IMG/VR virus record: IMGVR_UViG_3300028734_000030
Location: 1-48,376 of that record
DNA length: 48,376 bases
Source of the DNA: a virus
Reading direction: 5' to 3' (one strand)
A model generated the notes under the pieces. The model was given only the letters and a program-made list of their open reading frames with translations. It ran no database searches and was not told the DNA's origin. The number at the start of each line of letters is the position of its first letter. Positions within the stretch are counted from its first letter, which is position 1. Below, one piece after another: positions 1 through 48,376 of this stretch. Both the position numbers and the translations under genes were made by a program.

Positions 1-26
1 ACGTGAAAATAAAGAAAGTGGGTTAG
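1..26 (+). CDS. Possible 3' end of the LamG adhesin gene, if the map is circular
   Basis: If base 48376 is joined to base 1, the reading frame of the LamG-domain gene at the right end continues here for eight codons (HVKIKKVG, a basic tail like the preceding residues) and stops at TAG 24-26. A terminator follows within 20 bp, as expected at the end of a late operon. A short open stretch could occur by chance, so this is support for circular closure rather than proof. Confidence 0.4.
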
Positions 27-42
27 AATAGCTCAGACATTA

Positions 43-77
43 AAAAGCCCCGAAAGTCTAAGACTAACAGGGCTTTT
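43..77 (+). terminator. Rho-independent terminator of the late operon
   Basis: AAAAGCCC (43-50) pairs with GGGCTTTT (70-77). The 19-nt loop contains a second small stem (AGTCT/AGACT). The T-rich 3' arm continues into TTTATTT. It lies just behind the probable stop codon of the wrapped LamG gene and would end rightward late transcription. Confidence 0.75.
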
Positions 78-596
78 ATTTAATATTTGTGACTTGCGAA
101 CTCACCAGTTCCAAGCCACCGACTACAAGGCCCAACACGCCCGGTAGATTTAACTAATAGAGGACTGAGCCTCCTACTATTAGGTTACAAATACTCAATA
201 AGCAATATGGCCTATTAAGTATTAAGTAATATTAGACAGTAAAACCGCTAATAAAGTCAAATTCGGTGGGAATATGCCAGCCGCTCACAAAGTATTCAAG
301 CACCAGCCTGGGGTAAAAACCGGGTAACTCGATAGGTTGGGGAATAGGCCAACCTGCCATGTAAACAAGGCATGGCGCAAACAGCCGTAAGGATGGTACA
401 CAAGGATTGTTAGAGGGTGGACTGGACACGCCCGGAGTTTACAGAGACTCGAATTTGTCAGGCTGTAATGAATCTATCGGGCTTGAATACAAAAGACAGT
501 GCGGAAGGTATTTTAATAGTCCCTATCCAGAACGGTCTAAATGATTGCTATTGCCTAAGCTAATGACCATTTCCCAAAAAGAAACAATGTAAAAAC
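78..596 (+). ncRNA. Gene-free leader, candidate structured RNA
   Basis: About 520 bp without a convincing gene. It holds several clean hairpins: CTAATAG-AGGA (154-164) with TCCT-A-CTATTAG (172-183); AGGTTGG (334-340) with CCAACCT (349-355); directly abutting it GCCATG (356-361) with CATGGC (371-376); and a possible closing helix ACAGCC (381-386) with GGCTGT (461-466). The motif ACACGCCCGG occurs twice (about 134 and 425). Density and adjacency of stems suggest a folded RNA, perhaps a large phage RNA. I do not recognise the family, and it could instead be a structured 5' UTR. Confidence 0.3.
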
Positions 597-1145
597 ATGC
601 GCTATTACTACGATTGCGAATTCATAGACGATGGATTAACGATAGACCTTATTTCAATAGGCATGGTGGCTGAGGATGGCAGAGAGTTTTATGCGATTAG
701 CACGGAGTTTGATGCTAATAAAGCGTCTGACTGGGTTAAAGAAAATGTCCTTATTCATCTTCCAAAAATAGAAACCAAGATTTATTCATTAGGTAAAGAT
801 GTTAGAGGTATTGGCGTAAGTAATACACACATTCCTGATGAATACAAATCACGCTTAGAAATTAAAAATTCTATTTTAGACTTTTGTAATCCTGAAAAAT
901 ACGGTAAGCCTGAATTTTGGGCCTACTACGCGGACTATGACCATGTTGCATTGTGTCAGTTATTCGGGACAATGATGGACTTACCTAAAGGTTGGCCTAT
1001 GTACACTTGTGATATTAAGCAATTATGCGATTCCCTGGGAAATCACAAGTTACCTGAACAAAAAGAAGGCGAGCATAACGCGCTTGCTGATGCCAGACAT
1101 AACCGTGTGATGTATGAATACCTGTTAAAAATTCAGTGTTGTTGA
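597..1145 (+). CDS. DnaQ-like 3'-5' exonuclease (DEDDh, Rv2179c-type)
   Basis: 182 residues with the complete DEDDh set: D6-x-E8 in the first strand (YYDCEFID), D113/D115 in YADYD, and H160 with D165 in HNALADARHN. This matches the stand-alone 3'-5' exoribonuclease family described for Rv2179c and its phage relatives, usually about 160-190 residues. Expected activity is metal-dependent removal of 3' nucleotides from single-stranded or overhanging nucleic acid, in the cytoplasm. It is the first gene after the 5' gene-free region and is followed by two tiny genes. DNA versus RNA substrate cannot be told from sequence. Confidence 0.8.
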   Translation: MRYYYDCEFIDDGLTIDLISIGMVAEDGREFYAISTEFDANKASDWVKENVLIHLPKIETKIYSLGKDVRGIGVSNTHIPDEYKSRLEIKNSILDFCNPEKYGKPEFWAYYADYDHVALCQLFGTMMDLPKGWPMYTCDIKQLCDSLGNHKLPEQKEGEHNALADARHNRVMYEYLLKIQCC

Positions 1146-1151
1146 ATAGCG

Positions 1152-1241
1152 ATGACAATTTCACCAGATGAAACAATGTACCTTGAATACCTGCTGGTGT
1201 TTGTTGTTGCCTACCTGGTCGGCAGGCTGATAAATAGCTGA
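1152..1241 (+). CDS. Tiny single-span membrane protein
   Basis: 29 residues (starts MTISPDETMYLEY) with one hydrophobic run, LLVFVVAYLVG, and a short polar tail. Its stop (1239-1241) is one base before the ATG of the next gene, the tight packing seen throughout this genome. No family recognised. A coding call rests on the membrane-like composition and spacing only. Confidence 0.35.
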   Translation: MTISPDETMYLEYLLVFVVAYLVGRLINS

Positions 1242-1242
1242 T

Positions 1243-1524
1243 ATGGCCTGTAATTGTAGAGATGAAGTTACCGAAAGCTTACTTTCCGCTTGGAAGCTTA
1301 AAACGCCTTTTGCTAGTGGTCATCTGATTACGCTAGATGGGTATATCCCTTTAGGGAAAAACCCAAAATTATCAACTCTTGAAAAAGCCCAAATGATGAT
1401 TTATAAGTATTGTGTTTTTAGTGATAAGTCTGGAAATATCATATCAAGACACAAAAAAAATCATCTAATTTTTACCTACTGCCCATTTTGCGGGGTTAAA
1501 TACGATCCTGATGAAAGCAAATAA
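1243..1524 (+). CDS. Small protein with C-terminal CPFCG knuckle
   Basis: 93 residues. It has a cysteine pair near the N terminus (MACNCRDE) and a CPFCG knuckle near the C terminus (about residue 82), so the two ends may share a metal or form a zinc-ribbon-like fold. The middle is mixed helix and strand with no recognised domain. It sits between the exonuclease and the virion protein genes. Function unknown. Confidence 0.55.
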   Translation: MACNCRDEVTESLLSAWKLKTPFASGHLITLDGYIPLGKNPKLSTLEKAQMMIYKYCVFSDKSGNIISRHKKNHLIFTYCPFCGVKYDPDESK

Positions 1525-1568
1525 CCGCTTGAAAACCAATAAAAACAAGCCGATAATCCAGCCATAGA

Positions 1569-1582
1569 ACGCCGCGAGGCGT
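1569..1582 (+). promoter_or_regulatory. GNRA-type hairpin in the leader of the 776-residue gene
   Basis: ACGCC pairs with GGCGT around a GCGA tetraloop, 27 bp upstream of the ATG at 1609; an AGGA ribosome-binding site lies between. It resembles the CGCC-GGGA-GGCG hairpin in front of the portal gene (33739-33750). Role unknown; mRNA stability or translation are possibilities. Confidence 0.35.
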
Positions 1583-1608
1583 ACCCCTCCTGCACAGGAC
1601 AAAAGATC

Positions 1609-3939
1609 ATGGCCAAGCCACAACCTAAAGCCGCTGACAATGGCGACTATGTACCCACCAAAATCCCAGGTGTTCTCAGATTAGGCAACAAATACAGCCG
1701 CGATCCGAACTACCCACCGCCTGCACAAGCGTCAAACCAGCCAGCCCGACAACCCTACACGCCGCTGTTAAAGCCCGTAACCGACTTATCGCCACGGCCA
1801 CAACCAGGCTTGCCAACCGGCTACAATCCGTTTACCAAAAAGAACACCATGGGAACCTTGCCTGAAGAAGATGTACAACTTGCTGAAGAAGCCAAGAACC
1901 CCCGAAAACTGGCGAAAGGCGGCGAAGTAAAAGGCCCAGGCACGGCAACTTCGGATTCAATTCCCGCCAAACTATCAAAGGGAGAGGTTGTGATCCCGGC
2001 GAAAGTGGTTAAACATTTTGGACTTGGTACGTTCAAGAAGATGATTGCCGCCGTACCGCCTCAGTTGGGCGCTAAGACAACGGTTAAGGATGGCGTAGTC
2101 AATGCCGCAGCCAGTGTTTTTGTGGACCCAAAGAAAAAGCCCGCTGTAGATTTATATGGCGAGCAATATACGGGAAATCCAACCCCCGATATAAGAACAG
2201 GCGAAGCTTTAGGAAAACATGTTGGCGGTAAACCCATATTAACAGAAGCGCCTAAGTTTTACAGTACAGGTTATACAGCCAATCCGATAAACGATATACG
2301 GACGGGTGAAGCGCCGCCTTCTTTTCGTCCTAAGCCTCAACCTCAAGCGCAATGGAACCAATCTTATAACGGCGACGTGACTGTACCTAATCAAATTGTA
2401 CAGCCCAAAACACAATGGGCCAGGACTTTAAAAACAACACCTGAAAATCAAGCCTTTTTAAATGAAAGCACGGCGGGTAATCCTGTTATTGAAACGGACC
2501 CCGCGCAAGCATCCCTAAAATACCAAGGATTGAAAGCCAGTCCATTTGATATAAACGCGGCGCGTGATTTTGCGTCCAATGCTGTTGGTGGCGTACAAGA
2601 CCCGGCATTAAGGGGTAAATTACAAAATATGTTTCCACAGCGCGAACCAGGATGGGCAGAGAAAGGATTGGAACTGGGTATGAATAAGGTGCGCGGAGCT
2701 ATGAATACTCCATTGCCTGTTTTTACTAAAAACGATACACCCGATTTTCTAAATACTTTATCGGATAAGATTACAGCAAATGCACCTGCACCCACTGTAA
2801 AAACAACAACACAACCCCAAAGACAAGCCACCTCAGTCAATAAACCGGCGATACCGGAAACACAAGCCGGACCTAACGGAAATAACGGAAATAACGGAAA
2901 TACGCAAACCGGACAAATAGCGCAAACCGCCGTTCCAACAGCCTCAACCTATGGCGTTAATCCGAAAACAGGCAGGGAAACCATGTCAGGGAAAGATTAC
3001 TCCATGTCCTGGACACCCAAAGATACACGTCCTGTCATGGAACAAATAACCAGCACCATGAACGACACCAGTGGCAGAGAATCAGCAGCACCCGTCGCCT
3101 TGAAGGATTACCAGAAGTTTGCACAAACACCCGTTGTCAATGGCGAACCTACCGCGATGATAAAGGGTAATCTGGTTTATCAAAAATCAGGCGCCCCCGT
3201 AAATCCTGATGACTTGAAATATGTCAGACAGTTAGGCGCACGTAGACGGTCAACCCCTGAATCCCTGGCAGAACTGGATAAAACCCTGGCGCTTAATGCC
3301 GATCCACTAACCAAGGAGAAACGGGATAATGAAAGGGCCAAACAAGCCAAGATTGTCGATGACCGATACGCCTGGGCCAGAAACCGCGAGGCCGAACGGC
3401 AGCAGGAAGGCCAACAAGCCAATCTAAACGCACAGACACAGCAGGCGATAGCTACGTTAATGAGTCCTGATTACGGCGGCAAAAAAGAAGCGATGGCGTT
3501 TTTGGAATACGCAGGCCGTTTGCAAAGTAATCAATCGCAAAACCAGCAGCAAGCCAACCAGTTCAATCAAACCATGGCTGCTAACCGCGAACAGGGCGCA
3601 GCACTAGGCGCAACCGAAGCGGCGAAGATGGAGCAAGCAAGAAATTTAAAAGAAATGGAATTGGGCAAGCCTACTCAGCTTAATAACCGTAAAACCTATA
3701 ACGAAATGGGCGCTGTTACCGGCGAAGAACCGGGCGGATTCATGGTTTATGATCCTAAAACAAAAAGTTATTCAGTGAGTGGCTCAGATCAAGCCGGCGA
3801 TACCAGTAATAAAATGACACCGGATGCAGCTAAAGCTGTTAAGGATATGCACTCAACCGATACCAATAAACAAAAGCTTGGGGCTGATTATTTACAAAAG
3901 CATTTCCCTGAAATTTATAAAATGTTCCAACAAGGTTAA
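1609..3939 (+). CDS. Probable virion-associated (internal or ejection) protein
   Basis: 776 residues, rich in Pro, Gln, Asn and Lys and probably largely disordered. Residues about 100-140 carry a pattern seen in many phage tail and ejection proteins: KGGEVKGPGTATSDSIPAKL, then KGEVVIPAKVV (GG..xGPGT.TSDSIPA.LS.GE.V.PA). Later parts contain Gly/Asn repeats (GNNGNNGN) and long Gln-rich helices that may form coiled coils around residues 600-690. It ends 5 bp before the giant polyvalent gene, so the two are probably co-translated and co-packaged. Exact role is not determinable; a virion location is inferred from the motif and the neighbour. Confidence 0.6.
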   Translation: MAKPQPKAADNGDYVPTKIPGVLRLGNKYSRDPNYPPPAQASNQPARQPYTPLLKPVTDLSPRPQPGLPTGYNPFTKKNTMGTLPEEDVQLAEEAKNPRKLAKGGEVKGPGTATSDSIPAKLSKGEVVIPAKVVKHFGLGTFKKMIAAVPPQLGAKTTVKDGVVNAAASVFVDPKKKPAVDLYGEQYTGNPTPDIRTGEALGKHVGGKPILTEAPKFYSTGYTANPINDIRTGEAPPSFRPKPQPQAQWNQSYNGDVTVPNQIVQPKTQWARTLKTTPENQAFLNESTAGNPVIETDPAQASLKYQGLKASPFDINAARDFASNAVGGVQDPALRGKLQNMFPQREPGWAEKGLELGMNKVRGAMNTPLPVFTKNDTPDFLNTLSDKITANAPAPTVKTTTQPQRQATSVNKPAIPETQAGPNGNNGNNGNTQTGQIAQTAVPTASTYGVNPKTGRETMSGKDYSMSWTPKDTRPVMEQITSTMNDTSGRESAAPVALKDYQKFAQTPVVNGEPTAMIKGNLVYQKSGAPVNPDDLKYVRQLGARRRSTPESLAELDKTLALNADPLTKEKRDNERAKQAKIVDDRYAWARNREAERQQEGQQANLNAQTQQAIATLMSPDYGGKKEAMAFLEYAGRLQSNQSQNQQQANQFNQTMAANREQGAALGATEAAKMEQARNLKEMELGKPTQLNNRKTYNEMGAVTGEEPGGFMVYDPKTKSYSVSGSDQAGDTSNKMTPDAAKAVKDMHSTDTNKQKLGADYLQKHFPEIYKMFQQG

Positions 3940-3944
3940 TCGTT

Positions 3945-6900
3945 ATGGCTATTCCATCTTATGAGGATTTTAAAAAGAATCCAGAACCGATAAAGCCTGC
4001 AACGCCATCTTATGATGACTATGTGAAAAGCCAGACGAGTGCTACTACATTAGGTGCGTATGGCAGAACTTTGGGGCAAGCGTTCAAGGGATTGCCGGCT
4101 ATGGTAGCTCAGACCTATGAAGGCGGCACACCTTACGATGAACAAACTAAAGTTGATGAGTTAATTGCTAAACAGCAAGCGGAAGATACTGCTTTTGCCA
4201 ATCAAACGGGTGCGGATCAACCTGCGTTTGGTGGCTTGTTTGGTGATAAAGCGACCATGCGAGATATTTACAATACTGCTCCCAGTATGCGTTCATCTAT
4301 GGCTGCTATAGCACCTACGGTAGCAGGAGCCAAAATAGGCGGCGCTTTAGGAAGTGTTGTTCCAGGCGTAGGAACAGCAGTTGGCGCAGGTGTAGGCGCA
4401 TTGGCCGGAACTGGTGCCAGTTACTTAGGGATGGCTAAACAGTCTCAAAACCAAGCTATACGGCAAAATATTGATAAAGCCAATTATGAGCGTGAACAAG
4501 CGGGCCAACCGCCATTAACACCCGTTGAAGCCAAAGCTATGCAGGATAAGCTTAACGCTACCGGAAAACCACAACTTTATGGCGCAGCAGAATCCGCTGG
4601 TGAATCATTAGGGGCTTTAGGCGAGTATGCCTTAATGAAATCCCCGTTAGGTCGTGTAGGAGAGGCTATTGGAACTATTACCAGTCCGTTAAAACGTGCC
4701 TTGATAACAGGTGGTATTAAGGGGGGCGGTACATTATTAGGTGAAAATCTTGAAGAACAAGCCACTAATGTTGTGCAAAACCCTATTCAGAAAGAATGGG
4801 GGATACCAGAACAGGGCGCAGGCGAAACGGCCAAACAAACGACAATAGCCACCGCTCCTATGGCGTTATTAGGATTGGGTGTAGGTGCTAAACAAGGATG
4901 GCAACAACCTTATACGCCACCAGCAGGCCCTCTCACCAGAGCCAGAGACGCAACCCAAGCACCTATACAACCAGTAACCCCTGAAGTTACAACAGAAACA
5001 ACCCCTATAGGTGCAGAAAATGCCATCCTTGGAAGAACTGCAACAGCAGCTAACAGACCTGTTACAGCAACAGGAGAAACTGTCAGCCCGGCAGGAATAC
5101 AACGCACTGGAAATGCTGAATATCAAGGCGTTAATCAGCAATTTGGAGCAGGAAATAAATTGGCAAACGGAATCAATTCAACGAGCGAAGGACAATTACC
5201 AGGACGCAACAGCCCTGTTACACGGGGAGTTGAGACGACAATGCCTGAAATTAAAGGACTTGGAACAGGGCAACAAACATTTACGCAGGAAGGAAGACGA
5301 CAACAAGGTACTACGGAGGAAGGAGGACAATCCCAAGGACAACCAATAATTTCACCCGCACCAGCGGCCACACTCACCCAACCGGAGAAGCCACATGGCA
5401 AAGCCGAAGAAATCACAGGAAAAAATGCCCCCGAAGCCGGGCAAAAAACCCTGCTAGAAGAAAAGACAGCGCCTGAGAATAAACCCTTGGGCGCTGAATT
5501 TACGCCGACGCATATTGACCCCGCCGACGATACGAAGTTGATGCACCTTGGCGGTAATGATTATCTTGACCAGGATAAATTCAACGCAATACAAAGAGGC
5601 GAAGCCGTTGACCCTTGGACATTTAACCCTGAAGATGTAGCACCCTATGAAGCACCTGCAAAACCAACTAAACCAACTCCTGGCGCACAACAAAAAGCAC
5701 CCGAAGGAACAAGTACACCTAAGCCCAGCACTACGGGCGTTAGCGAAGAAACACCAGCCCAGCAGACTGGAACGGCTGAGGGATTGGCTTCTGGACTGAA
5801 GCAACCTTGGGAAATGACGAGTGAAGAAGCTGCACGTCAGGGAATAGATAATGGCGGACACCGTGATGCCGTTGAAAAAGCTTTCAAGAGTGGTGAAAAC
5901 ATACCGGATAAAGTGCTTAAGGACTATCTCTGGTTAGCGGCAGAGAAAGCCAATAGGCCTTATGCTGATAGTCTAAAAAATCTTTCTGACAAGGAACTCA
6001 AGGCTGAAGAAAAACGTACTGGAAATGAATTAAATAGTTGGGCTAATCGCACACCAGGGATTATTGACAATAAAATCAATCCAGCATTACAAACGCAAGA
6101 AGGCCATGATTACAGTGAAAAGTATAGGTCTGTTATTAAGGAAATTGACTCACGCGAAGCTAACTATGGAAAACCCACACAAACCGAAACCAAACCAACG
6201 CAGCCAGCACCCAAGTCCGAAGCGCCTACCGCAGAAGCGCCGATGTTCACCAAAAACGGCCAGCCACAGACTTTTAAGAGCGAGAAAGGCGCTAACCTTG
6301 CCATCCAGTTAAAGAAGGCTAAGGAAACCCATACGGCGGTACAGCAGGGCGATAAGTGGATTGTGCAAGCAAAATCAACAACACCGCCGACGCCTATTCA
6401 AGAAAGCGCACCAGCGGCGGTTACTTCAAAAGGCGCATTGCAAACAAAGGTAGATGAACACTACAAGGCATTATTAGAAACCGATAAGTCAAAAGGTCTT
6501 GTTGATGCGTGGAATGTTGTGTCGGCTACGTTAAGAGACAATACGGATGAAACTTTTAAGAATCACATAAAATCCGCTATCGAATACAATCGCGTGAATA
6601 AAACTCATGCAAAAATAATACAAGACCTTATCGACAAAGAAGCAACCGCCCAGCCCACGGCCAAGGCCGAGCCGGGCAAGGCCGAACAACCCGCACCGGA
6701 AGCCAAGTCACAAGCCCAGTCAGAAGCGCCCGAAGCCAAGGCTGAACAGGTTAAGGCTGAACTTGTAAAGGTAAAAGATACTTATGGTAGCAGTCATCTT
6801 GTTGATAAACGAGAGCTTGATTCAGACAGGACTATGCTTAGGCGATTTAACCGCGATGGAAGAAAAATTGATGGCATGATTCACCGCGATAATATTGACT

Positions 6901-9900
6901 TGACCGGCGAGAAGGCTACAGAAGCGTGGAAAGACCTGCCTTATATTGCCGGTAAAAATGATAAGCCATTTCCAAACGAAAAGATTGCCGCATTAAAGAT
7001 TCGCAGCATAGGTCAGAAAGTTGAGGATTTTAATATTGAACCCATAAAAGGGGGCTTTATTGCTGTTAGAAAAAGCCTCGTTAATAAAGGCAATGTGCAA
7101 GCGGAACCTCCCCAAGCCCAGACAGAAACTCAAGGTATCAATGGGTTTTCAGATGCCGAAACAAAGGAGATTCAAGAGGCAGGTAAAACTCAAAAAGATT
7201 TAACCGGGTGGGCGCGTGGACGCTTTGGCTATGACCGGATTAAGGGCATTGATTTTAATTCGTTACAGACAAGCGAGGCTGAACAGCACATAGAAGGCGA
7301 CCACATAGAGCGTGTAACGCCGACTGTTGTTGAAAAGACCATCAACAAGGCCGCTAACAAGATAGACGTACCTAAAACAGAAATGCGTGAAGGGCTGATT
7401 AAGGATATTGATGCAGCAATTTTAAAGGCCCATGATGTAACGAATGAGTCTATTGAAAAGGCACGTTATGAAATAGCCGAAAATAGAGCGAGGACTATTG
7501 ATCTTAACCATAAAAGAAGTCCATCACAGAAAGAAATAAAAGAGGCTATTAACCATAGGCTTGAAAATGATGACTCTATTGGTGACTTAAAAAATACCTA
7601 TGGACAGGTTACTTTCGATGTTCCTGGCGATGGAATATTTAAGGTACTGAACACCAAAGAACACCTTGAGGACTTCAAGAAGAAAGTTTTAGCGTCAGAA
7701 GGCTTTAGGGAAACCCGCAACACATCAAACGCAACGCCCACATTCAAGCCAAACTTTGCACAAATTGATGGCTTCTCACAGGCTAAAGGCTATTTGGCGG
7801 ATTCTTTACGGAAAGACGCTACCGATCCGGTAGGCGATATTAAAATTGCTGCACAAATAGCGGCTAATAATGGCTTTACCAAGGAACAGATTGCAGACTT
7901 ATACAAGGGCAAGGAAGCACAGTTAAAGACTCAGTTCGATAACGCCTATCAAGAGGCTTTGGCTAGTTTAGGCGAAGAAACCACAGCCATGGAACCTGTT
8001 AAGGCCGAAGCCGTTAAGCCGGTTAAGGCCGAAGCCAAGCCTATCAATGAATTTGTACAACGCGGCCATAATTATTGGGAAGCGAACGTTAAGCCCCTTT
8101 TATATGATTATTTTAATGCCTATAACCGATTAGGCGCTGAAATGCTGGAACGGAATCTGATTAAGCCTAAAGGATTATCCGCTTCACAATGGCTAGATAA
8201 AAAGCGCACCCAACAATCCGAATGGGATCATGGTAGACAAACACAGCAAACCGGAATCCAATCATTAAGCCAGAAAGATTTATGGCCTACCAAGATTGAA
8301 GGTGCTGGCGAAGATTTAAGAAAATTTATGTTGGCTGCAATCAAAGCCATCAATAAAGCGCCCTATTCAAATGTACTATGGATGGAAAATCAGGAACAAG
8401 GCAAGCCTGTTTTTGGTGAACCTGTTAAGCCGGTGGCGACTGATAAAATAGCCAGACCACACTTTGAAAAAGACCGACAGGCATTAGCCGATAAAATAAG
8501 CGAGGGTATAGACCTGGATAAAATGCCAAGTTCTGGCAGAGTAAACCAGATGTACCAAAGCTTTAACGAAGGCGTTACTTTGTTACGTGCTGGAACCGGA
8601 AACTATAAGGATGATGCTCAATACAATGCGTTGTACCAGTCTGTATTAAGCACAAAAGAAAAGATTTTAGACTTCCAAAACGGGCAAGTTACCAAAGGAT
8701 GGGAAGAGTCTTTAAATAAACTTGAATCGTTGGTTAAAGAAAATAAAGACGAAAGTGAAAAAACATCACCCCCTTTATTTTCTAAAAATGACATACCTTA
8801 CGACACAGCATACAACGCCTATACTTGGAATAGCATGGTGCCTGAAAAACGCGCACAACAAGAACAGGATGGTTATGTTGAACACATGCAAAAAGTCTAT
8901 GACGATGTTATTAAATACGCTAAAACAGACGCACATAAAGCCATAATTGAGGATTCCTTTACAACCTATAAAGATGGGTATTTAAAGCGTGTATTAGCAC
9001 ACTTAAATGCTAAATCAAAAACCGCATCACCAATGGTAACCGGCCCCGCAAACTTCCCAACAAGGCGCAATGAAAAAGCGAATAATGTTGAGCATAATCG
9101 TTTAACTGAATTACTGGAATTTGATAAAAATGGACAGGAGAATTTAAAAAAGATAGCTTTAGCTTCACGACCACAATCTGAAATATTAAAAGAGCAGCAA
9201 GATAGTGTTAATAAGATGGTAGCTAGTTCGTTAGCCACTATAAAAAGCATTGATGATGGTGCGGTAGGAATGTCCAGACCATTGTTTGTTAGTAATTTAG
9301 TAGGGAGATTAAAAACATTATCAAATAAAGGCAGAACCGATCTTGTTAATGGTGCATTAGATTTAATCGAGGAAACACAGAAGGATTTAAAGAAGCCGCT
9401 TATATCGCCAAAAAATTCAATATGGGCATTACGCGACAAGACTAACGAAGCGAAGGAAGAAGCCAAAAGGGAACAAGGCACGGTCACGTTGAAAGAATAC
9501 GAAGGCGCACAGGTTGTTAATAATCACGAAGCCGAGCGAGTTCAAATACTGTTTGACGAAAAACCCAGTACCGAAGTACGTGCTGCATTGAAAAAAGCCG
9601 CGTTCAAGTGGTCGCCAAACAATAGCGCATGGCAACGGCAGAATACGCCGAATGGCATTTATTCAGCAACGCATGTGCTGGATGGGCTTTATAAAACCAA
9701 AGAAACCCCCCAAGGCACGGCGCTTTACAGCAAGGCCACAACACCCACCACCGGCAGCACGGTCCAGCAGGTTAAGTCATGGCTCACCGGCCAGAAGCGC
9801 CTTAGTGCGTTAATTTCATCTGGAAAGCTGCAAGTGGTTCAAGGCATACGTAACCTGCCAGAACACTTATGGGCTAATGGCGAAGCGTTAAGCACCGCTA

Positions 9901-12900
9901 TCCGTAGTGGCAACACGTTAGCTGGCGTACAAGCCCTGTATGACCTTAAAAGCGATACCGTTTACTTGGTGTCGGATATGCTGAATAAAGCCAACCAGGA
10001 AGGTATTTTAGCCCATGAACTTTATCACAGGAGCCTTGCTACCGATCCCAAACTAAAAGCCTCTACCGCGATTTTTGATGCCGATTTGCAACGACGTTTT
10101 GAACTGGCCTTAAAAGGTATCGGCAGCAAGATCGAGTTAGATGCCGCTAAACGGGTCGTGTCTGCTAATACCGCAGTAGCCAATCAACGGGAAGAATTTG
10201 CCGCCCACATAATTGAGTTATATCTCAAGAATCCCCAATCCTTCACCGGCAAACTACTCAAAACCATCAAGGACTTCTTTGCCGCGATCCGCATAGCCTT
10301 GGTACGTGCTGGGCTTAACTTCGGCTTTGTTTCCAGGTTGAACCCTTCCGACCTTTACGCTATGTCAAAATATGGCGCTAAAGTTCAAGCCCAAGCTGCA
10401 CCGCAATGGTCAGGACAGGGTGCGCTGGCAAGCAATAAGGAAAGCGAGCAATGGCAGTATAATCCTGATATGGAAATGACACCGATACCTTTGATTGACG
10501 ATCCCTTGATGCCGGTTGATGGCGATGCTAAGACCTTAGCAAAATATCTGCTTAATAAATACAGGAATATAAAAGAAACAAACACTCAAACTGGCTATGA
10601 AATAGGTTTTTACCGTGACGGTATTGAAACGTCAGTAAAAAACAGAAAAATAGTATCGCGTCGCTTATATGCCATCTTGCCGCAATTACTTAGAGAATCG
10701 GCTTATACGGGGTATGAGGAAAATACAAAGACCGAGACTAAAAAACATATACTGGGTTATGAGACTTATTACGCGGCGGTTACTATAGATGGTAAGGTCT
10801 ATTCTGTGCGTATCGTTGTTGATAGGGTAAAAAATGATATTCGGGGAAGAGGATATTACTATCATCAGGTTGAAGATATAGCACTAAGCGATGAAGTCGG
10901 ATCAACCCGGGTTCTGTCTGACTCAAAGAGTCAGGTGATCACCCCCTCATCGCCTAATGGTAATGTAACATTAGGCCAACTAGCAGGGAAAGTCAATAAT
11001 GGTCCCCTGTTCTCAAAATCTCGCGGCTTGGATTCTAGCCGTGATATTCCCACCAACAACGACATTCGCTACAGCGTTCGCAGCGACATTGAGGAAGCCG
11101 CTACCAAAATACGCAACAATGCCGATGTAAGAACCGTGACCGAAGGCACCAGTCAAGCCTGGGACGGATTGGTAAGAGCCACCGCGCCCCAATACCGGAG
11201 CGATGCCGCGCTGGAAGTGGCACGACAAATCAATGAAATCAAGGGTGTACTGGAAGTCCAGAAGATCCATTTTCAAGCCGACATGAATAAAGCAATTGTC
11301 GAACAATCTGAAAATCTTACCCTGGCGCAAAAGGCCCGTGATCTACTCGAAAAAGGTTTGACGATAGCCGCAGACAAAGCTTTTGTGGGCAAGCCTAAAG
11401 AGCAAAATTACGGCTTCATGCAGGGTATAGACTCAGAAGATAAAAGCTTCTTTGTCGATCATCCAGAGTTACAACCCATTGCTGATGTCATTTCAAAAAT
11501 GTATGCCGATAAAGCCGAGCAAGTGCAGGCATTGGGAACTGGCGTATTAAAAAATCTCAGGGAAAACTATTTCAAGCATTTATGGAAACCACGGGGCGCA
11601 ACGGATGAACAAACCCAGCGCACTATTATCAGCAGCCTATCAAAAAGGCCGTTAGAAGGTAGCAAAGGTTTTACCAAGCAACGTATCTACCAGGACTTTA
11701 ACGCAGGACTGGCCGCAGGTTTAGAGCCTATTTCAGACAATCCTTTAGATATAGTGGCTTTGTCCATGAATGAAATGGATAAGTACATTGCCGCGCATAC
11801 CGTTTTGAACCAGATGAAAAAAGACGGGATGAAGGTGTTTGTTCGCAATGGCCAGAAAGCGCAAGAAGGCTTTGTCCCGATTGATGACCGTTACGGTACC
11901 GTATGGGGACCGGGCATTGTTAAAGGTGAAGAACATATCGACAAGGCCATGTATGAAGGCTTGAGCCAGGTTGCCAAGGATATGGGCATTAAACATGAAA
12001 GAGTAGTCAATGCTGGCCGTGGCAAGCTGGGTTATTCGGTGCAAGGTGCTGAATCCATTGTGACCCAACACAACACGGAAACGTCTGTGCTGGCGCATGA
12101 AATAGGCCATCAAATCGATGCGCACCATGGCTTATGGCAACGTATTGTCAAAGAGGCTGAGGGCTTAGGTAAGCGTGGCATACCGACGAAAGCAGCCAAC
12201 ATGAAAGCACGGGTTACGATTGCCAAAGAATTACGGGCGATTGCTGATGAAGTAGCCAGTAGAGGACCAAAGAAATATACCCGAAAGCGTCCCGAACAAG
12301 TGGCGCAAATGGTGGAGATTTATGCTCATGCGCCTGAGTTAATGAAGATGATCGCGCCAAATACCTTTAAAGCTTTTGATGCACTGGTTAGAAGTACGCC
12401 TGAACTACAAGGCATGGCAAAGTTAGCACCAGGTATAAAGACCGTTAAACTGGCTTATGAAAAGAAACTGGGCGGTCCGGTATTGATGGGACGCTATTAT
12501 GTCCCGGAAGCCGTAGGGCAGGTTATCAACAATTATTTGTCGCAAAGCCTGTATTACAACAAATACGTAGGCAACATCTTTAAAGGCTACATGGGCGCGG
12601 CCAATATGCTTAACCAGTTTCAATTAGGCGTATTCAGTGCCTTCCATGCCGGATTTACCAGCCTGGAAGCGGTTATCTCCCATGCCGCGTTAGGCATAAA
12701 ATCATTAACAGAAGGTAACTATAAGGATGCCGCGCATTATCTTAAAACGGCGCCCATGGCCTGGTTGAACAATCCCAAGATGGGCAACAACATTGTCCAG
12801 GAAATGCTTAATCAAGGTTCACACCCGGAAATGGCCGCGATTATTGAAGGCTTGCAAATGGCCGGTTTTAGATGGCAAATGGACAATCGTTTTAGGACTA

Positions 12901-14171
12901 ATTCAACGCGCAAAATGCTGGATAAATGGGCAGCAGGTAATAAGGCAGGCGCAGCACTTCATTCTCTTAATGCCATCGTTGAGCAATCTGCACGGCCTAT
13001 ATTGGAATGGCTTGTACCAAGGCAGAAGTTTGGCGTGTTCGGGGAAATGTACAATAAATGGATGAAGGAAAACCCAGACGCTACCCATGAAGAACTTAGA
13101 AATTCAGCGCAGCAGATATGGAACCGGGTAGATTCCAGGCTTGGGCAGGTCGTTTATGACCGCTTGTTCATGCACAACGTAAACAAGAACTTTATGCAAA
13201 TGCTGTTACGCGCTCCCGGCTGGACAGGTGGAACGATCCTGGAAGTCGGCGGCGGGATGAAGGATTTAACCGCCTATGTGAAAGATTTAGCCATGGGCAA
13301 GCACCCTAAAGGATTAACCGATAGAGCCGCTTATACTTTGTCACTGGTTCTGGTATCTGCATTGATTAATGCGGCGTTAACCGCGATGTTTACCGGCGAA
13401 CCCCCAGAAGAATGGCAGGATTTAATCGCGTTTAAAACGGGCAATGTTGACGAACAAGGCAATCCTGAGCGCTTTGTACTACCTACCTATTTAAAGGATA
13501 TTTACGGCTATGCGGAGCAAGGCATCCCCACAACCTTAGTCCATAAGGCGCATCCGCTATTGAGTATGCTGGGTGATATAACCAGCAACCGCAATTATTA
13601 CGGCACCAAAGTTTATAATGAAGAAGATAACATTTTGCAAAAAATGGGCGATATTGCCGGGTTTACAATTAAAACCTTTACCCCTTTCTGGATTCAAGGC
13701 GTGGCGAAAGAACAAGAGCGAGGTGGCAGTATTGCCTCACAGTTGGCGCCATTAATAGGAGTTATGCCATCACCGAGCAGCTTGAACAAGACCGCTGCAC
13801 AAAAACTCATGCAGGAATACGGCGCAGATCGACTACCCCAAGGCGAACGGACACAGGAAGAACAGGATAAGGCCGATTTACGGCGCAAGATTTATGTGGC
13901 TTTGCGTAAAGGAGATAGGACCCAAGCTTATCAATTATTCAAAACAGAAGGCCGTAAAGCAGGCTTGATGCCAGCAGATTATGTCAGGATCATGAGTAAA
14001 TCACGGGTAGAACCTTTGATAAACAGTTTTAAGAGTCTGACTTGGGATCAGGCGCAAAGGGTTTGGGATAATGCCAGCGACGAGGAAAAGACTAAATTAA
14101 AGCCGTGGTATCTGAAAAAGAAATTAACCGCCATGCGAATGGAAAATTATCAGGCTGGCGCAGTACAGTAA
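3945..14171 (+). CDS. Giant polyvalent protein (LPD domains, two zincin motifs)
   Basis: 3408 residues, one-fifth of the genome. The N-terminal part has a Gly/Ala-rich hydrophobic stretch (about 128-165) that could insert into a membrane, then long Pro/Glu/Lys-rich linkers. A conserved phage module is visible near 1849-1910 (KEYEGAQVV...AALKKAAFKWSPN..AWQRQ). A first metallopeptidase-like motif HELYH lies at 2024-2028, an LPD3 or BECR-nuclease-like region at about 2205-2320 (YSVRIVVDRV...YYYHQVEDI), and a second zincin motif HEIGHQID at 2718-2725. The C-terminal region (about 3140-3290, VLPTYLKDIYGY...HPLLSMLGDI) resembles LPD38. Polyvalent proteins are thought to be injected with phage DNA and to act against the host or on incoming DNA. 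No frameshift is seen. Confidence 0.8.
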   Translation: MAIPSYEDFKKNPEPIKPATPSYDDYVKSQTSATTLGAYGRTLGQAFKGLPAMVAQTYEGGTPYDEQTKVDELIAKQQAEDTAFANQTGADQPAFGGLFGDKATMRDIYNTAPSMRSSMAAIAPTVAGAKIGGALGSVVPGVGTAVGAGVGALAGTGASYLGMAKQSQNQAIRQNIDKANYEREQAGQPPLTPVEAKAMQDKLNATGKPQLYGAAESAGESLGALGEYALMKSPLGRVGEAIGTITSPLKRALITGGIKGGGTLLGENLEEQATNVVQNPIQKEWGIPEQGAGETAKQTTIATAPMALLGLGVGAKQGWQQPYTPPAGPLTRARDATQAPIQPVTPEVTTETTPIGAENAILGRTATAANRPVTATGETVSPAGIQRTGNAEYQGVNQQFGAGNKLANGINSTSEGQLPGRNSPVTRGVETTMPEIKGLGTGQQTFTQEGRRQQGTTEEGGQSQGQPIISPAPAATLTQPEKPHGKAEEITGKNAPEAGQKTLLEEKTAPENKPLGAEFTPTHIDPADDTKLMHLGGNDYLDQDKFNAIQRGEAVDPWTFNPEDVAPYEAPAKPTKPTPGAQQKAPEGTSTPKPSTTGVSEETPAQQTGTAEGLASGLKQPWEMTSEEAARQGIDNGGHRDAVEKAFKSGENIPDKVLKDYLWLAAEKANRPYADSLKNLSDKELKAEEKRTGNELNSWANRTPGIIDNKINPALQTQEGHDYSEKYRSVIKEIDSREANYGKPTQTETKPTQPAPKSEAPTAEAPMFTKNGQPQTFKSEKGANLAIQLKKAKETHTAVQQGDKWIVQAKSTTPPTPIQESAPAAVTSKGALQTKVDEHYKALLETDKSKGLVDAWNVVSATLRDNTDETFKNHIKSAIEYNRVNKTHAKIIQDLIDKEATAQPTAKAEPGKAEQPAPEAKSQAQSEAPEAKAEQVKAELVKVKDTYGSSHLVDKRELDSDRTMLRRFNRDGRKIDGMIHRDNIDLTGEKATEAWKDLPYIAGKNDKPFPNEKIAALKIRSIGQKVEDFNIEPIKGGFIAVRKSLVNKGNVQAEPPQAQTETQGINGFSDAETKEIQEAGKTQKDLTGWARGRFGYDRIKGIDFNSLQTSEAEQHIEGDHIERVTPTVVEKTINKAANKIDVPKTEMREGLIKDIDAAILKAHDVTNESIEKARYEIAENRARTIDLNHKRSPSQKEIKEAINHRLENDDSIGDLKNTYGQVTFDVPGDGIFKVLNTKEHLEDFKKKVLASEGFRETRNTSNATPTFKPNFAQIDGFSQAKGYLADSLRKDATDPVGDIKIAAQIAANNGFTKEQIADLYKGKEAQLKTQFDNAYQEALASLGEETTAMEPVKAEAVKPVKAEAKPINEFVQRGHNYWEANVKPLLYDYFNAYNRLGAEMLERNLIKPKGLSASQWLDKKRTQQSEWDHGRQTQQTGIQSLSQKDLWPTKIEGAGEDLRKFMLAAIKAINKAPYSNVLWMENQEQGKPVFGEPVKPVATDKIARPHFEKDRQALADKISEGIDLDKMPSSGRVNQMYQSFNEGVTLLRAGTGNYKDDAQYNALYQSVLSTKEKILDFQNGQVTKGWEESLNKLESLVKENKDESEKTSPPLFSKNDIPYDTAYNAYTWNSMVPEKRAQQEQDGYVEHMQKVYDDVIKYAKTDAHKAIIEDSFTTYKDGYLKRVLAHLNAKSKTASPMVTGPANFPTRRNEKANNVEHNRLTELLEFDKNGQENLKKIALASRPQSEILKEQQDSVNKMVASSLATIKSIDDGAVGMSRPLFVSNLVGRLKTLSNKGRTDLVNGALDLIEETQKDLKKPLISPKNSIWALRDKTNEAKEEAKREQGTVTLKEYEGAQVVNNHEAERVQILFDEKPSTEVRAALKKAAFKWSPNNSAWQRQNTPNGIYSATHVLDGLYKTKETPQGTALYSKATTPTTGSTVQQVKSWLTGQKRLSALISSGKLQVVQGIRNLPEHLWANGEALSTAIRSGNTLAGVQALYDLKSDTVYLVSDMLNKANQEGILAHELYHRSLATDPKLKASTAIFDADLQRRFELALKGIGSKIELDAAKRVVSANTAVANQREEFAAHIIELYLKNPQSFTGKLLKTIKDFFAAIRIALVRAGLNFGFVSRLNPSDLYAMSKYGAKVQAQAAPQWSGQGALASNKESEQWQYNPDMEMTPIPLIDDPLMPVDGDAKTLAKYLLNKYRNIKETNTQTGYEIGFYRDGIETSVKNRKIVSRRLYAILPQLLRESAYTGYEENTKTETKKHILGYETYYAAVTIDGKVYSVRIVVDRVKNDIRGRGYYYHQVEDIALSDEVGSTRVLSDSKSQVITPSSPNGNVTLGQLAGKVNNGPLFSKSRGLDSSRDIPTNNDIRYSVRSDIEEAATKIRNNADVRTVTEGTSQAWDGLVRATAPQYRSDAALEVARQINEIKGVLEVQKIHFQADMNKAIVEQSENLTLAQKARDLLEKGLTIAADKAFVGKPKEQNYGFMQGIDSEDKSFFVDHPELQPIADVISKMYADKAEQVQALGTGVLKNLRENYFKHLWKPRGATDEQTQRTIISSLSKRPLEGSKGFTKQRIYQDFNAGLAAGLEPISDNPLDIVALSMNEMDKYIAAHTVLNQMKKDGMKVFVRNGQKAQEGFVPIDDRYGTVWGPGIVKGEEHIDKAMYEGLSQVAKDMGIKHERVVNAGRGKLGYSVQGAESIVTQHNTETSVLAHEIGHQIDAHHGLWQRIVKEAEGLGKRGIPTKAANMKARVTIAKELRAIADEVASRGPKKYTRKRPEQVAQMVEIYAHAPELMKMIAPNTFKAFDALVRSTPELQGMAKLAPGIKTVKLAYEKKLGGPVLMGRYYVPEAVGQVINNYLSQSLYYNKYVGNIFKGYMGAANMLNQFQLGVFSAFHAGFTSLEAVISHAALGIKSLTEGNYKDAAHYLKTAPMAWLNNPKMGNNIVQEMLNQGSHPEMAAIIEGLQMAGFRWQMDNRFRTNSTRKMLDKWAAGNKAGAALHSLNAIVEQSARPILEWLVPRQKFGVFGEMYNKWMKENPDATHEELRNSAQQIWNRVDSRLGQVVYDRLFMHNVNKNFMQMLLRAPGWTGGTILEVGGGMKDLTAYVKDLAMGKHPKGLTDRAAYTLSLVLVSALINAALTAMFTGEPPEEWQDLIAFKTGNVDEQGNPERFVLPTYLKDIYGYAEQGIPTTLVHKAHPLLSMLGDITSNRNYYGTKVYNEEDNILQKMGDIAGFTIKTFTPFWIQGVAKEQERGGSIASQLAPLIGVMPSPSSLNKTAAQKLMQEYGADRLPQGERTQEEQDKADLRRKIYVALRKGDRTQAYQLFKTEGRKAGLMPADYVRIMSKSRVEPLINSFKSLTWDQAQRVWDNASDEEKTKLKPWYLKKKLTAMRMENYQAGAVQ

Positions 14172-14176
14172 CAGTC

Positions 14177-14704
14177 ATGACCGACCTAAGCCCCAGTGAA
14201 CGCCGCACGGACATTATCAACAGTTTGTTGATACGTCTGGCGGTCCTGGAAGCGTCACACAACGAGTTATCTAATGCGCGGTTGACTCATGCGGCTGTAC
14301 TTGAAAAGTTATCGACGCAGGACACGGCGTTAGTGTTGTCATTAAATTCTATCAGTATCAAATTCGATGACCTGATAAAGCAGATTGGCATGGGGATAAA
14401 AATTGTCCTAACCTGCACGGCTATTTTATCCACTATTATTGGTGGGTTTTATGTCTATTCACGAGACCTTGATGCGCGTTACTCGCCCAAGCTTGAAAGC
14501 ATTGTGACTAACACGGTTCAGCAAAAAGCAAAGATCGACGCGACCAGCAGGACGGTTAAAGAAAACACGGAGACATTGGAAGAACAGTCAAGTCAACTTG
14601 AGCATGTGACAGGCAAAGTCAACGAAGTGAGCGGCGCTGTTGGTACAGTATCTAGCGATGTTAAAGCTATAAAAAAACTCAAGGCGGTCAGGGGTTCCCG
14701 ATGA
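14177..14704 (+). CDS. Membrane-anchored coiled-coil protein, possible holin or spanin-like
   Basis: 175 residues from the ATG at 14177; an upstream in-frame start at 14105 lies inside the giant gene and is less likely. An N-terminal helical region is followed by one transmembrane segment (about 73-95, IVLTCTAILSTIIGGFYVY) and a heptad-rich C-terminal part (about 105-170). The start is 5 bp after the giant gene stop, and the stop overlaps the next ORF as ATGA. The topology would suit an inner-membrane lysis factor or a membrane partner of the ejection proteins; neither is proven. Confidence 0.6.
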   Translation: MTDLSPSERRTDIINSLLIRLAVLEASHNELSNARLTHAAVLEKLSTQDTALVLSLNSISIKFDDLIKQIGMGIKIVLTCTAILSTIIGGFYVYSRDLDARYSPKLESIVTNTVQQKAKIDATSRTVKENTETLEEQSSQLEHVTGKVNEVSGAVGTVSSDVKAIKKLKAVRGSR

Positions 14705-14772
14705 ATACCGATGCCCAAATAACACTTTTAATTATTTTCATGTTTTTATTATGGGTTTTGTTTGTTTGGTAG
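14701..14772 (+). CDS. Tiny membrane peptide overlapping the previous stop
   Basis: 23 residues, nearly all hydrophobic after the first six (LLIIFMFLLWVLFVW). Its ATG overlaps the TGA of the preceding gene (ATGA), a common sign of translational coupling. It may be a small holin-like or accessory membrane peptide. Being so short, it could also be non-coding. Confidence 0.35.
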   Translation: MNTDAQITLLIIFMFLLWVLFVW

Positions 14773-14774
14773 AC

Positions 14775-15005
14775 ATGAACATTAAACCTGAAAACGAATT
14801 GCCTATACCTGAATTGAGCAGCATTTGGCAGCACAAACGAGGCGCATATTATAAAGTCGTGCTGATTGCCAACAAACATTCTGAGATTCCTGGGCGTTAT
14901 CCGGTCACTGTTGTTTATCAAAGCAGAGATGGCGATGTCAGGACAATGCCGTTGGACAAGTGGCTGTCCTGCATGAAGCCATTTATCGGACAACCTCAAC
15001 TTTAA
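14775..15005 (+). CDS. Small phage protein, paralogue of the gene at 23186-23389
   Basis: 76 residues from the ATG at 14775, chosen because it directly follows the preceding stop (14772). The pattern W.HK.G.YYKV....N.HSE..GRYPVTVVYQS.DG.V...PLDKW..CM is a small phage family that recurs on the minus strand in this genome (W.H..G..Y.V...TNLHST...YPI.ISYR...G...R.LDDWH.SM). Function unknown; the compact beta-rich pattern recalls DUF1653-like proteins. Its last 23 bp overlap the convergent RlpA-like gene. Confidence 0.7.
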   Translation: MNIKPENELPIPELSSIWQHKRGAYYKVVLIANKHSEIPGRYPVTVVYQSRDGDVRTMPLDKWLSCMKPFIGQPQL

Positions 15006-15327
15006 CCTGGCCAATGCCGCGATCTAACAGTCCGATCCTGGAAGCCGCGCCCTCGCTCAAATCAATTATCCTTCGCAGTTTTCGGCTGGGGCCTCTGTCA
15101 TTTACGCGAACTGTAACGCATTTTCCGGTTTTTAAGCACGTAACTTTTAGCCGTGTATTGAAAGGATAGAACCATGTTGCGGCAGTCATCCCATGTGGAT
15201 TCCATTTTTCGCCGTTCGCGGTTCTGTTTCCTGACTCATGACCGTACCATGACGCTAACCCTGTTTCTGCATGGGAGTTACCTGCAATCAAGGCAAAAAG
15301 GATCACCAGGATGATTACTATTTTCAT
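14983..15327 (-). CDS. Secreted RlpA-like double-psi beta-barrel protein, putative lytic transglycosylase
   Basis: 114 residues. A signal peptide (MKIVIILVILFALIAGNSHA) precedes a complete double-psi beta-barrel with hallmark segments GLASWYGHESG.RTANGE, TAATW..PF.T.L.V and VRVNDRGP...RIIDLS.GAA. The ATG at 15327 has an AGGTG site 7 bp upstream and begins a clean signal peptide; the GTG at 15336 is less likely. Bacterial RlpA cleaves naked glycan strands at the septum and has a C-terminal SPOR domain, which is missing here. Probable role: peptidoglycan degradation in lysis or entry. It overlaps the convergent gene 14775-15005 by 23 bp. Confidence 0.82.
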   Translation of the reverse strand: MKIVIILVILFALIAGNSHAETGLASWYGHESGNRTANGEKWNPHGMTAATWFYPFNTRLKVTCLKTGKCVTVRVNDRGPSRKLRRIIDLSEGAASRIGLLDRGIGQVKVEVVR

Positions 15328-15426
15328 GACGCTCACCTATAGATGTGAGTGGCAAACCTGCTACCGTAGGATTTTTAGTCCTTTAGGCCAGAGTTTTTGC
15401 GTCCATCCCTTTAGAGATGTTTGCCG

Positions 15427-15603
15427 TTAGTTTTGTAGCTCCAGGCTTATCACCGGGAAAGTCTGGTAAATATTCTGCGTGGGTTCACTGAGCGTTTCGA
15501 TACGCGCACGAAAAGACAGTCCGCTATCCGGTTGATTTATAATTGTGCAGGCGCTTAGAAAACCAAATAGAAAACCAAGTACCAAAGCCTTGCCAGCAAA
15601 CAT
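15427..15603 (-). CDS. Small lipoprotein, candidate outer-membrane spanin
   Basis: 58 residues if started at the ATG at 15603. A TTG 15 bp further upstream lies 4 bp behind AGGAG and is an alternative. A hydrophobic signal ends in a lipobox (GFLSAC), giving a mature lipoprotein of about 40 residues, CTIINQPDSG... It lies next to the RlpA-like lysis gene and is read in the same direction, which fits an Rz1-type o-spanin, although it is not proline-rich and no inner-membrane partner is obvious. Confidence 0.5.
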   Translation of the reverse strand: MFAGKALVLGFLFGFLSACTIINQPDSGLSFRARIETLSEPTQNIYQTFPVISLELQN

Positions 15604-15853
15604 AAAAATATGAGGCAAGCGGCTCCTAGACAAATACAGATAATGCTTTGCGCTGTTTCCATTGATAACCCACCCCGCAAACAAACCAATCCCTGGTCGG
15701 CACTAAACCGGCAGGGTAATAAAATTAATTATAGTGACTTTGGTAAAGTTTGGCTGAATTGACCTTAGCCATGGCCATGAAATTTAATAAAGAAAATTGC
15801 GGTGGTTTTGGGGTGGATATGTTTTTTATTAATTATTCATGTAAAATAGTTTC

Positions 15854-15917
15854 ACCGCAAAATCAAACTGCTTGCGGTACTTCCCGGCTGGTTTTTGCAT
15901 CATATTTCCCAGCCGGG
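15854..15917. repeat. Double-hairpin element, copy 1
   Basis: Hairpin A: ACCGCAA (15854-15860) pairs with TTGCGGT (15872-15878). Hairpin B: CCCGGCTGG (15883-15891) pairs with CCAGCCGGG (15909-15917). The element lies just downstream of the leftward Rap1a-like gene and has a homologous copy at 18197-18262. It probably ends transcription or protects 3' ends. The arms of hairpin A differ between copies in a compensated way. Confidence 0.6.
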
Positions 15918-15933
15918 ATTTATTCAATAGTTT

Positions 15934-16242
15934 TCACAATGACTTCCCGGGATTACCGCAATCAAACGCATTAATCACCGCCTCAGCGTAAATATCGCCC
16001 ATGTTCTTACTCCATTTATCTGGGTGTTTTTCCATGAATTTCAAAACAGCGTTAAGGGTTTGTTCGTAGTTCTTTGAAACCTTGGTATCGCAATGTCCTC
16101 CCATAAAAGCGATACCGTCATCAATGCCAATGATGTAAATTCCTTTTTCGTCATAGGATAAGGTGTTGAAGTCTACTCCGGTTATTGCCATGGTGGGAAG
16201 TGGAAACAACAAAGTTATCAATAATATGCTAGTCCGAATCAT
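15934..16242 (-). CDS. Rap1a/Tai-like secreted protein
   Basis: 102 residues with a signal peptide (MIRTSILLITLLFPLPTMA) and the family pattern YIIGIDDGIAFMGGHC...Q.LNAVLKFMEKHPDKW......YAEAVINAFDC. Rap1a/Tai proteins are periplasmic immunity proteins that block type VI amidase effectors; phages and mobile elements also carry relatives. The ATG at 16242 has a GGGAAG site 3 bp upstream; a TTG at 16257 is possible. It overlaps the upstream small membrane gene by 14 bp and ends an operon that includes a recombinase and a HEPN-like gene. Guarding the host periplasm or tuning a lysis enzyme are possible roles. Confidence 0.65.
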   Translation of the reverse strand: MIRTSILLITLLFPLPTMAITGVDFNTLSYDEKGIYIIGIDDGIAFMGGHCDTKVSKNYEQTLNAVLKFMEKHPDKWSKNMGDIYAEAVINAFDCGNPGKSL

Positions 16243-16363
16243 AATCTTCCCACTCAACTAAAAATGCACCTTGTCGATATATGAACCAATAGAACCAGAC
16301 AAGCAGGGCTATAAATACTGCGCCAATTATGGCGAGTAGGGTTATAAAAATATCAAATATCAC
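16229..16363 (-). CDS. Small membrane protein, GTG start overlapping the upstream stop
   Basis: 44 residues with one long hydrophobic segment (IFITLLAIIGAVFIALLVWFY) and an acidic tail ending EWEDYDSD. The GTG start overlaps the TGA of the upstream gene (GTGA), and its 3' end overlaps the Rap1a-like start. Coupled overlaps on both sides argue for real translation. Function unknown. Confidence 0.55.
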   Translation of the reverse strand: MIFDIFITLLAIIGAVFIALLVWFYWFIYRQGAFLVEWEDYDSD

Positions 16364-16767
16364 CGCAAAAATTCCAGTAGTTCATCAATCAACGGTTCAG
16401 TCATCTTAACCGCCTGCCAATAGGTTTTGCAATTTAACAAAAAGTCATACCGATAGGCTTCAGCGCAGGTAGTAATTACTTGTAATAGCTCTGCATCAAT
16501 CTTCGTCGTAAATTCGCTTGTTTTTAACAACATATCAAGCAGGCGATTAAGGTTATGCGTTTTAGGGTAGGCCATAAACTCGCTTTCCGTTTCTAAAGCA
16601 TGTTTAAGCAACATTTCCAGCATTTGCTGGTAGTTGGTACAGTGTGGCGTACAGTCCTGGATGATTGGATTGGCTTCCAACAGATCACAAATAACGGCGT
16701 GTTCCCAGGCTTTGCCGCCCAAGTTTTCGACGTTCTCAAATATTTTCAGGTGGTCGGCGTAGGTCAA
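16360..16767 (-). CDS. All-helical protein resembling HEPN domains
   Basis: 135 residues, predicted all-helical. The order of features recalls HEPN proteins: KAWEHAVICDLLEA, then NYQQMLEMLLKHAL, then PKTHNLNRLLDMLLK, then RYDFLLNCKTYWQAVKMTEPLIDELLEFL. HEPN domains occur in toxin-antitoxin and defence nucleases, but the catalytic R-x4-6-H motif is not clearly present, so this could be a non-catalytic or regulatory form. It lies between the DUF7694-like gene and the small membrane gene with coupled overlaps. The assignment is by pattern only. Confidence 0.45.
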   Translation of the reverse strand: MTYADHLKIFENVENLGGKAWEHAVICDLLEANPIIQDCTPHCTNYQQMLEMLLKHALETESEFMAYPKTHNLNRLLDMLLKTSEFTTKIDAELLQVITTCAEAYRYDFLLNCKTYWQAVKMTEPLIDELLEFLR

Positions 16768-17039
16768 ACCATCACCTGCAATGGCCTGGGTATTTCAACA
16801 CCGATAGGACGCCACAAATGTAGGGTAAATGGGTGATTGTTTACCCAATCCGCTTTGGGTGGGTGTAACTGCATTACGCAATCGTCATCATCCCAGAACA
16901 TATCTTTTATAAAACACATCTCTTGCCATGTTGGGCAACGGTCAAACACCGAGACAGATACATGTTCCCAACCCATTTCGCATGATGCTATTGCATGAAT
17001 CGTACGCGGTAACTTCTTTTTACAGTTCAAAGTCATCAT
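16764..17039 (-). CDS. DUF7694-like phage protein
   Basis: About 91 residues from the internal ATG pair (17039/17036); the longer frame to 17072 would overlap the recombinase by 53 bp. The pattern GWEHVSVS....CPTWQEM.FIKDMFWDDDDCVMQLHPP..D.VNNHPF.LHLWRP matches a family widespread in phages and prophages, annotated as DUF7694. Function unknown. It is co-transcribed with the tyrosine recombinase and overlaps the HEPN-like gene by 4 bp. Confidence 0.65.
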   Translation of the reverse strand: MMTLNCKKKLPRTIHAIASCEMGWEHVSVSVFDRCPTWQEMCFIKDMFWDDDDCVMQLHPPKADWVNNHPFTLHLWRPIGVEIPRPLQVMV

Positions 17040-17571
17040 AGGTGCGAAGTACCTTTTCTTTTGTGATACCAAGATAAACCCTGGTGTGCATAGGATTAGA
17101 GTGATTCAGCACACGGGCAATCGTTTCTACCGGGATACCGGCCTCGTACATCGCCATTCCTCGCGATTTACGCATACTGTGGGTATTGATCGACAAGCCC
17201 AGAATATCCCCGGCTTCCTTGAATACCGTCCCCACACGTCCCCTTGTAATCGGTTTATCGTTTGAGCGTCGGCTATGGTTCTGGAACAACCAGACATCAT
17301 TGGGGTATTGTTTTCGGCGCTTGTTGATGACTTCCAGGGCGGTTAAATTAAGGCGTACCTCATTGGGTTTTTGGGTTTTTTGATCGATCAACTTTAATGA
17401 CCGTTTTTTTAAATCCAGATCGTTATATTTGATTTTCAACAAGTCACTAATGCGTAAACTCATGTTAACCCCTATTTTCCAACAATCGGCGTAAATAGGC
17501 TTATAGCGTCTCCTTAGCAGATTATGGACGACTTCTATATCGGATTTATTGACGGCCTCAACGCTGTTCAT
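17020..17571 (-). CDS. Minimal tyrosine recombinase (catalytic domain only)
   Basis: 183 residues containing the full tyrosine-recombinase catalytic set: R40 (SLRISDLL), K65, H131-x-x-R134 (HSMR), H157 (LNHSN) and Y166 (RVYLG). The N-terminal core-binding SAM-like domain of ordinary phage integrases (about 100 residues) is absent, so it is the size of FimB/FimE-type invertases. The upstream gene overlaps by 14 bp. A perfect 15-bp inverted repeat lies upstream in the operon promoter region (17937-18058). Possible roles are promoter inversion, dimer resolution of a plasmid-like prophage, or integration. No att site was identified. Confidence 0.8.
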   Translation of the reverse strand: MNSVEAVNKSDIEVVHNLLRRRYKPIYADCWKIGVNMSLRISDLLKIKYNDLDLKKRSLKLIDQKTQKPNEVRLNLTALEVINKRRKQYPNDVWLFQNHSRRSNDKPITRGRVGTVFKEAGDILGLSINTHSMRKSRGMAMYEAGIPVETIARVLNHSNPMHTRVYLGITKEKVLRTYDDFEL

Positions 17572-17845
17572 TATTTTCTTCTTTATGTTTGTGATACGCT
17601 TGATTCATTTGAAAATCAGAATCAAAAAATACACAATCATCAAAATAATTTCTTGTTACCCAGTGGTATTCCTCCATTGTGAATCCAGCTATCCAATCGA
17701 AAAAATTTACTTTCCCTGATTTGTTTTTGGTTAGTTCAAGTATTTGTCCTTGATACTGAATTTCTCCGTCTGCATAATAGTGGAAAAAAGCGATTGGCTC
17801 ATTTTCTATAAATTTTCGTGGTTTGTAATTCGCTATTGTTTTCAT
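17558..17845 (-). CDS. Unknown phage protein, first gene of the recombinase operon
   Basis: 95 residues, aromatic and acidic (IAFFHYYADGEIQYQG...MEEYHWVTRNYFDDC). No family recognised. It begins 92 bp downstream of the left arm of the 15-bp inverted repeat and overlaps the recombinase by 14 bp, so it is the first gene that a promoter in that element would control. Immediately upstream is an open frame without a start codon (roughly ETAQLIQKDLDELKKKLD) that may be the tail of a lost gene. Confidence 0.55.
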   Translation of the reverse strand: MKTIANYKPRKFIENEPIAFFHYYADGEIQYQGQILELTKNKSGKVNFFDWIAGFTMEEYHWVTRNYFDDCVFFDSDFQMNQAYHKHKEENNEQR

Positions 17846-18242
17846 TCTTGCAAGTCCAGTTTTTTCTTCAATTCGTCCAGGTCTTTTTGGATGAGTTGGG
17901 CAGTTTCGGGTAGTGATTAAAAATAATTGCTCATGATTTTAATAGTACACATTTACGAATATCAACATTTTGTACTGTAGTTTACGCTTAAAAGATGGGT
18001 GTGTATAGCAATCAATGTGTTGTAATAGTTCATTCCGTTCCGGTGTGTACTATTAAAAACGCACCAGAAAAGACGTTAGAAAATCAATGGTTTAGAGGTT
18101 TTCAGGGGATTATTACCAGAACTGGCAAGGACTTGAAAGCCTGAAAAGTGTAAGTATTTCGACTGTTAGAAATTCAATTTTTAGGGTAATATTGCTATGC
18201 CACAAAACCCAAACTGCTTGTGGCATCTCCCGGCTGGTTTTT
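17846..18242. other. Gene-free promoter region of the recombinase operon
   Basis: About 400 bp with no gene except a startless helical remnant at its left edge. It contains the 15-bp inverted repeat (17937-17951 and 18044-18058), a leftward promoter candidate (TTGATA inside the element, TAAAAT at its left edge, 18-bp spacer), and at the right the double hairpin that closes the upstream DUF551 operon. Confidence 0.5.
17937..18058. repeat. Perfect 15-bp inverted repeat flanking a 92-bp promoter segment
   Basis: TTTTAATAGTACACA (17937-17951) is the exact reverse complement of TGTGTACTATTAAAA (18044-18058). The enclosed segment carries a leftward -35-like TTGATA whose -10-like TAAAAT overlaps the left arm. 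Candidate explanations are recombination sites of the adjacent minimal tyrosine recombinase (invertible promoter), or paired operators for a looping repressor. Confidence 0.7.
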
Positions 18243-18262
18243 TTATATTTCTCCCGCCGGGA
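18197..18262. repeat. Double-hairpin element, copy 2
   Basis: Hairpin A: ATGCCACAA (18197-18205) pairs with TTGTGGCAT (18218-18226). Hairpin B: TCCCGGC (18228-18234) pairs with GCCGGGA (18256-18262) and overlaps the last codons of the DUF551 gene. It is homologous to 15854-15917, sharing AAACTGCTTG and CCCGGCTGGTTTTT. It also lies at the 3' end of a leftward operon. Confidence 0.6.
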
Positions 18263-18485
18263 TTTTCTTTTGTCCAGGGTAATTAATCCTTGCCCAGTGC
18301 GAAACCCGATCATAATCTGAACTATCCCAATAAACCAAGTTAGGGTCTTTATTTTTTCCTTCGCCATATCTTAATGTGTCCATGCAAATATGCCGGTAAT
18401 GATCTTCACCGGAAGGATAATAGCAAACCAAAACAGGCACCCCGTAGTCTGGATCAATGAGGGTAAAATCTATCCATTCAATCAT
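18243..18485 (-). CDS. DUF551-like small phage protein
   Basis: 80 residues with the DUF551 pattern: MIEWIDFTLIDPDYGVPVLVCYYP at the start and VSHWARINYP near the end (W....DP..G..VLV...HW). DUF551 proteins are common in phage early regions and of unknown function. It overlaps the upstream gene by 4 bp (ATGA type), and its 3' end lies within hairpin B of the double-hairpin element. Confidence 0.65.
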   Translation of the reverse strand: MIEWIDFTLIDPDYGVPVLVCYYPSGEDHYRHICMDTLRYGEGKNKDPNLVYWDSSDYDRVSHWARINYPGQKKIPAGEI

Positions 18486-18697
18486 TGCATCGTTGCCTTT
18501 AATTCTTCCCGAATCTGTTTAGCCATCGCTTCCAACATGTCGGGTAAGTTCTCAACAAAGGCGGGGTTATTGGCTTGTACTGAAAAGCCGTTACCATATA
18601 TGCCATTGGCAATTATTAATACAATTGCATCAGCGCCAACTTGTTCACGGGCGAACGTACACAGCGGGTCGTAAATTCCTGGGCCGTTAGTTTTCAT
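18482..18697 (-). CDS. Small conserved-looking phage protein
   Basis: 71 residues: a short Gly/Pro N terminus, a hydrophobic stretch (VGADAIVLIIANGIYGNGFSVQ) and a helical, charged C terminus (LPDMLEAMAKQIREEL). It overlaps both neighbours by a few bases, consistent with coupled translation. I do not recognise a function. Confidence 0.55.
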   Translation of the reverse strand: MKTNGPGIYDPLCTFAREQVGADAIVLIIANGIYGNGFSVQANNPAFVENLPDMLEAMAKQIREELKATMQ

Positions 18698-19208
18698 GTT
18701 TACCTTTCATAAATTCAACAATTTCTTTAGGCGTATGTTGGGCTTCACATTCGCCTTTTACTTCCGCCCATTCCTTGCTTACATTCATCGTCGGCGGGAT
18801 CAGGTTAAGCCCATCATGGGAATTAAAGCGTACCGTGCCGATAATGTTTTGTTTTATGAGAAGATCACGCAAGGCTTTGTCTTGGTGTGCGTCCGGGTAT
18901 TTTGGATCAATCCAGATTTGCAGCGAGGGTATTTTGGTGGTTTCTTGCGTGACATGATCGAATACCGTCACGTAGTCAGGGCAAGGGTCAATGACATAAT
19001 GGCTAATGTCAGGGCGCTTAAAGCTATCATCCAGGTCGGTATCTTCAAGCCAGGCACATGACCACATTTTACATGATGGTGGCCGCTTGGCATAGATAGC
19101 GCAGCCTTTAAAATGGCGCTGGTGTTTGCAGACTTGCCCGGCTGTCTTTTTTAATTCAACAACCGGGAGTAGTTTGCAACACAACGTACAGTTACCGCAG
19201 CTACGCAT
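18687..19208 (-). CDS. YkgJ-type cysteine-cluster protein
   Basis: 173 residues from the ATG at 19208, which overlaps the upstream stop. It begins MRSCGNCTLCCKLLPV and continues C-x-H...GCAIY.KRPPSC..WSC.W, the eight-cysteine signature of the YkgJ/CxxCxxCC family thought to bind zinc or an iron-sulfur centre. The rest is a soluble domain with IDPKYPDAHQDKALRDLL. Such genes occur in many phage early regions without a proven role. It may act in metal or redox handling or nucleic-acid modification. Confidence 0.75.
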   Translation of the reverse strand: MRSCGNCTLCCKLLPVVELKKTAGQVCKHQRHFKGCAIYAKRPPSCKMWSCAWLEDTDLDDSFKRPDISHYVIDPCPDYVTVFDHVTQETTKIPSLQIWIDPKYPDAHQDKALRDLLIKQNIIGTVRFNSHDGLNLIPPTMNVSKEWAEVKGECEAQHTPKEIVEFMKGKHEN

Positions 19209-19383
19209 TGAAAGCCAAGGCGCTAGCTTTGAAATCATCAAGCTCTTGTTGCGCTTCAGCCTCAGTGTAGTAGCGCAAAGTTACTTCTTTCCAGATACCT
19301 TTCAGACGACCTTGAGTAATCAGCATTAAACCTTGATAGTAGTCGCCTGATTCGTTCTTGCCATGGTACAGTTTTGCTATCAT
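19201..19383 (-). CDS. Small unknown protein behind the annealing protein
   Basis: 60 residues, mixed strand and helix (AKLYHGKNESGDYYQGLMLITQ...YYTEAEAQQELDDFKAS). It starts 2 bp after the annealing-protein stop and overlaps the cysteine-cluster gene. No family recognised. Position suggests an accessory recombination gene, but that is inference. Confidence 0.5.
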   Translation of the reverse strand: MIAKLYHGKNESGDYYQGLMLITQGRLKGIWKEVTLRYYTEAEAQQELDDFKASALAFNA

Positions 19384-19384
19384 A

Positions 19385-20560
19385 TCAATCCCTCAGAAAA
19401 TCCAGCCGGTCATCAATCAGCGCCCGGTATTTCTTATCCTCAACCTCAGTTAGCGTATCGATCAAGTCAAGCAAGGCCGTTTTATTCTGACACGCTTCAA
19501 TCTCGAAAGCCAGATCGCGTTCGGCAGGCTTGTTGGTTTCTTTAGCCAACATAGTCGCTTTTTTCATAAATGCCGTTTTTTCGGTATCAGCCGATTTTTT
19601 GTCCAGGGTTTCAATAACTGGGTCAAGCGAGTCCAGATCGGCTTGGGTCTTGGCTTCACCGATTGATACTAAGACTTTGCCTAAAGTATAACGGTCGGAT
19701 TTTTGCATTGGCTCCGCGTCCTGTTTTTGCTGTTCAATCATTTCACCCGTATTAATATCGACAACCTTAGGCGCGTTCAGCAGATCGTCAACGGTTTTAG
19801 TCTTGGGCTTAATATCATCAAACCATTCGTCTTTAGTGGATAGTCCGTCTTTTATGGACACGTAAATCTTGCGTATGGCGACCACCTGAGCCGGTTGTAT
19901 GCTATCAATACGTCGCTGTATACGAGCTTCCAGTTGTTCTTTAGTCACGCCTATCGCGGCGAACGCATCCACCAGCTTCTTCACGCCTTCTGGTGAAACG
20001 TCCGCTGTAGCATGTAATGTGGTTTCACATTGAGAAACAGCGGCTTCCACCACATCACCCGGAATTACCGCGAGTATGCAAGCCCTCAAGCGCCGTGCGC
20101 CCTGATTGGCGATCATTTCATAAATGTCTCTTGGGTCAGTAAGAAGCTTCTTCTTACCGTCTTTTGTGTGTCGGTAATGGCTTACCTGGAAAGTTACCTC
20201 GCGTCTGACATTTGTTTCAACGTCCCAGCAATAGCTTTGAACGGTGCTGGTGCTATCTTCCTGAGATATTTCACGAACGCCATACTGAAGATTCCCCCAC
20301 TCGGAAGCTACTGTTTCAGCCAAGCGAATAGATGGGCCGGTTATGTCGGTACCGCCACGGGCATAGGAGTAAACCGCAGTAGCCGCCAAGCTTGGGCGTG
20401 TACAGGCGTTTAAAATACGATCCATGGCTTCTACCTGGTTACGGGGATTAGACCGTGCCACGACCATTGCTGCCTGAACTTCGGCCACGGCCCGGTTCTG
20501 GTCAGTGTTAGCCAGTGCTTTGGTGGTTGTTTGTTGTTGAAACGGGTTTAGAGCGTTCAT
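19385..20560 (-). CDS. Putative phage single-strand annealing protein (RecT-like role)
   Basis: 391 residues. The conserved core covers about residues 30-190: AMVVARSNPRNQVEAMDRIL, then SYARGGTDITGPSIRLAE, WDVETNVRREVTFQV, and DPRDIYEMIANQGARRLRACILAVIPGDVVEAA. This pattern is typical of phage recombination proteins that stand next to RecE-type exonucleases. The C-terminal part (about 260-391) is charged and helical and may contact partner proteins. A RecE-like nuclease lies at 21901-22698 in the same operon. Together they would resect ends and anneal homologous strands. The exact SSAP family is not certain. Confidence 0.7.
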   Translation of the reverse strand: MNALNPFQQQTTTKALANTDQNRAVAEVQAAMVVARSNPRNQVEAMDRILNACTRPSLAATAVYSYARGGTDITGPSIRLAETVASEWGNLQYGVREISQEDSTSTVQSYCWDVETNVRREVTFQVSHYRHTKDGKKKLLTDPRDIYEMIANQGARRLRACILAVIPGDVVEAAVSQCETTLHATADVSPEGVKKLVDAFAAIGVTKEQLEARIQRRIDSIQPAQVVAIRKIYVSIKDGLSTKDEWFDDIKPKTKTVDDLLNAPKVVDINTGEMIEQQKQDAEPMQKSDRYTLGKVLVSIGEAKTQADLDSLDPVIETLDKKSADTEKTAFMKKATMLAKETNKPAERDLAFEIEACQNKTALLDLIDTLTEVEDKKYRALIDDRLDFLRD

Positions 20561-20814
20561 TTTAGTTCCTTAATTTCAAAGTTTATTTTGGAAACAGCTT
20601 TTTTTGCTTCAATTATCTGTTGTTCCGTCAATCTGTCATGCTCTCCGATTCCAAGTGCTTTGCGAATAGGTTGACCCACTTCAGAGTTTGCGCCTTGGTG
20701 GTGATATAACGCCCAAAGCAGCAATCCTCTCATGAGGTCTATCTGATTATTCAATCTCGATAAATGGTCATCAAGACTTTCTGGTTCTGTGTAACCGGAT
20801 GGATAATTGCTCAT
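20557..20814 (-). CDS. Small helical protein preceding the annealing protein
   Basis: 85 residues, helical, with an N-terminal Ser/Pro segment, LSRLNNQIDLMRGLLLWALYHHQG, and a basic C terminus (AKKAVSKINFEIKELK). It overlaps the annealing-protein start by 4 bp. It may be an accessory or single-strand-binding helper; no family recognised. Confidence 0.55.
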   Translation of the reverse strand: MSNYPSGYTEPESLDDHLSRLNNQIDLMRGLLLWALYHHQGANSEVGQPIRKALGIGEHDRLTEQQIIEAKKAVSKINFEIKELK

Positions 20815-20827
20815 ATTAATAATTCGT

Positions 20828-21898
20828 TCAGGTTATTGGTGAATAGGGTCTATTTGAGCGTTTAGCACAGTATGTAGCTCTCGCTACTGCTATTCTTGCT
20901 TTAGTTATTCCAGAATGTTTAGTGCCAGTGCATCGTTTTCTATTTGCTTCTGCTAAATTAAGCCTATGTTCTTCAGAATGAGGAACGCCTTTTTTTGCTA
21001 TGGACAAATTTTTCTTGGCTTCTTCAGATAGTTTCTTTCCTAAAGAATTTGTATTTCCTTTTGATGCCTCAGCCATTTTTTCTAAAGCCTCTTTGGTATG
21101 CTTATAACCTAAGGCATAAGTATTCCCTGTATGAAATTCAGATAGTTTTGCACGGCGTTCTGGCGTCATTCTTTCTTTTGAAATTAACGATATTTTTTTC
21201 TTTGTTTCTTCTGAATGTTTCTTTCCTGTACTAATAATTGACATTCTTGCTCGCCTTTCATCGGTCATGATTTTTTTTTGACCTTCTGACATTCTTGCTC
21301 TCATTTCATCTGTTCTAACTTTTCCGCGATTAGAATTACCAGATTTTATATATATCTCTGGTGGCCTATTTTTATTTCTAATTGTTGTTAAAACCCTTAA
21401 TTTAGCTCTTGTTTCTTCTAAAATCGGTGGCCTTCTTTTTTGTGCATCAGAATTTTTTTTGCGCGTTTCTTCTGATATATTCTTTTTAGAATCAGACATT
21501 TTTTTACGGGTTTCTTCAGAAATGTTTTGTTTTGAAGCAGTCATTCTTTGGCGAGTTTCTTCTGAAATAATCCTGTTTCTCATCTTTTCACGAGTTTCTT
21601 CGGAAACTATCAAACCTAAAACGCCTTCACCACCATGCGTTAAGTTATATCCGTTGGGTGCTTTTGATTTGTATTTATCAATAGCCTCCTGTTCTGCCAA
21701 ACAAAGTAATTCCCAATTATCTGTTTCAGCCAATACCGTTATAACTACGTTTTCCCTGCCATATTTTTTTATAGCAGGATTTAGCGCGGTATTTCTTGAT
21801 GTTCTTCTACAGTGATACTGGAACCTTTTTATTGCGGTTAAAGATGTAATTCCGATGTAACTTTTCCCGTTAGGAAATTACAGTTTATAAAGTTCCAT
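20828..21898 (-). pseudogene. GIY-YIG homing endonuclease broken by an in-frame TAA
   Basis: From the ATG at 21898 the frame reads MELYKL, then TAA (21878-21880), then FPNGKSYIGIT... and continues open for 349 codons. The stop falls between the two strands that form the GIY and YIG motifs; compare LYKISFKTSGRAYIG in the intact relative at 36106-37023. Downstream are KAPNGYNLTHGGEGV and about ten NUMOD3-like units (SEETRKKMS) that bind DNA. It sits between the RecE-like exonuclease stop and the next early gene as a free-standing insertion. Without suppression, only a 301-residue protein lacking the catalytic start could be made. Confidence 0.75.
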
Positions 21899-21900
21899 AA

Positions 21901-22698
21901 TTAATAGTCCTTGAGAACCCAAGGTGGTAATGAGATTGTTTCGATTGAAGTTGAATACCCCGGCCACTCGTTAAGCGCCATGCACTCTCTATATTTATTT
22001 AGAGCCGCTTTATAATGATCTCTACCCCACTCTATTGATCTATCGTCAAGCTCATAAATTGCCACGGGATAGGGGGCGCTTGATGATTCAACACAAATAA
22101 ATATAAATGTGTGGCATTCAAGTCCAGCAGCGGCACAAACATCCATATAAAAACTTGCCTGAAGTGCATAAGAAAAATTCGCACAAGACTTACTGAAAGA
22201 ATCAGGATCGGCGGCTTGCGTGGTTTTCAGGTCAAGCACAATCCCGTTCCTGTACCAATCCAACCGGGCCTTTGCCGGTATGCCTTCAATGTCGGTGAAT
22301 ACCGTCACTTCGGGATCGCCCGCAGCCAGTAACTTGCTCGCGGTTTCATGGTTTAAGACGGACTTACTCATGCCTTCTACAAGTTCAAAGTCACTAGCGG
22401 ATAGAATCAGTTTATTGCTGGATTCCAGATCGGCCCAGATTGCCTTACCCTCTTTCGTGCGTTTGTCACATTGGGGCGCAATGGCATACCGATCATGAAA
22501 GGTTGCAGGCTCCAACACCGCACAATGCACCGCTGTTCCCAACATCATCTGAGGCGTGGGCGTTTTTTCTCGCTGGTGTTCCTGGTAGTATTTGAAGTGT
22601 GCAGGTGTCCTAGCTATCAATTTAAGACCGCTATTGTTAATGCGATCCTCAGCGAAGTATTGTTCAGCCGGGAGGTTTTTGTAGATACCGTTTTCCAT
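21901..22698 (-). CDS. RecE-type PD-(D/E)XK exonuclease
   Basis: 265 residues. Visible elements: GLKLIARTPAHFKYY near the start, MMLGTAVHCAVLEP with H58, then KARLDWYRNG.VLDLKTT with D147, D156 and K158, and YALQASFYMDV near 180. This is the exodeoxyribonuclease VIII-like PDDEXK family that digests 5' strands of linear duplex DNA. It pairs functionally with the annealing protein at 19385-20560; a GIY-YIG insertion and one small gene now lie between them. It starts 2 bp after the small gene at 22700. Confidence 0.85.
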   Translation of the reverse strand: MENGIYKNLPAEQYFAEDRINNSGLKLIARTPAHFKYYQEHQREKTPTPQMMLGTAVHCAVLEPATFHDRYAIAPQCDKRTKEGKAIWADLESSNKLILSASDFELVEGMSKSVLNHETASKLLAAGDPEVTVFTDIEGIPAKARLDWYRNGIVLDLKTTQAADPDSFSKSCANFSYALQASFYMDVCAAAGLECHTFIFICVESSSAPYPVAIYELDDRSIEWGRDHYKAALNKYRECMALNEWPGYSTSIETISLPPWVLKDY

Positions 22699-22699
22699 T

Positions 22700-22924
22700 T
22701 TACTTAACTCCTAGCTGTTTTAACAAAATATCGGCCATTAGAACGGATTCATCAACGAGCGTGTCATACGAGGTATCGGTATTAAAAATATTGTGATTAC
22801 TCAACATGCCTTGCATAGCCATAGCCGCGATCAGCTCGCGCTTGGAAAGGCCAATACCTTCTACAATAGAGCTAGATGGGTTGGTTATTGGAAAAGCAGA
22901 TACTGTTTGGTTTAATATCGTCAT
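22700..22924 (-). CDS. Small conserved phage early protein
   Basis: 74 residues containing GLSKRELIAAMAMQGMLSN and a C-terminal helix ADILLKQLG. Proteins of this form (G.TKRE..A..A.QG.L....ADAL...L) are frequent near phage exonuclease and recombinase genes. No biochemical role is known to me. The ATG overlaps the upstream stop (TAATGA). Confidence 0.65.
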   Translation of the reverse strand: MTILNQTVSAFPITNPSSSIVEGIGLSKRELIAAMAMQGMLSNHNIFNTDTSYDTLVDESVLMADILLKQLGVK

Positions 22925-23052
22925 TAGATCACCATTAGGGTTAGAGCTAAAAGTGTAAGGATAACTGTTGTTAGTGTTTTAACACCAGTGTCAGCGGCTA
23001 TTTTGGGTTTTTCCAGCAGCCTGGAACGGTCAGCCCAGTCGGTTTGTTTCAT
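22924..23052 (-). CDS. Small single-span membrane protein
   Basis: 42 residues: a charged N terminus (MKQTDWADRSRLLEKPK) and a C-terminal hydrophobic helix (LTTVILTLLALTLMVI). The start overlaps the previous stop as ATGA, and its stop overlaps the next ATG. Both overlaps support expression. Function unknown. Confidence 0.5.
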   Translation of the reverse strand: MKQTDWADRSRLLEKPKIAADTGVKTLTTVILTLLALTLMVI

Positions 23053-23192
23053 TTGCCCAACTCTTTTCTTAGTTTTCTTTGGAATCTTTCTGGGGCGTTG
23101 TTTTCATGCTCATCCAGAAAGATTCCGGTCACGATAATTAAGGCACTCAAGCCTACAATCCACATGATTGTATTTAAAATAATCGTTAACAT
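23049..23192 (-). CDS. Small membrane protein with basic tail
   Basis: 47 residues: an N-terminal membrane helix (IILNTIMWIVGLSALIIVTGIF) and a charged C-terminal tail (PERFQRKLRKELGK). It overlaps the upstream gene stop and, by ATGA, the downstream gene. Function unknown. Confidence 0.5.
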   Translation of the reverse strand: MLTIILNTIMWIVGLSALIIVTGIFLDEHENNAPERFQRKLRKELGK

Positions 23193-23389
23193 TTTTCCAC
23201 CTTTGTCATAGAGCGGTGCCAGTCATCAAGATTACGCGACCATGTAAAGCCGTTAACACCACGATATGAAATACGAATAGGGTACTTTTCAAGATTGGTT
23301 GAATGTAGATTGGTTACATCATAGACAACGTAATGAATCCCGTTAGTATGTCGCCAACGTGAATCTATTTTAGGAATATCACTTTTCAT
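23186..23389 (-). CDS. Small phage protein, paralogue of the gene at 14775-15005
   Basis: 67 residues from the ATG at 23389, preceded by an AGGTGG site at good spacing; a GTG 9 bp upstream is the alternative. The pattern W.H..G.HYVV.DVTNLHST....YPI.ISYR..NGF.WSRNLDDWHRSM matches the plus-strand gene at 14775-15005 along its length, so the family is present twice. About 185 bp upstream are gene-free. Confidence 0.65.
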   Translation of the reverse strand: MKSDIPKIDSRWRHTNGIHYVVYDVTNLHSTNLEKYPIRISYRGVNGFTWSRNLDDWHRSMTKVEKC

Positions 23390-23575
23390 TGTTTCCACCT
23401 GTTGTTAGAGTTTGGTTTGTTAACCCGAATCTCACGGGTCTACGGTCAGAATCAGAGAGAGGCTGAATAACCGATAGTTTGCTCATTTACTGGTATAAAC
23501 AATAGCATGTGCTATAACTTTTGGCAAGTAAAATACTGCTTTTTAACGAAAATTTGAGTTATTTTTTTTGGGTTA

Positions 23576-23782
23576 TTATTTAGATTCAAAATTAGCACAA
23601 TCCTTTGTTTTCCATGTTGGATCGTAATTTATAGGATAAAAAAACCAACCCATTTTTATGCCATGTTTATGGCCCGTCATATTTGGATCAGGATTAACAC
23701 ATGAACTGTGATAAACATCACCTGGAACATTGCCGCGATGTTTGCACTGGTAGCACTCGTTCACCATATTAAGATCGGTCAT
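23576..23782 (-). CDS. Small cysteine-rich protein
   Basis: 68 residues with CYQCKHRG, a later SSCVNPDP and a final DCAN. The order C-x2-C ... H..SC ... C suggests a metal-binding site. The segment HGIKMGWFFYPINYDPTWKT.DCANFE looks like a conserved phage family. The ATG overlaps the upstream stop (ATGA). Function unknown. Confidence 0.6.
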   Translation of the reverse strand: MTDLNMVNECYQCKHRGNVPGDVYHSSCVNPDPNMTGHKHGIKMGWFFYPINYDPTWKTKDCANFESK

Positions 23783-24090
23783 AGTAGCTTAACCAGTACA
23801 GCCACAATGCCAATGGCAACAACCATCATGCTACCCAGTTTTATCGTCAGGCGTTGTTCTAGTTGAATCAGGTCTTGTTTGGTTGCCAGTTCTTTTTGCG
23901 CTTCAACAATGCCGCGCACAATGGCACGAGCTTGATCGTGTGGGATTCCAGAAGCCTTTAAATCTTCGACTAAGCGATCAGCCTTTTCCTCATGCTGTGC
24001 CGCCAGTTCAAGGACAGGGGCGTTACCCTGCAACCACGCGGCAATTATGCCAGTCATGGCTGCATCATCAAGAGCGTTGCGCCCGCGCAT
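23779..24090 (-). CDS. Chimeric ORF: Vsr C-terminal tail fused to a DUF1640-like coiled-coil membrane protein
   Basis: 103 residues. Residues 1-33 (MRGRNALDDAAMTGIIAAWLQ.NAPVLELAA) match the tail of very-short-patch-repair endonucleases. From about 37 on (ADRLVEDLKASGIPHDQARAIVRGIVEAQKELATKQDL) it matches DUF1640-like proteins: a coiled coil ending in one membrane helix (SMMVVAIGIVAVLVKLL). No start codon with a ribosome site is evident at the DUF1640 boundary, so the protein is probably made from within the Vsr remnant or not at all. The left half is much more GC-rich than its neighbours. Confidence 0.6.
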   Translation of the reverse strand: MRGRNALDDAAMTGIIAAWLQGNAPVLELAAQHEEKADRLVEDLKASGIPHDQARAIVRGIVEAQKELATKQDLIQLEQRLTIKLGSMMVVAIGIVAVLVKLL

Positions 24091-24235
24091 CGCACATTCC
24101 CAAACAGTGGCAACCCGCCAGCCTGCGGCTGTAAGAGCTTCCGCTGCCCGCCGGTCGTTGTCGCGGTTGCGGTCTATCTTTGCCTGCCAGAACTCGCGGC
24201 GGGTGGCGGGCAGGCGGAAAAGCGGGCAGGCGTCT
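23998..24235 (-). pseudogene. vsr: Remnant of a Vsr mismatch endonuclease (C-terminal part)
   Basis: In the frame of the chimeric ORF but upstream of its ATG, the translation reads DACPLFRLPATRREFWQAK, IDRNRDNDRRAAEAL, TAAGWRVATVWECAMRGR. This is the second half of a Vsr endonuclease (FW..K...N..RD....L...GWRV..VWEC). The N-terminal half with the catalytic Asp and the start codon are missing. Upstream, the frame runs into an unrelated HTH coding segment. Vsr genes normally accompany cytosine methyltransferases and repair T:G mismatches. Confidence 0.75.
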
Positions 24236-24329
24236 TGGGGGCAACACTGAGCTTTGCGGCCAGATCACGCTGGGTAAAGCGTTGTCTGGCTTCCTGAAGC
24301 AGCGGTAATGCGGTAGCCTGTTGTATCAT
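24174..24329 (-). pseudogene. Remnant N terminus of a DNA methyltransferase-type HTH protein
   Basis: 51 codons starting MIQQATALPLLQEARQRFTQ, then RDLAAKLSVAPKT, then out-of-frame Pro/Ala-rich sequence to a TAG. The helix-turn-helix (LLQEARQRFTQRDLAAKL.VAPKT) is the N-terminal module found on some cytosine-5 methyltransferases. After VAPKT the sequence switches to the Vsr frame. The simplest explanation is one deletion that removed the methyltransferase body and the first half of vsr. Confidence 0.6.
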
Positions 24330-24416
24330 TTTGGGTAACTCGTCTGGGAATTTTAGCGGACATTATGACCTATAATATTCCCTTTTTCCAGCGATCAGTG
24401 TCAAAAGTTATCGTAC

Positions 24417-24620
24417 TCATTGTTTAGTCTCCTTTTTAATTTTTGGGTAAATATCAGGCCGCAGATCATATAGCGCGATGCTAAAGTGGAGTGATACTCG
24501 CTGGCAATACTTAGCAGGAAGTTGGCGTAGTCCTTTTTTTATCTGGTAAGCAAAGCCATCTGTTGTACCCAAGAATCTAGCTAGTTCCCTCGTGCCAACG
24601 TCGGTTATCTTTTTACTCAT
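24417..24620 (-). CDS. YdaS/Cro-like HTH repressor
   Basis: 67 residues: VGTRELARFLGTTDGFAYQIKKGLRQLPAKYCQRVSLHFSIALYDLRPDIYP. The small HTH followed by LP..Y......F.I.LYDLRPDIYP is typical of the YdaS/Cro family of phage regulators. It is the second gene of the leftward early operon, where a Cro-like or antitoxin-like regulator is expected, and would bind operators in 24835-25630. It overlaps the first gene by 8 bp. Confidence 0.75.
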   Translation of the reverse strand: MSKKITDVGTRELARFLGTTDGFAYQIKKGLRQLPAKYCQRVSLHFSIALYDLRPDIYPKIKKETKQ

Positions 24621-24834
24621 ATATGCTATGTCTTGATCTGGTTTTGGTGTTTTCCTCTAAAGCAGTCGCAAGTCTCTCTGTAGAATCCAGGTTCTTTTCA
24701 AGCTGATTTTTTAATAACATGCCTCCTTCACCAACCACACGTAACATAACATCCATCTTTCTTTTAAGATCGTCTATATCAGAACGGATATAACGCAAGT
24801 TTTCTAAAATAGTGTTATCTGTCCAGTCATTCAT
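24613..24834 (-). CDS. First gene of the leftward operon, small coiled-coil protein
   Basis: 73 residues, strongly helical (NTILENLRYIRSDIDDLKRKMDVMLRVV, then KNQLEKNLDSTERLATALEENTKTR). No family recognised. A perfect -10-like TATAAT on the minus strand lies at 24864-24869, placing a promoter directly upstream. It overlaps the HTH gene, so it may be its regulatory partner. Confidence 0.5.
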   Translation of the reverse strand: MNDWTDNTILENLRYIRSDIDDLKRKMDVMLRVVGEGGMLLKNQLEKNLDSTERLATALEENTKTRSRHSIYE

Positions 24835-25001
24835 TTTTTAGGCTCGTGCAAAGTTATTTGTCTATTATAGCTATTGCTCCAACTCCATGCCCTAAAAATT
24901 GAGGAAATTTTGATAAAAAATCCCGTAAAGAAATTAATTGTTTCCAGATCATGACAACTAGGTATAAAATCCAAAACCAGTTTTCACCCAAAATAATAAA
25001 C

Positions 25002-25039
25002 AAAAAAACCCCGCAAAGCTCTAACTCAATGCGGGGTTT
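25002..25039 (-). terminator. Leftward terminator
   Basis: AAACCCCGCA (25006-25015) pairs with TGCGGGGTTT (25030-25039), a 10-bp stem with a 14-nt loop. On the minus strand it is followed by seven T. It would stop leftward transcription coming from the ribbon-helix-helix gene before it enters the early operon. Confidence 0.8.
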
Positions 25040-25119
25040 CCGGTGATCTTTCCACCTTTTGAAATGCCCGAACGGGCCATAAGAAGTTTACCGGATATTT
25101 CCTCAACGTCAATAGAGAA

Positions 25120-25212
25120 GCCGGTTTCCAATGCTTAAAATATCCTCATTTTTAATGTCTCCACACCCTCAAACCGGCCATCGCCTTCTCTTGCCATGCC
25201 GGTTTTTTTTTT
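25120..25212 (+). promoter_or_regulatory. Attenuator-like leader with terminator and competing antiterminator
   Basis: GCCGGTTT occurs at 25120-25127 and again at 25198-25205; AAACCGGC between them (25171-25178) can pair with either. Pairing with the second copy forms a hairpin directly followed by ten T (25203-25212), a terminator. Pairing with the first copy would prevent it. The region contains no gene, and rightward transcription into the replication operon would pass through it. Confidence 0.6.
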
Positions 25213-25349
25213 GAAAAGTAAGTATTTGTACGGATAGAAAAACTTATAAATACGGCGCAATAATAGACCCCCCCTTTTTTTATCTAACAAAAAGACACTG
25301 GTAAGCCCATGATTCTAGGCATAGACTCACAATTTAAGTCGTTAGACAA

Positions 25350-25526
25350 TCAGCCCTGCATGGACTTCTCTGTGTGGGGCTTTTTTGTGTCTTGGGCTTG
25401 TCTGGAAAGGTGTTCCTTTACCAAATTATCAATTATCAAGGTCATAGACAGTTCACTATTTGTTGATAGCTCTTTTAATTTAGTCCATGTTTTTTCACGT
25501 ACCCTTACATTTTTGTGCTCTATCAT
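25350..25526 (-). CDS. Ribbon-helix-helix DNA-binding protein
   Basis: 58 residues from the ATG at 25526; an ATG at 25553 would give 67. The core KNVRVREKTWTKLKELSTNSELSMTLIIDNLVKEHL is a single Arc/CopG-type ribbon-helix-helix: a beta strand for the DNA groove followed by two helices, then a polar tail. It faces away from the replication operon, and two identical TGTATACA palindromes lie at 25534-25541 and 25600-25607, so autoregulation and control of the rightward operon are likely. It may be the copy-number or immunity repressor; that is inference. Confidence 0.7.
   Translation of the reverse strand: MIEHKNVRVREKTWTKLKELSTNSELSMTLIIDNLVKEHLSRQAQDTKKPHTEKSMQG
25352..25386 (+). terminator. 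Second rightward terminator before the replication operon
   Basis: AGCCC (25352-25356) pairs with GGGCT (25377-25381), followed by TTTTTT. It overlaps the 3' end of the ribbon-helix-helix gene. With the one at 25171-25212, two rightward terminators precede the replication genes. Confidence 0.5.
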
Positions 25527-25532
25527 AGTTTT

Positions 25533-25607
25533 ATGTATACATTTTGCGTTCATAATGTACAATAGTTTACCACGTATTCTAATAGTCGTGATAACAATTT
25601 GTATACA
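25533..25607. promoter_or_regulatory. Paired palindromic operators TGTATACA
   Basis: TGTATACA is present at 25534-25541 (within the 10-bp palindrome ATGTATACAT) and at 25600-25607, 66 bp apart, both followed on the plus strand by TTT. They bracket the divergent promoter region between the ribbon-helix-helix gene and the gene at 25630, and are the natural candidates for its binding sites. Confidence 0.55.
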
Positions 25608-25629
25608 TTTGTATTATGGAGATAAACCG

Positions 25630-26079
25630 ATGGCAAAAAAATTAATTGAGCTTAATGATGATGAATTTCATAGGGATTCAATGTTTGATTGGGACGGAAA
25701 CCCTAGGAATGTATTGTGTGGAACTGTTTTAAATTATGAACAAAAACGTCATGTCATGTATGCACTTATCAATTATGCGTGGAATAAGGAAAAAGATATT
25801 GATGCAATGAGGGATGAATTTTATATAGAGGTAGAAAAACTACCGAATAGGGAGGATCAACTTAATTTATATGGAGAGCTTGTAGAAAGGGAAAATTATT
25901 TTATTCGTGAATTATTGAAGATAGAAAAACTTGTAAATCTCTTTAATGAAGATAAGTCGCGGGAGGCTAATAATGAAAATTATCGTGACAATGCACTGGC
26001 ATACCATAACGAAATATTAGAACTAAAAAAAATCTGCAATGCAGAAAATGTGAGCAGTATTTATGAAGTTAAAAAATAA
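25630..26079 (+). CDS. Unknown helical protein heading the replication operon
   Basis: 149 residues from the ATG at 25630, which has GGAG 8 bp upstream and follows the TGTATACA operator; longer frames to 25309 run through the regulatory region and are rejected. Mostly helical and acidic (NYEQKRHVMYALINYAWNKEKDIDAMRDEFYIEVEKLPNRED in pieces). No family recognised. First gene of the rightward replication operon, so possibly a regulator or replication accessory. Confidence 0.6.
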   Translation: MAKKLIELNDDEFHRDSMFDWDGNPRNVLCGTVLNYEQKRHVMYALINYAWNKEKDIDAMRDEFYIEVEKLPNREDQLNLYGELVERENYFIRELLKIEKLVNLFNEDKSREANNENYRDNALAYHNEILELKKICNAENVSSIYEVKK

Positions 26080-26096
26080 ACTGAGGAGTAATTGCT

Positions 26097-27014
26097 ATGC
26101 GTTCAAGAAATATAAAACCCGGTTTCTTTAAAGAAGAATGTTTGGCCGATGCTGGACCCATTACACAGCTTTTATTTGCTGGGTTATGGTGCCTTGCTGA
26201 TAAGTCTGGATTGCTGAAAGACATACCGAGATTAATCAAGGCTGAAGTGTTCCCTTACTACGATGTAGACGTTAACGGTGAATTAACGGTTATAGAACGG
26301 TTAGGTCACATCCGACGTTATAAAGTGGACGAAATCAACATAATTCAGATCGTAAATTTTCAAAAACATCAGAATCCACATCACACAGAAAAACCTTCAA
26401 CGCTTCCGTTTTTAACCGATAGTGAATACATAAGTTATTGTATACAAAAAGAAAATACTGTTAACGGTGATATAACGGTTAACACACCGTTAAGTCACGG
26501 TGAATATCCTGCTGATTCACTGATTCCTGATTCCATAGAGAGAGAGAGATACACGCGCGCGAAAATGGATTTTGTCGAAATTGAAAACGGTAGTTGTGAA
26601 TTAACGGGGGGTAATGTTTGCAGGATGTTAGGTAAAAAGGGCATAAGTCCAACCAACCCTTCACATAGCGATTTGGTCGATGCGTTGAAACAAGGGGCAA
26701 CTTGGGAGGATTTTTATTATGCAGGTAATGAGGCGATTGCCAGAGAAAAAGGCTTTGCTTATGCCCTGACAATCGTTTTAAGCAAGGTAAAGGAAAAACA
26801 TAAAACTAAGAACCACCCGGACAAGGTTAACGGTTCTTCAAACAAACAATTCAACTCTAGCGGTGATAATTATGGCACACATAGACCAAACGATGAAACC
26901 TATCCTTCAACTGGTCGGAAACTCAATCCCGTTGAAAAAATCGCAGCAGCAAGCAGAAGGCTCGAAGAAAAGGAAGCGCGAGACAGAGGAGACCTTGCAA
27001 GAGCCATCAACTAA
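26097..27014 (+). CDS. Phage replication initiator, O-like
   Basis: 305 residues. The N terminus MRSRNIKPGFFKEECLADAG, then QLLFAGLWCLADKSGLL.DIPRLIKAE, is the winged-helix domain of phage replication proteins of the lambda-O/DnaD-like class; IIQIVNFQKHQNPHHTEKPS follows. The middle linker (IERERYTRAKM) and the charged C terminus are variable. Repeated TTAACGGT motifs inside the gene (26271-26300 and 26460-26490) recall the intragenic origin of lambda O. It has a GGAG site upstream and overlaps the P-like gene. It would open the origin and recruit the helicase loader. Confidence 0.75.
   Translation: MRSRNIKPGFFKEECLADAGPITQLLFAGLWCLADKSGLLKDIPRLIKAEVFPYYDVDVNGELTVIERLGHIRRYKVDEINIIQIVNFQKHQNPHHTEKPSTLPFLTDSEYISYCIQKENTVNGDITVNTPLSHGEYPADSLIPDSIERERYTRAKMDFVEIENGSCELTGGNVCRMLGKKGISPTNPSHSDLVDALKQGATWEDFYYAGNEAIAREKGFAYALTIVLSKVKEKHKTKNHPDKVNGSSNKQFNSSGDNYGTHRPNDETYPSTGRKLNPVEKIAAASRRLEEKEARDRGDLARAIN
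26271..26835. repeat. Intragenic TTAACGGT repeats, candidate origin
   Basis: GTTAACGGTG at 26271 and 26460, TTAACGGTTA at 26283, AACGGTTAG at 26296, TAACGGTTAAC at 26472-26482, inverted CACCGTTAAG at about 26486, TTAACGGGG at 26601 and GTTAACGGTT at 26826-26835. Two clusters (26271-26304 and 26460-26500) are dense. Placement inside the initiator gene is the lambda arrangement. Confidence 0.5.
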
Positions 27015-27600
27015 TGGCTTAAGCTTAAGAGCGATAGATTACATCTGGACAATGATGACTAAAATCTACCGCGAAAAATGGAGTTCTGATGTTCGCTATG
27101 GGGAGCATGTCGATCAGGCTGGCAATTTAAGCCAAACGGCAAAGGATTGGCAGAAGTTATTGGCAGGATTAACAGATCAGCAAATAAAGACAGGTATTAA
27201 CGTCACGTTAAAAAAAGCCGAAGCATGGCCGCCTGATCTCATGGAGTTTAAGAAATATTGCCTAAGCCGCGAACTTGAAGGCGTACCAAGCGTAGACGAG
27301 GTTTATGGAATACTGGCTTACAGCAAGAAAAAGCACGGCAGCATACGGTTTCGTTATAAACATCCACTGGTTTTTTATATTTCCCAAGATGACAAGTTGG
27401 ATATGCAAAATGTTTTTGGAAGCAGCTTGAAAGTAGCAATGGAGTTAATAACGCCTGTTTATAACCGGCTCATACAGGACGGCTGGCCCGATTGGAAGCC
27501 TGAGCATTTGTTAAACCCAAACCTTATCGATCATAAGCCGGCGGAAGTGAACAAAGAGTTAGGCCGTAAAAAGTTTTCTGAAATAAGGAAAATGTTATGA
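26995..27600 (+). CDS. P-like helicase loader / replication protein
   Basis: 201 residues if translated from the TTG at 26995, which stands 5 bp behind GAGGAG; an ATG-initiated form from 26863 would overlap the O-like gene by 152 bp. Core pattern: AIDYIWTMMTKIYREKW, then QTAKDWQKLLAGLTDQQIKTGINVTL, then AWPPDLMEFKKYCL, as in lambda P-type proteins that bring host DnaB to the origin. It ends in ATGA overlapping the dnaB scar. Since the phage helicase gene is destroyed, this protein presumably recruits the host helicase. Confidence 0.7.
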   Translation: MQEPSTNGLSLRAIDYIWTMMTKIYREKWSSDVRYGEHVDQAGNLSQTAKDWQKLLAGLTDQQIKTGINVTLKKAEAWPPDLMEFKKYCLSRELEGVPSVDEVYGILAYSKKKHGSIRFRYKHPLVFYISQDDKLDMQNVFGSSLKVAMELITPVYNRLIQDGWPDWKPEHLLNPNLIDHKPAEVNKELGRKKFSEIRKML

Positions 27601-27753
27601 GTGACGACATAGAATTACAGGGCACCGATAGCCGAAATCATTATCGACAAGCACCGGTGTGGGCAAGTGGGAACCGTTAGGCTTCATTTCCTTGGGCAGT
27701 ACACGCGCTTTGAGAACTTTCGCGGGAATCCATACGAACAGCCACCGGAGTAA
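27597..27753 (+). pseudogene. dnaB: dnaB replicative helicase reduced to a deletion scar
   Basis: The ATG overlaps the stop of the P-like gene (ATGA) and reads MSDDIEL, the usual beginning of DnaB-type proteins. After about seven codons the frame changes, and from 27619 to the TAA at 27751-27753 a different frame encodes APIAEIIIDKHR, then CGQVGTVRLHFLGQYTRFENF and a short tail. That is the extreme C terminus of DnaB helicases (AEIIVAKHRNGP.G.V.L.F...YTRFEN). About 400 codons are missing and the two ends are out of frame. The literal ATG frame ends after 27 residues. Confidence 0.75.
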
Positions 27754-27756
27754 CCA

Positions 27757-27957
27757 ATGCAAACCGAAACCATCAAAATTATTGAGGACTTGATAGGCTG
27801 GCTCCACGATCTGAAAACGAAATACTACGGGCAGCGGAAAATGACGGGCGTAGAAGAAAGCGAATACTTTGAACTTGTGAAAATATTGGACAAGGCGCAT
27901 AGCCTGATTGAAACCGTCAAGCACAATGCCAGAGCCAAACACTACATTGAGGATTGA
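27757..27957 (+). CDS. Small helical protein, tandem paralogue 1
   Basis: 66 residues. IKIIEDLIGWLHDLKTKYYGQRKMTGVEESEYFELVKILDKAHSLIETVKHN aligns in order with the next gene (ILKQLIGISEEL....R.K...GTEEK.Y.FIMKVLDDAH...GKLKHN). Tandem duplication is the likely origin. It starts 3 bp after the dnaB remnant. Function unknown. Confidence 0.6.
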   Translation: MQTETIKIIEDLIGWLHDLKTKYYGQRKMTGVEESEYFELVKILDKAHSLIETVKHNARAKHYIED

Positions 27958-27958
27958 T

Positions 27959-28168
27959 ATGCACAACGACACTATCACGATCTTGAAGCAACTTATCGGA
28001 ATTTCCGAAGAACTGGCCTTAGAGCATTTCCGGGACAAGAGCCTGGGCGGGACGGAGGAAAAGAGTTATCTTTTCATCATGAAAGTGCTGGATGACGCAC
28101 ACCGTCATGTCGGGAAGTTGAAACATAATCGAGATAATGACGAAAAAAATGTGTTTTTGGCGAAGTGA
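27959..28168 (+). CDS. Small helical protein, tandem paralogue 2
   Basis: 69 residues from the ATG at 27959, one base after the stop of its paralogue; a longer frame from 27908 overlaps that gene. Pattern TITILKQLIGISEELALEHF, GGTEEKSYLFIMKVLDDAHRHVGKLKHN. Function unknown. A gene-free 95 bp follows. Confidence 0.6.
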   Translation: MHNDTITILKQLIGISEELALEHFRDKSLGGTEEKSYLFIMKVLDDAHRHVGKLKHNRDNDEKNVFLAK

Positions 28169-28264
28169 AGGCATCACCACGCCACGAAAATAAAAAACTA
28201 AGAAAAGATATGCCTTATTATAAAATCGACGTTTAAATCTAATATTTACTAAATAAGGAATAAA

Positions 28265-28579
28265 ATGAGTTGCTATTTTTGCGCCTATTGGTCACATTCA
28301 CATTTTAACGAAAGCATGGAATCTTTATTAAGTCCTAATAAATCAAAGGGAATTTGTACGAGATACCCTGTGCATATAGAAACACAGGGTAATCATATTT
28401 GTGGTGAACTGGTTATTTCCGTTTTTACCCGTTTTAAAGAGGATGAGCCACTATCAAAAATTGTGCAGGAAAGGAATAATTATTTTAACGCTCGTAAAAA
28501 TTATGAGGAAGAACGTAATAAACGTATTGCCTTAGAAAAAGTTAATAAAAAACTAAGAGACAAATTACGGAAAATATGA
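28265..28579 (+). CDS. Small zinc-finger-like protein with coiled-coil tail
   Basis: 104 residues. MSCYFCAYWSHSHF holds a C-x2-C pair, with further cysteines at GICTRYP and HICGE, so four Cys may bind zinc. The second half (about 65-104) is a basic coiled coil (RNNYFNARKNYEEERNKRIA). A long A/T-rich leader with a purine-rich ribosome site precedes it. It overlaps the next gene by 4 bp. Function unknown. Confidence 0.6.
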   Translation: MSCYFCAYWSHSHFNESMESLLSPNKSKGICTRYPVHIETQGNHICGELVISVFTRFKEDEPLSKIVQERNNYFNARKNYEEERNKRIALEKVNKKLRDKLRKI

Positions 28580-28770
28580 ACACCCACGAAACCAAACCCG
28601 AACCTACCAGCCCCCAGCCGCAGTTTTTTTGTCGCTATTGCAGCCAGTGGCACTATGAAATTGACAGACTGCCAACTTCACGGCAGGGGAATTTTACCTG
28701 TGCCGACTGTGATGATAAGCGCATATCAGCTATTTCCAAGAACAAAACCGAGCCATGGAAACCCGCATGA
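28576..28770 (+). CDS. Small zinc-ribbon protein, copy 1
   Basis: 64 residues. FFCRYCSQWHYEIDRLPTSRQGNFTCADCDDKR gives C-x2-C ... C-x2-C, a complete zinc ribbon. Two related genes follow at 28952 and 29303. It overlaps both neighbours by ATGA-type junctions. Such proteins in phages often bind nucleic acid or host factors; no specific role is known. Confidence 0.65.
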   Translation: MNTHETKPEPTSPQPQFFCRYCSQWHYEIDRLPTSRQGNFTCADCDDKRISAISKNKTEPWKPA

Positions 28771-28955
28771 ACAACATTCAGGAAATATTAGAAAAATACA
28801 AAGAAGCGGAAGGTATGAGTCCAGCATGGGAACGAACTATGTTGTTTTATTGGAACGATATGCTGGCCTTAAAAGCCGAAATCAAAAGCTTGCAAAGAGA
28901 GTTATTCGATTGTCGCCAAGAGATTTTCAAGATTGCTTCTGGTCTGCCAAGATGA
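28767..28955 (+). CDS. Small coiled-coil protein between zinc-ribbon genes
   Basis: 62 residues from the ATG at 28767, which overlaps the upstream TGA (ATGA); a start 12 bp earlier is possible. Helical with leucine heptads (MLALKAEIKSLQRELFDCRQEIFKI). Its TGA overlaps the next ATG. No family recognised. Confidence 0.55.
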   Translation: MNNIQEILEKYKEAEGMSPAWERTMLFYWNDMLALKAEIKSLQRELFDCRQEIFKIASGLPR

Positions 28956-29134
28956 GTAACGATTTTTACTGCCAATATGGAAAACACTTTGCACATAAGG
29001 AAGCCAAGATTCATTCTCCCAGGCAGGGCGATTACATTTGCATAGACTGTGAGGATGAGCGCACCCTGCACCAGTTAAAAACAATACAGCGCCATCGACG
29101 CAGGGAGGACGACATTGAGCATGAGCATGAGTGA
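28952..29134 (+). CDS. Small zinc-ribbon protein, copy 2
   Basis: 60 residues from the ATG at 28952. DFYCQYGKHFAHKEAKIHSPRQGDYICIDCEDERT is clearly related to copy 1, but the second Cys of the first knuckle is Gly, so a His of YGKH may take its place. Tail rich in Arg, Glu and His. Coupled overlaps on both sides. Confidence 0.65.
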   Translation: MSNDFYCQYGKHFAHKEAKIHSPRQGDYICIDCEDERTLHQLKTIQRHRRREDDIEHEHE

Positions 29135-29306
29135 AAAAGTAGAAGAAATAGGAAGAATATTCCAACTTTATGAGAGAAAACGATCAGATATAGGGGATTG
29201 CCTGTTTAGTTCACAGCGATTTGTCCACCGAATAAGTAATGCTAGAAAACTGGTTAAATTGGCTGGTGAACTTGCTGAATTAGCAGCATTATTGGAGCGC
29301 AAATGA
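29115..29306 (+). CDS. Small helical protein between zinc-ribbon genes
   Basis: 63 residues. The TTG at 29115 lies 6 bp behind GGAGG and is the best-supported start; ATG codons at 29121 and 29127 are alternatives. Helical (VEEIGRIFQLYERKRSDIG, NARKLVKLAGELAELAALLE). Its end overlaps the next zinc-ribbon gene by 4 bp. Function unknown. Confidence 0.55.
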   Translation: MSMSMSEKVEEIGRIFQLYERKRSDIGDCLFSSQRFVHRISNARKLVKLAGELAELAALLERK

Positions 29307-29500
29307 GCAAGAGTGACGAGTTTTATTGCCGCTACGGAAAACATTGGGTAGATCGTTCATTGAAGATAAACACAGCCCGACAAGGTGATTACATTTGTTC
29401 GGAATGTGAAGAAAAGCGTACCAAAGACTGGGTTAAAAGCACCATTTTTAAGGGCCGTAAAACCGATAAGCGCGATAACTACTATTCCGATGAAGATTGA
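29303..29500 (+). CDS. Small zinc-ribbon protein, copy 3
   Basis: 65 residues. EFYCRYGKHWVDRSLKINTARQGDYICSECEEKRT matches copy 2 closely, including the lost second Cys of the first knuckle. The tail is basic then acidic (GRKTDKRDNYYSDED). It overlaps the broken gene behind it. Confidence 0.65.
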   Translation: MSKSDEFYCRYGKHWVDRSLKINTARQGDYICSECEEKRTKDWVKSTIFKGRKTDKRDNYYSDED

Positions 29501-29681
29501 AGATAAAAACTTAATTTTTGATGCGCTGCAAATCGGTCTGTAATCAGCACAGGAAGAAGCCGCAGAGTATCACCGAACAATGGCAGGATATAGACAATAT
29601 CGACACGACGCGATGGATGCAGATGTTGAAAAAATCAAGAACGCTATTGATATTCTTAATAAATTAAGCGATGAGGATTAG
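29490..29681 (+). pseudogene. Small helical gene interrupted by an in-frame TAA
   Basis: From the ATG at 29490 the frame reads MKIEDKNLIFDALQIGL, then TAA (29541-29543), then SAQEEAAEYHRTMAGYRQY... to TAG at 29679-29681. Both halves are protein-like and in the same frame, so a nonsense change in a 63-residue helical protein is likely. The C-terminal part could restart at an internal ATG. Function unknown; position repeats the zinc-ribbon / helical-protein alternation. Confidence 0.5.
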
Positions 29682-29682
29682 C

Positions 29683-29766
29683 ATGGACACCCTTCAATAT
29701 CTGGTAGATCAATGGATGATCTGGGTTTTTATCGCCGCTTTGGTGGTGTGGGCTTGGCTGTGCTGA
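29683..29766 (+). CDS. Tiny membrane protein
   Basis: 27 residues (MDTLQYLVDQWMIWVFIAAL...) with one hydrophobic helix reaching the C terminus. The ATG is 1 bp after the preceding stop, and its 3' end overlaps the next gene. Function unknown. Confidence 0.4.
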   Translation: MDTLQYLVDQWMIWVFIAALVVWAWLC

Positions 29767-29951
29767 ACGAGGAAAGCTTTGAACACGAAGGCGTGAAATA
29801 TCATGCTATTCATCGTAAAACATGTCGTGAATGTGCCTTTGAGTTTACCGAGCCTTGTACTGTGAGCGAAGAGCAGCCCTGGTGTATGAGTTCAATGCGG
29901 CAGGATGGGGAAGATGTTATTTGGCAGAAACAGGAAAAAAGTGATGGATAA
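29760..29951 (+). CDS. Small cysteine-rich protein
   Basis: 63 residues from the GTG at 29760; the longer frame from 29712 lies inside the preceding membrane ORF. Contains HRKTCRECAFEFTEPCTVSEEQPWCM, that is four Cys in a C-x2-C-x8-C-x8-C arrangement that could bind zinc. Overlaps RusA by 8 bp. Function unknown. Confidence 0.5.
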   Translation: MLNEESFEHEGVKYHAIHRKTCRECAFEFTEPCTVSEEQPWCMSSMRQDGEDVIWQKQEKSDG

Positions 29952-30309
29952 TGAAGTAACGCTACCATGGCCACCAAAAGCCTTATCTCCGAATGGCCGC
30001 TATTGCTGGCAAGTTAAAGCGAAAGCCGGGAAGCAGTACAAACACGCTGTTTACTATCTGTGCAAAGAAGCCGGATTGGTTAATCCTGGCGGCGCTAAGG
30101 TCCATATAAGCGTTAGTTTTTACCCGCCTAGCAGACATACCTATGACCAGGATAATTGTATCAGTATGCTAAAATGCGGCCTGGATTCTATTGCCGAATA
30201 CCTGAGAATGAACGATAAAGACTTTATTTTACACTGGGTTTATCATGGCTTTAACGTGGACTTTAAAGGTAAAGTCGTCGTAAAAATAATACCGGAACCG
30301 GACATTTGA
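29944..30309 (+). CDS. rusA: RusA-type Holliday junction resolvase
   Basis: 121 residues from the ATG at 29944. LPWPPKALSPNGRYCWQVKAK at the start and TYDQDNCISMLKCGLDSIAEYL.MNDKDF in the second half are RusA hallmarks; D68, D70, K77 and D81 correspond to the acidic catalytic cluster and lysine. RusA dimers cut four-way junctions symmetrically, here probably to debranch replicating DNA before packaging. Overlaps the preceding small gene by 8 bp. The iteron region starts 40 bp after its stop. Confidence 0.88.
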   Translation: MDNEVTLPWPPKALSPNGRYCWQVKAKAGKQYKHAVYYLCKEAGLVNPGGAKVHISVSFYPPSRHTYDQDNCISMLKCGLDSIAEYLRMNDKDFILHWVYHGFNVDFKGKVVVKIIPEPDI

Positions 30310-30349
30310 ATGTAGAAATTTGGGGTCTTTATCGCGCGCGCGTTTTTGC

Positions 30350-30414
30350 TCTCTTGTTTTTACCTTGTTTTAAGCGTGTTGGAGGCCACGAATACCAAAG
30401 CTTACAGAGGACAT
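30350..30414 (+). repeat. Replicon leader, copy A
   Basis: About 65 bp shared with 45705-45769 in front of rep. The stretch from 30365 (TTGTTTTAAGCGTGTTGGAG and the next three bases) is identical over 23 bp, as is GCTTACAGAGGACAT (30400-30414); the part between differs at seven of twelve positions. In both places an iteron array begins immediately after it. A CG run (30333-30342) lies just upstream. Confidence 0.75.
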
Positions 30415-30510
30415 AAAGGGACAAAATGACAATTCAAAGGGACAGAATGACAAAGATAAAGGGACAGAATGACAAAAAACGGGGCAGGTGAATTTTATTT
30501 GTCCCTTTAT
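30415..30510 (+). repeat. Iteron array A
   Basis: Three direct repeats spaced 21-22 bp: AAAGGGACAAAATGACAA at 30415, AAAGGGACAGAATGACAA at 30436 and 30458. An inverted copy of the first twelve bases (TTGTCCCTTTAT, 30499-30510) lies just before the next gene, as in plasmids whose initiator represses its own promoter. Confidence 0.75.
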
Positions 30511-30530
30511 AAATAAAAAAAAGGTAAAAA

Positions 30531-30794
30531 ATGCACGAAACAATAACCCGAAAACAACTCAGCCAACTCATGGGGTTAAGCTACAACCAATGCGTACAGA
30601 TCATGCGGAACCAATGTAGTGGCACACTGGAACCCGAAGGGAAAGAGGGAAACATGATCTTCTACAAAAAAAGCGATGCGCTCAAATGGGTTCAGGAATG
30701 GGCCGATGATAGGGACCGAAAACAGCGCAAAGTAGAAACACCAAAGCTTATGTTTTTGAATATAAACCCGAAAAAAAACAAAAGAACTGTATAA
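30531..30794 (+). CDS. HTH protein behind iteron array A, possible origin-binding protein
   Basis: 87 residues. TITRKQLSQLMGLSYNQCVQIM, with MIFYKKSDALKWVQEW further on, resembles the MerR/excisionase-type winged HTH. The C terminus is basic (PKKNKRTV). It is preceded by an inverted half-iteron and followed by AT-rich DNA and two DnaA boxes, so it may bind the iterons or control the origin. Alternatively it is an excisionase-like regulator. It is too small to be a Rep_3 initiator. Confidence 0.6.
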   Translation: MHETITRKQLSQLMGLSYNQCVQIMRNQCSGTLEPEGKEGNMIFYKKSDALKWVQEWADDRDRKQRKVETPKLMFLNINPKKNKRTV

Positions 30795-30866
30795 AAATTA
30801 GACAATCTAAACAAACAGTATTATTGTCAACGCATTAGCAAATAAAAAACAGAGTTTAATAGACAG

Positions 30867-30889
30867 TTATCCACAGTTTTTGTGGATAA
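30867..30889. promoter_or_regulatory. Pair of perfect DnaA boxes in inverted orientation
   Basis: TTATCCACA (30867-30875) and its exact reverse complement TGTGGATAA (30881-30889), 5 bp apart, in AT-rich DNA downstream of iteron array A and the HTH gene. The consensus DnaA box is TTATCCACA. The two can also form a 9-bp hairpin, so an RNA role is not excluded. Confidence 0.6.
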
Positions 30890-30895
30890 AAAATC

Positions 30896-31111
30896 ATGTT
30901 ATTCAAAATGTTAGACTCAATACCCTTGTCGTTAGATAGGAAATATAAAAAAATGATTGAAAACGAAATTTGGATTATTTCAGGTTTGACCCTCTTTACA
31001 ATGGTTATTTTTGTTGCCTATCTGCTTTACAAGGCCGGCGGTATTCTAAAAATGCAGGAAGAACGCGACTTGCAAAGTAACTATGAGTTTTGGGATTCAG
31101 ACGACTATTGA
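30896..31111 (+). CDS. Small membrane protein preceding the endolysin, candidate holin
   Basis: 71 residues: basic N terminus (SLDRKYKKMIE), one transmembrane helix (IWIISGLTLFTMVIFVAYLLY), acidic C terminus (SNYEFWDSDDY). It ends 1 bp before the M15 endolysin start, the usual place for a holin or membrane lysis partner. One span is fewer than most holins have, so this is tentative. Confidence 0.5.
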   Translation: MLFKMLDSIPLSLDRKYKKMIENEIWIISGLTLFTMVIFVAYLLYKAGGILKMQEERDLQSNYEFWDSDDY

Positions 31112-31112
31112 T

Positions 31113-31526
31113 ATGAGCAGAAATATCAGTGATTTAGAACCCCATGTTGCACAACTTTGTCATAAGTTTGTGGACGAGTGTGCAAAGCAAGGTATTGAAA
31201 CGCTGATAACCTGCACGTACAGAAGCCTGGAAGAACAGGCCGCTTTGTACGCTATCGGACGAACGAAACCCGGTAACAGGGTCACTAATGCAAAGCCAGG
31301 TTCTTCCTACCACGCTTACCGTGTTGCCTTTGATTTTGTACCAATAATTCACGGTAAAGCTGTTTGGAATAACGCGGGATTGTTTTTAAAATGTGGAGAA
31401 ATAGGCGAGAAGTTAGGGCTGGAATGGAGTGGACGATTTTTGACTTTTCGTGAACAATGTCACATGCAGTATACTGGTGGACTTACAATTGCTGACTTTA
31501 AAGCAGGAAAGTGCCTAATAGCATGA
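31113..31526 (+). CDS. M15-family L-alanyl-D-glutamate peptidase endolysin
   Basis: 137 residues from the ATG at 31113. ITCTYRSLEEQAALYAIGR, then SSYHAYRVAFDF (H67, D74), then LGLEWSGRF..F.EQCHMQY (E114, H117) match the zinc ligands and catalytic acid of VanY/T5-type phage endopeptidases. It would cut peptide stems of peptidoglycan from the cytosolic side after holin action. No cell-wall binding domain is present. It overlaps the next small gene by 4 bp. Confidence 0.88.
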   Translation: MSRNISDLEPHVAQLCHKFVDECAKQGIETLITCTYRSLEEQAALYAIGRTKPGNRVTNAKPGSSYHAYRVAFDFVPIIHGKAVWNNAGLFLKCGEIGEKLGLEWSGRFLTFREQCHMQYTGGLTIADFKAGKCLIA

Positions 31527-31738
31527 AACCCGACAAGCTAATCCATCAGCATAAAATGATTCTTTATAATTTTGATGTGATTGTTGAGTATAGTTTTCAA
31601 AACGACAAAATTCGGGTGACAGCCGTAAAATTTCAACTTTGTGGCAGTCATGATTTTATACGATTTATTTCGGATAAAGCTTTACGGCTAATCGTAGACG
31701 ACATTGAGGCCGAGGAGTTAAAACGCAAGTGGATTTAA
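31523..31738 (+). CDS. Small unknown protein behind the endolysin
   Basis: 71 residues from the ATG at 31523 (ATGA overlap with the endolysin stop). Mixed strand and helix: MILYNFDVIVEYSFQNDKIRVTAVKF, ending ALRLIVDDIEAEELKRKW. No recognised family. Overlaps the next membrane ORF. Confidence 0.55.
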   Translation: MKPDKLIHQHKMILYNFDVIVEYSFQNDKIRVTAVKFQLCGSHDFIRFISDKALRLIVDDIEAEELKRKWI

Positions 31739-31854
31739 AAAATTTGTTCGATGAATTTACCAAGTGTCTTGCAACGCTGGCCTTGGTCGGCGTATTCGTG
31801 CTGTTTGTCCTTTCGATCTTCGGCGTGTTCGGCTATGGCGTGGTGTTAGGGTGA
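31729..31854 (+). CDS. Small membrane protein with GTG start
   Basis: 41 residues: a short polar N terminus (MDLKNLFDEFTK) and a long hydrophobic helix (LATLALVGVFVLFVLSIFGV). GTG at 31729 with GAGGAG about 12 bp upstream, overlapping the previous gene. Could be an accessory lysis peptide. Function unknown. Confidence 0.45.
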   Translation: MDLKNLFDEFTKCLATLALVGVFVLFVLSIFGVFGYGVVLG

Positions 31855-31857
31855 TGT

Positions 31858-32382
31858 ATGGCCGCAACAGGACCTAACAGGAAGCTTACCAAGCAACAAA
31901 TACAATTTGTCAAAGAATATTTACTTGACCTCAATGCAAAAGAGGCAGCGATAAGGGCCGGATATTCTGTAAATTCGGCTTGCGAAATAGGTTATCAGTT
32001 ACTTCAGAAAACTTCAGTTCAAGAAGCTATAGATAAACAATTACAGGAAAGATCACTAAGAACAGAAGTAACTCAAGACCGCGTTTTACTAGAAATAGCA
32101 CGTCTCGCTTTCAACGATCCCCGCAAAGCCTTTGATGAAAATAATACTTTACTACCCATTAAACAATGGCCTGATGAAGTGGCAGCTTGCATAAGTTCGA
32201 TCAAAGTTAATGAAATCATTGTCGATGGCGTAGCGATAGGCACCACCAAAGAGATTAAATTCTGGGACAAGAGCAAGAACCTTGAACTGGCAGGCCGACA
32301 TTTGAAGATGTTTACGGATAAAACTGAAATAGCTGGAAACTTGGGTGTTTATCTTCCCTATGCGTCCGATGAAACGGCATGA
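31858..32382 (+). CDS. terS: Terminase small subunit
   Basis: 174 residues. KLTKQQIQFVKEYLLDLNAKEAAIRAGYS is the Terminase_2-type HTH region, followed by SACEIGYQLLQKTSVQEAIDKQL. The middle (LLEIARLAFNDPRKAFD) and later DKSKNLELAGRHLKMF are typical of the family. It would recognise the packaging site and regulate the large subunit. Overlaps the large-subunit gene by 4 bp. Confidence 0.85.
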   Translation: MAATGPNRKLTKQQIQFVKEYLLDLNAKEAAIRAGYSVNSACEIGYQLLQKTSVQEAIDKQLQERSLRTEVTQDRVLLEIARLAFNDPRKAFDENNTLLPIKQWPDEVAACISSIKVNEIIVDGVAIGTTKEIKFWDKSKNLELAGRHLKMFTDKTEIAGNLGVYLPYASDETA

Positions 32383-33725
32383 GTTTTAAACTCACGCATA
32401 AGCAGGAAGAAGCACTCGTTTTTTTATCCGGTCCAGCGACACACATTTGTCTGTTTGGTGGCAGTCGTAGCGGCAAGACAGCCTTGTTAGTTCGGATGAT
32501 AATTGTAAGGGCTTTAAAAGCGGCTAACAGTCGTCATGCTATTTTCAGGTTTAGGTTTAATGCCTGTAAAGCATCAATCGTAAATGACACGTTTCCAAAG
32601 ATTATGGCGCTGGCCTTCCCCGGTGTGAGTTATACACTCAACAAGACGGATTATTATGCAAGACTTTATAATGGCTCAGAGGTGTATTTTGGTGGCCTTG
32701 ACGTTAAGGAAAGATCGGAAAAAATACTTGGTATGGAGTTTGTAACCATTTATCTCAATGAGTGTTCACAGATACCTCAATCTTCAAGAGACATGGTTGT
32801 TACCCGGTTGGCTCAACAAGTGGACCAGGAATTAACCGACAAGGAAACCGGAGATAAGCGAACAGCACAACTCAAGCCCCGCATGTATTATGACGCTAAC
32901 CCGCCGAGTAAAGCGCACTGGCTATACAAGTATTTCATTCTGAAAGTTGATCCAGATAGTAAACAACCGTTACACAATCCAGATGATTATGCGTCGTTTA
33001 AGATCAATCCAGTTGATAATATTGAAAATCTGAGTGATGGGTATATTGAAACGCTTAATGGATTGAGCGCACGATTAAGAAAGCGATTTTTAGCGGGGGA
33101 ATTTGCAGACGCAACTCCCAATGCGCTATTTACCGATGAAATCATCGACACCTGGCGCGTGGTTGATGGCGATGTGCCTCAGTTGATTCGTGTGGTAGTG
33201 GCCGTTGACCCAAGTGGATCAGGCGATGTTGATAACGCGGATAATGATGCTATTGGAATCATGGTCGGCGGCTTGGGTATTGATGGAAATTGCTATGTCC
33301 TGGAAGATTGCACGGTGAAGTGTGGCCCTGCTACGTGGGGAAAGATTGCTACCGATGCTTATGAACGCCATGAGGCCGATATGATTGTCGGAGAGATCAA
33401 TTATGGCGGCGCAATGGTACAGCATGTAATTCAGACTGCACGGCCACGGACACCCTTTCAGATGGTCACAGCAACGCGGGGAAAAGCCGTTAGAGCCGAA
33501 CCCATTAGCGCCTTATACGAACAGGGCAAGGTTAGGCACGTAGGAAACTTTGCAGACCTTGAAGAAGAACTCACCTCATTTAGTACCGTAGGCTATCTAG
33601 GTGAAAATTCGCCCAATAGAGCCGATGCGTTAGTGTGGTTATGCAGTTCATTGTTTCCTGGTATTGTACAACCGCGAAAAACAGCGCACAATCAGCCAAG
33701 AGAGCGCCCCAACTGGCGACTTTAA
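32379..33725 (+). CDS. terL: Terminase large subunit
   Basis: 448 residues. Walker A GGSRSGKT at about 27-34; Walker B-like TIYLNECSQ with E128; RNase H-like nuclease motif VVAVDPSGSGD with D277, and NRADALVW with D416. All parts of the packaging ATPase and headful nuclease are present and full length. It would couple ATP hydrolysis to DNA translocation through the portal encoded next. Confidence 0.92.
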   Translation: MSFKLTHKQEEALVFLSGPATHICLFGGSRSGKTALLVRMIIVRALKAANSRHAIFRFRFNACKASIVNDTFPKIMALAFPGVSYTLNKTDYYARLYNGSEVYFGGLDVKERSEKILGMEFVTIYLNECSQIPQSSRDMVVTRLAQQVDQELTDKETGDKRTAQLKPRMYYDANPPSKAHWLYKYFILKVDPDSKQPLHNPDDYASFKINPVDNIENLSDGYIETLNGLSARLRKRFLAGEFADATPNALFTDEIIDTWRVVDGDVPQLIRVVVAVDPSGSGDVDNADNDAIGIMVGGLGIDGNCYVLEDCTVKCGPATWGKIATDAYERHEADMIVGEINYGGAMVQHVIQTARPRTPFQMVTATRGKAVRAEPISALYEQGKVRHVGNFADLEEELTSFSTVGYLGENSPNRADALVWLCSSLFPGIVQPRKTAHNQPRERPNWRL

Positions 33726-33738
33726 AAGGTAAATTCAT

Positions 33739-33750
33739 CGCCGGGAGGCG
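33739..33750 (+). promoter_or_regulatory. Hairpin sequestering the portal ribosome-binding site
   Basis: CGCC (33739-33742) pairs with GGCG (33747-33750) around GGGA. The GGGAGG Shine-Dalgarno sequence is within the loop and 3' arm, 7 bp before the ATG at 33756. It could limit portal translation. A similar hairpin stands before the gene at 1609. Confidence 0.4.
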
Positions 33751-33755
33751 TTAAA

Positions 33756-35993
33756 ATGTTTACTGACACCGAACGAGAGATCGAAGATCCCCAAGACGCA
33801 GAAGCCAGCGAAGGCTTGTCATTGGACGAATTTACCAGTTTCTTTCACGAGATATTGCAACAACCCGCTTGGCGCAAACAAGCCGACCGCGAGAACGATT
33901 ACAAAGACAATAATCAGCTAGACAATGAAATCCTGCAAAAAATGGCCGCATTGGGCCTACCCCCCGCTGTAGAAAACCGCATAGGCTTGGCGATAGAAGC
34001 GATATTGGGGCAGGAAGCCAAGCGGCGAACCGATTGGCGCGTGATTCCCGATGGTGATAAATCGGGGCAGGAAGTGGCCGATGCTTACAATTACAAACTT
34101 AACCAGGCCGAGCGCAAGAGTCGGGCAGACCGGGCTTGTAGCGATGCCTACGAGTCTCAGGTATCCGTGGGCTTAGGCTGGGTCGAAGTCAGCCGAGAAC
34201 CGGACCCGTTTAAATACCCGTACCGTTGTACCGCTATCCATCGTAATGAATTGTGGTGGGACTGGGACGATAAATCACCGATGTTGGACAATGCCCGTTA
34301 TCAAATACGGATGCGCTGGATAAATAAGGATATTGCCAAGTTGCAGTTTCCTGATTCAGCAGACTTGCTAGAGCATGTCGTGTCAGGCTGGCCGGGCTTT
34401 GATGCTTTCAGCCTTGATGGTGGCCGTGCGACCGGGCTGGCGATGGCCGCGAATGTAGAACGCGGCTGGTCCATCGAAGAACAGCAATGGCGCGACGTTG
34501 AACACAAGAAAGTCAGGCTGTTTGAATGTTGGTATCGGGTTTGGTCGAACGCTTTAATCATGAAGATGCCCGATGGTCGCGTGGTTGAGTTCGATATGGA
34601 TGACCCGTTGCACCTGCAAGCGATCACGTTAGGAGGTATCAAGCCTGAATATGCTGTTATCAACAAAGTTAGACGAAGCTGGTGGGCGGGACCGCATAAA
34701 CTGGGTGATGAACCATCCCCTTACCGTCATCATCATTTCCCTTATGTCCCGTTTTGGGGGCATAGAGAGGACAGAACCGGCGTACCGTTTGGGCGGATAA
34801 GGTCGATGGTTTATCTCCAGGATAATATCAACGCTACAATCTCAAAGATACGCTGGGGCCTCAGTGCTACAGTCACCACAAGAACAGACGGTGCTGTACT
34901 GGGAAGTGATGAGCATTTTAGGGAAGAAGTGGCGCGTCCCGATGCCGATGTAATACTGGATGCTGCTCACATGGCGCAACCCGGAGCACTATTCAAGATC
35001 GACCGCAATTTTGAATTGAACCAGCAACAGTACAATATGCTTAATGATGCTCGTGAAGCCATCCAGAAAATAGGCGGTATATCTGAGGAATTTCAAGGGT
35101 CATCAACTAACCAAAATCAATCAGGGGTGGCGATAAATGCCAAAATCGAACAAAGCTCCCAGTCTTTAGCCAACATTGACGATAATTTTAAGGAGAGCAG
35201 GGCGCAAGTAGGTGAGTTGTTACTCGCTTTGCTCATACAGGATAGCGTAGGCAAACCAGAAGATGTGGTTATCGACGGAGGCGCGTTGAAAGATGACCAG
35301 GTTATCCAGCTTAATGCCAAAACCGTAGACGAGGATGGCTTGGAATATCTGAATAACGATGTAGAACGTACCATGATGAAAGTCGTTTTAGATGATACCC
35401 CGCAAACAAGCTCATTTCGAGTGCAGCAATTCTCAGCTTTGAGTGAGGCATATAAATCAAGCCCTCCAGAGTATCAACGTATCATTATGCCTTTTTTAAT
35501 TAACCTTTCAGACATCCCAAATAAGGAAGATATTGTTTCAGCGATTAAGGAAACAGACAAACAGCCAAGTGCAGACCAACAGGCCATGGAAGCCAAGATG
35601 AAAGAAATTGAGATTAAGATGATGCTGGCACAGGCGCAGATAAAGCAGTTAGAGGCAACAGCTACCAAGACCCTAGTTGATGCCCAGTTTGCCAGTATGC
35701 AGGCAGGCAGTCAGGTGGTGCTACAACCGGCTATCGCGCCGGTAGCAGATCAGGTATTAGTAAACGCAGGTTATCAGTCGCCGACCCCAGCTGGAATTGA
35801 CCCAGGCTTTAGCAATCAACCTTATCAGCAACCACAACAGCCACCGCAACCTTCACCTGAAGCCCAACAACAGGCAATGCTAGGACAGCAATCGCTAACG
35901 CCAAATACCTCGCCGCAAATGCCAGCCGTGCCACAACAGGCGGGTTCTGCACAGAGCGGAATTGAGACCTCACGAAATGAGAATATTGGGTGA
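33756..35993 (+). CDS. Portal protein, P22-like
   Basis: 745 residues. The sequence AALGLPPAVENRIGLAIEAILGQ, RRTDWRV, then QSGVAINAKIEQSSQSLANI and a helical barrel region match P22-type portals, and the C-terminal part (about 680-745) is a Gln/Pro-rich tail. The portal dodecamer forms the DNA channel and the site for terminase and the adaptor. The gene ends directly before the GIY-YIG insertion. Confidence 0.88.
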   Translation: MFTDTEREIEDPQDAEASEGLSLDEFTSFFHEILQQPAWRKQADRENDYKDNNQLDNEILQKMAALGLPPAVENRIGLAIEAILGQEAKRRTDWRVIPDGDKSGQEVADAYNYKLNQAERKSRADRACSDAYESQVSVGLGWVEVSREPDPFKYPYRCTAIHRNELWWDWDDKSPMLDNARYQIRMRWINKDIAKLQFPDSADLLEHVVSGWPGFDAFSLDGGRATGLAMAANVERGWSIEEQQWRDVEHKKVRLFECWYRVWSNALIMKMPDGRVVEFDMDDPLHLQAITLGGIKPEYAVINKVRRSWWAGPHKLGDEPSPYRHHHFPYVPFWGHREDRTGVPFGRIRSMVYLQDNINATISKIRWGLSATVTTRTDGAVLGSDEHFREEVARPDADVILDAAHMAQPGALFKIDRNFELNQQQYNMLNDAREAIQKIGGISEEFQGSSTNQNQSGVAINAKIEQSSQSLANIDDNFKESRAQVGELLLALLIQDSVGKPEDVVIDGGALKDDQVIQLNAKTVDEDGLEYLNNDVERTMMKVVLDDTPQTSSFRVQQFSALSEAYKSSPPEYQRIIMPFLINLSDIPNKEDIVSAIKETDKQPSADQQAMEAKMKEIEIKMMLAQAQIKQLEATATKTLVDAQFASMQAGSQVVLQPAIAPVADQVLVNAGYQSPTPAGIDPGFSNQPYQQPQQPPQPSPEAQQQAMLGQQSLTPNTSPQMPAVPQQAGSAQSGIETSRNENIG

Positions 35994-36105
35994 TTTAGTG
36001 TATACTGTAAGTGTGACTAGGCTCGACTTAATTACTCGATCCGAAAAGCGGCCATCCACGCCGCCGTCACATCCTCAACGTGGACTTAAAACAGTGGAGT
36101 TTAAG

Positions 36106-37023
36106 ATGGGCCAGTTATATAAAATATCGTTTAAAACCAGCGGTCGGGCTTATATCGGTATAAGTTCTATGTCGGCCGATATTCGATTCAAAGCACATTC
36201 GCATGAAAAGAATAATTATCCTATTGGACTAGCGTTCAAAAAATACGGTGTCGATGATGCTGTGTTAACCATATTAGCCGAAGAAAACGACTGGGCTACT
36301 TTATGTCAAATGGAAATAGCGGCCATTGCTGAACATAATACTAAATCACCGAACGGTTACAATATTACGAATGGTGGCGAAGGCGTTGTCGGAAATGTAT
36401 GCACGGAAGAACAAAATAAAGCCAATTCGGAAAGAGCAAAGATACGATTTTCAACACCAGAGGCTCGCCAAGCAAATTCAGAGCGTATGACATTGTATTT
36501 TTCAAATCCTGAAGCGAGAAAAGCTCAATCAGAACGAAAGAAAGCATATTTTGATTCAAACCCGGAAGCCGGAAAAGCACACTCAGAACGAGCAAAACTG
36601 TGGCTTTCCACACCAGAAGCACGTAGAGCTAATTCAGAAAGAGGGAAGTTAAGGTTTTCTAAACAAGAAGAACGTAACGCTGCTTCAGAAAGAACAAAAT
36701 TGTATTTTTCAAACCCGGATGCGCGCAAAGCTCAATCAGCAAGCCAAAAACTTAGGTTTTCAAATCCAGAAGAATGCAAATCTATCTCAGATCGCCAAAA
36801 GTTACGATTTTCAAATCCTGAATCACGCAAAGTTTTATCAGAAAGCCAAAAACTAAGGTTTTCAAACCCCGAAGAAGGCAGAGCTATTTCAAAAAGACAA
36901 AAATTACTGTATTCAACACCAGAAGCAAGAGCAAGACAAAAGTGTTATCTTGCAGTAGGCTGGGCAAAAAAAGCAGGACGACCATTCTCATATTTACCTA
37001 AAGCACTTAACAGCAACCTTTAA
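36106..37023 (+). CDS. GIY-YIG homing endonuclease with 17-residue repeats
   Basis: 305 residues from the ATG at 36106, with GGAG 7 bp upstream. GQLYKISFKTSGRAYIGISS is the GIY-YIG start, then IRFKAH and AFKKYGVDD..LTILAE, then KSPNGYNITNGGEGVVG. The rest is ten tandem repeats of about 17 residues (SER.KL.FSNPEARKA), a NUMOD3-like DNA-binding array. A free-standing endonuclease placed between the portal and a head gene. The relative at 20828-21898 is broken. It should cut the empty site in related phages and spread by repair. Confidence 0.85.
   Translation: MGQLYKISFKTSGRAYIGISSMSADIRFKAHSHEKNNYPIGLAFKKYGVDDAVLTILAEENDWATLCQMEIAAIAEHNTKSPNGYNITNGGEGVVGNVCTEEQNKANSERAKIRFSTPEARQANSERMTLYFSNPEARKAQSERKKAYFDSNPEAGKAHSERAKLWLSTPEARRANSERGKLRFSKQEERNAASERTKLYFSNPDARKAQSASQKLRFSNPEECKSISDRQKLRFSNPESRKVLSESQKLRFSNPEEGRAISKRQKLLYSTPEARARQKCYLAVGWAKKAGRPFSYLPKALNSNL
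36424..36936 (+). repeat. Ten tandem 51-bp repeats within the endonuclease gene
   Basis: Units of 17 codons (one of 18) with consensus NSERAKLRFSNPEARKA. Successive units start at 36424 and 36475 and continue to 36936. Divergence between units at the DNA level shows the array is not newly expanded. Confidence 0.8.
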
Positions 37024-37037
37024 CCCAGGAGAACACC

Positions 37038-37745
37038 ATGTACACCGTAAGATCAAACCAAGATGCTACCGCACCAACCCGTGTTGGTGAAAGACCACAG
37101 GCTAACAACTGGCAGGCAGGAACCGTCCAGCAAGTTGACGCTGGCCTGATCGGTTATTACCAAGAACACAGTGACGTTTTTACGATCCTTGGAGGCGATG
37201 GCGCATTAACCGAAGGTGTAGAGGTTTTAACCGGCTTAACCGCAGTTAATGTCACACAAAGTCTAGTCCAACAAGTTAATTTCACATTAACCGATGTGGC
37301 GATCACAGTGACAGATGCCCTCGCTTATGCCAGTAAGAAGATTTTTACCTTCCCGGCTGGTCGTATTTTATTGTTGGGTGTAACGGCTTCGCTTAAATGG
37401 GCCGTGACGACAGACCGTGCCGCAACAACAGGGACCATTAATGATTCAGCTTCATTGACGTGGGCGATTGGATCAGTCGCAGCCAGCAACATCACCTTAA
37501 GTTCAACAATGGTCGATATGTTACCCAAGCTAACTAAAGTGTTGGATGGTGCCGCAGCTGCATACACGGCCACGGCTTCAACAGGCGCATTAGCAGCAAG
37601 CGCACAGTTTGATGGGACTACAACCCCAGTCCCTGTTTATTTGAATGTGGGCTTTGAAACCAATACAGATATTGACCACGATGGAATTTTGAACACGAAA
37701 GGAAGCATCATAATGACGTATCTTAATCTAGGTGATTATTTATAG
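37038..37745 (+). CDS. Probable head structural protein
   Basis: 235 residues, Thr/Ala/Val-rich and beta-strand-rich (VDAGLIGYYQEHSDVFTILGG, TVTDALAYASKKIFTFPAGRI). No recognised family; composition and location between the portal and scaffold suggest a head or decoration protein. Its first codons (MYTVR) have a diverged copy at 35998, on the far side of the endonuclease insertion. Confidence 0.55.
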   Translation: MYTVRSNQDATAPTRVGERPQANNWQAGTVQQVDAGLIGYYQEHSDVFTILGGDGALTEGVEVLTGLTAVNVTQSLVQQVNFTLTDVAITVTDALAYASKKIFTFPAGRILLLGVTASLKWAVTTDRAATTGTINDSASLTWAIGSVAASNITLSSTMVDMLPKLTKVLDGAAAAYTATASTGALAASAQFDGTTTPVPVYLNVGFETNTDIDHDGILNTKGSIIMTYLNLGDYL

Positions 37746-37758
37746 GTTATTGATTAAC

Positions 37759-37980
37759 ATGATTTTAACAACAGAAAAAACGATTGTAATTAGAATGAGC
37801 CAAGAGGAAGCGGGTATTTTAATGGCACTATTGGGATTGGTTAGGGGGTATCCAGATTCATTAGGACGAAAAACGACAGACTCACTATTAGCTTTGCTTT
37901 TTGATAATGGCGTTTGTAAGGTATCAGCTTTTGATGAAGATACGCCGGGAATAACATCTATTGATACCAGGAACCGGTAA
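37759..37980 (+). CDS. Small unknown protein
   Basis: 73 residues from the ATG at 37759; the frame from 37732 overlaps the preceding stop. Contains MSQEEAGILMALLGLVRGYP and LLALLFDNG. No family recognised. Followed by about 200 bp without a gene. Confidence 0.5.
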   Translation: MILTTEKTIVIRMSQEEAGILMALLGLVRGYPDSLGRKTTDSLLALLFDNGVCKVSAFDEDTPGITSIDTRNR

Positions 37981-38184
37981 CATAAATGATTGATTAATAA
38001 GTATTTATTAGCAACTTAACCTATAGGTTATGTTAGCATGTGTAATCAGTTGATAGTCTCTAACATCTTGATTCTATTATTGCTAAAAAGTAAATAATGT
38101 GATAAATATAAGACTCTCTAAACCGTCTGCTCACGATACGAGTAATTATTACCTTCTACGGAATAATTTGAGATTTTATGATGT
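37981..38184. promoter_or_regulatory. Intergenic region with a 14-bp perfect palindrome
   Basis: AT-rich gap before the scaffold and coat genes. It holds the palindrome TAACCTATAGGTTA (38017-38030) and nearby TAATAAGTATTTATTA-type symmetry. A promoter for the strongly expressed capsid genes would be expected here. No gene seen. Confidence 0.4.
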
Positions 38185-39093
38185 ATGAGTAAAGATGCTG
38201 AATATTACGAAAATAATCCGACTGAGTTCGACAGTTTGACCGATGACGAGAAAGACGCTGTTTTAGGCGGCGAAGCTCTTGAGGACGAAACCAAAGGCGA
38301 AAGCACTAAGGAAAACAGCGAGTCGTCCGCCGCTGTAGAGGAAGAACCCGAATTACTGGCAAAGGACGGAAAGCACCAGATTCCCTACCAGGAGTTGGTG
38401 GATGCTCGTTCAAAGGCGGCAGAATGGGAGCAGTTCGCAAGCCAACAAGCTGAACTAATCAAGTCTCTACAAGAGGCAAAGATTCAGGATGCTGGCACCG
38501 GCGATACGAAAGCCCAAGATGCAGTTCTGGAAGAATATCAAGGCGAGTTCCGCGAAGTTGCCGAAGATATGAAGCCGTTTATTCAGAAGATGATCGACGA
38601 GGGAATCAAAAACGGCCTGTCGCAGTTTCAAAACGAGATCAATGAACGGGTCGCACCCGTTGAGAAGATCGCCAATGAAACCGCACAAGAGCGCTATTTT
38701 TCATCCATCAGGCAAGCGCATCCCGATGCAGATGAAATCGTTGACGACAAAGCTTTTAATGTTTGGGTCAACAAGCAACCCTCTTTTGTCAAAGCAAGTT
38801 ACATCGAGGCGCTGGAATACAAGCGCCCCGCTTCTGACTTGATTGAAATGTTTTCGGCCTATAAAGAAGCCCAAGGCATTAAGCCTGTTACCGATGTAGC
38901 AGGCAAAGCACAAACCATTATCGCTAATACCAAACGCAGCAATCCAGGAAGCCTTACCGATATCCCGGCAGGCACCACCGGAAAGCATGACGAGGTTGAG
39001 CAAATGCTGACGATGACAAGCCGCGAACTTGAACAAAAGTTTTTCGGAAAATCACCGGATGAAATTAACAAGATGATGGCAAAGTTGATATGA
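38185..39093 (+). CDS. Capsid scaffolding protein
   Basis: 302 residues, very acidic N terminus (EDETKGESTKENSESSAAVEEE), a long helical middle (SKAAEWEQFASQQAELIKSLQEA) and a charged C terminus, all usual for scaffolding proteins. It lies directly before the major capsid gene. It would direct coat assembly and leave the head. Called from composition and position. Confidence 0.75.
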   Translation: MSKDAEYYENNPTEFDSLTDDEKDAVLGGEALEDETKGESTKENSESSAAVEEEPELLAKDGKHQIPYQELVDARSKAAEWEQFASQQAELIKSLQEAKIQDAGTGDTKAQDAVLEEYQGEFREVAEDMKPFIQKMIDEGIKNGLSQFQNEINERVAPVEKIANETAQERYFSSIRQAHPDADEIVDDKAFNVWVNKQPSFVKASYIEALEYKRPASDLIEMFSAYKEAQGIKPVTDVAGKAQTIIANTKRSNPGSLTDIPAGTTGKHDEVEQMLTMTSRELEQKFFGKSPDEINKMMAKLI

Positions 39094-39104
39094 ACTAAAG
39101 AATA

Positions 39105-39145
39105 CTCTGCTTAGGGCAGAGAAAACGCAACGTCGATAAGAGACG
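39105..39145 (+). promoter_or_regulatory. Leader hairpins of the major capsid gene
   Basis: CTCTGC (39105-39110) pairs with GCAGAG (39116-39121), and CGTC (39131-39134) with GACG (39142-39145). Downstream comes CCCGTAGAAGGAAACAAT before the ATG. The leader of the gene at 46749 has a similar plan (GAGTC/GACTC hairpin, then CCCTAGAGGAAACAAT). Confidence 0.4.
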
Positions 39146-39175
39146 AAGCCACTCCCGTAGAAGGAAACAATTATC

Positions 39176-40459
39176 ATGGCTATGACCAATGTACCCTATG
39201 GGTCGGATCAAGCAATCCGTATCCAGAGCGCAGGCTTATTTGCAGCCTGTATGCAACGCAACACCATTTTAAACCGGCTCACCGGCCCAATGCCGATGCA
39301 GTCAGACGCAGAAAGCGCGATTCGCGTTCAATCGAGCAATAAATACCCGATTGTCCTCTGCAAAGATTTGAGCAAAACCGCAGGTGACGAGATCACTTTC
39401 GATTTGATTAACCCGTTAGGCGGCAAGCCTATTATGGGCGGTCAAAATGCTGAAGGCTTGGGCGAAGCGTTAAGTTTCTCACAAGACAAACTACGTATTA
39501 ACCAAACCCGCAAACCCGTATCCGCTGGCGATGCAATGACGCAACAGCGTACCCGATGGCAGTTACGGTCATTGGCACGGGCGGCGGCAGAGGAATACAT
39601 GAATCGTTTGATGGACCAGATTAGTTTAGTTCATTTGGCAGGCGCAAGAGGCTTTCACAACAATATTGAATGGGCAGTACCGCTGCAATCCGATGTGGAT
39701 TTTTCCAGCATCATGATTAATTCCGTCAAAGCCCCTACGAAAAACCGACACTTTATGTCCACGGGTTCAGGCATTGAACCGATTGCCGCAAGTGGCAATG
39801 ATATTACCATTGCTACAACCGATGTTCTTAACATTGATGTGGTTGATGGTATCAGAACCGTGATGGATTCCATGGCGATGCCGCCGCCCCCCGTTATTTT
39901 CGAGGGCGACAAGATGGCAAGTGATTCGCCATTAAGAGTTCTGTTGGTATCCAGCGAAAACTACACCTCGTTCCTGCAATCAACCAACTTCCGAACGTTG
40001 CAAGCGCAAGCCATGGCGCGGTCACAAACCGCAGGTGGAAACCCGCTATTCATGGGCGACGCAGGTATATGGAATGGTATCTTGATTGTCAAAATGCCTA
40101 AACCGATTCGCTTCTATGCAAACGACCCGATTCGATGGTGTGAGTCTTACTTGACAGAAACCGAAACAACGACAGATTGCGTACCCGCTTCTTTTGGTAC
40201 TACTCATGCCGTTGACCGTTCAATTTTGTTGGGTGGTCAAGCGTTGGCAACAGCCCTTGGCATGAACAACAAGACCGGCAATCCGTTCTTCTGGTCAGAA
40301 AAAGAACTGGATCACGGCGACAAGCTGGAAATTTTAATCGGAATGATGAACGGCTCCAGCAAGATCAGATTCGATCAGGATTATGGGTCGGCAGGTCATC
40401 AGTTTACAGACCAGGGTGTGATTGCCATAGACAGTAGTGTAAAGATTGCTGGCATATAG
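39176..40459 (+). CDS. Major capsid protein (DUF4043 / N4-gp56 type)
   Basis: 427 residues. MTNVPYGSDQAIRIQSAGLFAACMQ, LSKTAGDEITFDLINPLGGKPIMGGQNAEGLGE (in pieces), LRINQTRKPVSAGDAMTQQRTRW and LARAAAEEYMNRLMDQI match the DUF4043/N4-gp56 coat family, an HK97-fold protein. It should form the icosahedral shell around the scaffold encoded upstream. The strong leader (GGAAAC site) agrees with high expression. Confidence 0.85.
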   Translation: MAMTNVPYGSDQAIRIQSAGLFAACMQRNTILNRLTGPMPMQSDAESAIRVQSSNKYPIVLCKDLSKTAGDEITFDLINPLGGKPIMGGQNAEGLGEALSFSQDKLRINQTRKPVSAGDAMTQQRTRWQLRSLARAAAEEYMNRLMDQISLVHLAGARGFHNNIEWAVPLQSDVDFSSIMINSVKAPTKNRHFMSTGSGIEPIAASGNDITIATTDVLNIDVVDGIRTVMDSMAMPPPPVIFEGDKMASDSPLRVLLVSSENYTSFLQSTNFRTLQAQAMARSQTAGGNPLFMGDAGIWNGILIVKMPKPIRFYANDPIRWCESYLTETETTTDCVPASFGTTHAVDRSILLGGQALATALGMNNKTGNPFFWSEKELDHGDKLEILIGMMNGSSKIRFDQDYGSAGHQFTDQGVIAIDSSVKIAGI

Positions 40460-40513
40460 GCTTTTCTAAAGTTTTTATACCGCAACAACCATTAAAAATT
40501 TTAGGAGATTCCA

Positions 40514-40996
40514 ATGACTGCCGTCGTTACCCGCAAGAATATAAACAACAACGTCCCGTTTACCGCTGCCTATGGCAACGAGACTAGACTAACCTTTAAC
40601 CTGACACTGGCTACAGGCGGGATTTGGCTGGATTCAGACCATACCGATGCTATTCAGATCGCAGATACGCTGGTTCTGGGTAAGATACCGGCTGGCTTTG
40701 AGATCCACGATTGCCTAGTAACCATATCGGATGCCTTTACCGGCAGTTCAACCTGTTCGATTGGCTACAAATATTGTGATGGCGTGGATGCGACACCGGC
40801 TGAAGATGCCGCGTATTTTGTCCCGGCCACACAAGCCTTATCTTCAACGGCTATTTTGCGTAAAACGGGCATTAAAGCCCCTGCCAAACTGCCTAAAGAT
40901 GCCTACCTTACCCTGTTATGGGCAGGTGCGGCAGCGGATGCGGTCGGTGTTCTGGACATTGATGTGATTGGCAGGTGGACAGGTTTACCAGCTTAA
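40514..40996 (+). CDS. Probable head decoration or stabilising protein
   Basis: 160 residues, beta-rich, with an N-terminal MTAVVTRKNINNNVPF and Gly/Asp-rich loops (CDGVDATPAEDAAYFVPATQ). It follows the coat gene with its own AGGAG site and is followed by a terminator, the usual arrangement for an abundant head accessory protein. No family recognised. Confidence 0.6.
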   Translation: MTAVVTRKNINNNVPFTAAYGNETRLTFNLTLATGGIWLDSDHTDAIQIADTLVLGKIPAGFEIHDCLVTISDAFTGSSTCSIGYKYCDGVDATPAEDAAYFVPATQALSSTAILRKTGIKAPAKLPKDAYLTLLWAGAAADAVGVLDIDVIGRWTGLPA

Positions 40997-41014
40997 TCAA
41001 TAAGTTACAAACTA

Positions 41015-41054
41015 ATCACGGGTAATTTCCTATTTTATTGCCCGTGATATTTTT
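41015..41054 (+). terminator. Rho-independent terminator after the coat/decoration genes
   Basis: ATCACGGG (41015-41022) pairs with CCCGTGAT (41041-41048), extendable inward with a wobble pair, then ATTTTT. It could lower expression of genes downstream of the abundant capsid products. Confidence 0.75.
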
Positions 41055-41066
41055 AAGAGGTAAATC

Positions 41067-41447
41067 ATGATCGCTGTACGTTATATTGGCGCGAGACAAT
41101 TTTATTGCGAAGGTGCCTACGGTAGCAAAATCAATTTCACCAAAGGCGAAACCGTCCTGGTGCCTGACGACCTTGCGGAAAAACTGTTAAGGCACAAAGA
41201 CGTTTACGAACTCAGTGCAGACACGGTAGACGTACAACCCGCTATCATACCCACACCTAACCCTAACCAGGAACCAGATGAAAATGTGCAGGCTGCGCGT
41301 GATATGGTGGAGAACATGGACACACCGGAAGCCTTAGTTGAATACGCAGCGACTAATTTTGCAGGACATAAAATAGACAAGCGTATGTCAATCCCCAATA
41401 TGAAAACCCAAGTCACCCGGTTGATTGATCTGTACGGAGTCACCTAA
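41067..41447 (+). CDS. Small head-associated protein
   Basis: 126 residues. N-terminal beta segment (MIAVRYIGARQFYCEGAYGSKINFTKGETVLVP in pieces), a Pro/Asn linker (IPTPNPNQEPDEN) and a helical C-terminal part (LVEYAATNFAGHKIDKRM). Such proteins commonly stand between coat and connector genes. 2 bp before the adaptor gene. Exact role unknown. Confidence 0.6.
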   Translation: MIAVRYIGARQFYCEGAYGSKINFTKGETVLVPDDLAEKLLRHKDVYELSADTVDVQPAIIPTPNPNQEPDENVQAARDMVENMDTPEALVEYAATNFAGHKIDKRMSIPNMKTQVTRLIDLYGVT

Positions 41448-41449
41448 AA

Positions 41450-42112
41450 ATGACCGTAGCCGAACTGGAACGCCTTTTTAGAAACCAGTTTGGTGACAGT
41501 GTGCCAGACTATCTAATCTCACAAACCTTATTTATCGACTATCTAAACGAGGCCGAAGAAGAAGCCGCGTTCAGAAAAAACCTGCTATTCGACAAGACCA
41601 GCGCATTTTGTACGATTTCCGTATCACTTACTAACAGTATTTATTCACTAGACTCAAAAATATATGCCGTGTGCTATGCAGATATTGTCATCACTGATAC
41701 CAACTGGGAACGGTTACACCCTACAGACCGCATAGAGATGGACCGGATTAATCGCTATTGGCGCATTGAACACGGGACTCCACGCTGGTTTATTCAATAC
41801 GATAACACTCTCGAATTAATACCCAAACCTGAAAAACCCTATACGCTCAAGCTGGAAGTCTACCGCTTGCCATTGGACGCTATGTCTAGTGCAGGTGACG
41901 AACCGGAAATACAGCGCAACCACCACCGCAGTCTGGTGGAATGGACGCTCTACCGTGCGTTTAGTCAGCCTGATCTGGATATTCAGGATATGGGCAGGGC
42001 AAACGATCACTTGAAAAAATTTACGGCGATCTTTGGCAATCGACCAAGCGCCGATAACCAACGCAGCAATTATGCCAATAGGCCGCACCGAAACAAAGTG
42101 TGTCTGATTTAA
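41450..42112 (+). CDS. Head-to-tail adaptor protein
   Basis: 220 residues. It starts with the helical adaptor pattern (ELERLFRNQFGD....LISQTLFIDYLNEAEEEAAFRKNLL), a beta middle and LVEWTLYRAFSQPD near the end, as in phage adaptor (gp6/gp4-like) proteins. It would dock under the portal and bind the stopper or tail. Confidence 0.75.
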   Translation: MTVAELERLFRNQFGDSVPDYLISQTLFIDYLNEAEEEAAFRKNLLFDKTSAFCTISVSLTNSIYSLDSKIYAVCYADIVITDTNWERLHPTDRIEMDRINRYWRIEHGTPRWFIQYDNTLELIPKPEKPYTLKLEVYRLPLDAMSSAGDEPEIQRNHHRSLVEWTLYRAFSQPDLDIQDMGRANDHLKKFTAIFGNRPSADNQRSNYANRPHRNKVCLI

Positions 42113-42124
42113 GGAACCGCTATT

Positions 42125-43069
42125 ATGCCAGCCATTGAACTATCAAAAAATGTCCAAACAACCGGGATTAACGAAACCGAATTTAAAGCGACTGGCAATC
42201 CGCTAACGGGCGCTCAATTTGTTGAAATGGCGGCAGGTGTAGGCGGTTCATCAGATACAACCGAAGCTACACAGCTATCTGTCAAAACCGCCGTTGAAGC
42301 CCTGCAAACAGAAATAGGTGCAGTCACCGAAACCGCACCAGCAACCGATATTGCTTCAAGTGGTTTAAATGGAAGGCTACAACGTGTATCGCAACGGCTA
42401 ACGTCATTAATTGCGTTATTACCTACTTCACTCGGTACTAAAACAGCGGCCAATTCGTTACCCGTTACGCTATCAAATGATGGCGTATTTGCTGTAGCGA
42501 CAGGAACTTCAGCCGATGCGTTAGCGACCGATTCCAGTAGTGCGTGGTCTACTATTGCGCTATTGAAGGGTATTTTACAAAAGCTTATTACACCAACACC
42601 GACCGGACATGGTGGTACTGTAACCATCACGCGACCTGCGACAACCCCAACTTATTCAGCCGGTCAACTTATTGGGGATGTGGGCGGATCAGCCATCTTT
42701 ACCTTTGCAAATATGGGCAAATTCGGTGGCGAGGTAATGATAACGTCTATCGAACTTGAAATAGATGTAGCCGCTGTAAATAGTGGTATGACCGGCTTTA
42801 ATATCCGGCTTTATAACGCCTCTCCAACCGCAGCAGCAGACGCAGCTACTTGGGATATTGTCTCAGGTGATCGTGGTAAATATTTGGGGAAAGTGGCATT
42901 AGGAACCCCGATAGATGAAGGTTCAACGCTTTTTATTGATAATGACGGAATCAATAAACAAATCACGCTTGCCTCAACCAGTCTCTTTGTAGAAATGCAA
43001 ACCGCAGGTTCTTATGCGGCTACTGCAAGCGCAGTCTATCGCTTAACGATTCATACCACCGAGATTTAA
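42125..43069 (+). CDS. Virion structural protein
   Basis: 314 residues. The segment GLNGRLQRVSQRLTSLIALLPTSLG is frequent in phage structural proteins. The C-terminal half is beta-rich (GEVMITSIELEIDVAAVNSGMT in pieces). It lies between the adaptor and the carbohydrate-binding-like gene. A tail or head-tail role is inferred; the exact protein is unknown. Confidence 0.65.
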   Translation: MPAIELSKNVQTTGINETEFKATGNPLTGAQFVEMAAGVGGSSDTTEATQLSVKTAVEALQTEIGAVTETAPATDIASSGLNGRLQRVSQRLTSLIALLPTSLGTKTAANSLPVTLSNDGVFAVATGTSADALATDSSSAWSTIALLKGILQKLITPTPTGHGGTVTITRPATTPTYSAGQLIGDVGGSAIFTFANMGKFGGEVMITSIELEIDVAAVNSGMTGFNIRLYNASPTAAADAATWDIVSGDRGKYLGKVALGTPIDEGSTLFIDNDGINKQITLASTSLFVEMQTAGSYAATASAVYRLTIHTTEI

Positions 43070-43073
43070 AAGC

Positions 43074-44504
43074 ATGTTTCTTACAGCAGCTATCAAAACA
43101 ATTTTGTTTGGTGCAAACAAGAAACCATCGCTTGGCCTTGATTTCAGTAAAACGCCACAGATTGACCCGCGATTAACCTGGGCACGTAACATAACGTCAT
43201 CTGTTGTTAGCTTTGAAGGACTTATAAAAACTGCTAAAGCCAATGAAGCTAGGTTTGCTAATGCGAGAAGGGTTGAGAATTTAATACCTAAACCAGAAGT
43301 ATTAACGGTAGCAGGGGGTTGGACATTATCCAGTTGCACAAATCCTGGGACGCCTACCGCTGTAGCTCCTGATGGGACAACAACAGCGTGGGTTATAACG
43401 GCTACTGGTAGTGCAACTATTTATTTATATGCAACACAACCCACTGGAAATACAGCAACATCAAGCTGGTGGATTAGAAGAGTTACAGGGACAGGAAATA
43501 TAACATTTTTGACAGTAGGTGGAGCAGCAGGGTCAGCTTTAAGTGGGGTTTCATCAACATGGAAACGCTTTAGTTATACTGGTACGCAATCAAATACCAA
43601 AGCCTATATAGGTGTTCGAATCGAAACTACTGGGGATGTTATAGAAGTTTGGCATCCACTATTGGAAGATGTAACAGGTCAAGCCAATCAAAACCCAAGT
43701 GAATATGTATCAGCAAACGTTTTAGCAGCCCCATATCATGGTGCAGGAGTTGATGGTGTTAAATATTTCCCCACTACCAACGGCAACACAGTTGCATCTA
43801 GTGTGGTCACTGAAGCTGTTGGCACCCCGTTAGCAGGGCCAATTACTTTGCTGGCTGAGGAAGCCAGGACTAATTTACTGCTTAACTCAGCAACACCCGC
43901 AACTCAAAATATAACAACGACTGCACAAGCCTATACAATTTCAATGTCTGGAACAGGCACTTGTACACTTACAGGTACAGCGACAGGAACGCTAACGGGA
44001 ACAGGCGCAGGGAATAGGGTTTCATTAACAGTAACGGCTACGGCAGGGACACTAACACTTACTTTTGCGGGAACTAATACAAATGGGCAGGCTGAGGCAG
44101 GAACAGCCATGTCCAGTTATATTTCAACAGCAGGAACAGCTATAGCCCGTCCAGCCGATGTAGCCAGTTTCACAGGTGCAGCATTAAGCTGGTATAACGC
44201 AGAGCAAGGGACTTTTGTCGTTAAAGCATCTGGTACGGCATTTAGGACACCTAGTGCATTTGGTACGTTTAATCTAACATTACCCACAGCAGGAACCTAT
44301 GTTGTTACTTATAACAATACCGTGAAAAATGGTAGCACTTATTTATACACGCTAGCAGGAGGTGCAACATCTGTTGAATATACAGGCATAACGAATCCGA
44401 TAACCACAGTGACACTATTGAATGGTGGATTGGCTAACGTGTCTACTTTTACGTACTACCCAAAAGCACTTAAAGCTTCAAAGATAGTGGCATTATTAAC
44501 ATAA
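43074..44504 (+). CDS. Beta-rich virion protein, possible receptor-binding/head fibre
   Basis: 476 residues, Thr/Gly/Ala-rich. WTLSSCTNPGTPTAVAPDG, then WWIRRVTGTGNITF and the EEARTNLLLNSATPA signature recall carbohydrate-binding modules seen in phage fibres. Low-complexity TGT/TAT runs around 290-330. Host-surface binding is likely but not shown. Confidence 0.6.
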   Translation: MFLTAAIKTILFGANKKPSLGLDFSKTPQIDPRLTWARNITSSVVSFEGLIKTAKANEARFANARRVENLIPKPEVLTVAGGWTLSSCTNPGTPTAVAPDGTTTAWVITATGSATIYLYATQPTGNTATSSWWIRRVTGTGNITFLTVGGAAGSALSGVSSTWKRFSYTGTQSNTKAYIGVRIETTGDVIEVWHPLLEDVTGQANQNPSEYVSANVLAAPYHGAGVDGVKYFPTTNGNTVASSVVTEAVGTPLAGPITLLAEEARTNLLLNSATPATQNITTTAQAYTISMSGTGTCTLTGTATGTLTGTGAGNRVSLTVTATAGTLTLTFAGTNTNGQAEAGTAMSSYISTAGTAIARPADVASFTGAALSWYNAEQGTFVVKASGTAFRTPSAFGTFNLTLPTAGTYVVTYNNTVKNGSTYLYTLAGGATSVEYTGITNPITTVTLLNGGLANVSTFTYYPKALKASKIVALLT

Positions 44505-44564
44505 TGTTTGTGTTACCTGATTCAAAAGCCTAGAATCTAACAATCAAAATCATGGGATAAGACC

Positions 44565-45665
44565 GTGATCATAAATTCCTTCTTGGGAACCTACAACAAA
44601 GAAAACCCACGTTCAATACCGGACAACGCCTTAGCGTCGGCCATTGACGTTGACTTGAGCGATGCAGGGGTTCTTACACAGCGTCCTGGGTATGCACTCA
44701 CCAAAGCTATTTCCAACATCACCAGCGCCTACACGACCTTTGAAGGCGAAAGCTACCTCGTAGCGGGTGGTTATCTTTATCGTGTCCTCAGTGATTTAAA
44801 TTTGGCTAATTTAGGCGCTTGTACTGCTACGGCCTTTGCAGACGATAGGAATGTTCTCTATACCAACGACGGTTTTCGTATTATCGGCAATGAAATAAGA
44901 AACCTTAGCTTTACCTTCCCACGCTTCCCTCCCGTTTTAACCGCGACAACTGGCAGCTTACCGGCTGGCTGGTATTCAGCAACCTATACCTTTGTCTCGC
45001 CTACCGGCCTTGAAAGCGGTAGCGCCCCTGTTGAAAGCCTTGAATTAATGAATCCTGGCGGTATTGCCATCACTACCGATTCGCCCTCGGTAGGCTATAC
45101 CGTCAGAACTTATTTAACCGAAGCAGGCGGCTCGGTTTATTACGACGCTTCAGGGATGCCGTTAGATGATGTGCAGGTTTTGAGTGAACCATTCCCAGAT
45201 AGTGTTGAACAACTGGCCTATTATGACTCATCGCTCTATGTCGGAAAACCACTAGACGACAAACGGAGCATTGTCTGGTGGTCTAAACCTTATCATCCCC
45301 ACCTCTACGCACGGGATAGCGATTATTTCATCGTGCAAGGCCAATTACGGGCTTTGATGCCCACGTTACAAGGCTTGGTGGTGGCGACCAGTTCCGCTAT
45401 TTATGTGTGGTCAGAGGGGGCTTTAACGCCTTTGACAAGCTATGGAACATCGCAAGGACGGCCAATAGCGCGACTTCCTGATGGCAGCGTTCGCATATTC
45501 TCATCACGAGGCATTTGCGCGTTCCCGCCATTTGAGAATCTCACGGAGCGAAAAGTATCATTCCCGGCTGGAAATAATGTCAGCACGGCCATTGTTGAGT
45601 CGGACGGAATACAGCGCATGGTTACACTCTCGGACTCACAAGGGCCGGTTTGGAATGCTAAATAG
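44565..45665 (+). CDS. Probable head-completion or tail hub beta-propeller-like protein
   Basis: 366 residues from a GTG at 44565 (GGGATAAG upstream). It opens with SFLGTYNKENPRSIPDNALASAIDVDLSDAGVLTQRPG (in pieces), common in podophage tail-tube or stopper proteins, then repeated beta strands (ASAIYVWSEGALTPL). It is the last structural gene before the Rep_3 replicon. Role inferred from pattern and place. Confidence 0.6.
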   Translation: MIINSFLGTYNKENPRSIPDNALASAIDVDLSDAGVLTQRPGYALTKAISNITSAYTTFEGESYLVAGGYLYRVLSDLNLANLGACTATAFADDRNVLYTNDGFRIIGNEIRNLSFTFPRFPPVLTATTGSLPAGWYSATYTFVSPTGLESGSAPVESLELMNPGGIAITTDSPSVGYTVRTYLTEAGGSVYYDASGMPLDDVQVLSEPFPDSVEQLAYYDSSLYVGKPLDDKRSIVWWSKPYHPHLYARDSDYFIVQGQLRALMPTLQGLVVATSSAIYVWSEGALTPLTSYGTSQGRPIARLPDGSVRIFSSRGICAFPPFENLTERKVSFPAGNNVSTAIVESDGIQRMVTLSDSQGPVWNAK

Positions 45666-45704
45666 TGATTTTGAAGCGATAGCGAAACCGCCATTTTTCT
45701 TTTT

Positions 45705-45769
45705 AATCTTGTTTTATTCTTGTTTTAAGCGTGTTGGAGGCCGCGTAGTTCAATGCTTACAGAGGACAT
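45705..45769 (+). repeat. Replicon leader, copy B
   Basis: Counterpart of 30350-30414. Identical over 23 bp from 45720 and over GCTTACAGAGGACAT (45755-45769), then the rep iterons begin. It contains no gene. Its occurrence before two different iteron sets suggests a functional part of the origin or a recombination anchor. Confidence 0.75.
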
Positions 45770-45850
45770 CTAGGAGAAAATGCAGGTTGCTGGGAGAAAA
45801 TGCAGGTTGCTGGGAGAAAATGACTAAACTGCTAGGAGAAAATGCAGGTT
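45769..45850 (+). repeat. Iteron array B, in front of rep
   Basis: Four direct repeats of 20-22 bp: TCTAGGAGAAAATGCAGGTT (45769-45788), GCTGGGAGAAAATGCAGGTT (45789-45808), a variant beginning GCTGGGAGAAAATGA (45809-45830) and GCTAGGAGAAAATGCAGGTT (45831-45850). They lie about 70 bp before the Rep_3 gene, the standard position for initiator-binding iterons. AT-rich DNA follows (45851-45917). Confidence 0.85.
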
Positions 45851-45917
45851 AAAAAGAATTTATAAATGTAAAAATACCAGTTAATAGCTATACTATTAAT
45901 TTTTATTGGATTTTTAT

Positions 45918-46700
45918 ATGACAAGTAAATTAATCGTAGCAAAAGACAACAAATTAACTCAAGTGGCGAGTTATGATTTGTCGGTTATCGAGCAACGGCT
46001 TATTTTGCTATGTCTTGCAAAATGGGATTCAAGGATAAGAGCTCCAGTTGATTATGGTGTTACCGTAACAGTAGATGACTTTTATACCGAGCTTGGTATT
46101 GAAAGAGATAATGCCTATAGAGACTTGGTTAAAGCGGCTATCAAGTTATATAACAGGAATATTCATATTGGAAATGAAATAGATGGCTCTAATGCAAGAT
46201 GGATTTATAAAGAAGAACACAAAAAAATTAAAGGGGAAGTTACCTTATATTTTTCACCTGAAATAATCCCCTACATTTCAGAATTAAAGAAAAAGTTTAC
46301 TAAGTATAAATTAAAGGACGTTTCCAGATTCAAAAGCTCTTATAGTTTTAGATTTTATGAATTACTAGCTAGTTGGAGCGATAGAAGTGAATTAATTGTA
46401 GATGTTGACTGGATAAGAAAATCATTGCAACTAGGCGAAAAATATAAAACAACCAGCGATTTAAAGAAATTTGTTGTTTTGCCGACAGTAAAGGACATAA
46501 ATGATTTTAGTAATCTGAAAGTAGATATAAAACAGATAAAACGTGGTAAAGAGATTGTTAAATTCATATTCAAATATGAGCCTAAGAAGATAGAACAACC
46601 TAAGATAACCAAGGCTTACATAGAAAAATATGCGAGACCAGGAGAAAGTTACGATCAAGCTCGTGACAGGCTAAGGAAGCAGCAGGAAGCAATTAAATAA
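45918..46700 (+). CDS. Plasmid replication initiator, Rep_3 family
   Basis: 260 residues from the ATG at 45918; a TTG 12 bp earlier is possible. NKLTQVASYDLSVIEQRLILLCLA opens the first winged-helix domain (to about 125), and SRFKSSYSFRFYELLASW begins the second (about 126-225), as in RepE/Pi/Rep_3 initiators. A basic tail follows. It binds the iterons just upstream and recruits host DnaA/DnaB. It is embedded in a structural operon, which is unusual, and shows AT-rich, Lys-rich codon use unlike its neighbours. No parA/parB is seen. Confidence 0.88.
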   Translation: MTSKLIVAKDNKLTQVASYDLSVIEQRLILLCLAKWDSRIRAPVDYGVTVTVDDFYTELGIERDNAYRDLVKAAIKLYNRNIHIGNEIDGSNARWIYKEEHKKIKGEVTLYFSPEIIPYISELKKKFTKYKLKDVSRFKSSYSFRFYELLASWSDRSELIVDVDWIRKSLQLGEKYKTTSDLKKFVVLPTVKDINDFSNLKVDIKQIKRGKEIVKFIFKYEPKKIEQPKITKAYIEKYARPGESYDQARDRLRKQQEAIK

Positions 46701-46748
46701 CAGATTTTTTTCGAGTCGTGAGACTCCTTATCCCTAGAGGAAACAATC

Positions 46749-47219
46749 ATGTCAATAGCAAACATTAATCTCAGTACAGGTGCAAAAACCATGTTGTTAA
46801 GCACAGGCTCGCTCAATAGTATTTTCTCAACTGGGTGCATCTACTGTTATTCGGGTTCGCGGCCAGCCGATCCGGATTCAGCTGTGTCAGGTTCTCTACT
46901 TGGTACGATCTCAAAAGATGCTGGAGTCTTTACGCCGGGAAATGTACTTAACGGTCTGACATTCACGACTCCCGCTGTTCTTGGTGTGCTGTCAAAGTCA
47001 TCAGATAACTGGAAATTAAAAGGCTCGGCGGTAGGTCAAATCGGCTGGGCGCGTTTCGTAGGCAATGCCACCGATGCCGGGGGCGCTTCAACCTCCCTGC
47101 CCCGCATGGACTTTGATGTTGGCACCACATCAGGCGTGTTACAGCTCACCAGCACGGCGACAACGGTAGGCAGTTTAACAACTGTTGATACCTTCACAAT
47201 CGCCCTAGCCACCCAATAA
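46749..47219 (+). CDS. Virion structural protein, small beta-rich
   Basis: 156 residues, Ser/Thr/Gly/Ala-rich (SPRMDFDVGTT-like strands, AKTMLLSTGSLNSIF). No family recognised. Leader similar to that of the coat gene with a GGAAAC site. Probably a head or tail component. Confidence 0.5.
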   Translation: MSIANINLSTGAKTMLLSTGSLNSIFSTGCIYCYSGSRPADPDSAVSGSLLGTISKDAGVFTPGNVLNGLTFTTPAVLGVLSKSSDNWKLKGSAVGQIGWARFVGNATDAGGASTSLPRMDFDVGTTSGVLQLTSTATTVGSLTTVDTFTIALATQ

Positions 47220-47229
47220 GGAGAACGAC

Positions 47230-47631
47230 ATGGCTGGAATATTACCCAACGAAGGCGAAACCTTAGTCGCCAATCTCCTGCTTAAAAATGCCGACGCAGA
47301 TCGCGGAACCGACTTAAGCCTGGGCTTGTTTACGAATACCACGGCACCGGAAACTATCACAGCTGCAACACTAACAGAACCTACAGGCGGCTCTTATGCC
47401 CGTAAAACCTTAACAGATGGCTCGTGGACAGTAACAGGAGACACCGGAACTTATGCCGCGCAGACATTTACCGCCACAGGTTCAGCTTATACCGGTTCAA
47501 TCTACGGTTATTTCATTGTCACCAAAGGCTCCACGCCGCGCATAGTAGCCATTGAAGTAGACAACGCTGGGCCTTATATCATGGCGCAGAATGACACGTA
47601 CACGATAACGCCTACCGTGACAGTCGCTTAA
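47230..47631 (+). CDS. Virion structural protein
   Basis: 133 residues. MAGILPNEGETLVANLLLKN, then TDLSLGLFTNTTAP and YGYFIVT, a beta pattern common in small phage tail or fibre-associated proteins. GGAG site before the ATG. 10 bp after the previous gene. Function unknown. Confidence 0.55.
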   Translation: MAGILPNEGETLVANLLLKNADADRGTDLSLGLFTNTTAPETITAATLTEPTGGSYARKTLTDGSWTVTGDTGTYAAQTFTATGSAYTGSIYGYFIVTKGSTPRIVAIEVDNAGPYIMAQNDTYTITPTVTVA

Positions 47632-47640
47632 GGAACGGCC

Positions 47641-48376
47641 ATGGCGGATGCCTATATTTCAAGTACCCTACTGCTATTGCATTGTGATGGGGCTAATGGG
47701 TCGACTACATTTACGGATAATTCATTCCTTTCAAAGACGGTTACGCCTTCTGGAAATACGAATGTTAGCACCGCACAAAGTAAATTTGGCGGTTCAAGTG
47801 CTTATTTTGATGGAGTTGGTGACTATTTAACAGTATCAGGAAATACCGATTTTTCTTTTGGTACAGGGAATTTCACGATTGAAATGTGGGTACGCCGCGA
47901 TACTTTTACAAGTTATGCGGCACTGTATAGTGGCGATGCGACACTTGCCCAAGCAACTAACTTGGGGATCAGAATATTTAACACGGATGGCTCTGTCATT
48001 GTCAATGTTGGAAGCACTAACATAATGACAGCTACAGCCGCTTTACCATTAAACACCTGGGCGCACCTTTCGGTAGTCAGGTCATCAAATACATTTTATG
48101 TGTTTGTGGATGGGATTCAAATAGGTTCTACTGGGTCATATTCTGGTTCTATTACCTGTAGCACTGGCTATCCATCTATAGGTGGACATACGAATTATAC
48201 AGATTTTAAAGGCTATCTGGATGATATTCGCATAACTAAAGTTGCTCGTTATACCTCGAATTTCACAGCGCCAACGGCAGCGTTTGACAACTATTTAGGC
48301 GTAATGAATTACACGAAATCAGGAAGTATACTGATAACCGTAACGCCTAATTCTAATAAAGAAAAACACATACCAC
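47641..48376 (+). CDS. LamG/concanavalin-like tail fibre protein (open at the window end)
   Basis: At least 245 residues, open to the last base. HCDGANGSTTFTDNS, GGSSAYFDGVGDYLTV, FTIEMWVRR, then WAHLSVVRSSNTFYVFVDG and GYLDDIRITKVARY are the LamG-like jelly-roll signature used by phage adhesins to bind surface sugars. If the map is circular it ends at 24-26 on the other side of the junction. Confidence 0.8.
   Translation, partial: MADAYISSTLLLLHCDGANGSTTFTDNSFLSKTVTPSGNTNVSTAQSKFGGSSAYFDGVGDYLTVSGNTDFSFGTGNFTIEMWVRRDTFTSYAALYSGDATLAQATNLGIRIFNTDGSVIVNVGSTNIMTATAALPLNTWAHLSVVRSSNTFYVFVDGIQIGSTGSYSGSITCSTGYPSIGGHTNYTDFKGYLDDIRITKVARYTSNFTAPTAAFDNYLGVMNYTKSGSILITVTPNSNKEKHIP

Follow-up and report, generated by a model that had tools for sequence, protein, structure and literature searches.

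The locus analysed here is a small phage gene of the DUF1640/CCDC90-like type that is interrupted by a 408-bp, GC-rich segment homologous to dcm-vsr loci; all of its features lie on the minus strand. It was found in the virus record IMGVR_UViG_3300028734_000030, whose complete sequence of 48,376 bp is referred to as the window in the following. The portal shows 44–46% identity to its counterparts in F116-like Pseudomonas phages and a Shewanella phage, and the window also encodes an integrase, a protein resembling exonuclease VIII and a P-like helicase loader; the virus is thus a phage of the temperate type. Two free-standing homing-endonuclease-like ORFs are located elsewhere in the window (20828–21733, minus strand; 35962–37023, plus strand): one contains NUMOD3 motifs (E 9e-21), the other matches GIY-YIG weakly (E 0.007) and has short repeated motifs.

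The interrupted gene begins with an ATG at 24420. Its severed 5′ end (24391–24420) encodes MSTITFDTDR, the break falls between codons 10 and 11, and the frame then continues through six insert-derived codons into a stop (WKKGIL*). After an interruption of 408 bp the gene resumes at 23981, and the remainder (23779–23981), comprising a coiled coil and a C-terminal hydrophobic segment, is intact to its stop. The tail (...ADRLVEDLKASGIPHDQARAIV...VLVKLL) is about 86–90% identical to unsplit DUF1640/CCDC90-like proteins; homology among them is clear by alignment, even though the match to Pfam DUF1640 (PF07798) remains below the cut-off with a value of 0.059; the unsplit homologues themselves gave 6e-5 and 4e-4 (20–23 bits against a cut-off of 33.5). 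These homologues (L006, L007, L009, L010 and L011) start with M(S/T)T..FDT, which in the first four reads M(S/T)T(I/V)SFDTDRLVEDLKSSGLPHDQARAIVRG.... In five empty-site viral contigs (L006, L007, L009, L010 and the matching locus L008) the same gene is uninterrupted: Where the empty-site genes read continuously through GACACTGACCGACTGGTTGAAGATTT, the window has GACACTGATCGCT-insert-CTGATCGCTTAGTCGAAGATTT, and the insert is absent from L006, L007, L009 and L010. The phage-related contig L011, which has several blocks in common with the window, likewise has its DUF1640 gene unsplit, and in the same surroundings. In L006, DUF1640-like genes occur in tandem (4639–5204, also recorded as L116), in the order full copy, truncated start (ATGGCAACGATAACGTTTGATACA...) and short copy homologous to that of the window. 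In the window, the stop of a YdaS-like HTH gene (24417–24620, minus strand; E 7e-7, just short of the Pfam cut-off) overlaps the start of the split gene. The preliminary description had placed the whole arrangement at 23779–24329, an interval that does hold the pieces it named; the feature, however, starts at 24420, since the severed first ten DUF1640 codons lie upstream.

The insert occupies 23982–24389 and is flanked on either side by one copy of the exact 9-bp direct repeat CTGATCGCT. The left copy (24390–24398) marks the precise point at which the split gene parts from the unsplit ones, and a repeat search located the right copy at 23973–23981; the empty-site relatives have a single related copy, CTGACCGA or CTGACAGA, at the matching position. 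As the repeat stands on both sides of roughly 408 extra bases and is single in the homologues, the locus is an insertion bordered by a 9-bp direct repeat. Most simply, this repeat is a candidate target-site duplication; alternatively, it could represent microhomology. The repeat search yielded no matching inverted repeats at the insert ends, and neither a transposase nor an IS end was seen within the 408 bp; the insert thus lacks the terminal inverted repeats and the transposase by which a transposable element would be recognised.

Read leftward from its upstream edge, the insert starts with a dcm promoter (24362–24390), the −35 hexamer TGGAAA of which sits at the extreme insert edge and is separated by a 17-nt spacer from the −10 hexamer CATAAT. 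The viral contig L147 has TTGACA-N17-CATAAT upstream of dcm, in the same geometry and position, and the 5′ end of the insert, including promoter and operator, is 81–88% identical at the DNA level to the corresponding regions of the dcm-vsr-R loci on two Pseudomonas plasmids (NZ_AP019413, NZ_CP085685). The leftover promoter may still be firing. It is overlapped at its −10 hexamer by an operator-like quasi-palindrome, GGTCATAATGTCC (24358–24370), which has no second copy in the window. The identical 13-mer precedes dcm at 11 bacterial loci, i.e., on two Pseudomonas plasmids and at nine loci of Burkholderia or Paraburkholderia. Of the 83 fetched loci, 15 have the HTH motif, and such an operator lies near dcm in 12 of them; the 68 loci lacking the motif have none. 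The operator recurs a few tens of nucleotides before dcm in further viral contigs. The operator pattern was also found in 17 other viral contigs, which we take as chance matches because none has a recognisable dcm start directly downstream.

Downstream of this operator, an ATG at 24329 opens MIQQATALPLLQEARQRFTQRDLAAKLSVAPKT, the N-terminal HTH of a cytosine methyltransferase. Only the first 33 dcm codons are present (24231–24329); they are cut at ...VAPKT in the expected recognition helix and continue as a 51-residue ORF (24174–24329), the last 18 residues of which are read out of frame from vsr. An HTH N-terminus, here truncated, thus follows a GGTCATAATGTCC-type operator, the arrangement by which we recognise an HTH-regulated Dcm-Vsr module. 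MIQQATALPLLQEARQRFTQRDLAAKLSVAPKT is 40% identical to residues 1–42 of the Dcm of Burkholderia phage KL3 (E 2e-7 in a single comparison) and 62% identical over 26 residues to a viral-contig Dcm; a Pfam search for the C5 methyltransferase domain (PF00145, with the catalytic PC motif) gave no hit. From about 24228 and in another frame than the dcm start, CPLFRLPATRREFW... represents the C-terminal half of Vsr (23985–24228), which starts at the C73-equivalent and ends at most a few residues before the natural terminus, with the stop codon lost. This half matches PHROG 13076 (E 4.6e-24, profile positions 70–151 of 154), residues 72–145 of the E. coli Vsr structure 1cw0 (E 5e-19) and, with its GWRV..VWEC stretch, positions 73–119 of 119 in TIGR00632 (48.8 bits, below the cut-off of 97.85). 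No Vsr-half query from the window matched the Pfam Vsr domain (PF03852), which on KL3 Vsr covers residues 3–74 and which contains the catalytic centre in the E. coli enzyme. As the remaining Vsr half starts near the C73-equivalent, essentially this whole domain and the known catalytic residues are gone. With the Pfam Vsr domain and the entire methyltransferase domain missing, both Dcm and Vsr are predicted to be dead. The leftward order that had been described, in which an HTH start runs into the second half of Vsr in another frame and the Vsr tail continues in frame into a DUF1640-like protein, is thereby borne out for all three parts on the minus strand, as is their location in a GC-rich island (locally up to 0.645 compared to 0.439 for the whole window).

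By comparison with relatives, the junction between dcm and vsr can be placed within a few bases at 24228–24237: the relatives run KT(V/I)RRWEKGE, whereas the window proceeds from KT straight to the Vsr sequence CPLFRLPATRREFW. Judging from the KL3 gene lengths, about 1.4 kb would be missing relative to gp47-gp46, namely the remainder of dcm and the first ~72 vsr codons. An 11-bp exact direct repeat (CGCCTGCCCGC / GCGGGCAGGCG; 24206–24216 and 24222–24232) is found at this junction and may be due to chance in GC-rich DNA or be related to the deletion. A 16-bp duplication at the same place was considered and rejected, as CPLFRLPATR is collinear with CYLFKVPATR of E. coli.

We then asked how widely the arrangement is distributed. 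A 25-base pattern spanning the left junction retrieved, besides the window, only two viral contigs: IMGVR_UViG_3300028763_000047 is 100% identical to the window over 10,456 bp, and IMGVR_UViG_3300028650_000008 is 99.8% identical, differing by one 18-bp gap away from the junctions; where they overlap a further 10-kb stretch of the window, identity is 100% for both. The three assemblies are one virus. The gap is a deletion relative to the window at about 23073–23090, within a small ORF (23049–23192). Although metagenome contigs are the only sources, a one-off misassembly is unlikely because the same structure occurs in two further contigs; as these carry different IMG data-set numbers, one of them has its gap elsewhere, and a misjoin would not typically produce a 9-bp duplication there, we consider an assembly artefact most improbable. 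DNA searches of the phage and plasmid collections gave no phage match, and among plasmids matches confined to the dcm promoter of the two Pseudomonas plasmids. We also looked for the case that the preliminary description had named against itself, many phages sharing a conserved, coding HTH-Vsr arrangement. Some phages do have dcm and vsr together in intact form, such as KL3 and the viral contigs L135, L136, L138 and L139; in those contigs, however, vsr follows on the 3′ side of dcm at about the distance expected for full-length genes, and the join of HTH to Vsr half, like the left junction, is confined to this virus, so that a conserved coding arrangement has a negligible probability. A search of viral contigs with full-length Dcm found intact modules, none within a DUF1640 gene, and a search of genomes with the Vsr half reached about 40–64% identity at best. 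Neither these searches nor the left-junction and operator patterns found an intact ancestor with full dcm-vsr in the same DUF1640 gene. Because the arrangement was found in this virus only, and not in the other phages and plasmids searched, it is the pseudogene scar of one lineage, ordinary in kind, and not a conserved gene.

At the downstream end of the insert, the Vsr tail continues without a stop into the DUF1640 remainder, and the undamaged frame includes an open frame of 103 residues (23779–24090). This putative product could be read from an ATG at 24090, seven bases downstream of the weak ribosome-binding-like sequence GGGA. The preliminary description regarded it as a possible new chimera; as a retained gene, it would be driven by the dcm promoter and still work as the membrane protein, with a new N-terminus. 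The undamaged frame would equally fit a retained gene, and the promoter-like TGGAAA-N17-CATAAT upstream, the high identity of the tail to unsplit homologues and the sequence identity of the three assemblies at the scar are in keeping with it. The Vsr part is, however, a non-catalytic tail, the conserved N-terminal MxTxxFDT of the family is lost, and GGGA is the sole signal before the ATG. Moreover, the three assemblies do not measure selection because they are one virus, and the DUF1640 gene is accessory and looks dispensable, as the related phage contig L133 has no DUF1640 match within the aligned stretch. We therefore think a meaningful chimera unlikely. That the dcm promoter and operator place the Vsr-tail/DUF1640 protein under the host Dcm, thereby creating a phage gene that senses the host methyltransferase, is very unlikely indeed; this would need a host Dcm recognising the same operator as that of the scar.

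Taken together, we favour, with a probability of roughly 0.87, the insertion of a Dcm-Vsr module into the DUF1640 gene and a later internal deletion, leaving a pseudogene scar. The ancestral module would have comprised a CCWGG cytosine methyltransferase, solitary or restriction-linked, with an autorepressing HTH N-terminus, and the T:G mismatch endonuclease Vsr. Together with its own promoter and operator, it would have entered the small phage gene between codons 10 and 11, leaving the 9-bp duplication behind. An internal deletion of ~1.4 kb would later have joined the HTH start of dcm out of frame to the second half of vsr, thereby killing both enzymes. As the right edge of the insert falls in the last vsr codons, the vsr stop would have been lost, and the in-frame reading into the DUF1640 remainder would be a matter of chance (1 in 3). 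This order of events is the probable one, and probably no function is left in any product of the scar. The import of a methyltransferase-Vsr module and a deletion inside it had already been suggested, yet one insertion and one deletion explain the locus and a second deletion is unneeded: Both of the joins described earlier exist, but that between Vsr and DUF1640 is the boundary of an insertion in a pre-existing gene and not a deletion. Since no intact ancestor was found, insertion and deletion could in principle also have been one event, in which an already rearranged dcm-vsr fragment was captured by illegitimate recombination at the 9-bp microhomology; neither a transposition-like step nor a later deletion in the phage would then have taken place. 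The missing terminal inverted repeats and transposase and the 11-bp repeat at the dcm/vsr junction would suit such a capture, whereas the insert edges, a dcm promoter on the left and the vsr end on the right, are those expected from a once-whole module; we rate it as possible but doubtful. Entry itself may have proceeded by transposase action or by capture at microhomology. Under the favoured insertion and later deletion, the case documents the gain and loss of a methylation-repair module by a phage, with empty site, short duplication and internal deletion all legible.

Insertions of this kind have precedents: Restriction-modification genes are known to integrate with duplication of the target, and in aberrant IS1-linked cases the duplicated stretch can be 9 bp long (PMC3031569 and work cited there). 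Such insertions resemble the window in that a methyltransferase-containing segment lies in a target gene next to a short duplication and differ from it in the IS linkage. The closest phage-borne counterpart is KL3, in which gp47-gp46-gp45 encode an EcoRII-type methyltransferase, Vsr and an EcoRII-C endonuclease, and for which protection of the phage DNA and VSP repair by the intact module were proposed (PMC3091744). KL3 has the same dcm-vsr order, the HTH N-terminus and, 38 nt before the dcm start, a one-base variant of the operator, GGTCAAAATGTCC; in contrast to the 33 dcm codons and half vsr of the window, its genes are full length and accompanied by the restriction enzyme, and encoded identity is only 40–50%. 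A benefit of the original module to our phage, namely methylation that shields its DNA from CCWGG-cutting host enzymes, is plausible because CCWGG falls short of expectation in the window (86 sites observed, 127 expected by a Markov estimate), a deficit that CCSGG does not share (59 against 58.5). The shortage of CCWGG suggests earlier exposure to CCWGG-specific restriction or to Dcm mutation.

With respect to regulation, M.SsoII and M.Ecl18kI offer the nearest parallel. The HTH N-terminus of M.SsoII represses its own gene via the regulatory site AGGACAAATTGTCCT (PMC3978073), with which GGTCATAATGTCC agrees at 11 of 15 positions, flanks counted. Both autoregulating methyltransferases share with the window an HTH N-terminus and a quasi-palindromic operator at the promoter; in the window, by contrast, the HTH is cut short, the methyltransferase domain is gone and operator binding is putative. 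More generally, HTH-type dcm starts on chromosomes, plasmids and phages are preceded, a few tens of nucleotides upstream, by a strongly conserved element that resembles an operator, GG(T/A)CA.AATGTCC, with GC.AAAAT.CCCAG often coming next, and the genes concerned mostly adjoin vsr (L002, L003, L016, L018, L020, L022, L024, L027, L029, L034, L046, L111, L135, L136, L138–L141 and L147). By analogy to M.SsoII, this element likely serves autoregulation. The operator, being common to HTH-type dcm genes of all three replicon types, would predict autorepression throughout the family and is the more reusable by-product of this analysis. The two Pseudomonas plasmid loci differ from the window in having a complete dcm that does not sit within a DUF1640 gene; the vsr of NZ_CP085685 lacks an annotation, and its upstream part looks broken. 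In the Pseudomonas ficuserectae plasmid (L002, 5315–5760), no annotation covers the vsr that separates dcm from the restriction gene; this vsr has an open frame beginning about 100 nt later than expected and looks frameshifted, as if it were another decaying vsr.

Follow-up and report, generated by a model that had tools for sequence, protein, structure and literature searches.

The DNA analysed here (the window, 48,376 bases) raises the question of why a tailed phage should carry, at two distant places, a nearly identical leader of about 65 bp, each time directly in front of an array of iterons, while a gene for a Rep_3 replication initiator follows only one of the two arrays. The window is a phage fragment, incomplete at both ends, and encodes a terminase, a P22-like portal and a major head protein, as well as a RusA-like resolvase, an endolysin and a small tyrosine recombinase; the phage belongs to methane-oxidising bacteria. 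Contigs from five other metagenome records were 100% identical to the window over the overlaps and confirmed the phage flanks of each origin separately, and both origins on one sequence were found in the window itself only. The first region, termed ORI1, and its neighbors are as follows.

29905..30309, plus strand: RusA-like Holliday junction resolvase, bordering ORI1 on the left
30341-30510: whole of ORI1, comprising the leader, its three iterons and the operator-like inverted half-iteron, without Rep
30341..30414, plus strand: ORI1 leader (unwinding element and imperfect dyad), which aligns without gaps to Methylococcales plasmid-type origins
30353-30374, plus strand: ORI1 unwinding element, carrying CTTGTTTT repeats
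~30377-30387 and ~30399-30409, plus strand: arms of the imperfect dyad within the ORI1 leader
30415-30432, 30436-30453 and 30458-30475, plus strand: three ORI1 iterons, AAAGGGACARAATGACAA, with a spacing of 21-22 bp as in the plasmid family
30481..30510, no strand: operator-like pair of GGGGCA (30481-30486) and the inverted half-iteron TTTGTCCCTTTAT (30498-30510)
30531..30794, plus strand: 87-residue winged-helix (HTH) protein, in the expected rep position, between rusA and the endolysin gene
30867..30889, no strand: two perfect DnaA boxes in inverted orientation; the window has no other perfect box

The second region, ORI2, consists of the following elements.

44565..45665, plus strand: head-closure Hc3-like late gene, bordering ORI2 on the left
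45696-45848, plus strand: whole of ORI2, leader and four iterons
45696..45769, plus strand: ORI2 leader (unwinding element and dyad), which aligns to plasmid-type origins
45769..45848, plus strand: four ORI2 iterons, consensus GCTRGGAGAAAATGCAGG, with a spacing of 20, 20 and 22 bp; copy 3 ends in ATGACTA
45918..46700, plus strand: Rep_3 (RepB-type) replication initiator, 260 aa (Pfam Rep3_N 3e-34, Rep3_C 3e-13)
46749..47219, plus strand: virion structural protein, bordering the ORI2-Rep_3 insert on the right

The two leader stretches (30350-30414 and 45705-45769) agree at 54 of 65 positions without a gap, and blastn aligned the pair with 83% identity over 76 bp (E = 2e-17). Blocks of 23 bp (30365-30387 and 45720-45742) and 15 bp (30400-30414 and 45755-45769) are identical, each being the single pair of its kind in the window, where shuffled sequences are expected to give 0.00 and 0.06 matches, respectively. 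The first-pass annotation of this DNA had drawn attention to the near-identity and to both blocks, and both observations hold. The exact blocks were absent from the host contigs that were searched, and nucleotide searches of phages and plasmids returned matches at chance level, apart from one that led to the unwinding element of Psychrobacter pA53P4.

Relatives of the phage Rep were sought in bacterial genomes and their upstream regions were compared. The nearest relatives are encoded on plasmid-like contigs of methanotrophs (Methylococcales), with 55% identity at best, and upstream of the related rep genes the elements follow one order: first a T-rich unwinding element in which CTTTTTTA or CTTGTTTTA units recur, then an imperfect dyad (GTTGCAGGCC...GGCTTGCAGC), tandem iterons that begin immediately after the dyad and are 21-22 bp apart, and, at the rep promoter, an inverted half-iteron. 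Over 74 bp, 11 plasmid-type origins could be aligned with both window leaders with no more than one gap column. When a sequence model of the leader was compared with 311 Methylococcales genomes, all 18 of the strong loci examined (E of 4e-6 or better) preceded iterons and a Rep_3 gene; a leader without iterons, which the first-pass annotation had named as the finding that would speak against its view, occurred at 0 of them. Because the leader aligns with plasmid-type origins and precedes iterons and Rep_3 at all strong loci, we take it, on sequence grounds, to be the origin core of a Rep_3 (RepB) iteron-plasmid family of Methylococcales and not something peculiar to the phage. The weaker matches to the model (E above 1e-5) were mostly without Rep and look like short dispersed repeats that match the dyad only. 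Dispersed Methylococcales repeats resembling the leader dyad (GGGCGCTACAGACTAGAAATATCAAGGCTTACAGAGCAGCG; loci L149, L150, L152 and L155), which lack an unwinding element or Rep, are possibly a transposon end or MITE. We claim no folded-structure role for the leader dyad, since its base-pair covariation was not above that of shuffles. As a separate observation, the part of a Methyloprofundus plasmid (L015, AP023241.1) that was read contains four genes annotated as Rep initiators, and several of these have iterons of their own.

The Rep_3 initiator that had been proposed behind the second array has both winged-helix domains expected of such a protein, and its start was assigned by homology to the ATG at 45918. 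It is 55% identical to the Rep of a Candidatus Methylobacter oryzae contig (L020) and 47% identical to that of a Methylotuvimicrobium plasmid, and it lies inside the methanotroph Rep_3 clade with the L020 protein as its sister (support 1.0). A piece of Rep from contig L145 is closest to the phage Rep subclade, and L145 likewise has an unwinding element of the CTTGTTTTA type and iterons of the GGGA type; residues K139 and S141 of the phage Rep are common to one GGGA-type clade, a likeness too weak for assigning binding. ORI2 thus combines an initiator with both domains, tandem iterons upstream of rep, an AT-rich unwinding element and the family leader. There is no inverted half-iteron between its array and the rep ATG, such an operator being common in the family and not obligatory, and the spacing of its iterons is slightly irregular. 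The GC content of rep (32.7%) and of the ORI2 origin (34.1%) compares with 49.5 and 50.3% in the flanking genes, and ORI2 with Rep_3 looks like an entire plasmid replicon that was inserted into the late region in the form of an AT-rich cassette. With a terminase, a portal and a major head protein in addition to this replicon, the phage combines structural genes with a plasmid replicon, as a phage-plasmid does. Partition genes were not found among the genes scanned in the window, which is incomplete at both ends, and the phage has another replication system.

26097..27600, plus strand: phage replication-initiation protein and P-like helicase loader (genes at 26097 and 26863)

Given these initiation and loader genes of the phage itself, and with no partition gene recognised, Rep_3 may be dispensable. 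The O-like gene region contains no iterons.

ORI1 has in cis the leader, the iterons and the operator of a Rep_3 origin. Since the nearest Rep_3 gene, the sole one in the phage, lies 15 kb away, we filed ORI1 as a Rep-less origin and not as a replicon; tblastn and a six-frame HMM search detected no second Rep_3 in the phage, including two contigs that extend past the ends of the window. The two-replicon phage suggested in the first-pass annotation is largely upheld, in that both regions have the anatomy of Rep_3 iteron origins, although Rep is present at only one of them. The three iterons and inverted half-iteron behind the first leader and the four iterons behind the second were as that annotation described. 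The operator-like pair of ORI1 is laid out as at the rep promoters of L145 (GGGGA...TTTCCTTTT) and L042 (AGGGACA...TGTCCCTTT). Both arrays share the core RGGA[CG]ARAATG in one register, and both fit the register of the methanotroph clade (xxGAxxAATTGAxxGT), in which the iteron sequence varies with Rep (ACGACAAATTGATCGT, AAGGGAGTAATTGACT, AAAGGGACGGATTGACGG and others). Copy 3 of ORI2 (GGGAGAAAATGACTA) and copy 1 of ORI1 (GGGACAAAATGACAA) are identical at 13 of the 18 positions of the whole unit, a level reached at 0.2% of random places, while most of the remaining comparisons between the arrays agree at just 9-10 of 18. Judging from the shared register and the 13/18 match, we regard the two arrays as diverged relatives. 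The earlier description of a conserved leader with different iterons and a different gene was accordingly right in that the iterons have diverged and the genes differ, but the iterons are not of unrelated kinds. Because most copies agree at only 9-10 positions, one Rep may not bind both arrays.

The reading that we consider probable is that both regions are Rep_3-family origins of Methylococcales, ORI2 being a complete cassette and ORI1 a Rep-less copy served in trans. Rep_3 monomers would bind the ORI2 iterons, and the bound protein would open the CTTGTTTT-rich unwinding element and load the host helicase; we infer from the anatomy that such replication at ORI2 could let the phage persist as a plasmid, like phage KS14. 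ORI1 has the leader in common with ORI2, and its iteron core is related; the same Rep, or one related to it, would bind ORI1 in trans, and ORI1 might act as a second start, as a titration or handcuffing (copy-control) site, or, like oriR of phage SPP1, as a late fork barrier. These three roles are considered because established iteron biology permits them.

Methylococcales Rep_3 iteron plasmids (for example, the plasmid of Methylotuvimicrobium alcaliphilum 20Z; L023, L065, L145 and L020) share the leader, the register and spacing of the iterons, the inverted half-iteron and Rep_3; in contrast, the window origins are in a phage, one of them is without rep, and ORI2 has no visible operator. Rep_3 replicons in phages are already known; for KS14, the prophage has been demonstrated to be a plasmid (PMC3091744). 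KS14 and FLC10, P2-like Burkholderia phages of the plasmid-prophage type, likewise have a Rep_3 gene with upstream iterons of 20-22 bp beside the portal gene, but they possess ParA, and their Rep is only 28-29% identical to that of the window phage; a distant second array was not found in KS14 or FLC10, just extra single iterons close to rep. The Bacillus phage SPP1 also has two distant origins, oriL and oriR, at both of which the initiator G38P has been reported to act, and oriR is thought to be a late fork barrier (PMC3485210). The initiators of SPP1 and the window phage are unrelated, however, and for the latter a single initiator at both origins is our inference. Extra sites act as titration or handcuffing sites for the chromid initiator RctB (PMC6090056). 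Salmonella genomic island 1 has an oriV with a Rep_3-family RepA, iterons and an AT-rich region with an inverted repeat (PMC7826253); it resembles the window phage as a mobile element with a plasmid-type Rep_3 replicon and differs in having one origin, near rep, and in not being a phage. A paper on a Rep_3 origin together with a distant Rep-less second copy in a phage was not found among the open-licence papers searched.

Alternatively, ORI1 could be served by the Rep of a resident plasmid, whose initiator the phage would parasitise or titrate as an incompatibility weapon. This is a minor possibility, to which the lack of an adjoining Rep lends some weight, as do the ORI1 iterons (GGGACARAATGACAA), which are unlike those of ORI2 and resemble the plasmid classes AAAGGGACGGATTGACGG (L042) and AAGGGAGTAATTGACTG (L014). 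In its 48-bp leader core, moreover, ORI1 is nearly as close to the plasmid-type origin L023 (41/48) as to ORI2 (42/48), and it shares 38-39 positions with L031, L029 and L065. Nevertheless, the exact tandem array of ORI1 (GGGACARAATGAC) was absent from the 311 Methylococcales genomes, and the leader motif AAGCGTGTTGGAGGCC occurs in ORI1 and ORI2 and in no sampled plasmid-type origin, which points to a common origin of the two. Next in likelihood, and rather unlikely, is that ORI1 is a functionless relic of an older Rep_3 replicon that has lost its rep gene, as might be expected from the absence of Rep in cis and from a phage gene filling the rep position. However, the unwinding element, the three regular iterons and the operator-like pair of ORI1 are all intact, and ORI1 is identical in three other metagenome contigs, although these possibly represent the same strain.

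The HTH gene lies behind the first array, where the first-pass annotation had placed it as part of a swapped module with that array. This pairing is contradicted by a related phage, known from four metagenome contigs and one Methylococcales genome bin (L123-L126 and L109), in which homologues of gene 29712, rusA, the HTH gene, the endolysin gene and gene 31511 stand in the same order, with a rusA-HTH gap of only ~53 bp and neither the leader nor an ORI1-type array within it. Since the gap in the relative has neither, ORI1 either entered between rusA and the HTH gene here or was lost in the relative, and for the same reason the HTH gene is independent of array 1 and reads as ordinary phage cargo and not as a part of ORI1. 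The inverted pair of DnaA boxes has a degenerate counterpart at the same place in L123. The place of the HTH gene between rusA and the lysis gene is that of lambda Q, and because it holds this place the protein is most likely a late regulator.

A doubtful extension of the preferred reading is that Rep_3 is a lysis-lysogeny switch, binding the ORI1 iterons and the half-iteron before the HTH gene, so that replication in the plasmid state would silence the late genes and dilution of Rep would free them; control of the HTH gene by Rep is conceivable because the operator-like pair directly precedes it. We give very little credence to the reverse arrangement, in which the HTH protein is a regulator or initiator that binds array 1 as an origin module of its own. 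The gene adjoins the array, and the protein is predicted to be a small winged helix that resembles Nu1, BldC and MerR proteins, all of these matches being weak. L123, in addition, has directly upstream of its HTH gene (5456-5490) a two-copy, 21-bp-spaced direct repeat, AAAASCAGCGAAAA, the only one of its kind in 6.2 kb and rare for that sequence (13 of 2000 random pieces); the HTH protein may therefore bind direct repeats of its own. But nothing in the ORI1 region matches the repeat unit well, the relatives carry the HTH gene without such a leader or iterons, and array 1 is in the Rep_3 iteron register and spacing behind a Rep_3-type leader, so that the HTH protein as the cognate of array 1 is largely rejected. 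A mobile or common entry element defined by the leader, which would allow origin modules to be swapped and would account for a leader kept while iterons and downstream gene differ, is so improbable that we rule it out, because in plasmid-type contigs the leader is integral to every Rep_3 origin at a nearly fixed spacing.

A phage living as a plasmid requires a plasmid replicon, and the joints are visible here in the cassette among the late genes and the Rep-less origin by rusA. With the pair of origins one can test if a single initiator acts on two diverged arrays, and if phages carry orphan iteron arrays in order to use, control or sabotage the replication of plasmids. The conserved origin core of methanotroph Rep_3 plasmids, now described, is useful for vectors in methane-oxidising bacteria.

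Several other genes of the phage were noted. The tyrosine recombinase (17020-17571, minus strand, 183 aa) consists of the catalytic domain only and could be an integrase remnant or a dimer-resolving recombinase. Two genes are homing-endonuclease-like (20828-21733, minus strand, and 35962-37023, plus strand), the second directly following the portal gene and overlapping its end. A contig of the same phage that reaches past the window start (L117) has a TnpB-like gene and an HNH-like ORF, as read from the translation. The plus strand also encodes a giant protein of 3408 aa with a large polyvalent protein-associated domain (LPD3) at 3945-14171. L123-L126 and L109 share the early block from the P-like loader to the endolysin, and neither the terminase nor the portal of the window turned up in the DNA fetched for them; early modules are exchanged in mosaic fashion between the window phage and this relative.
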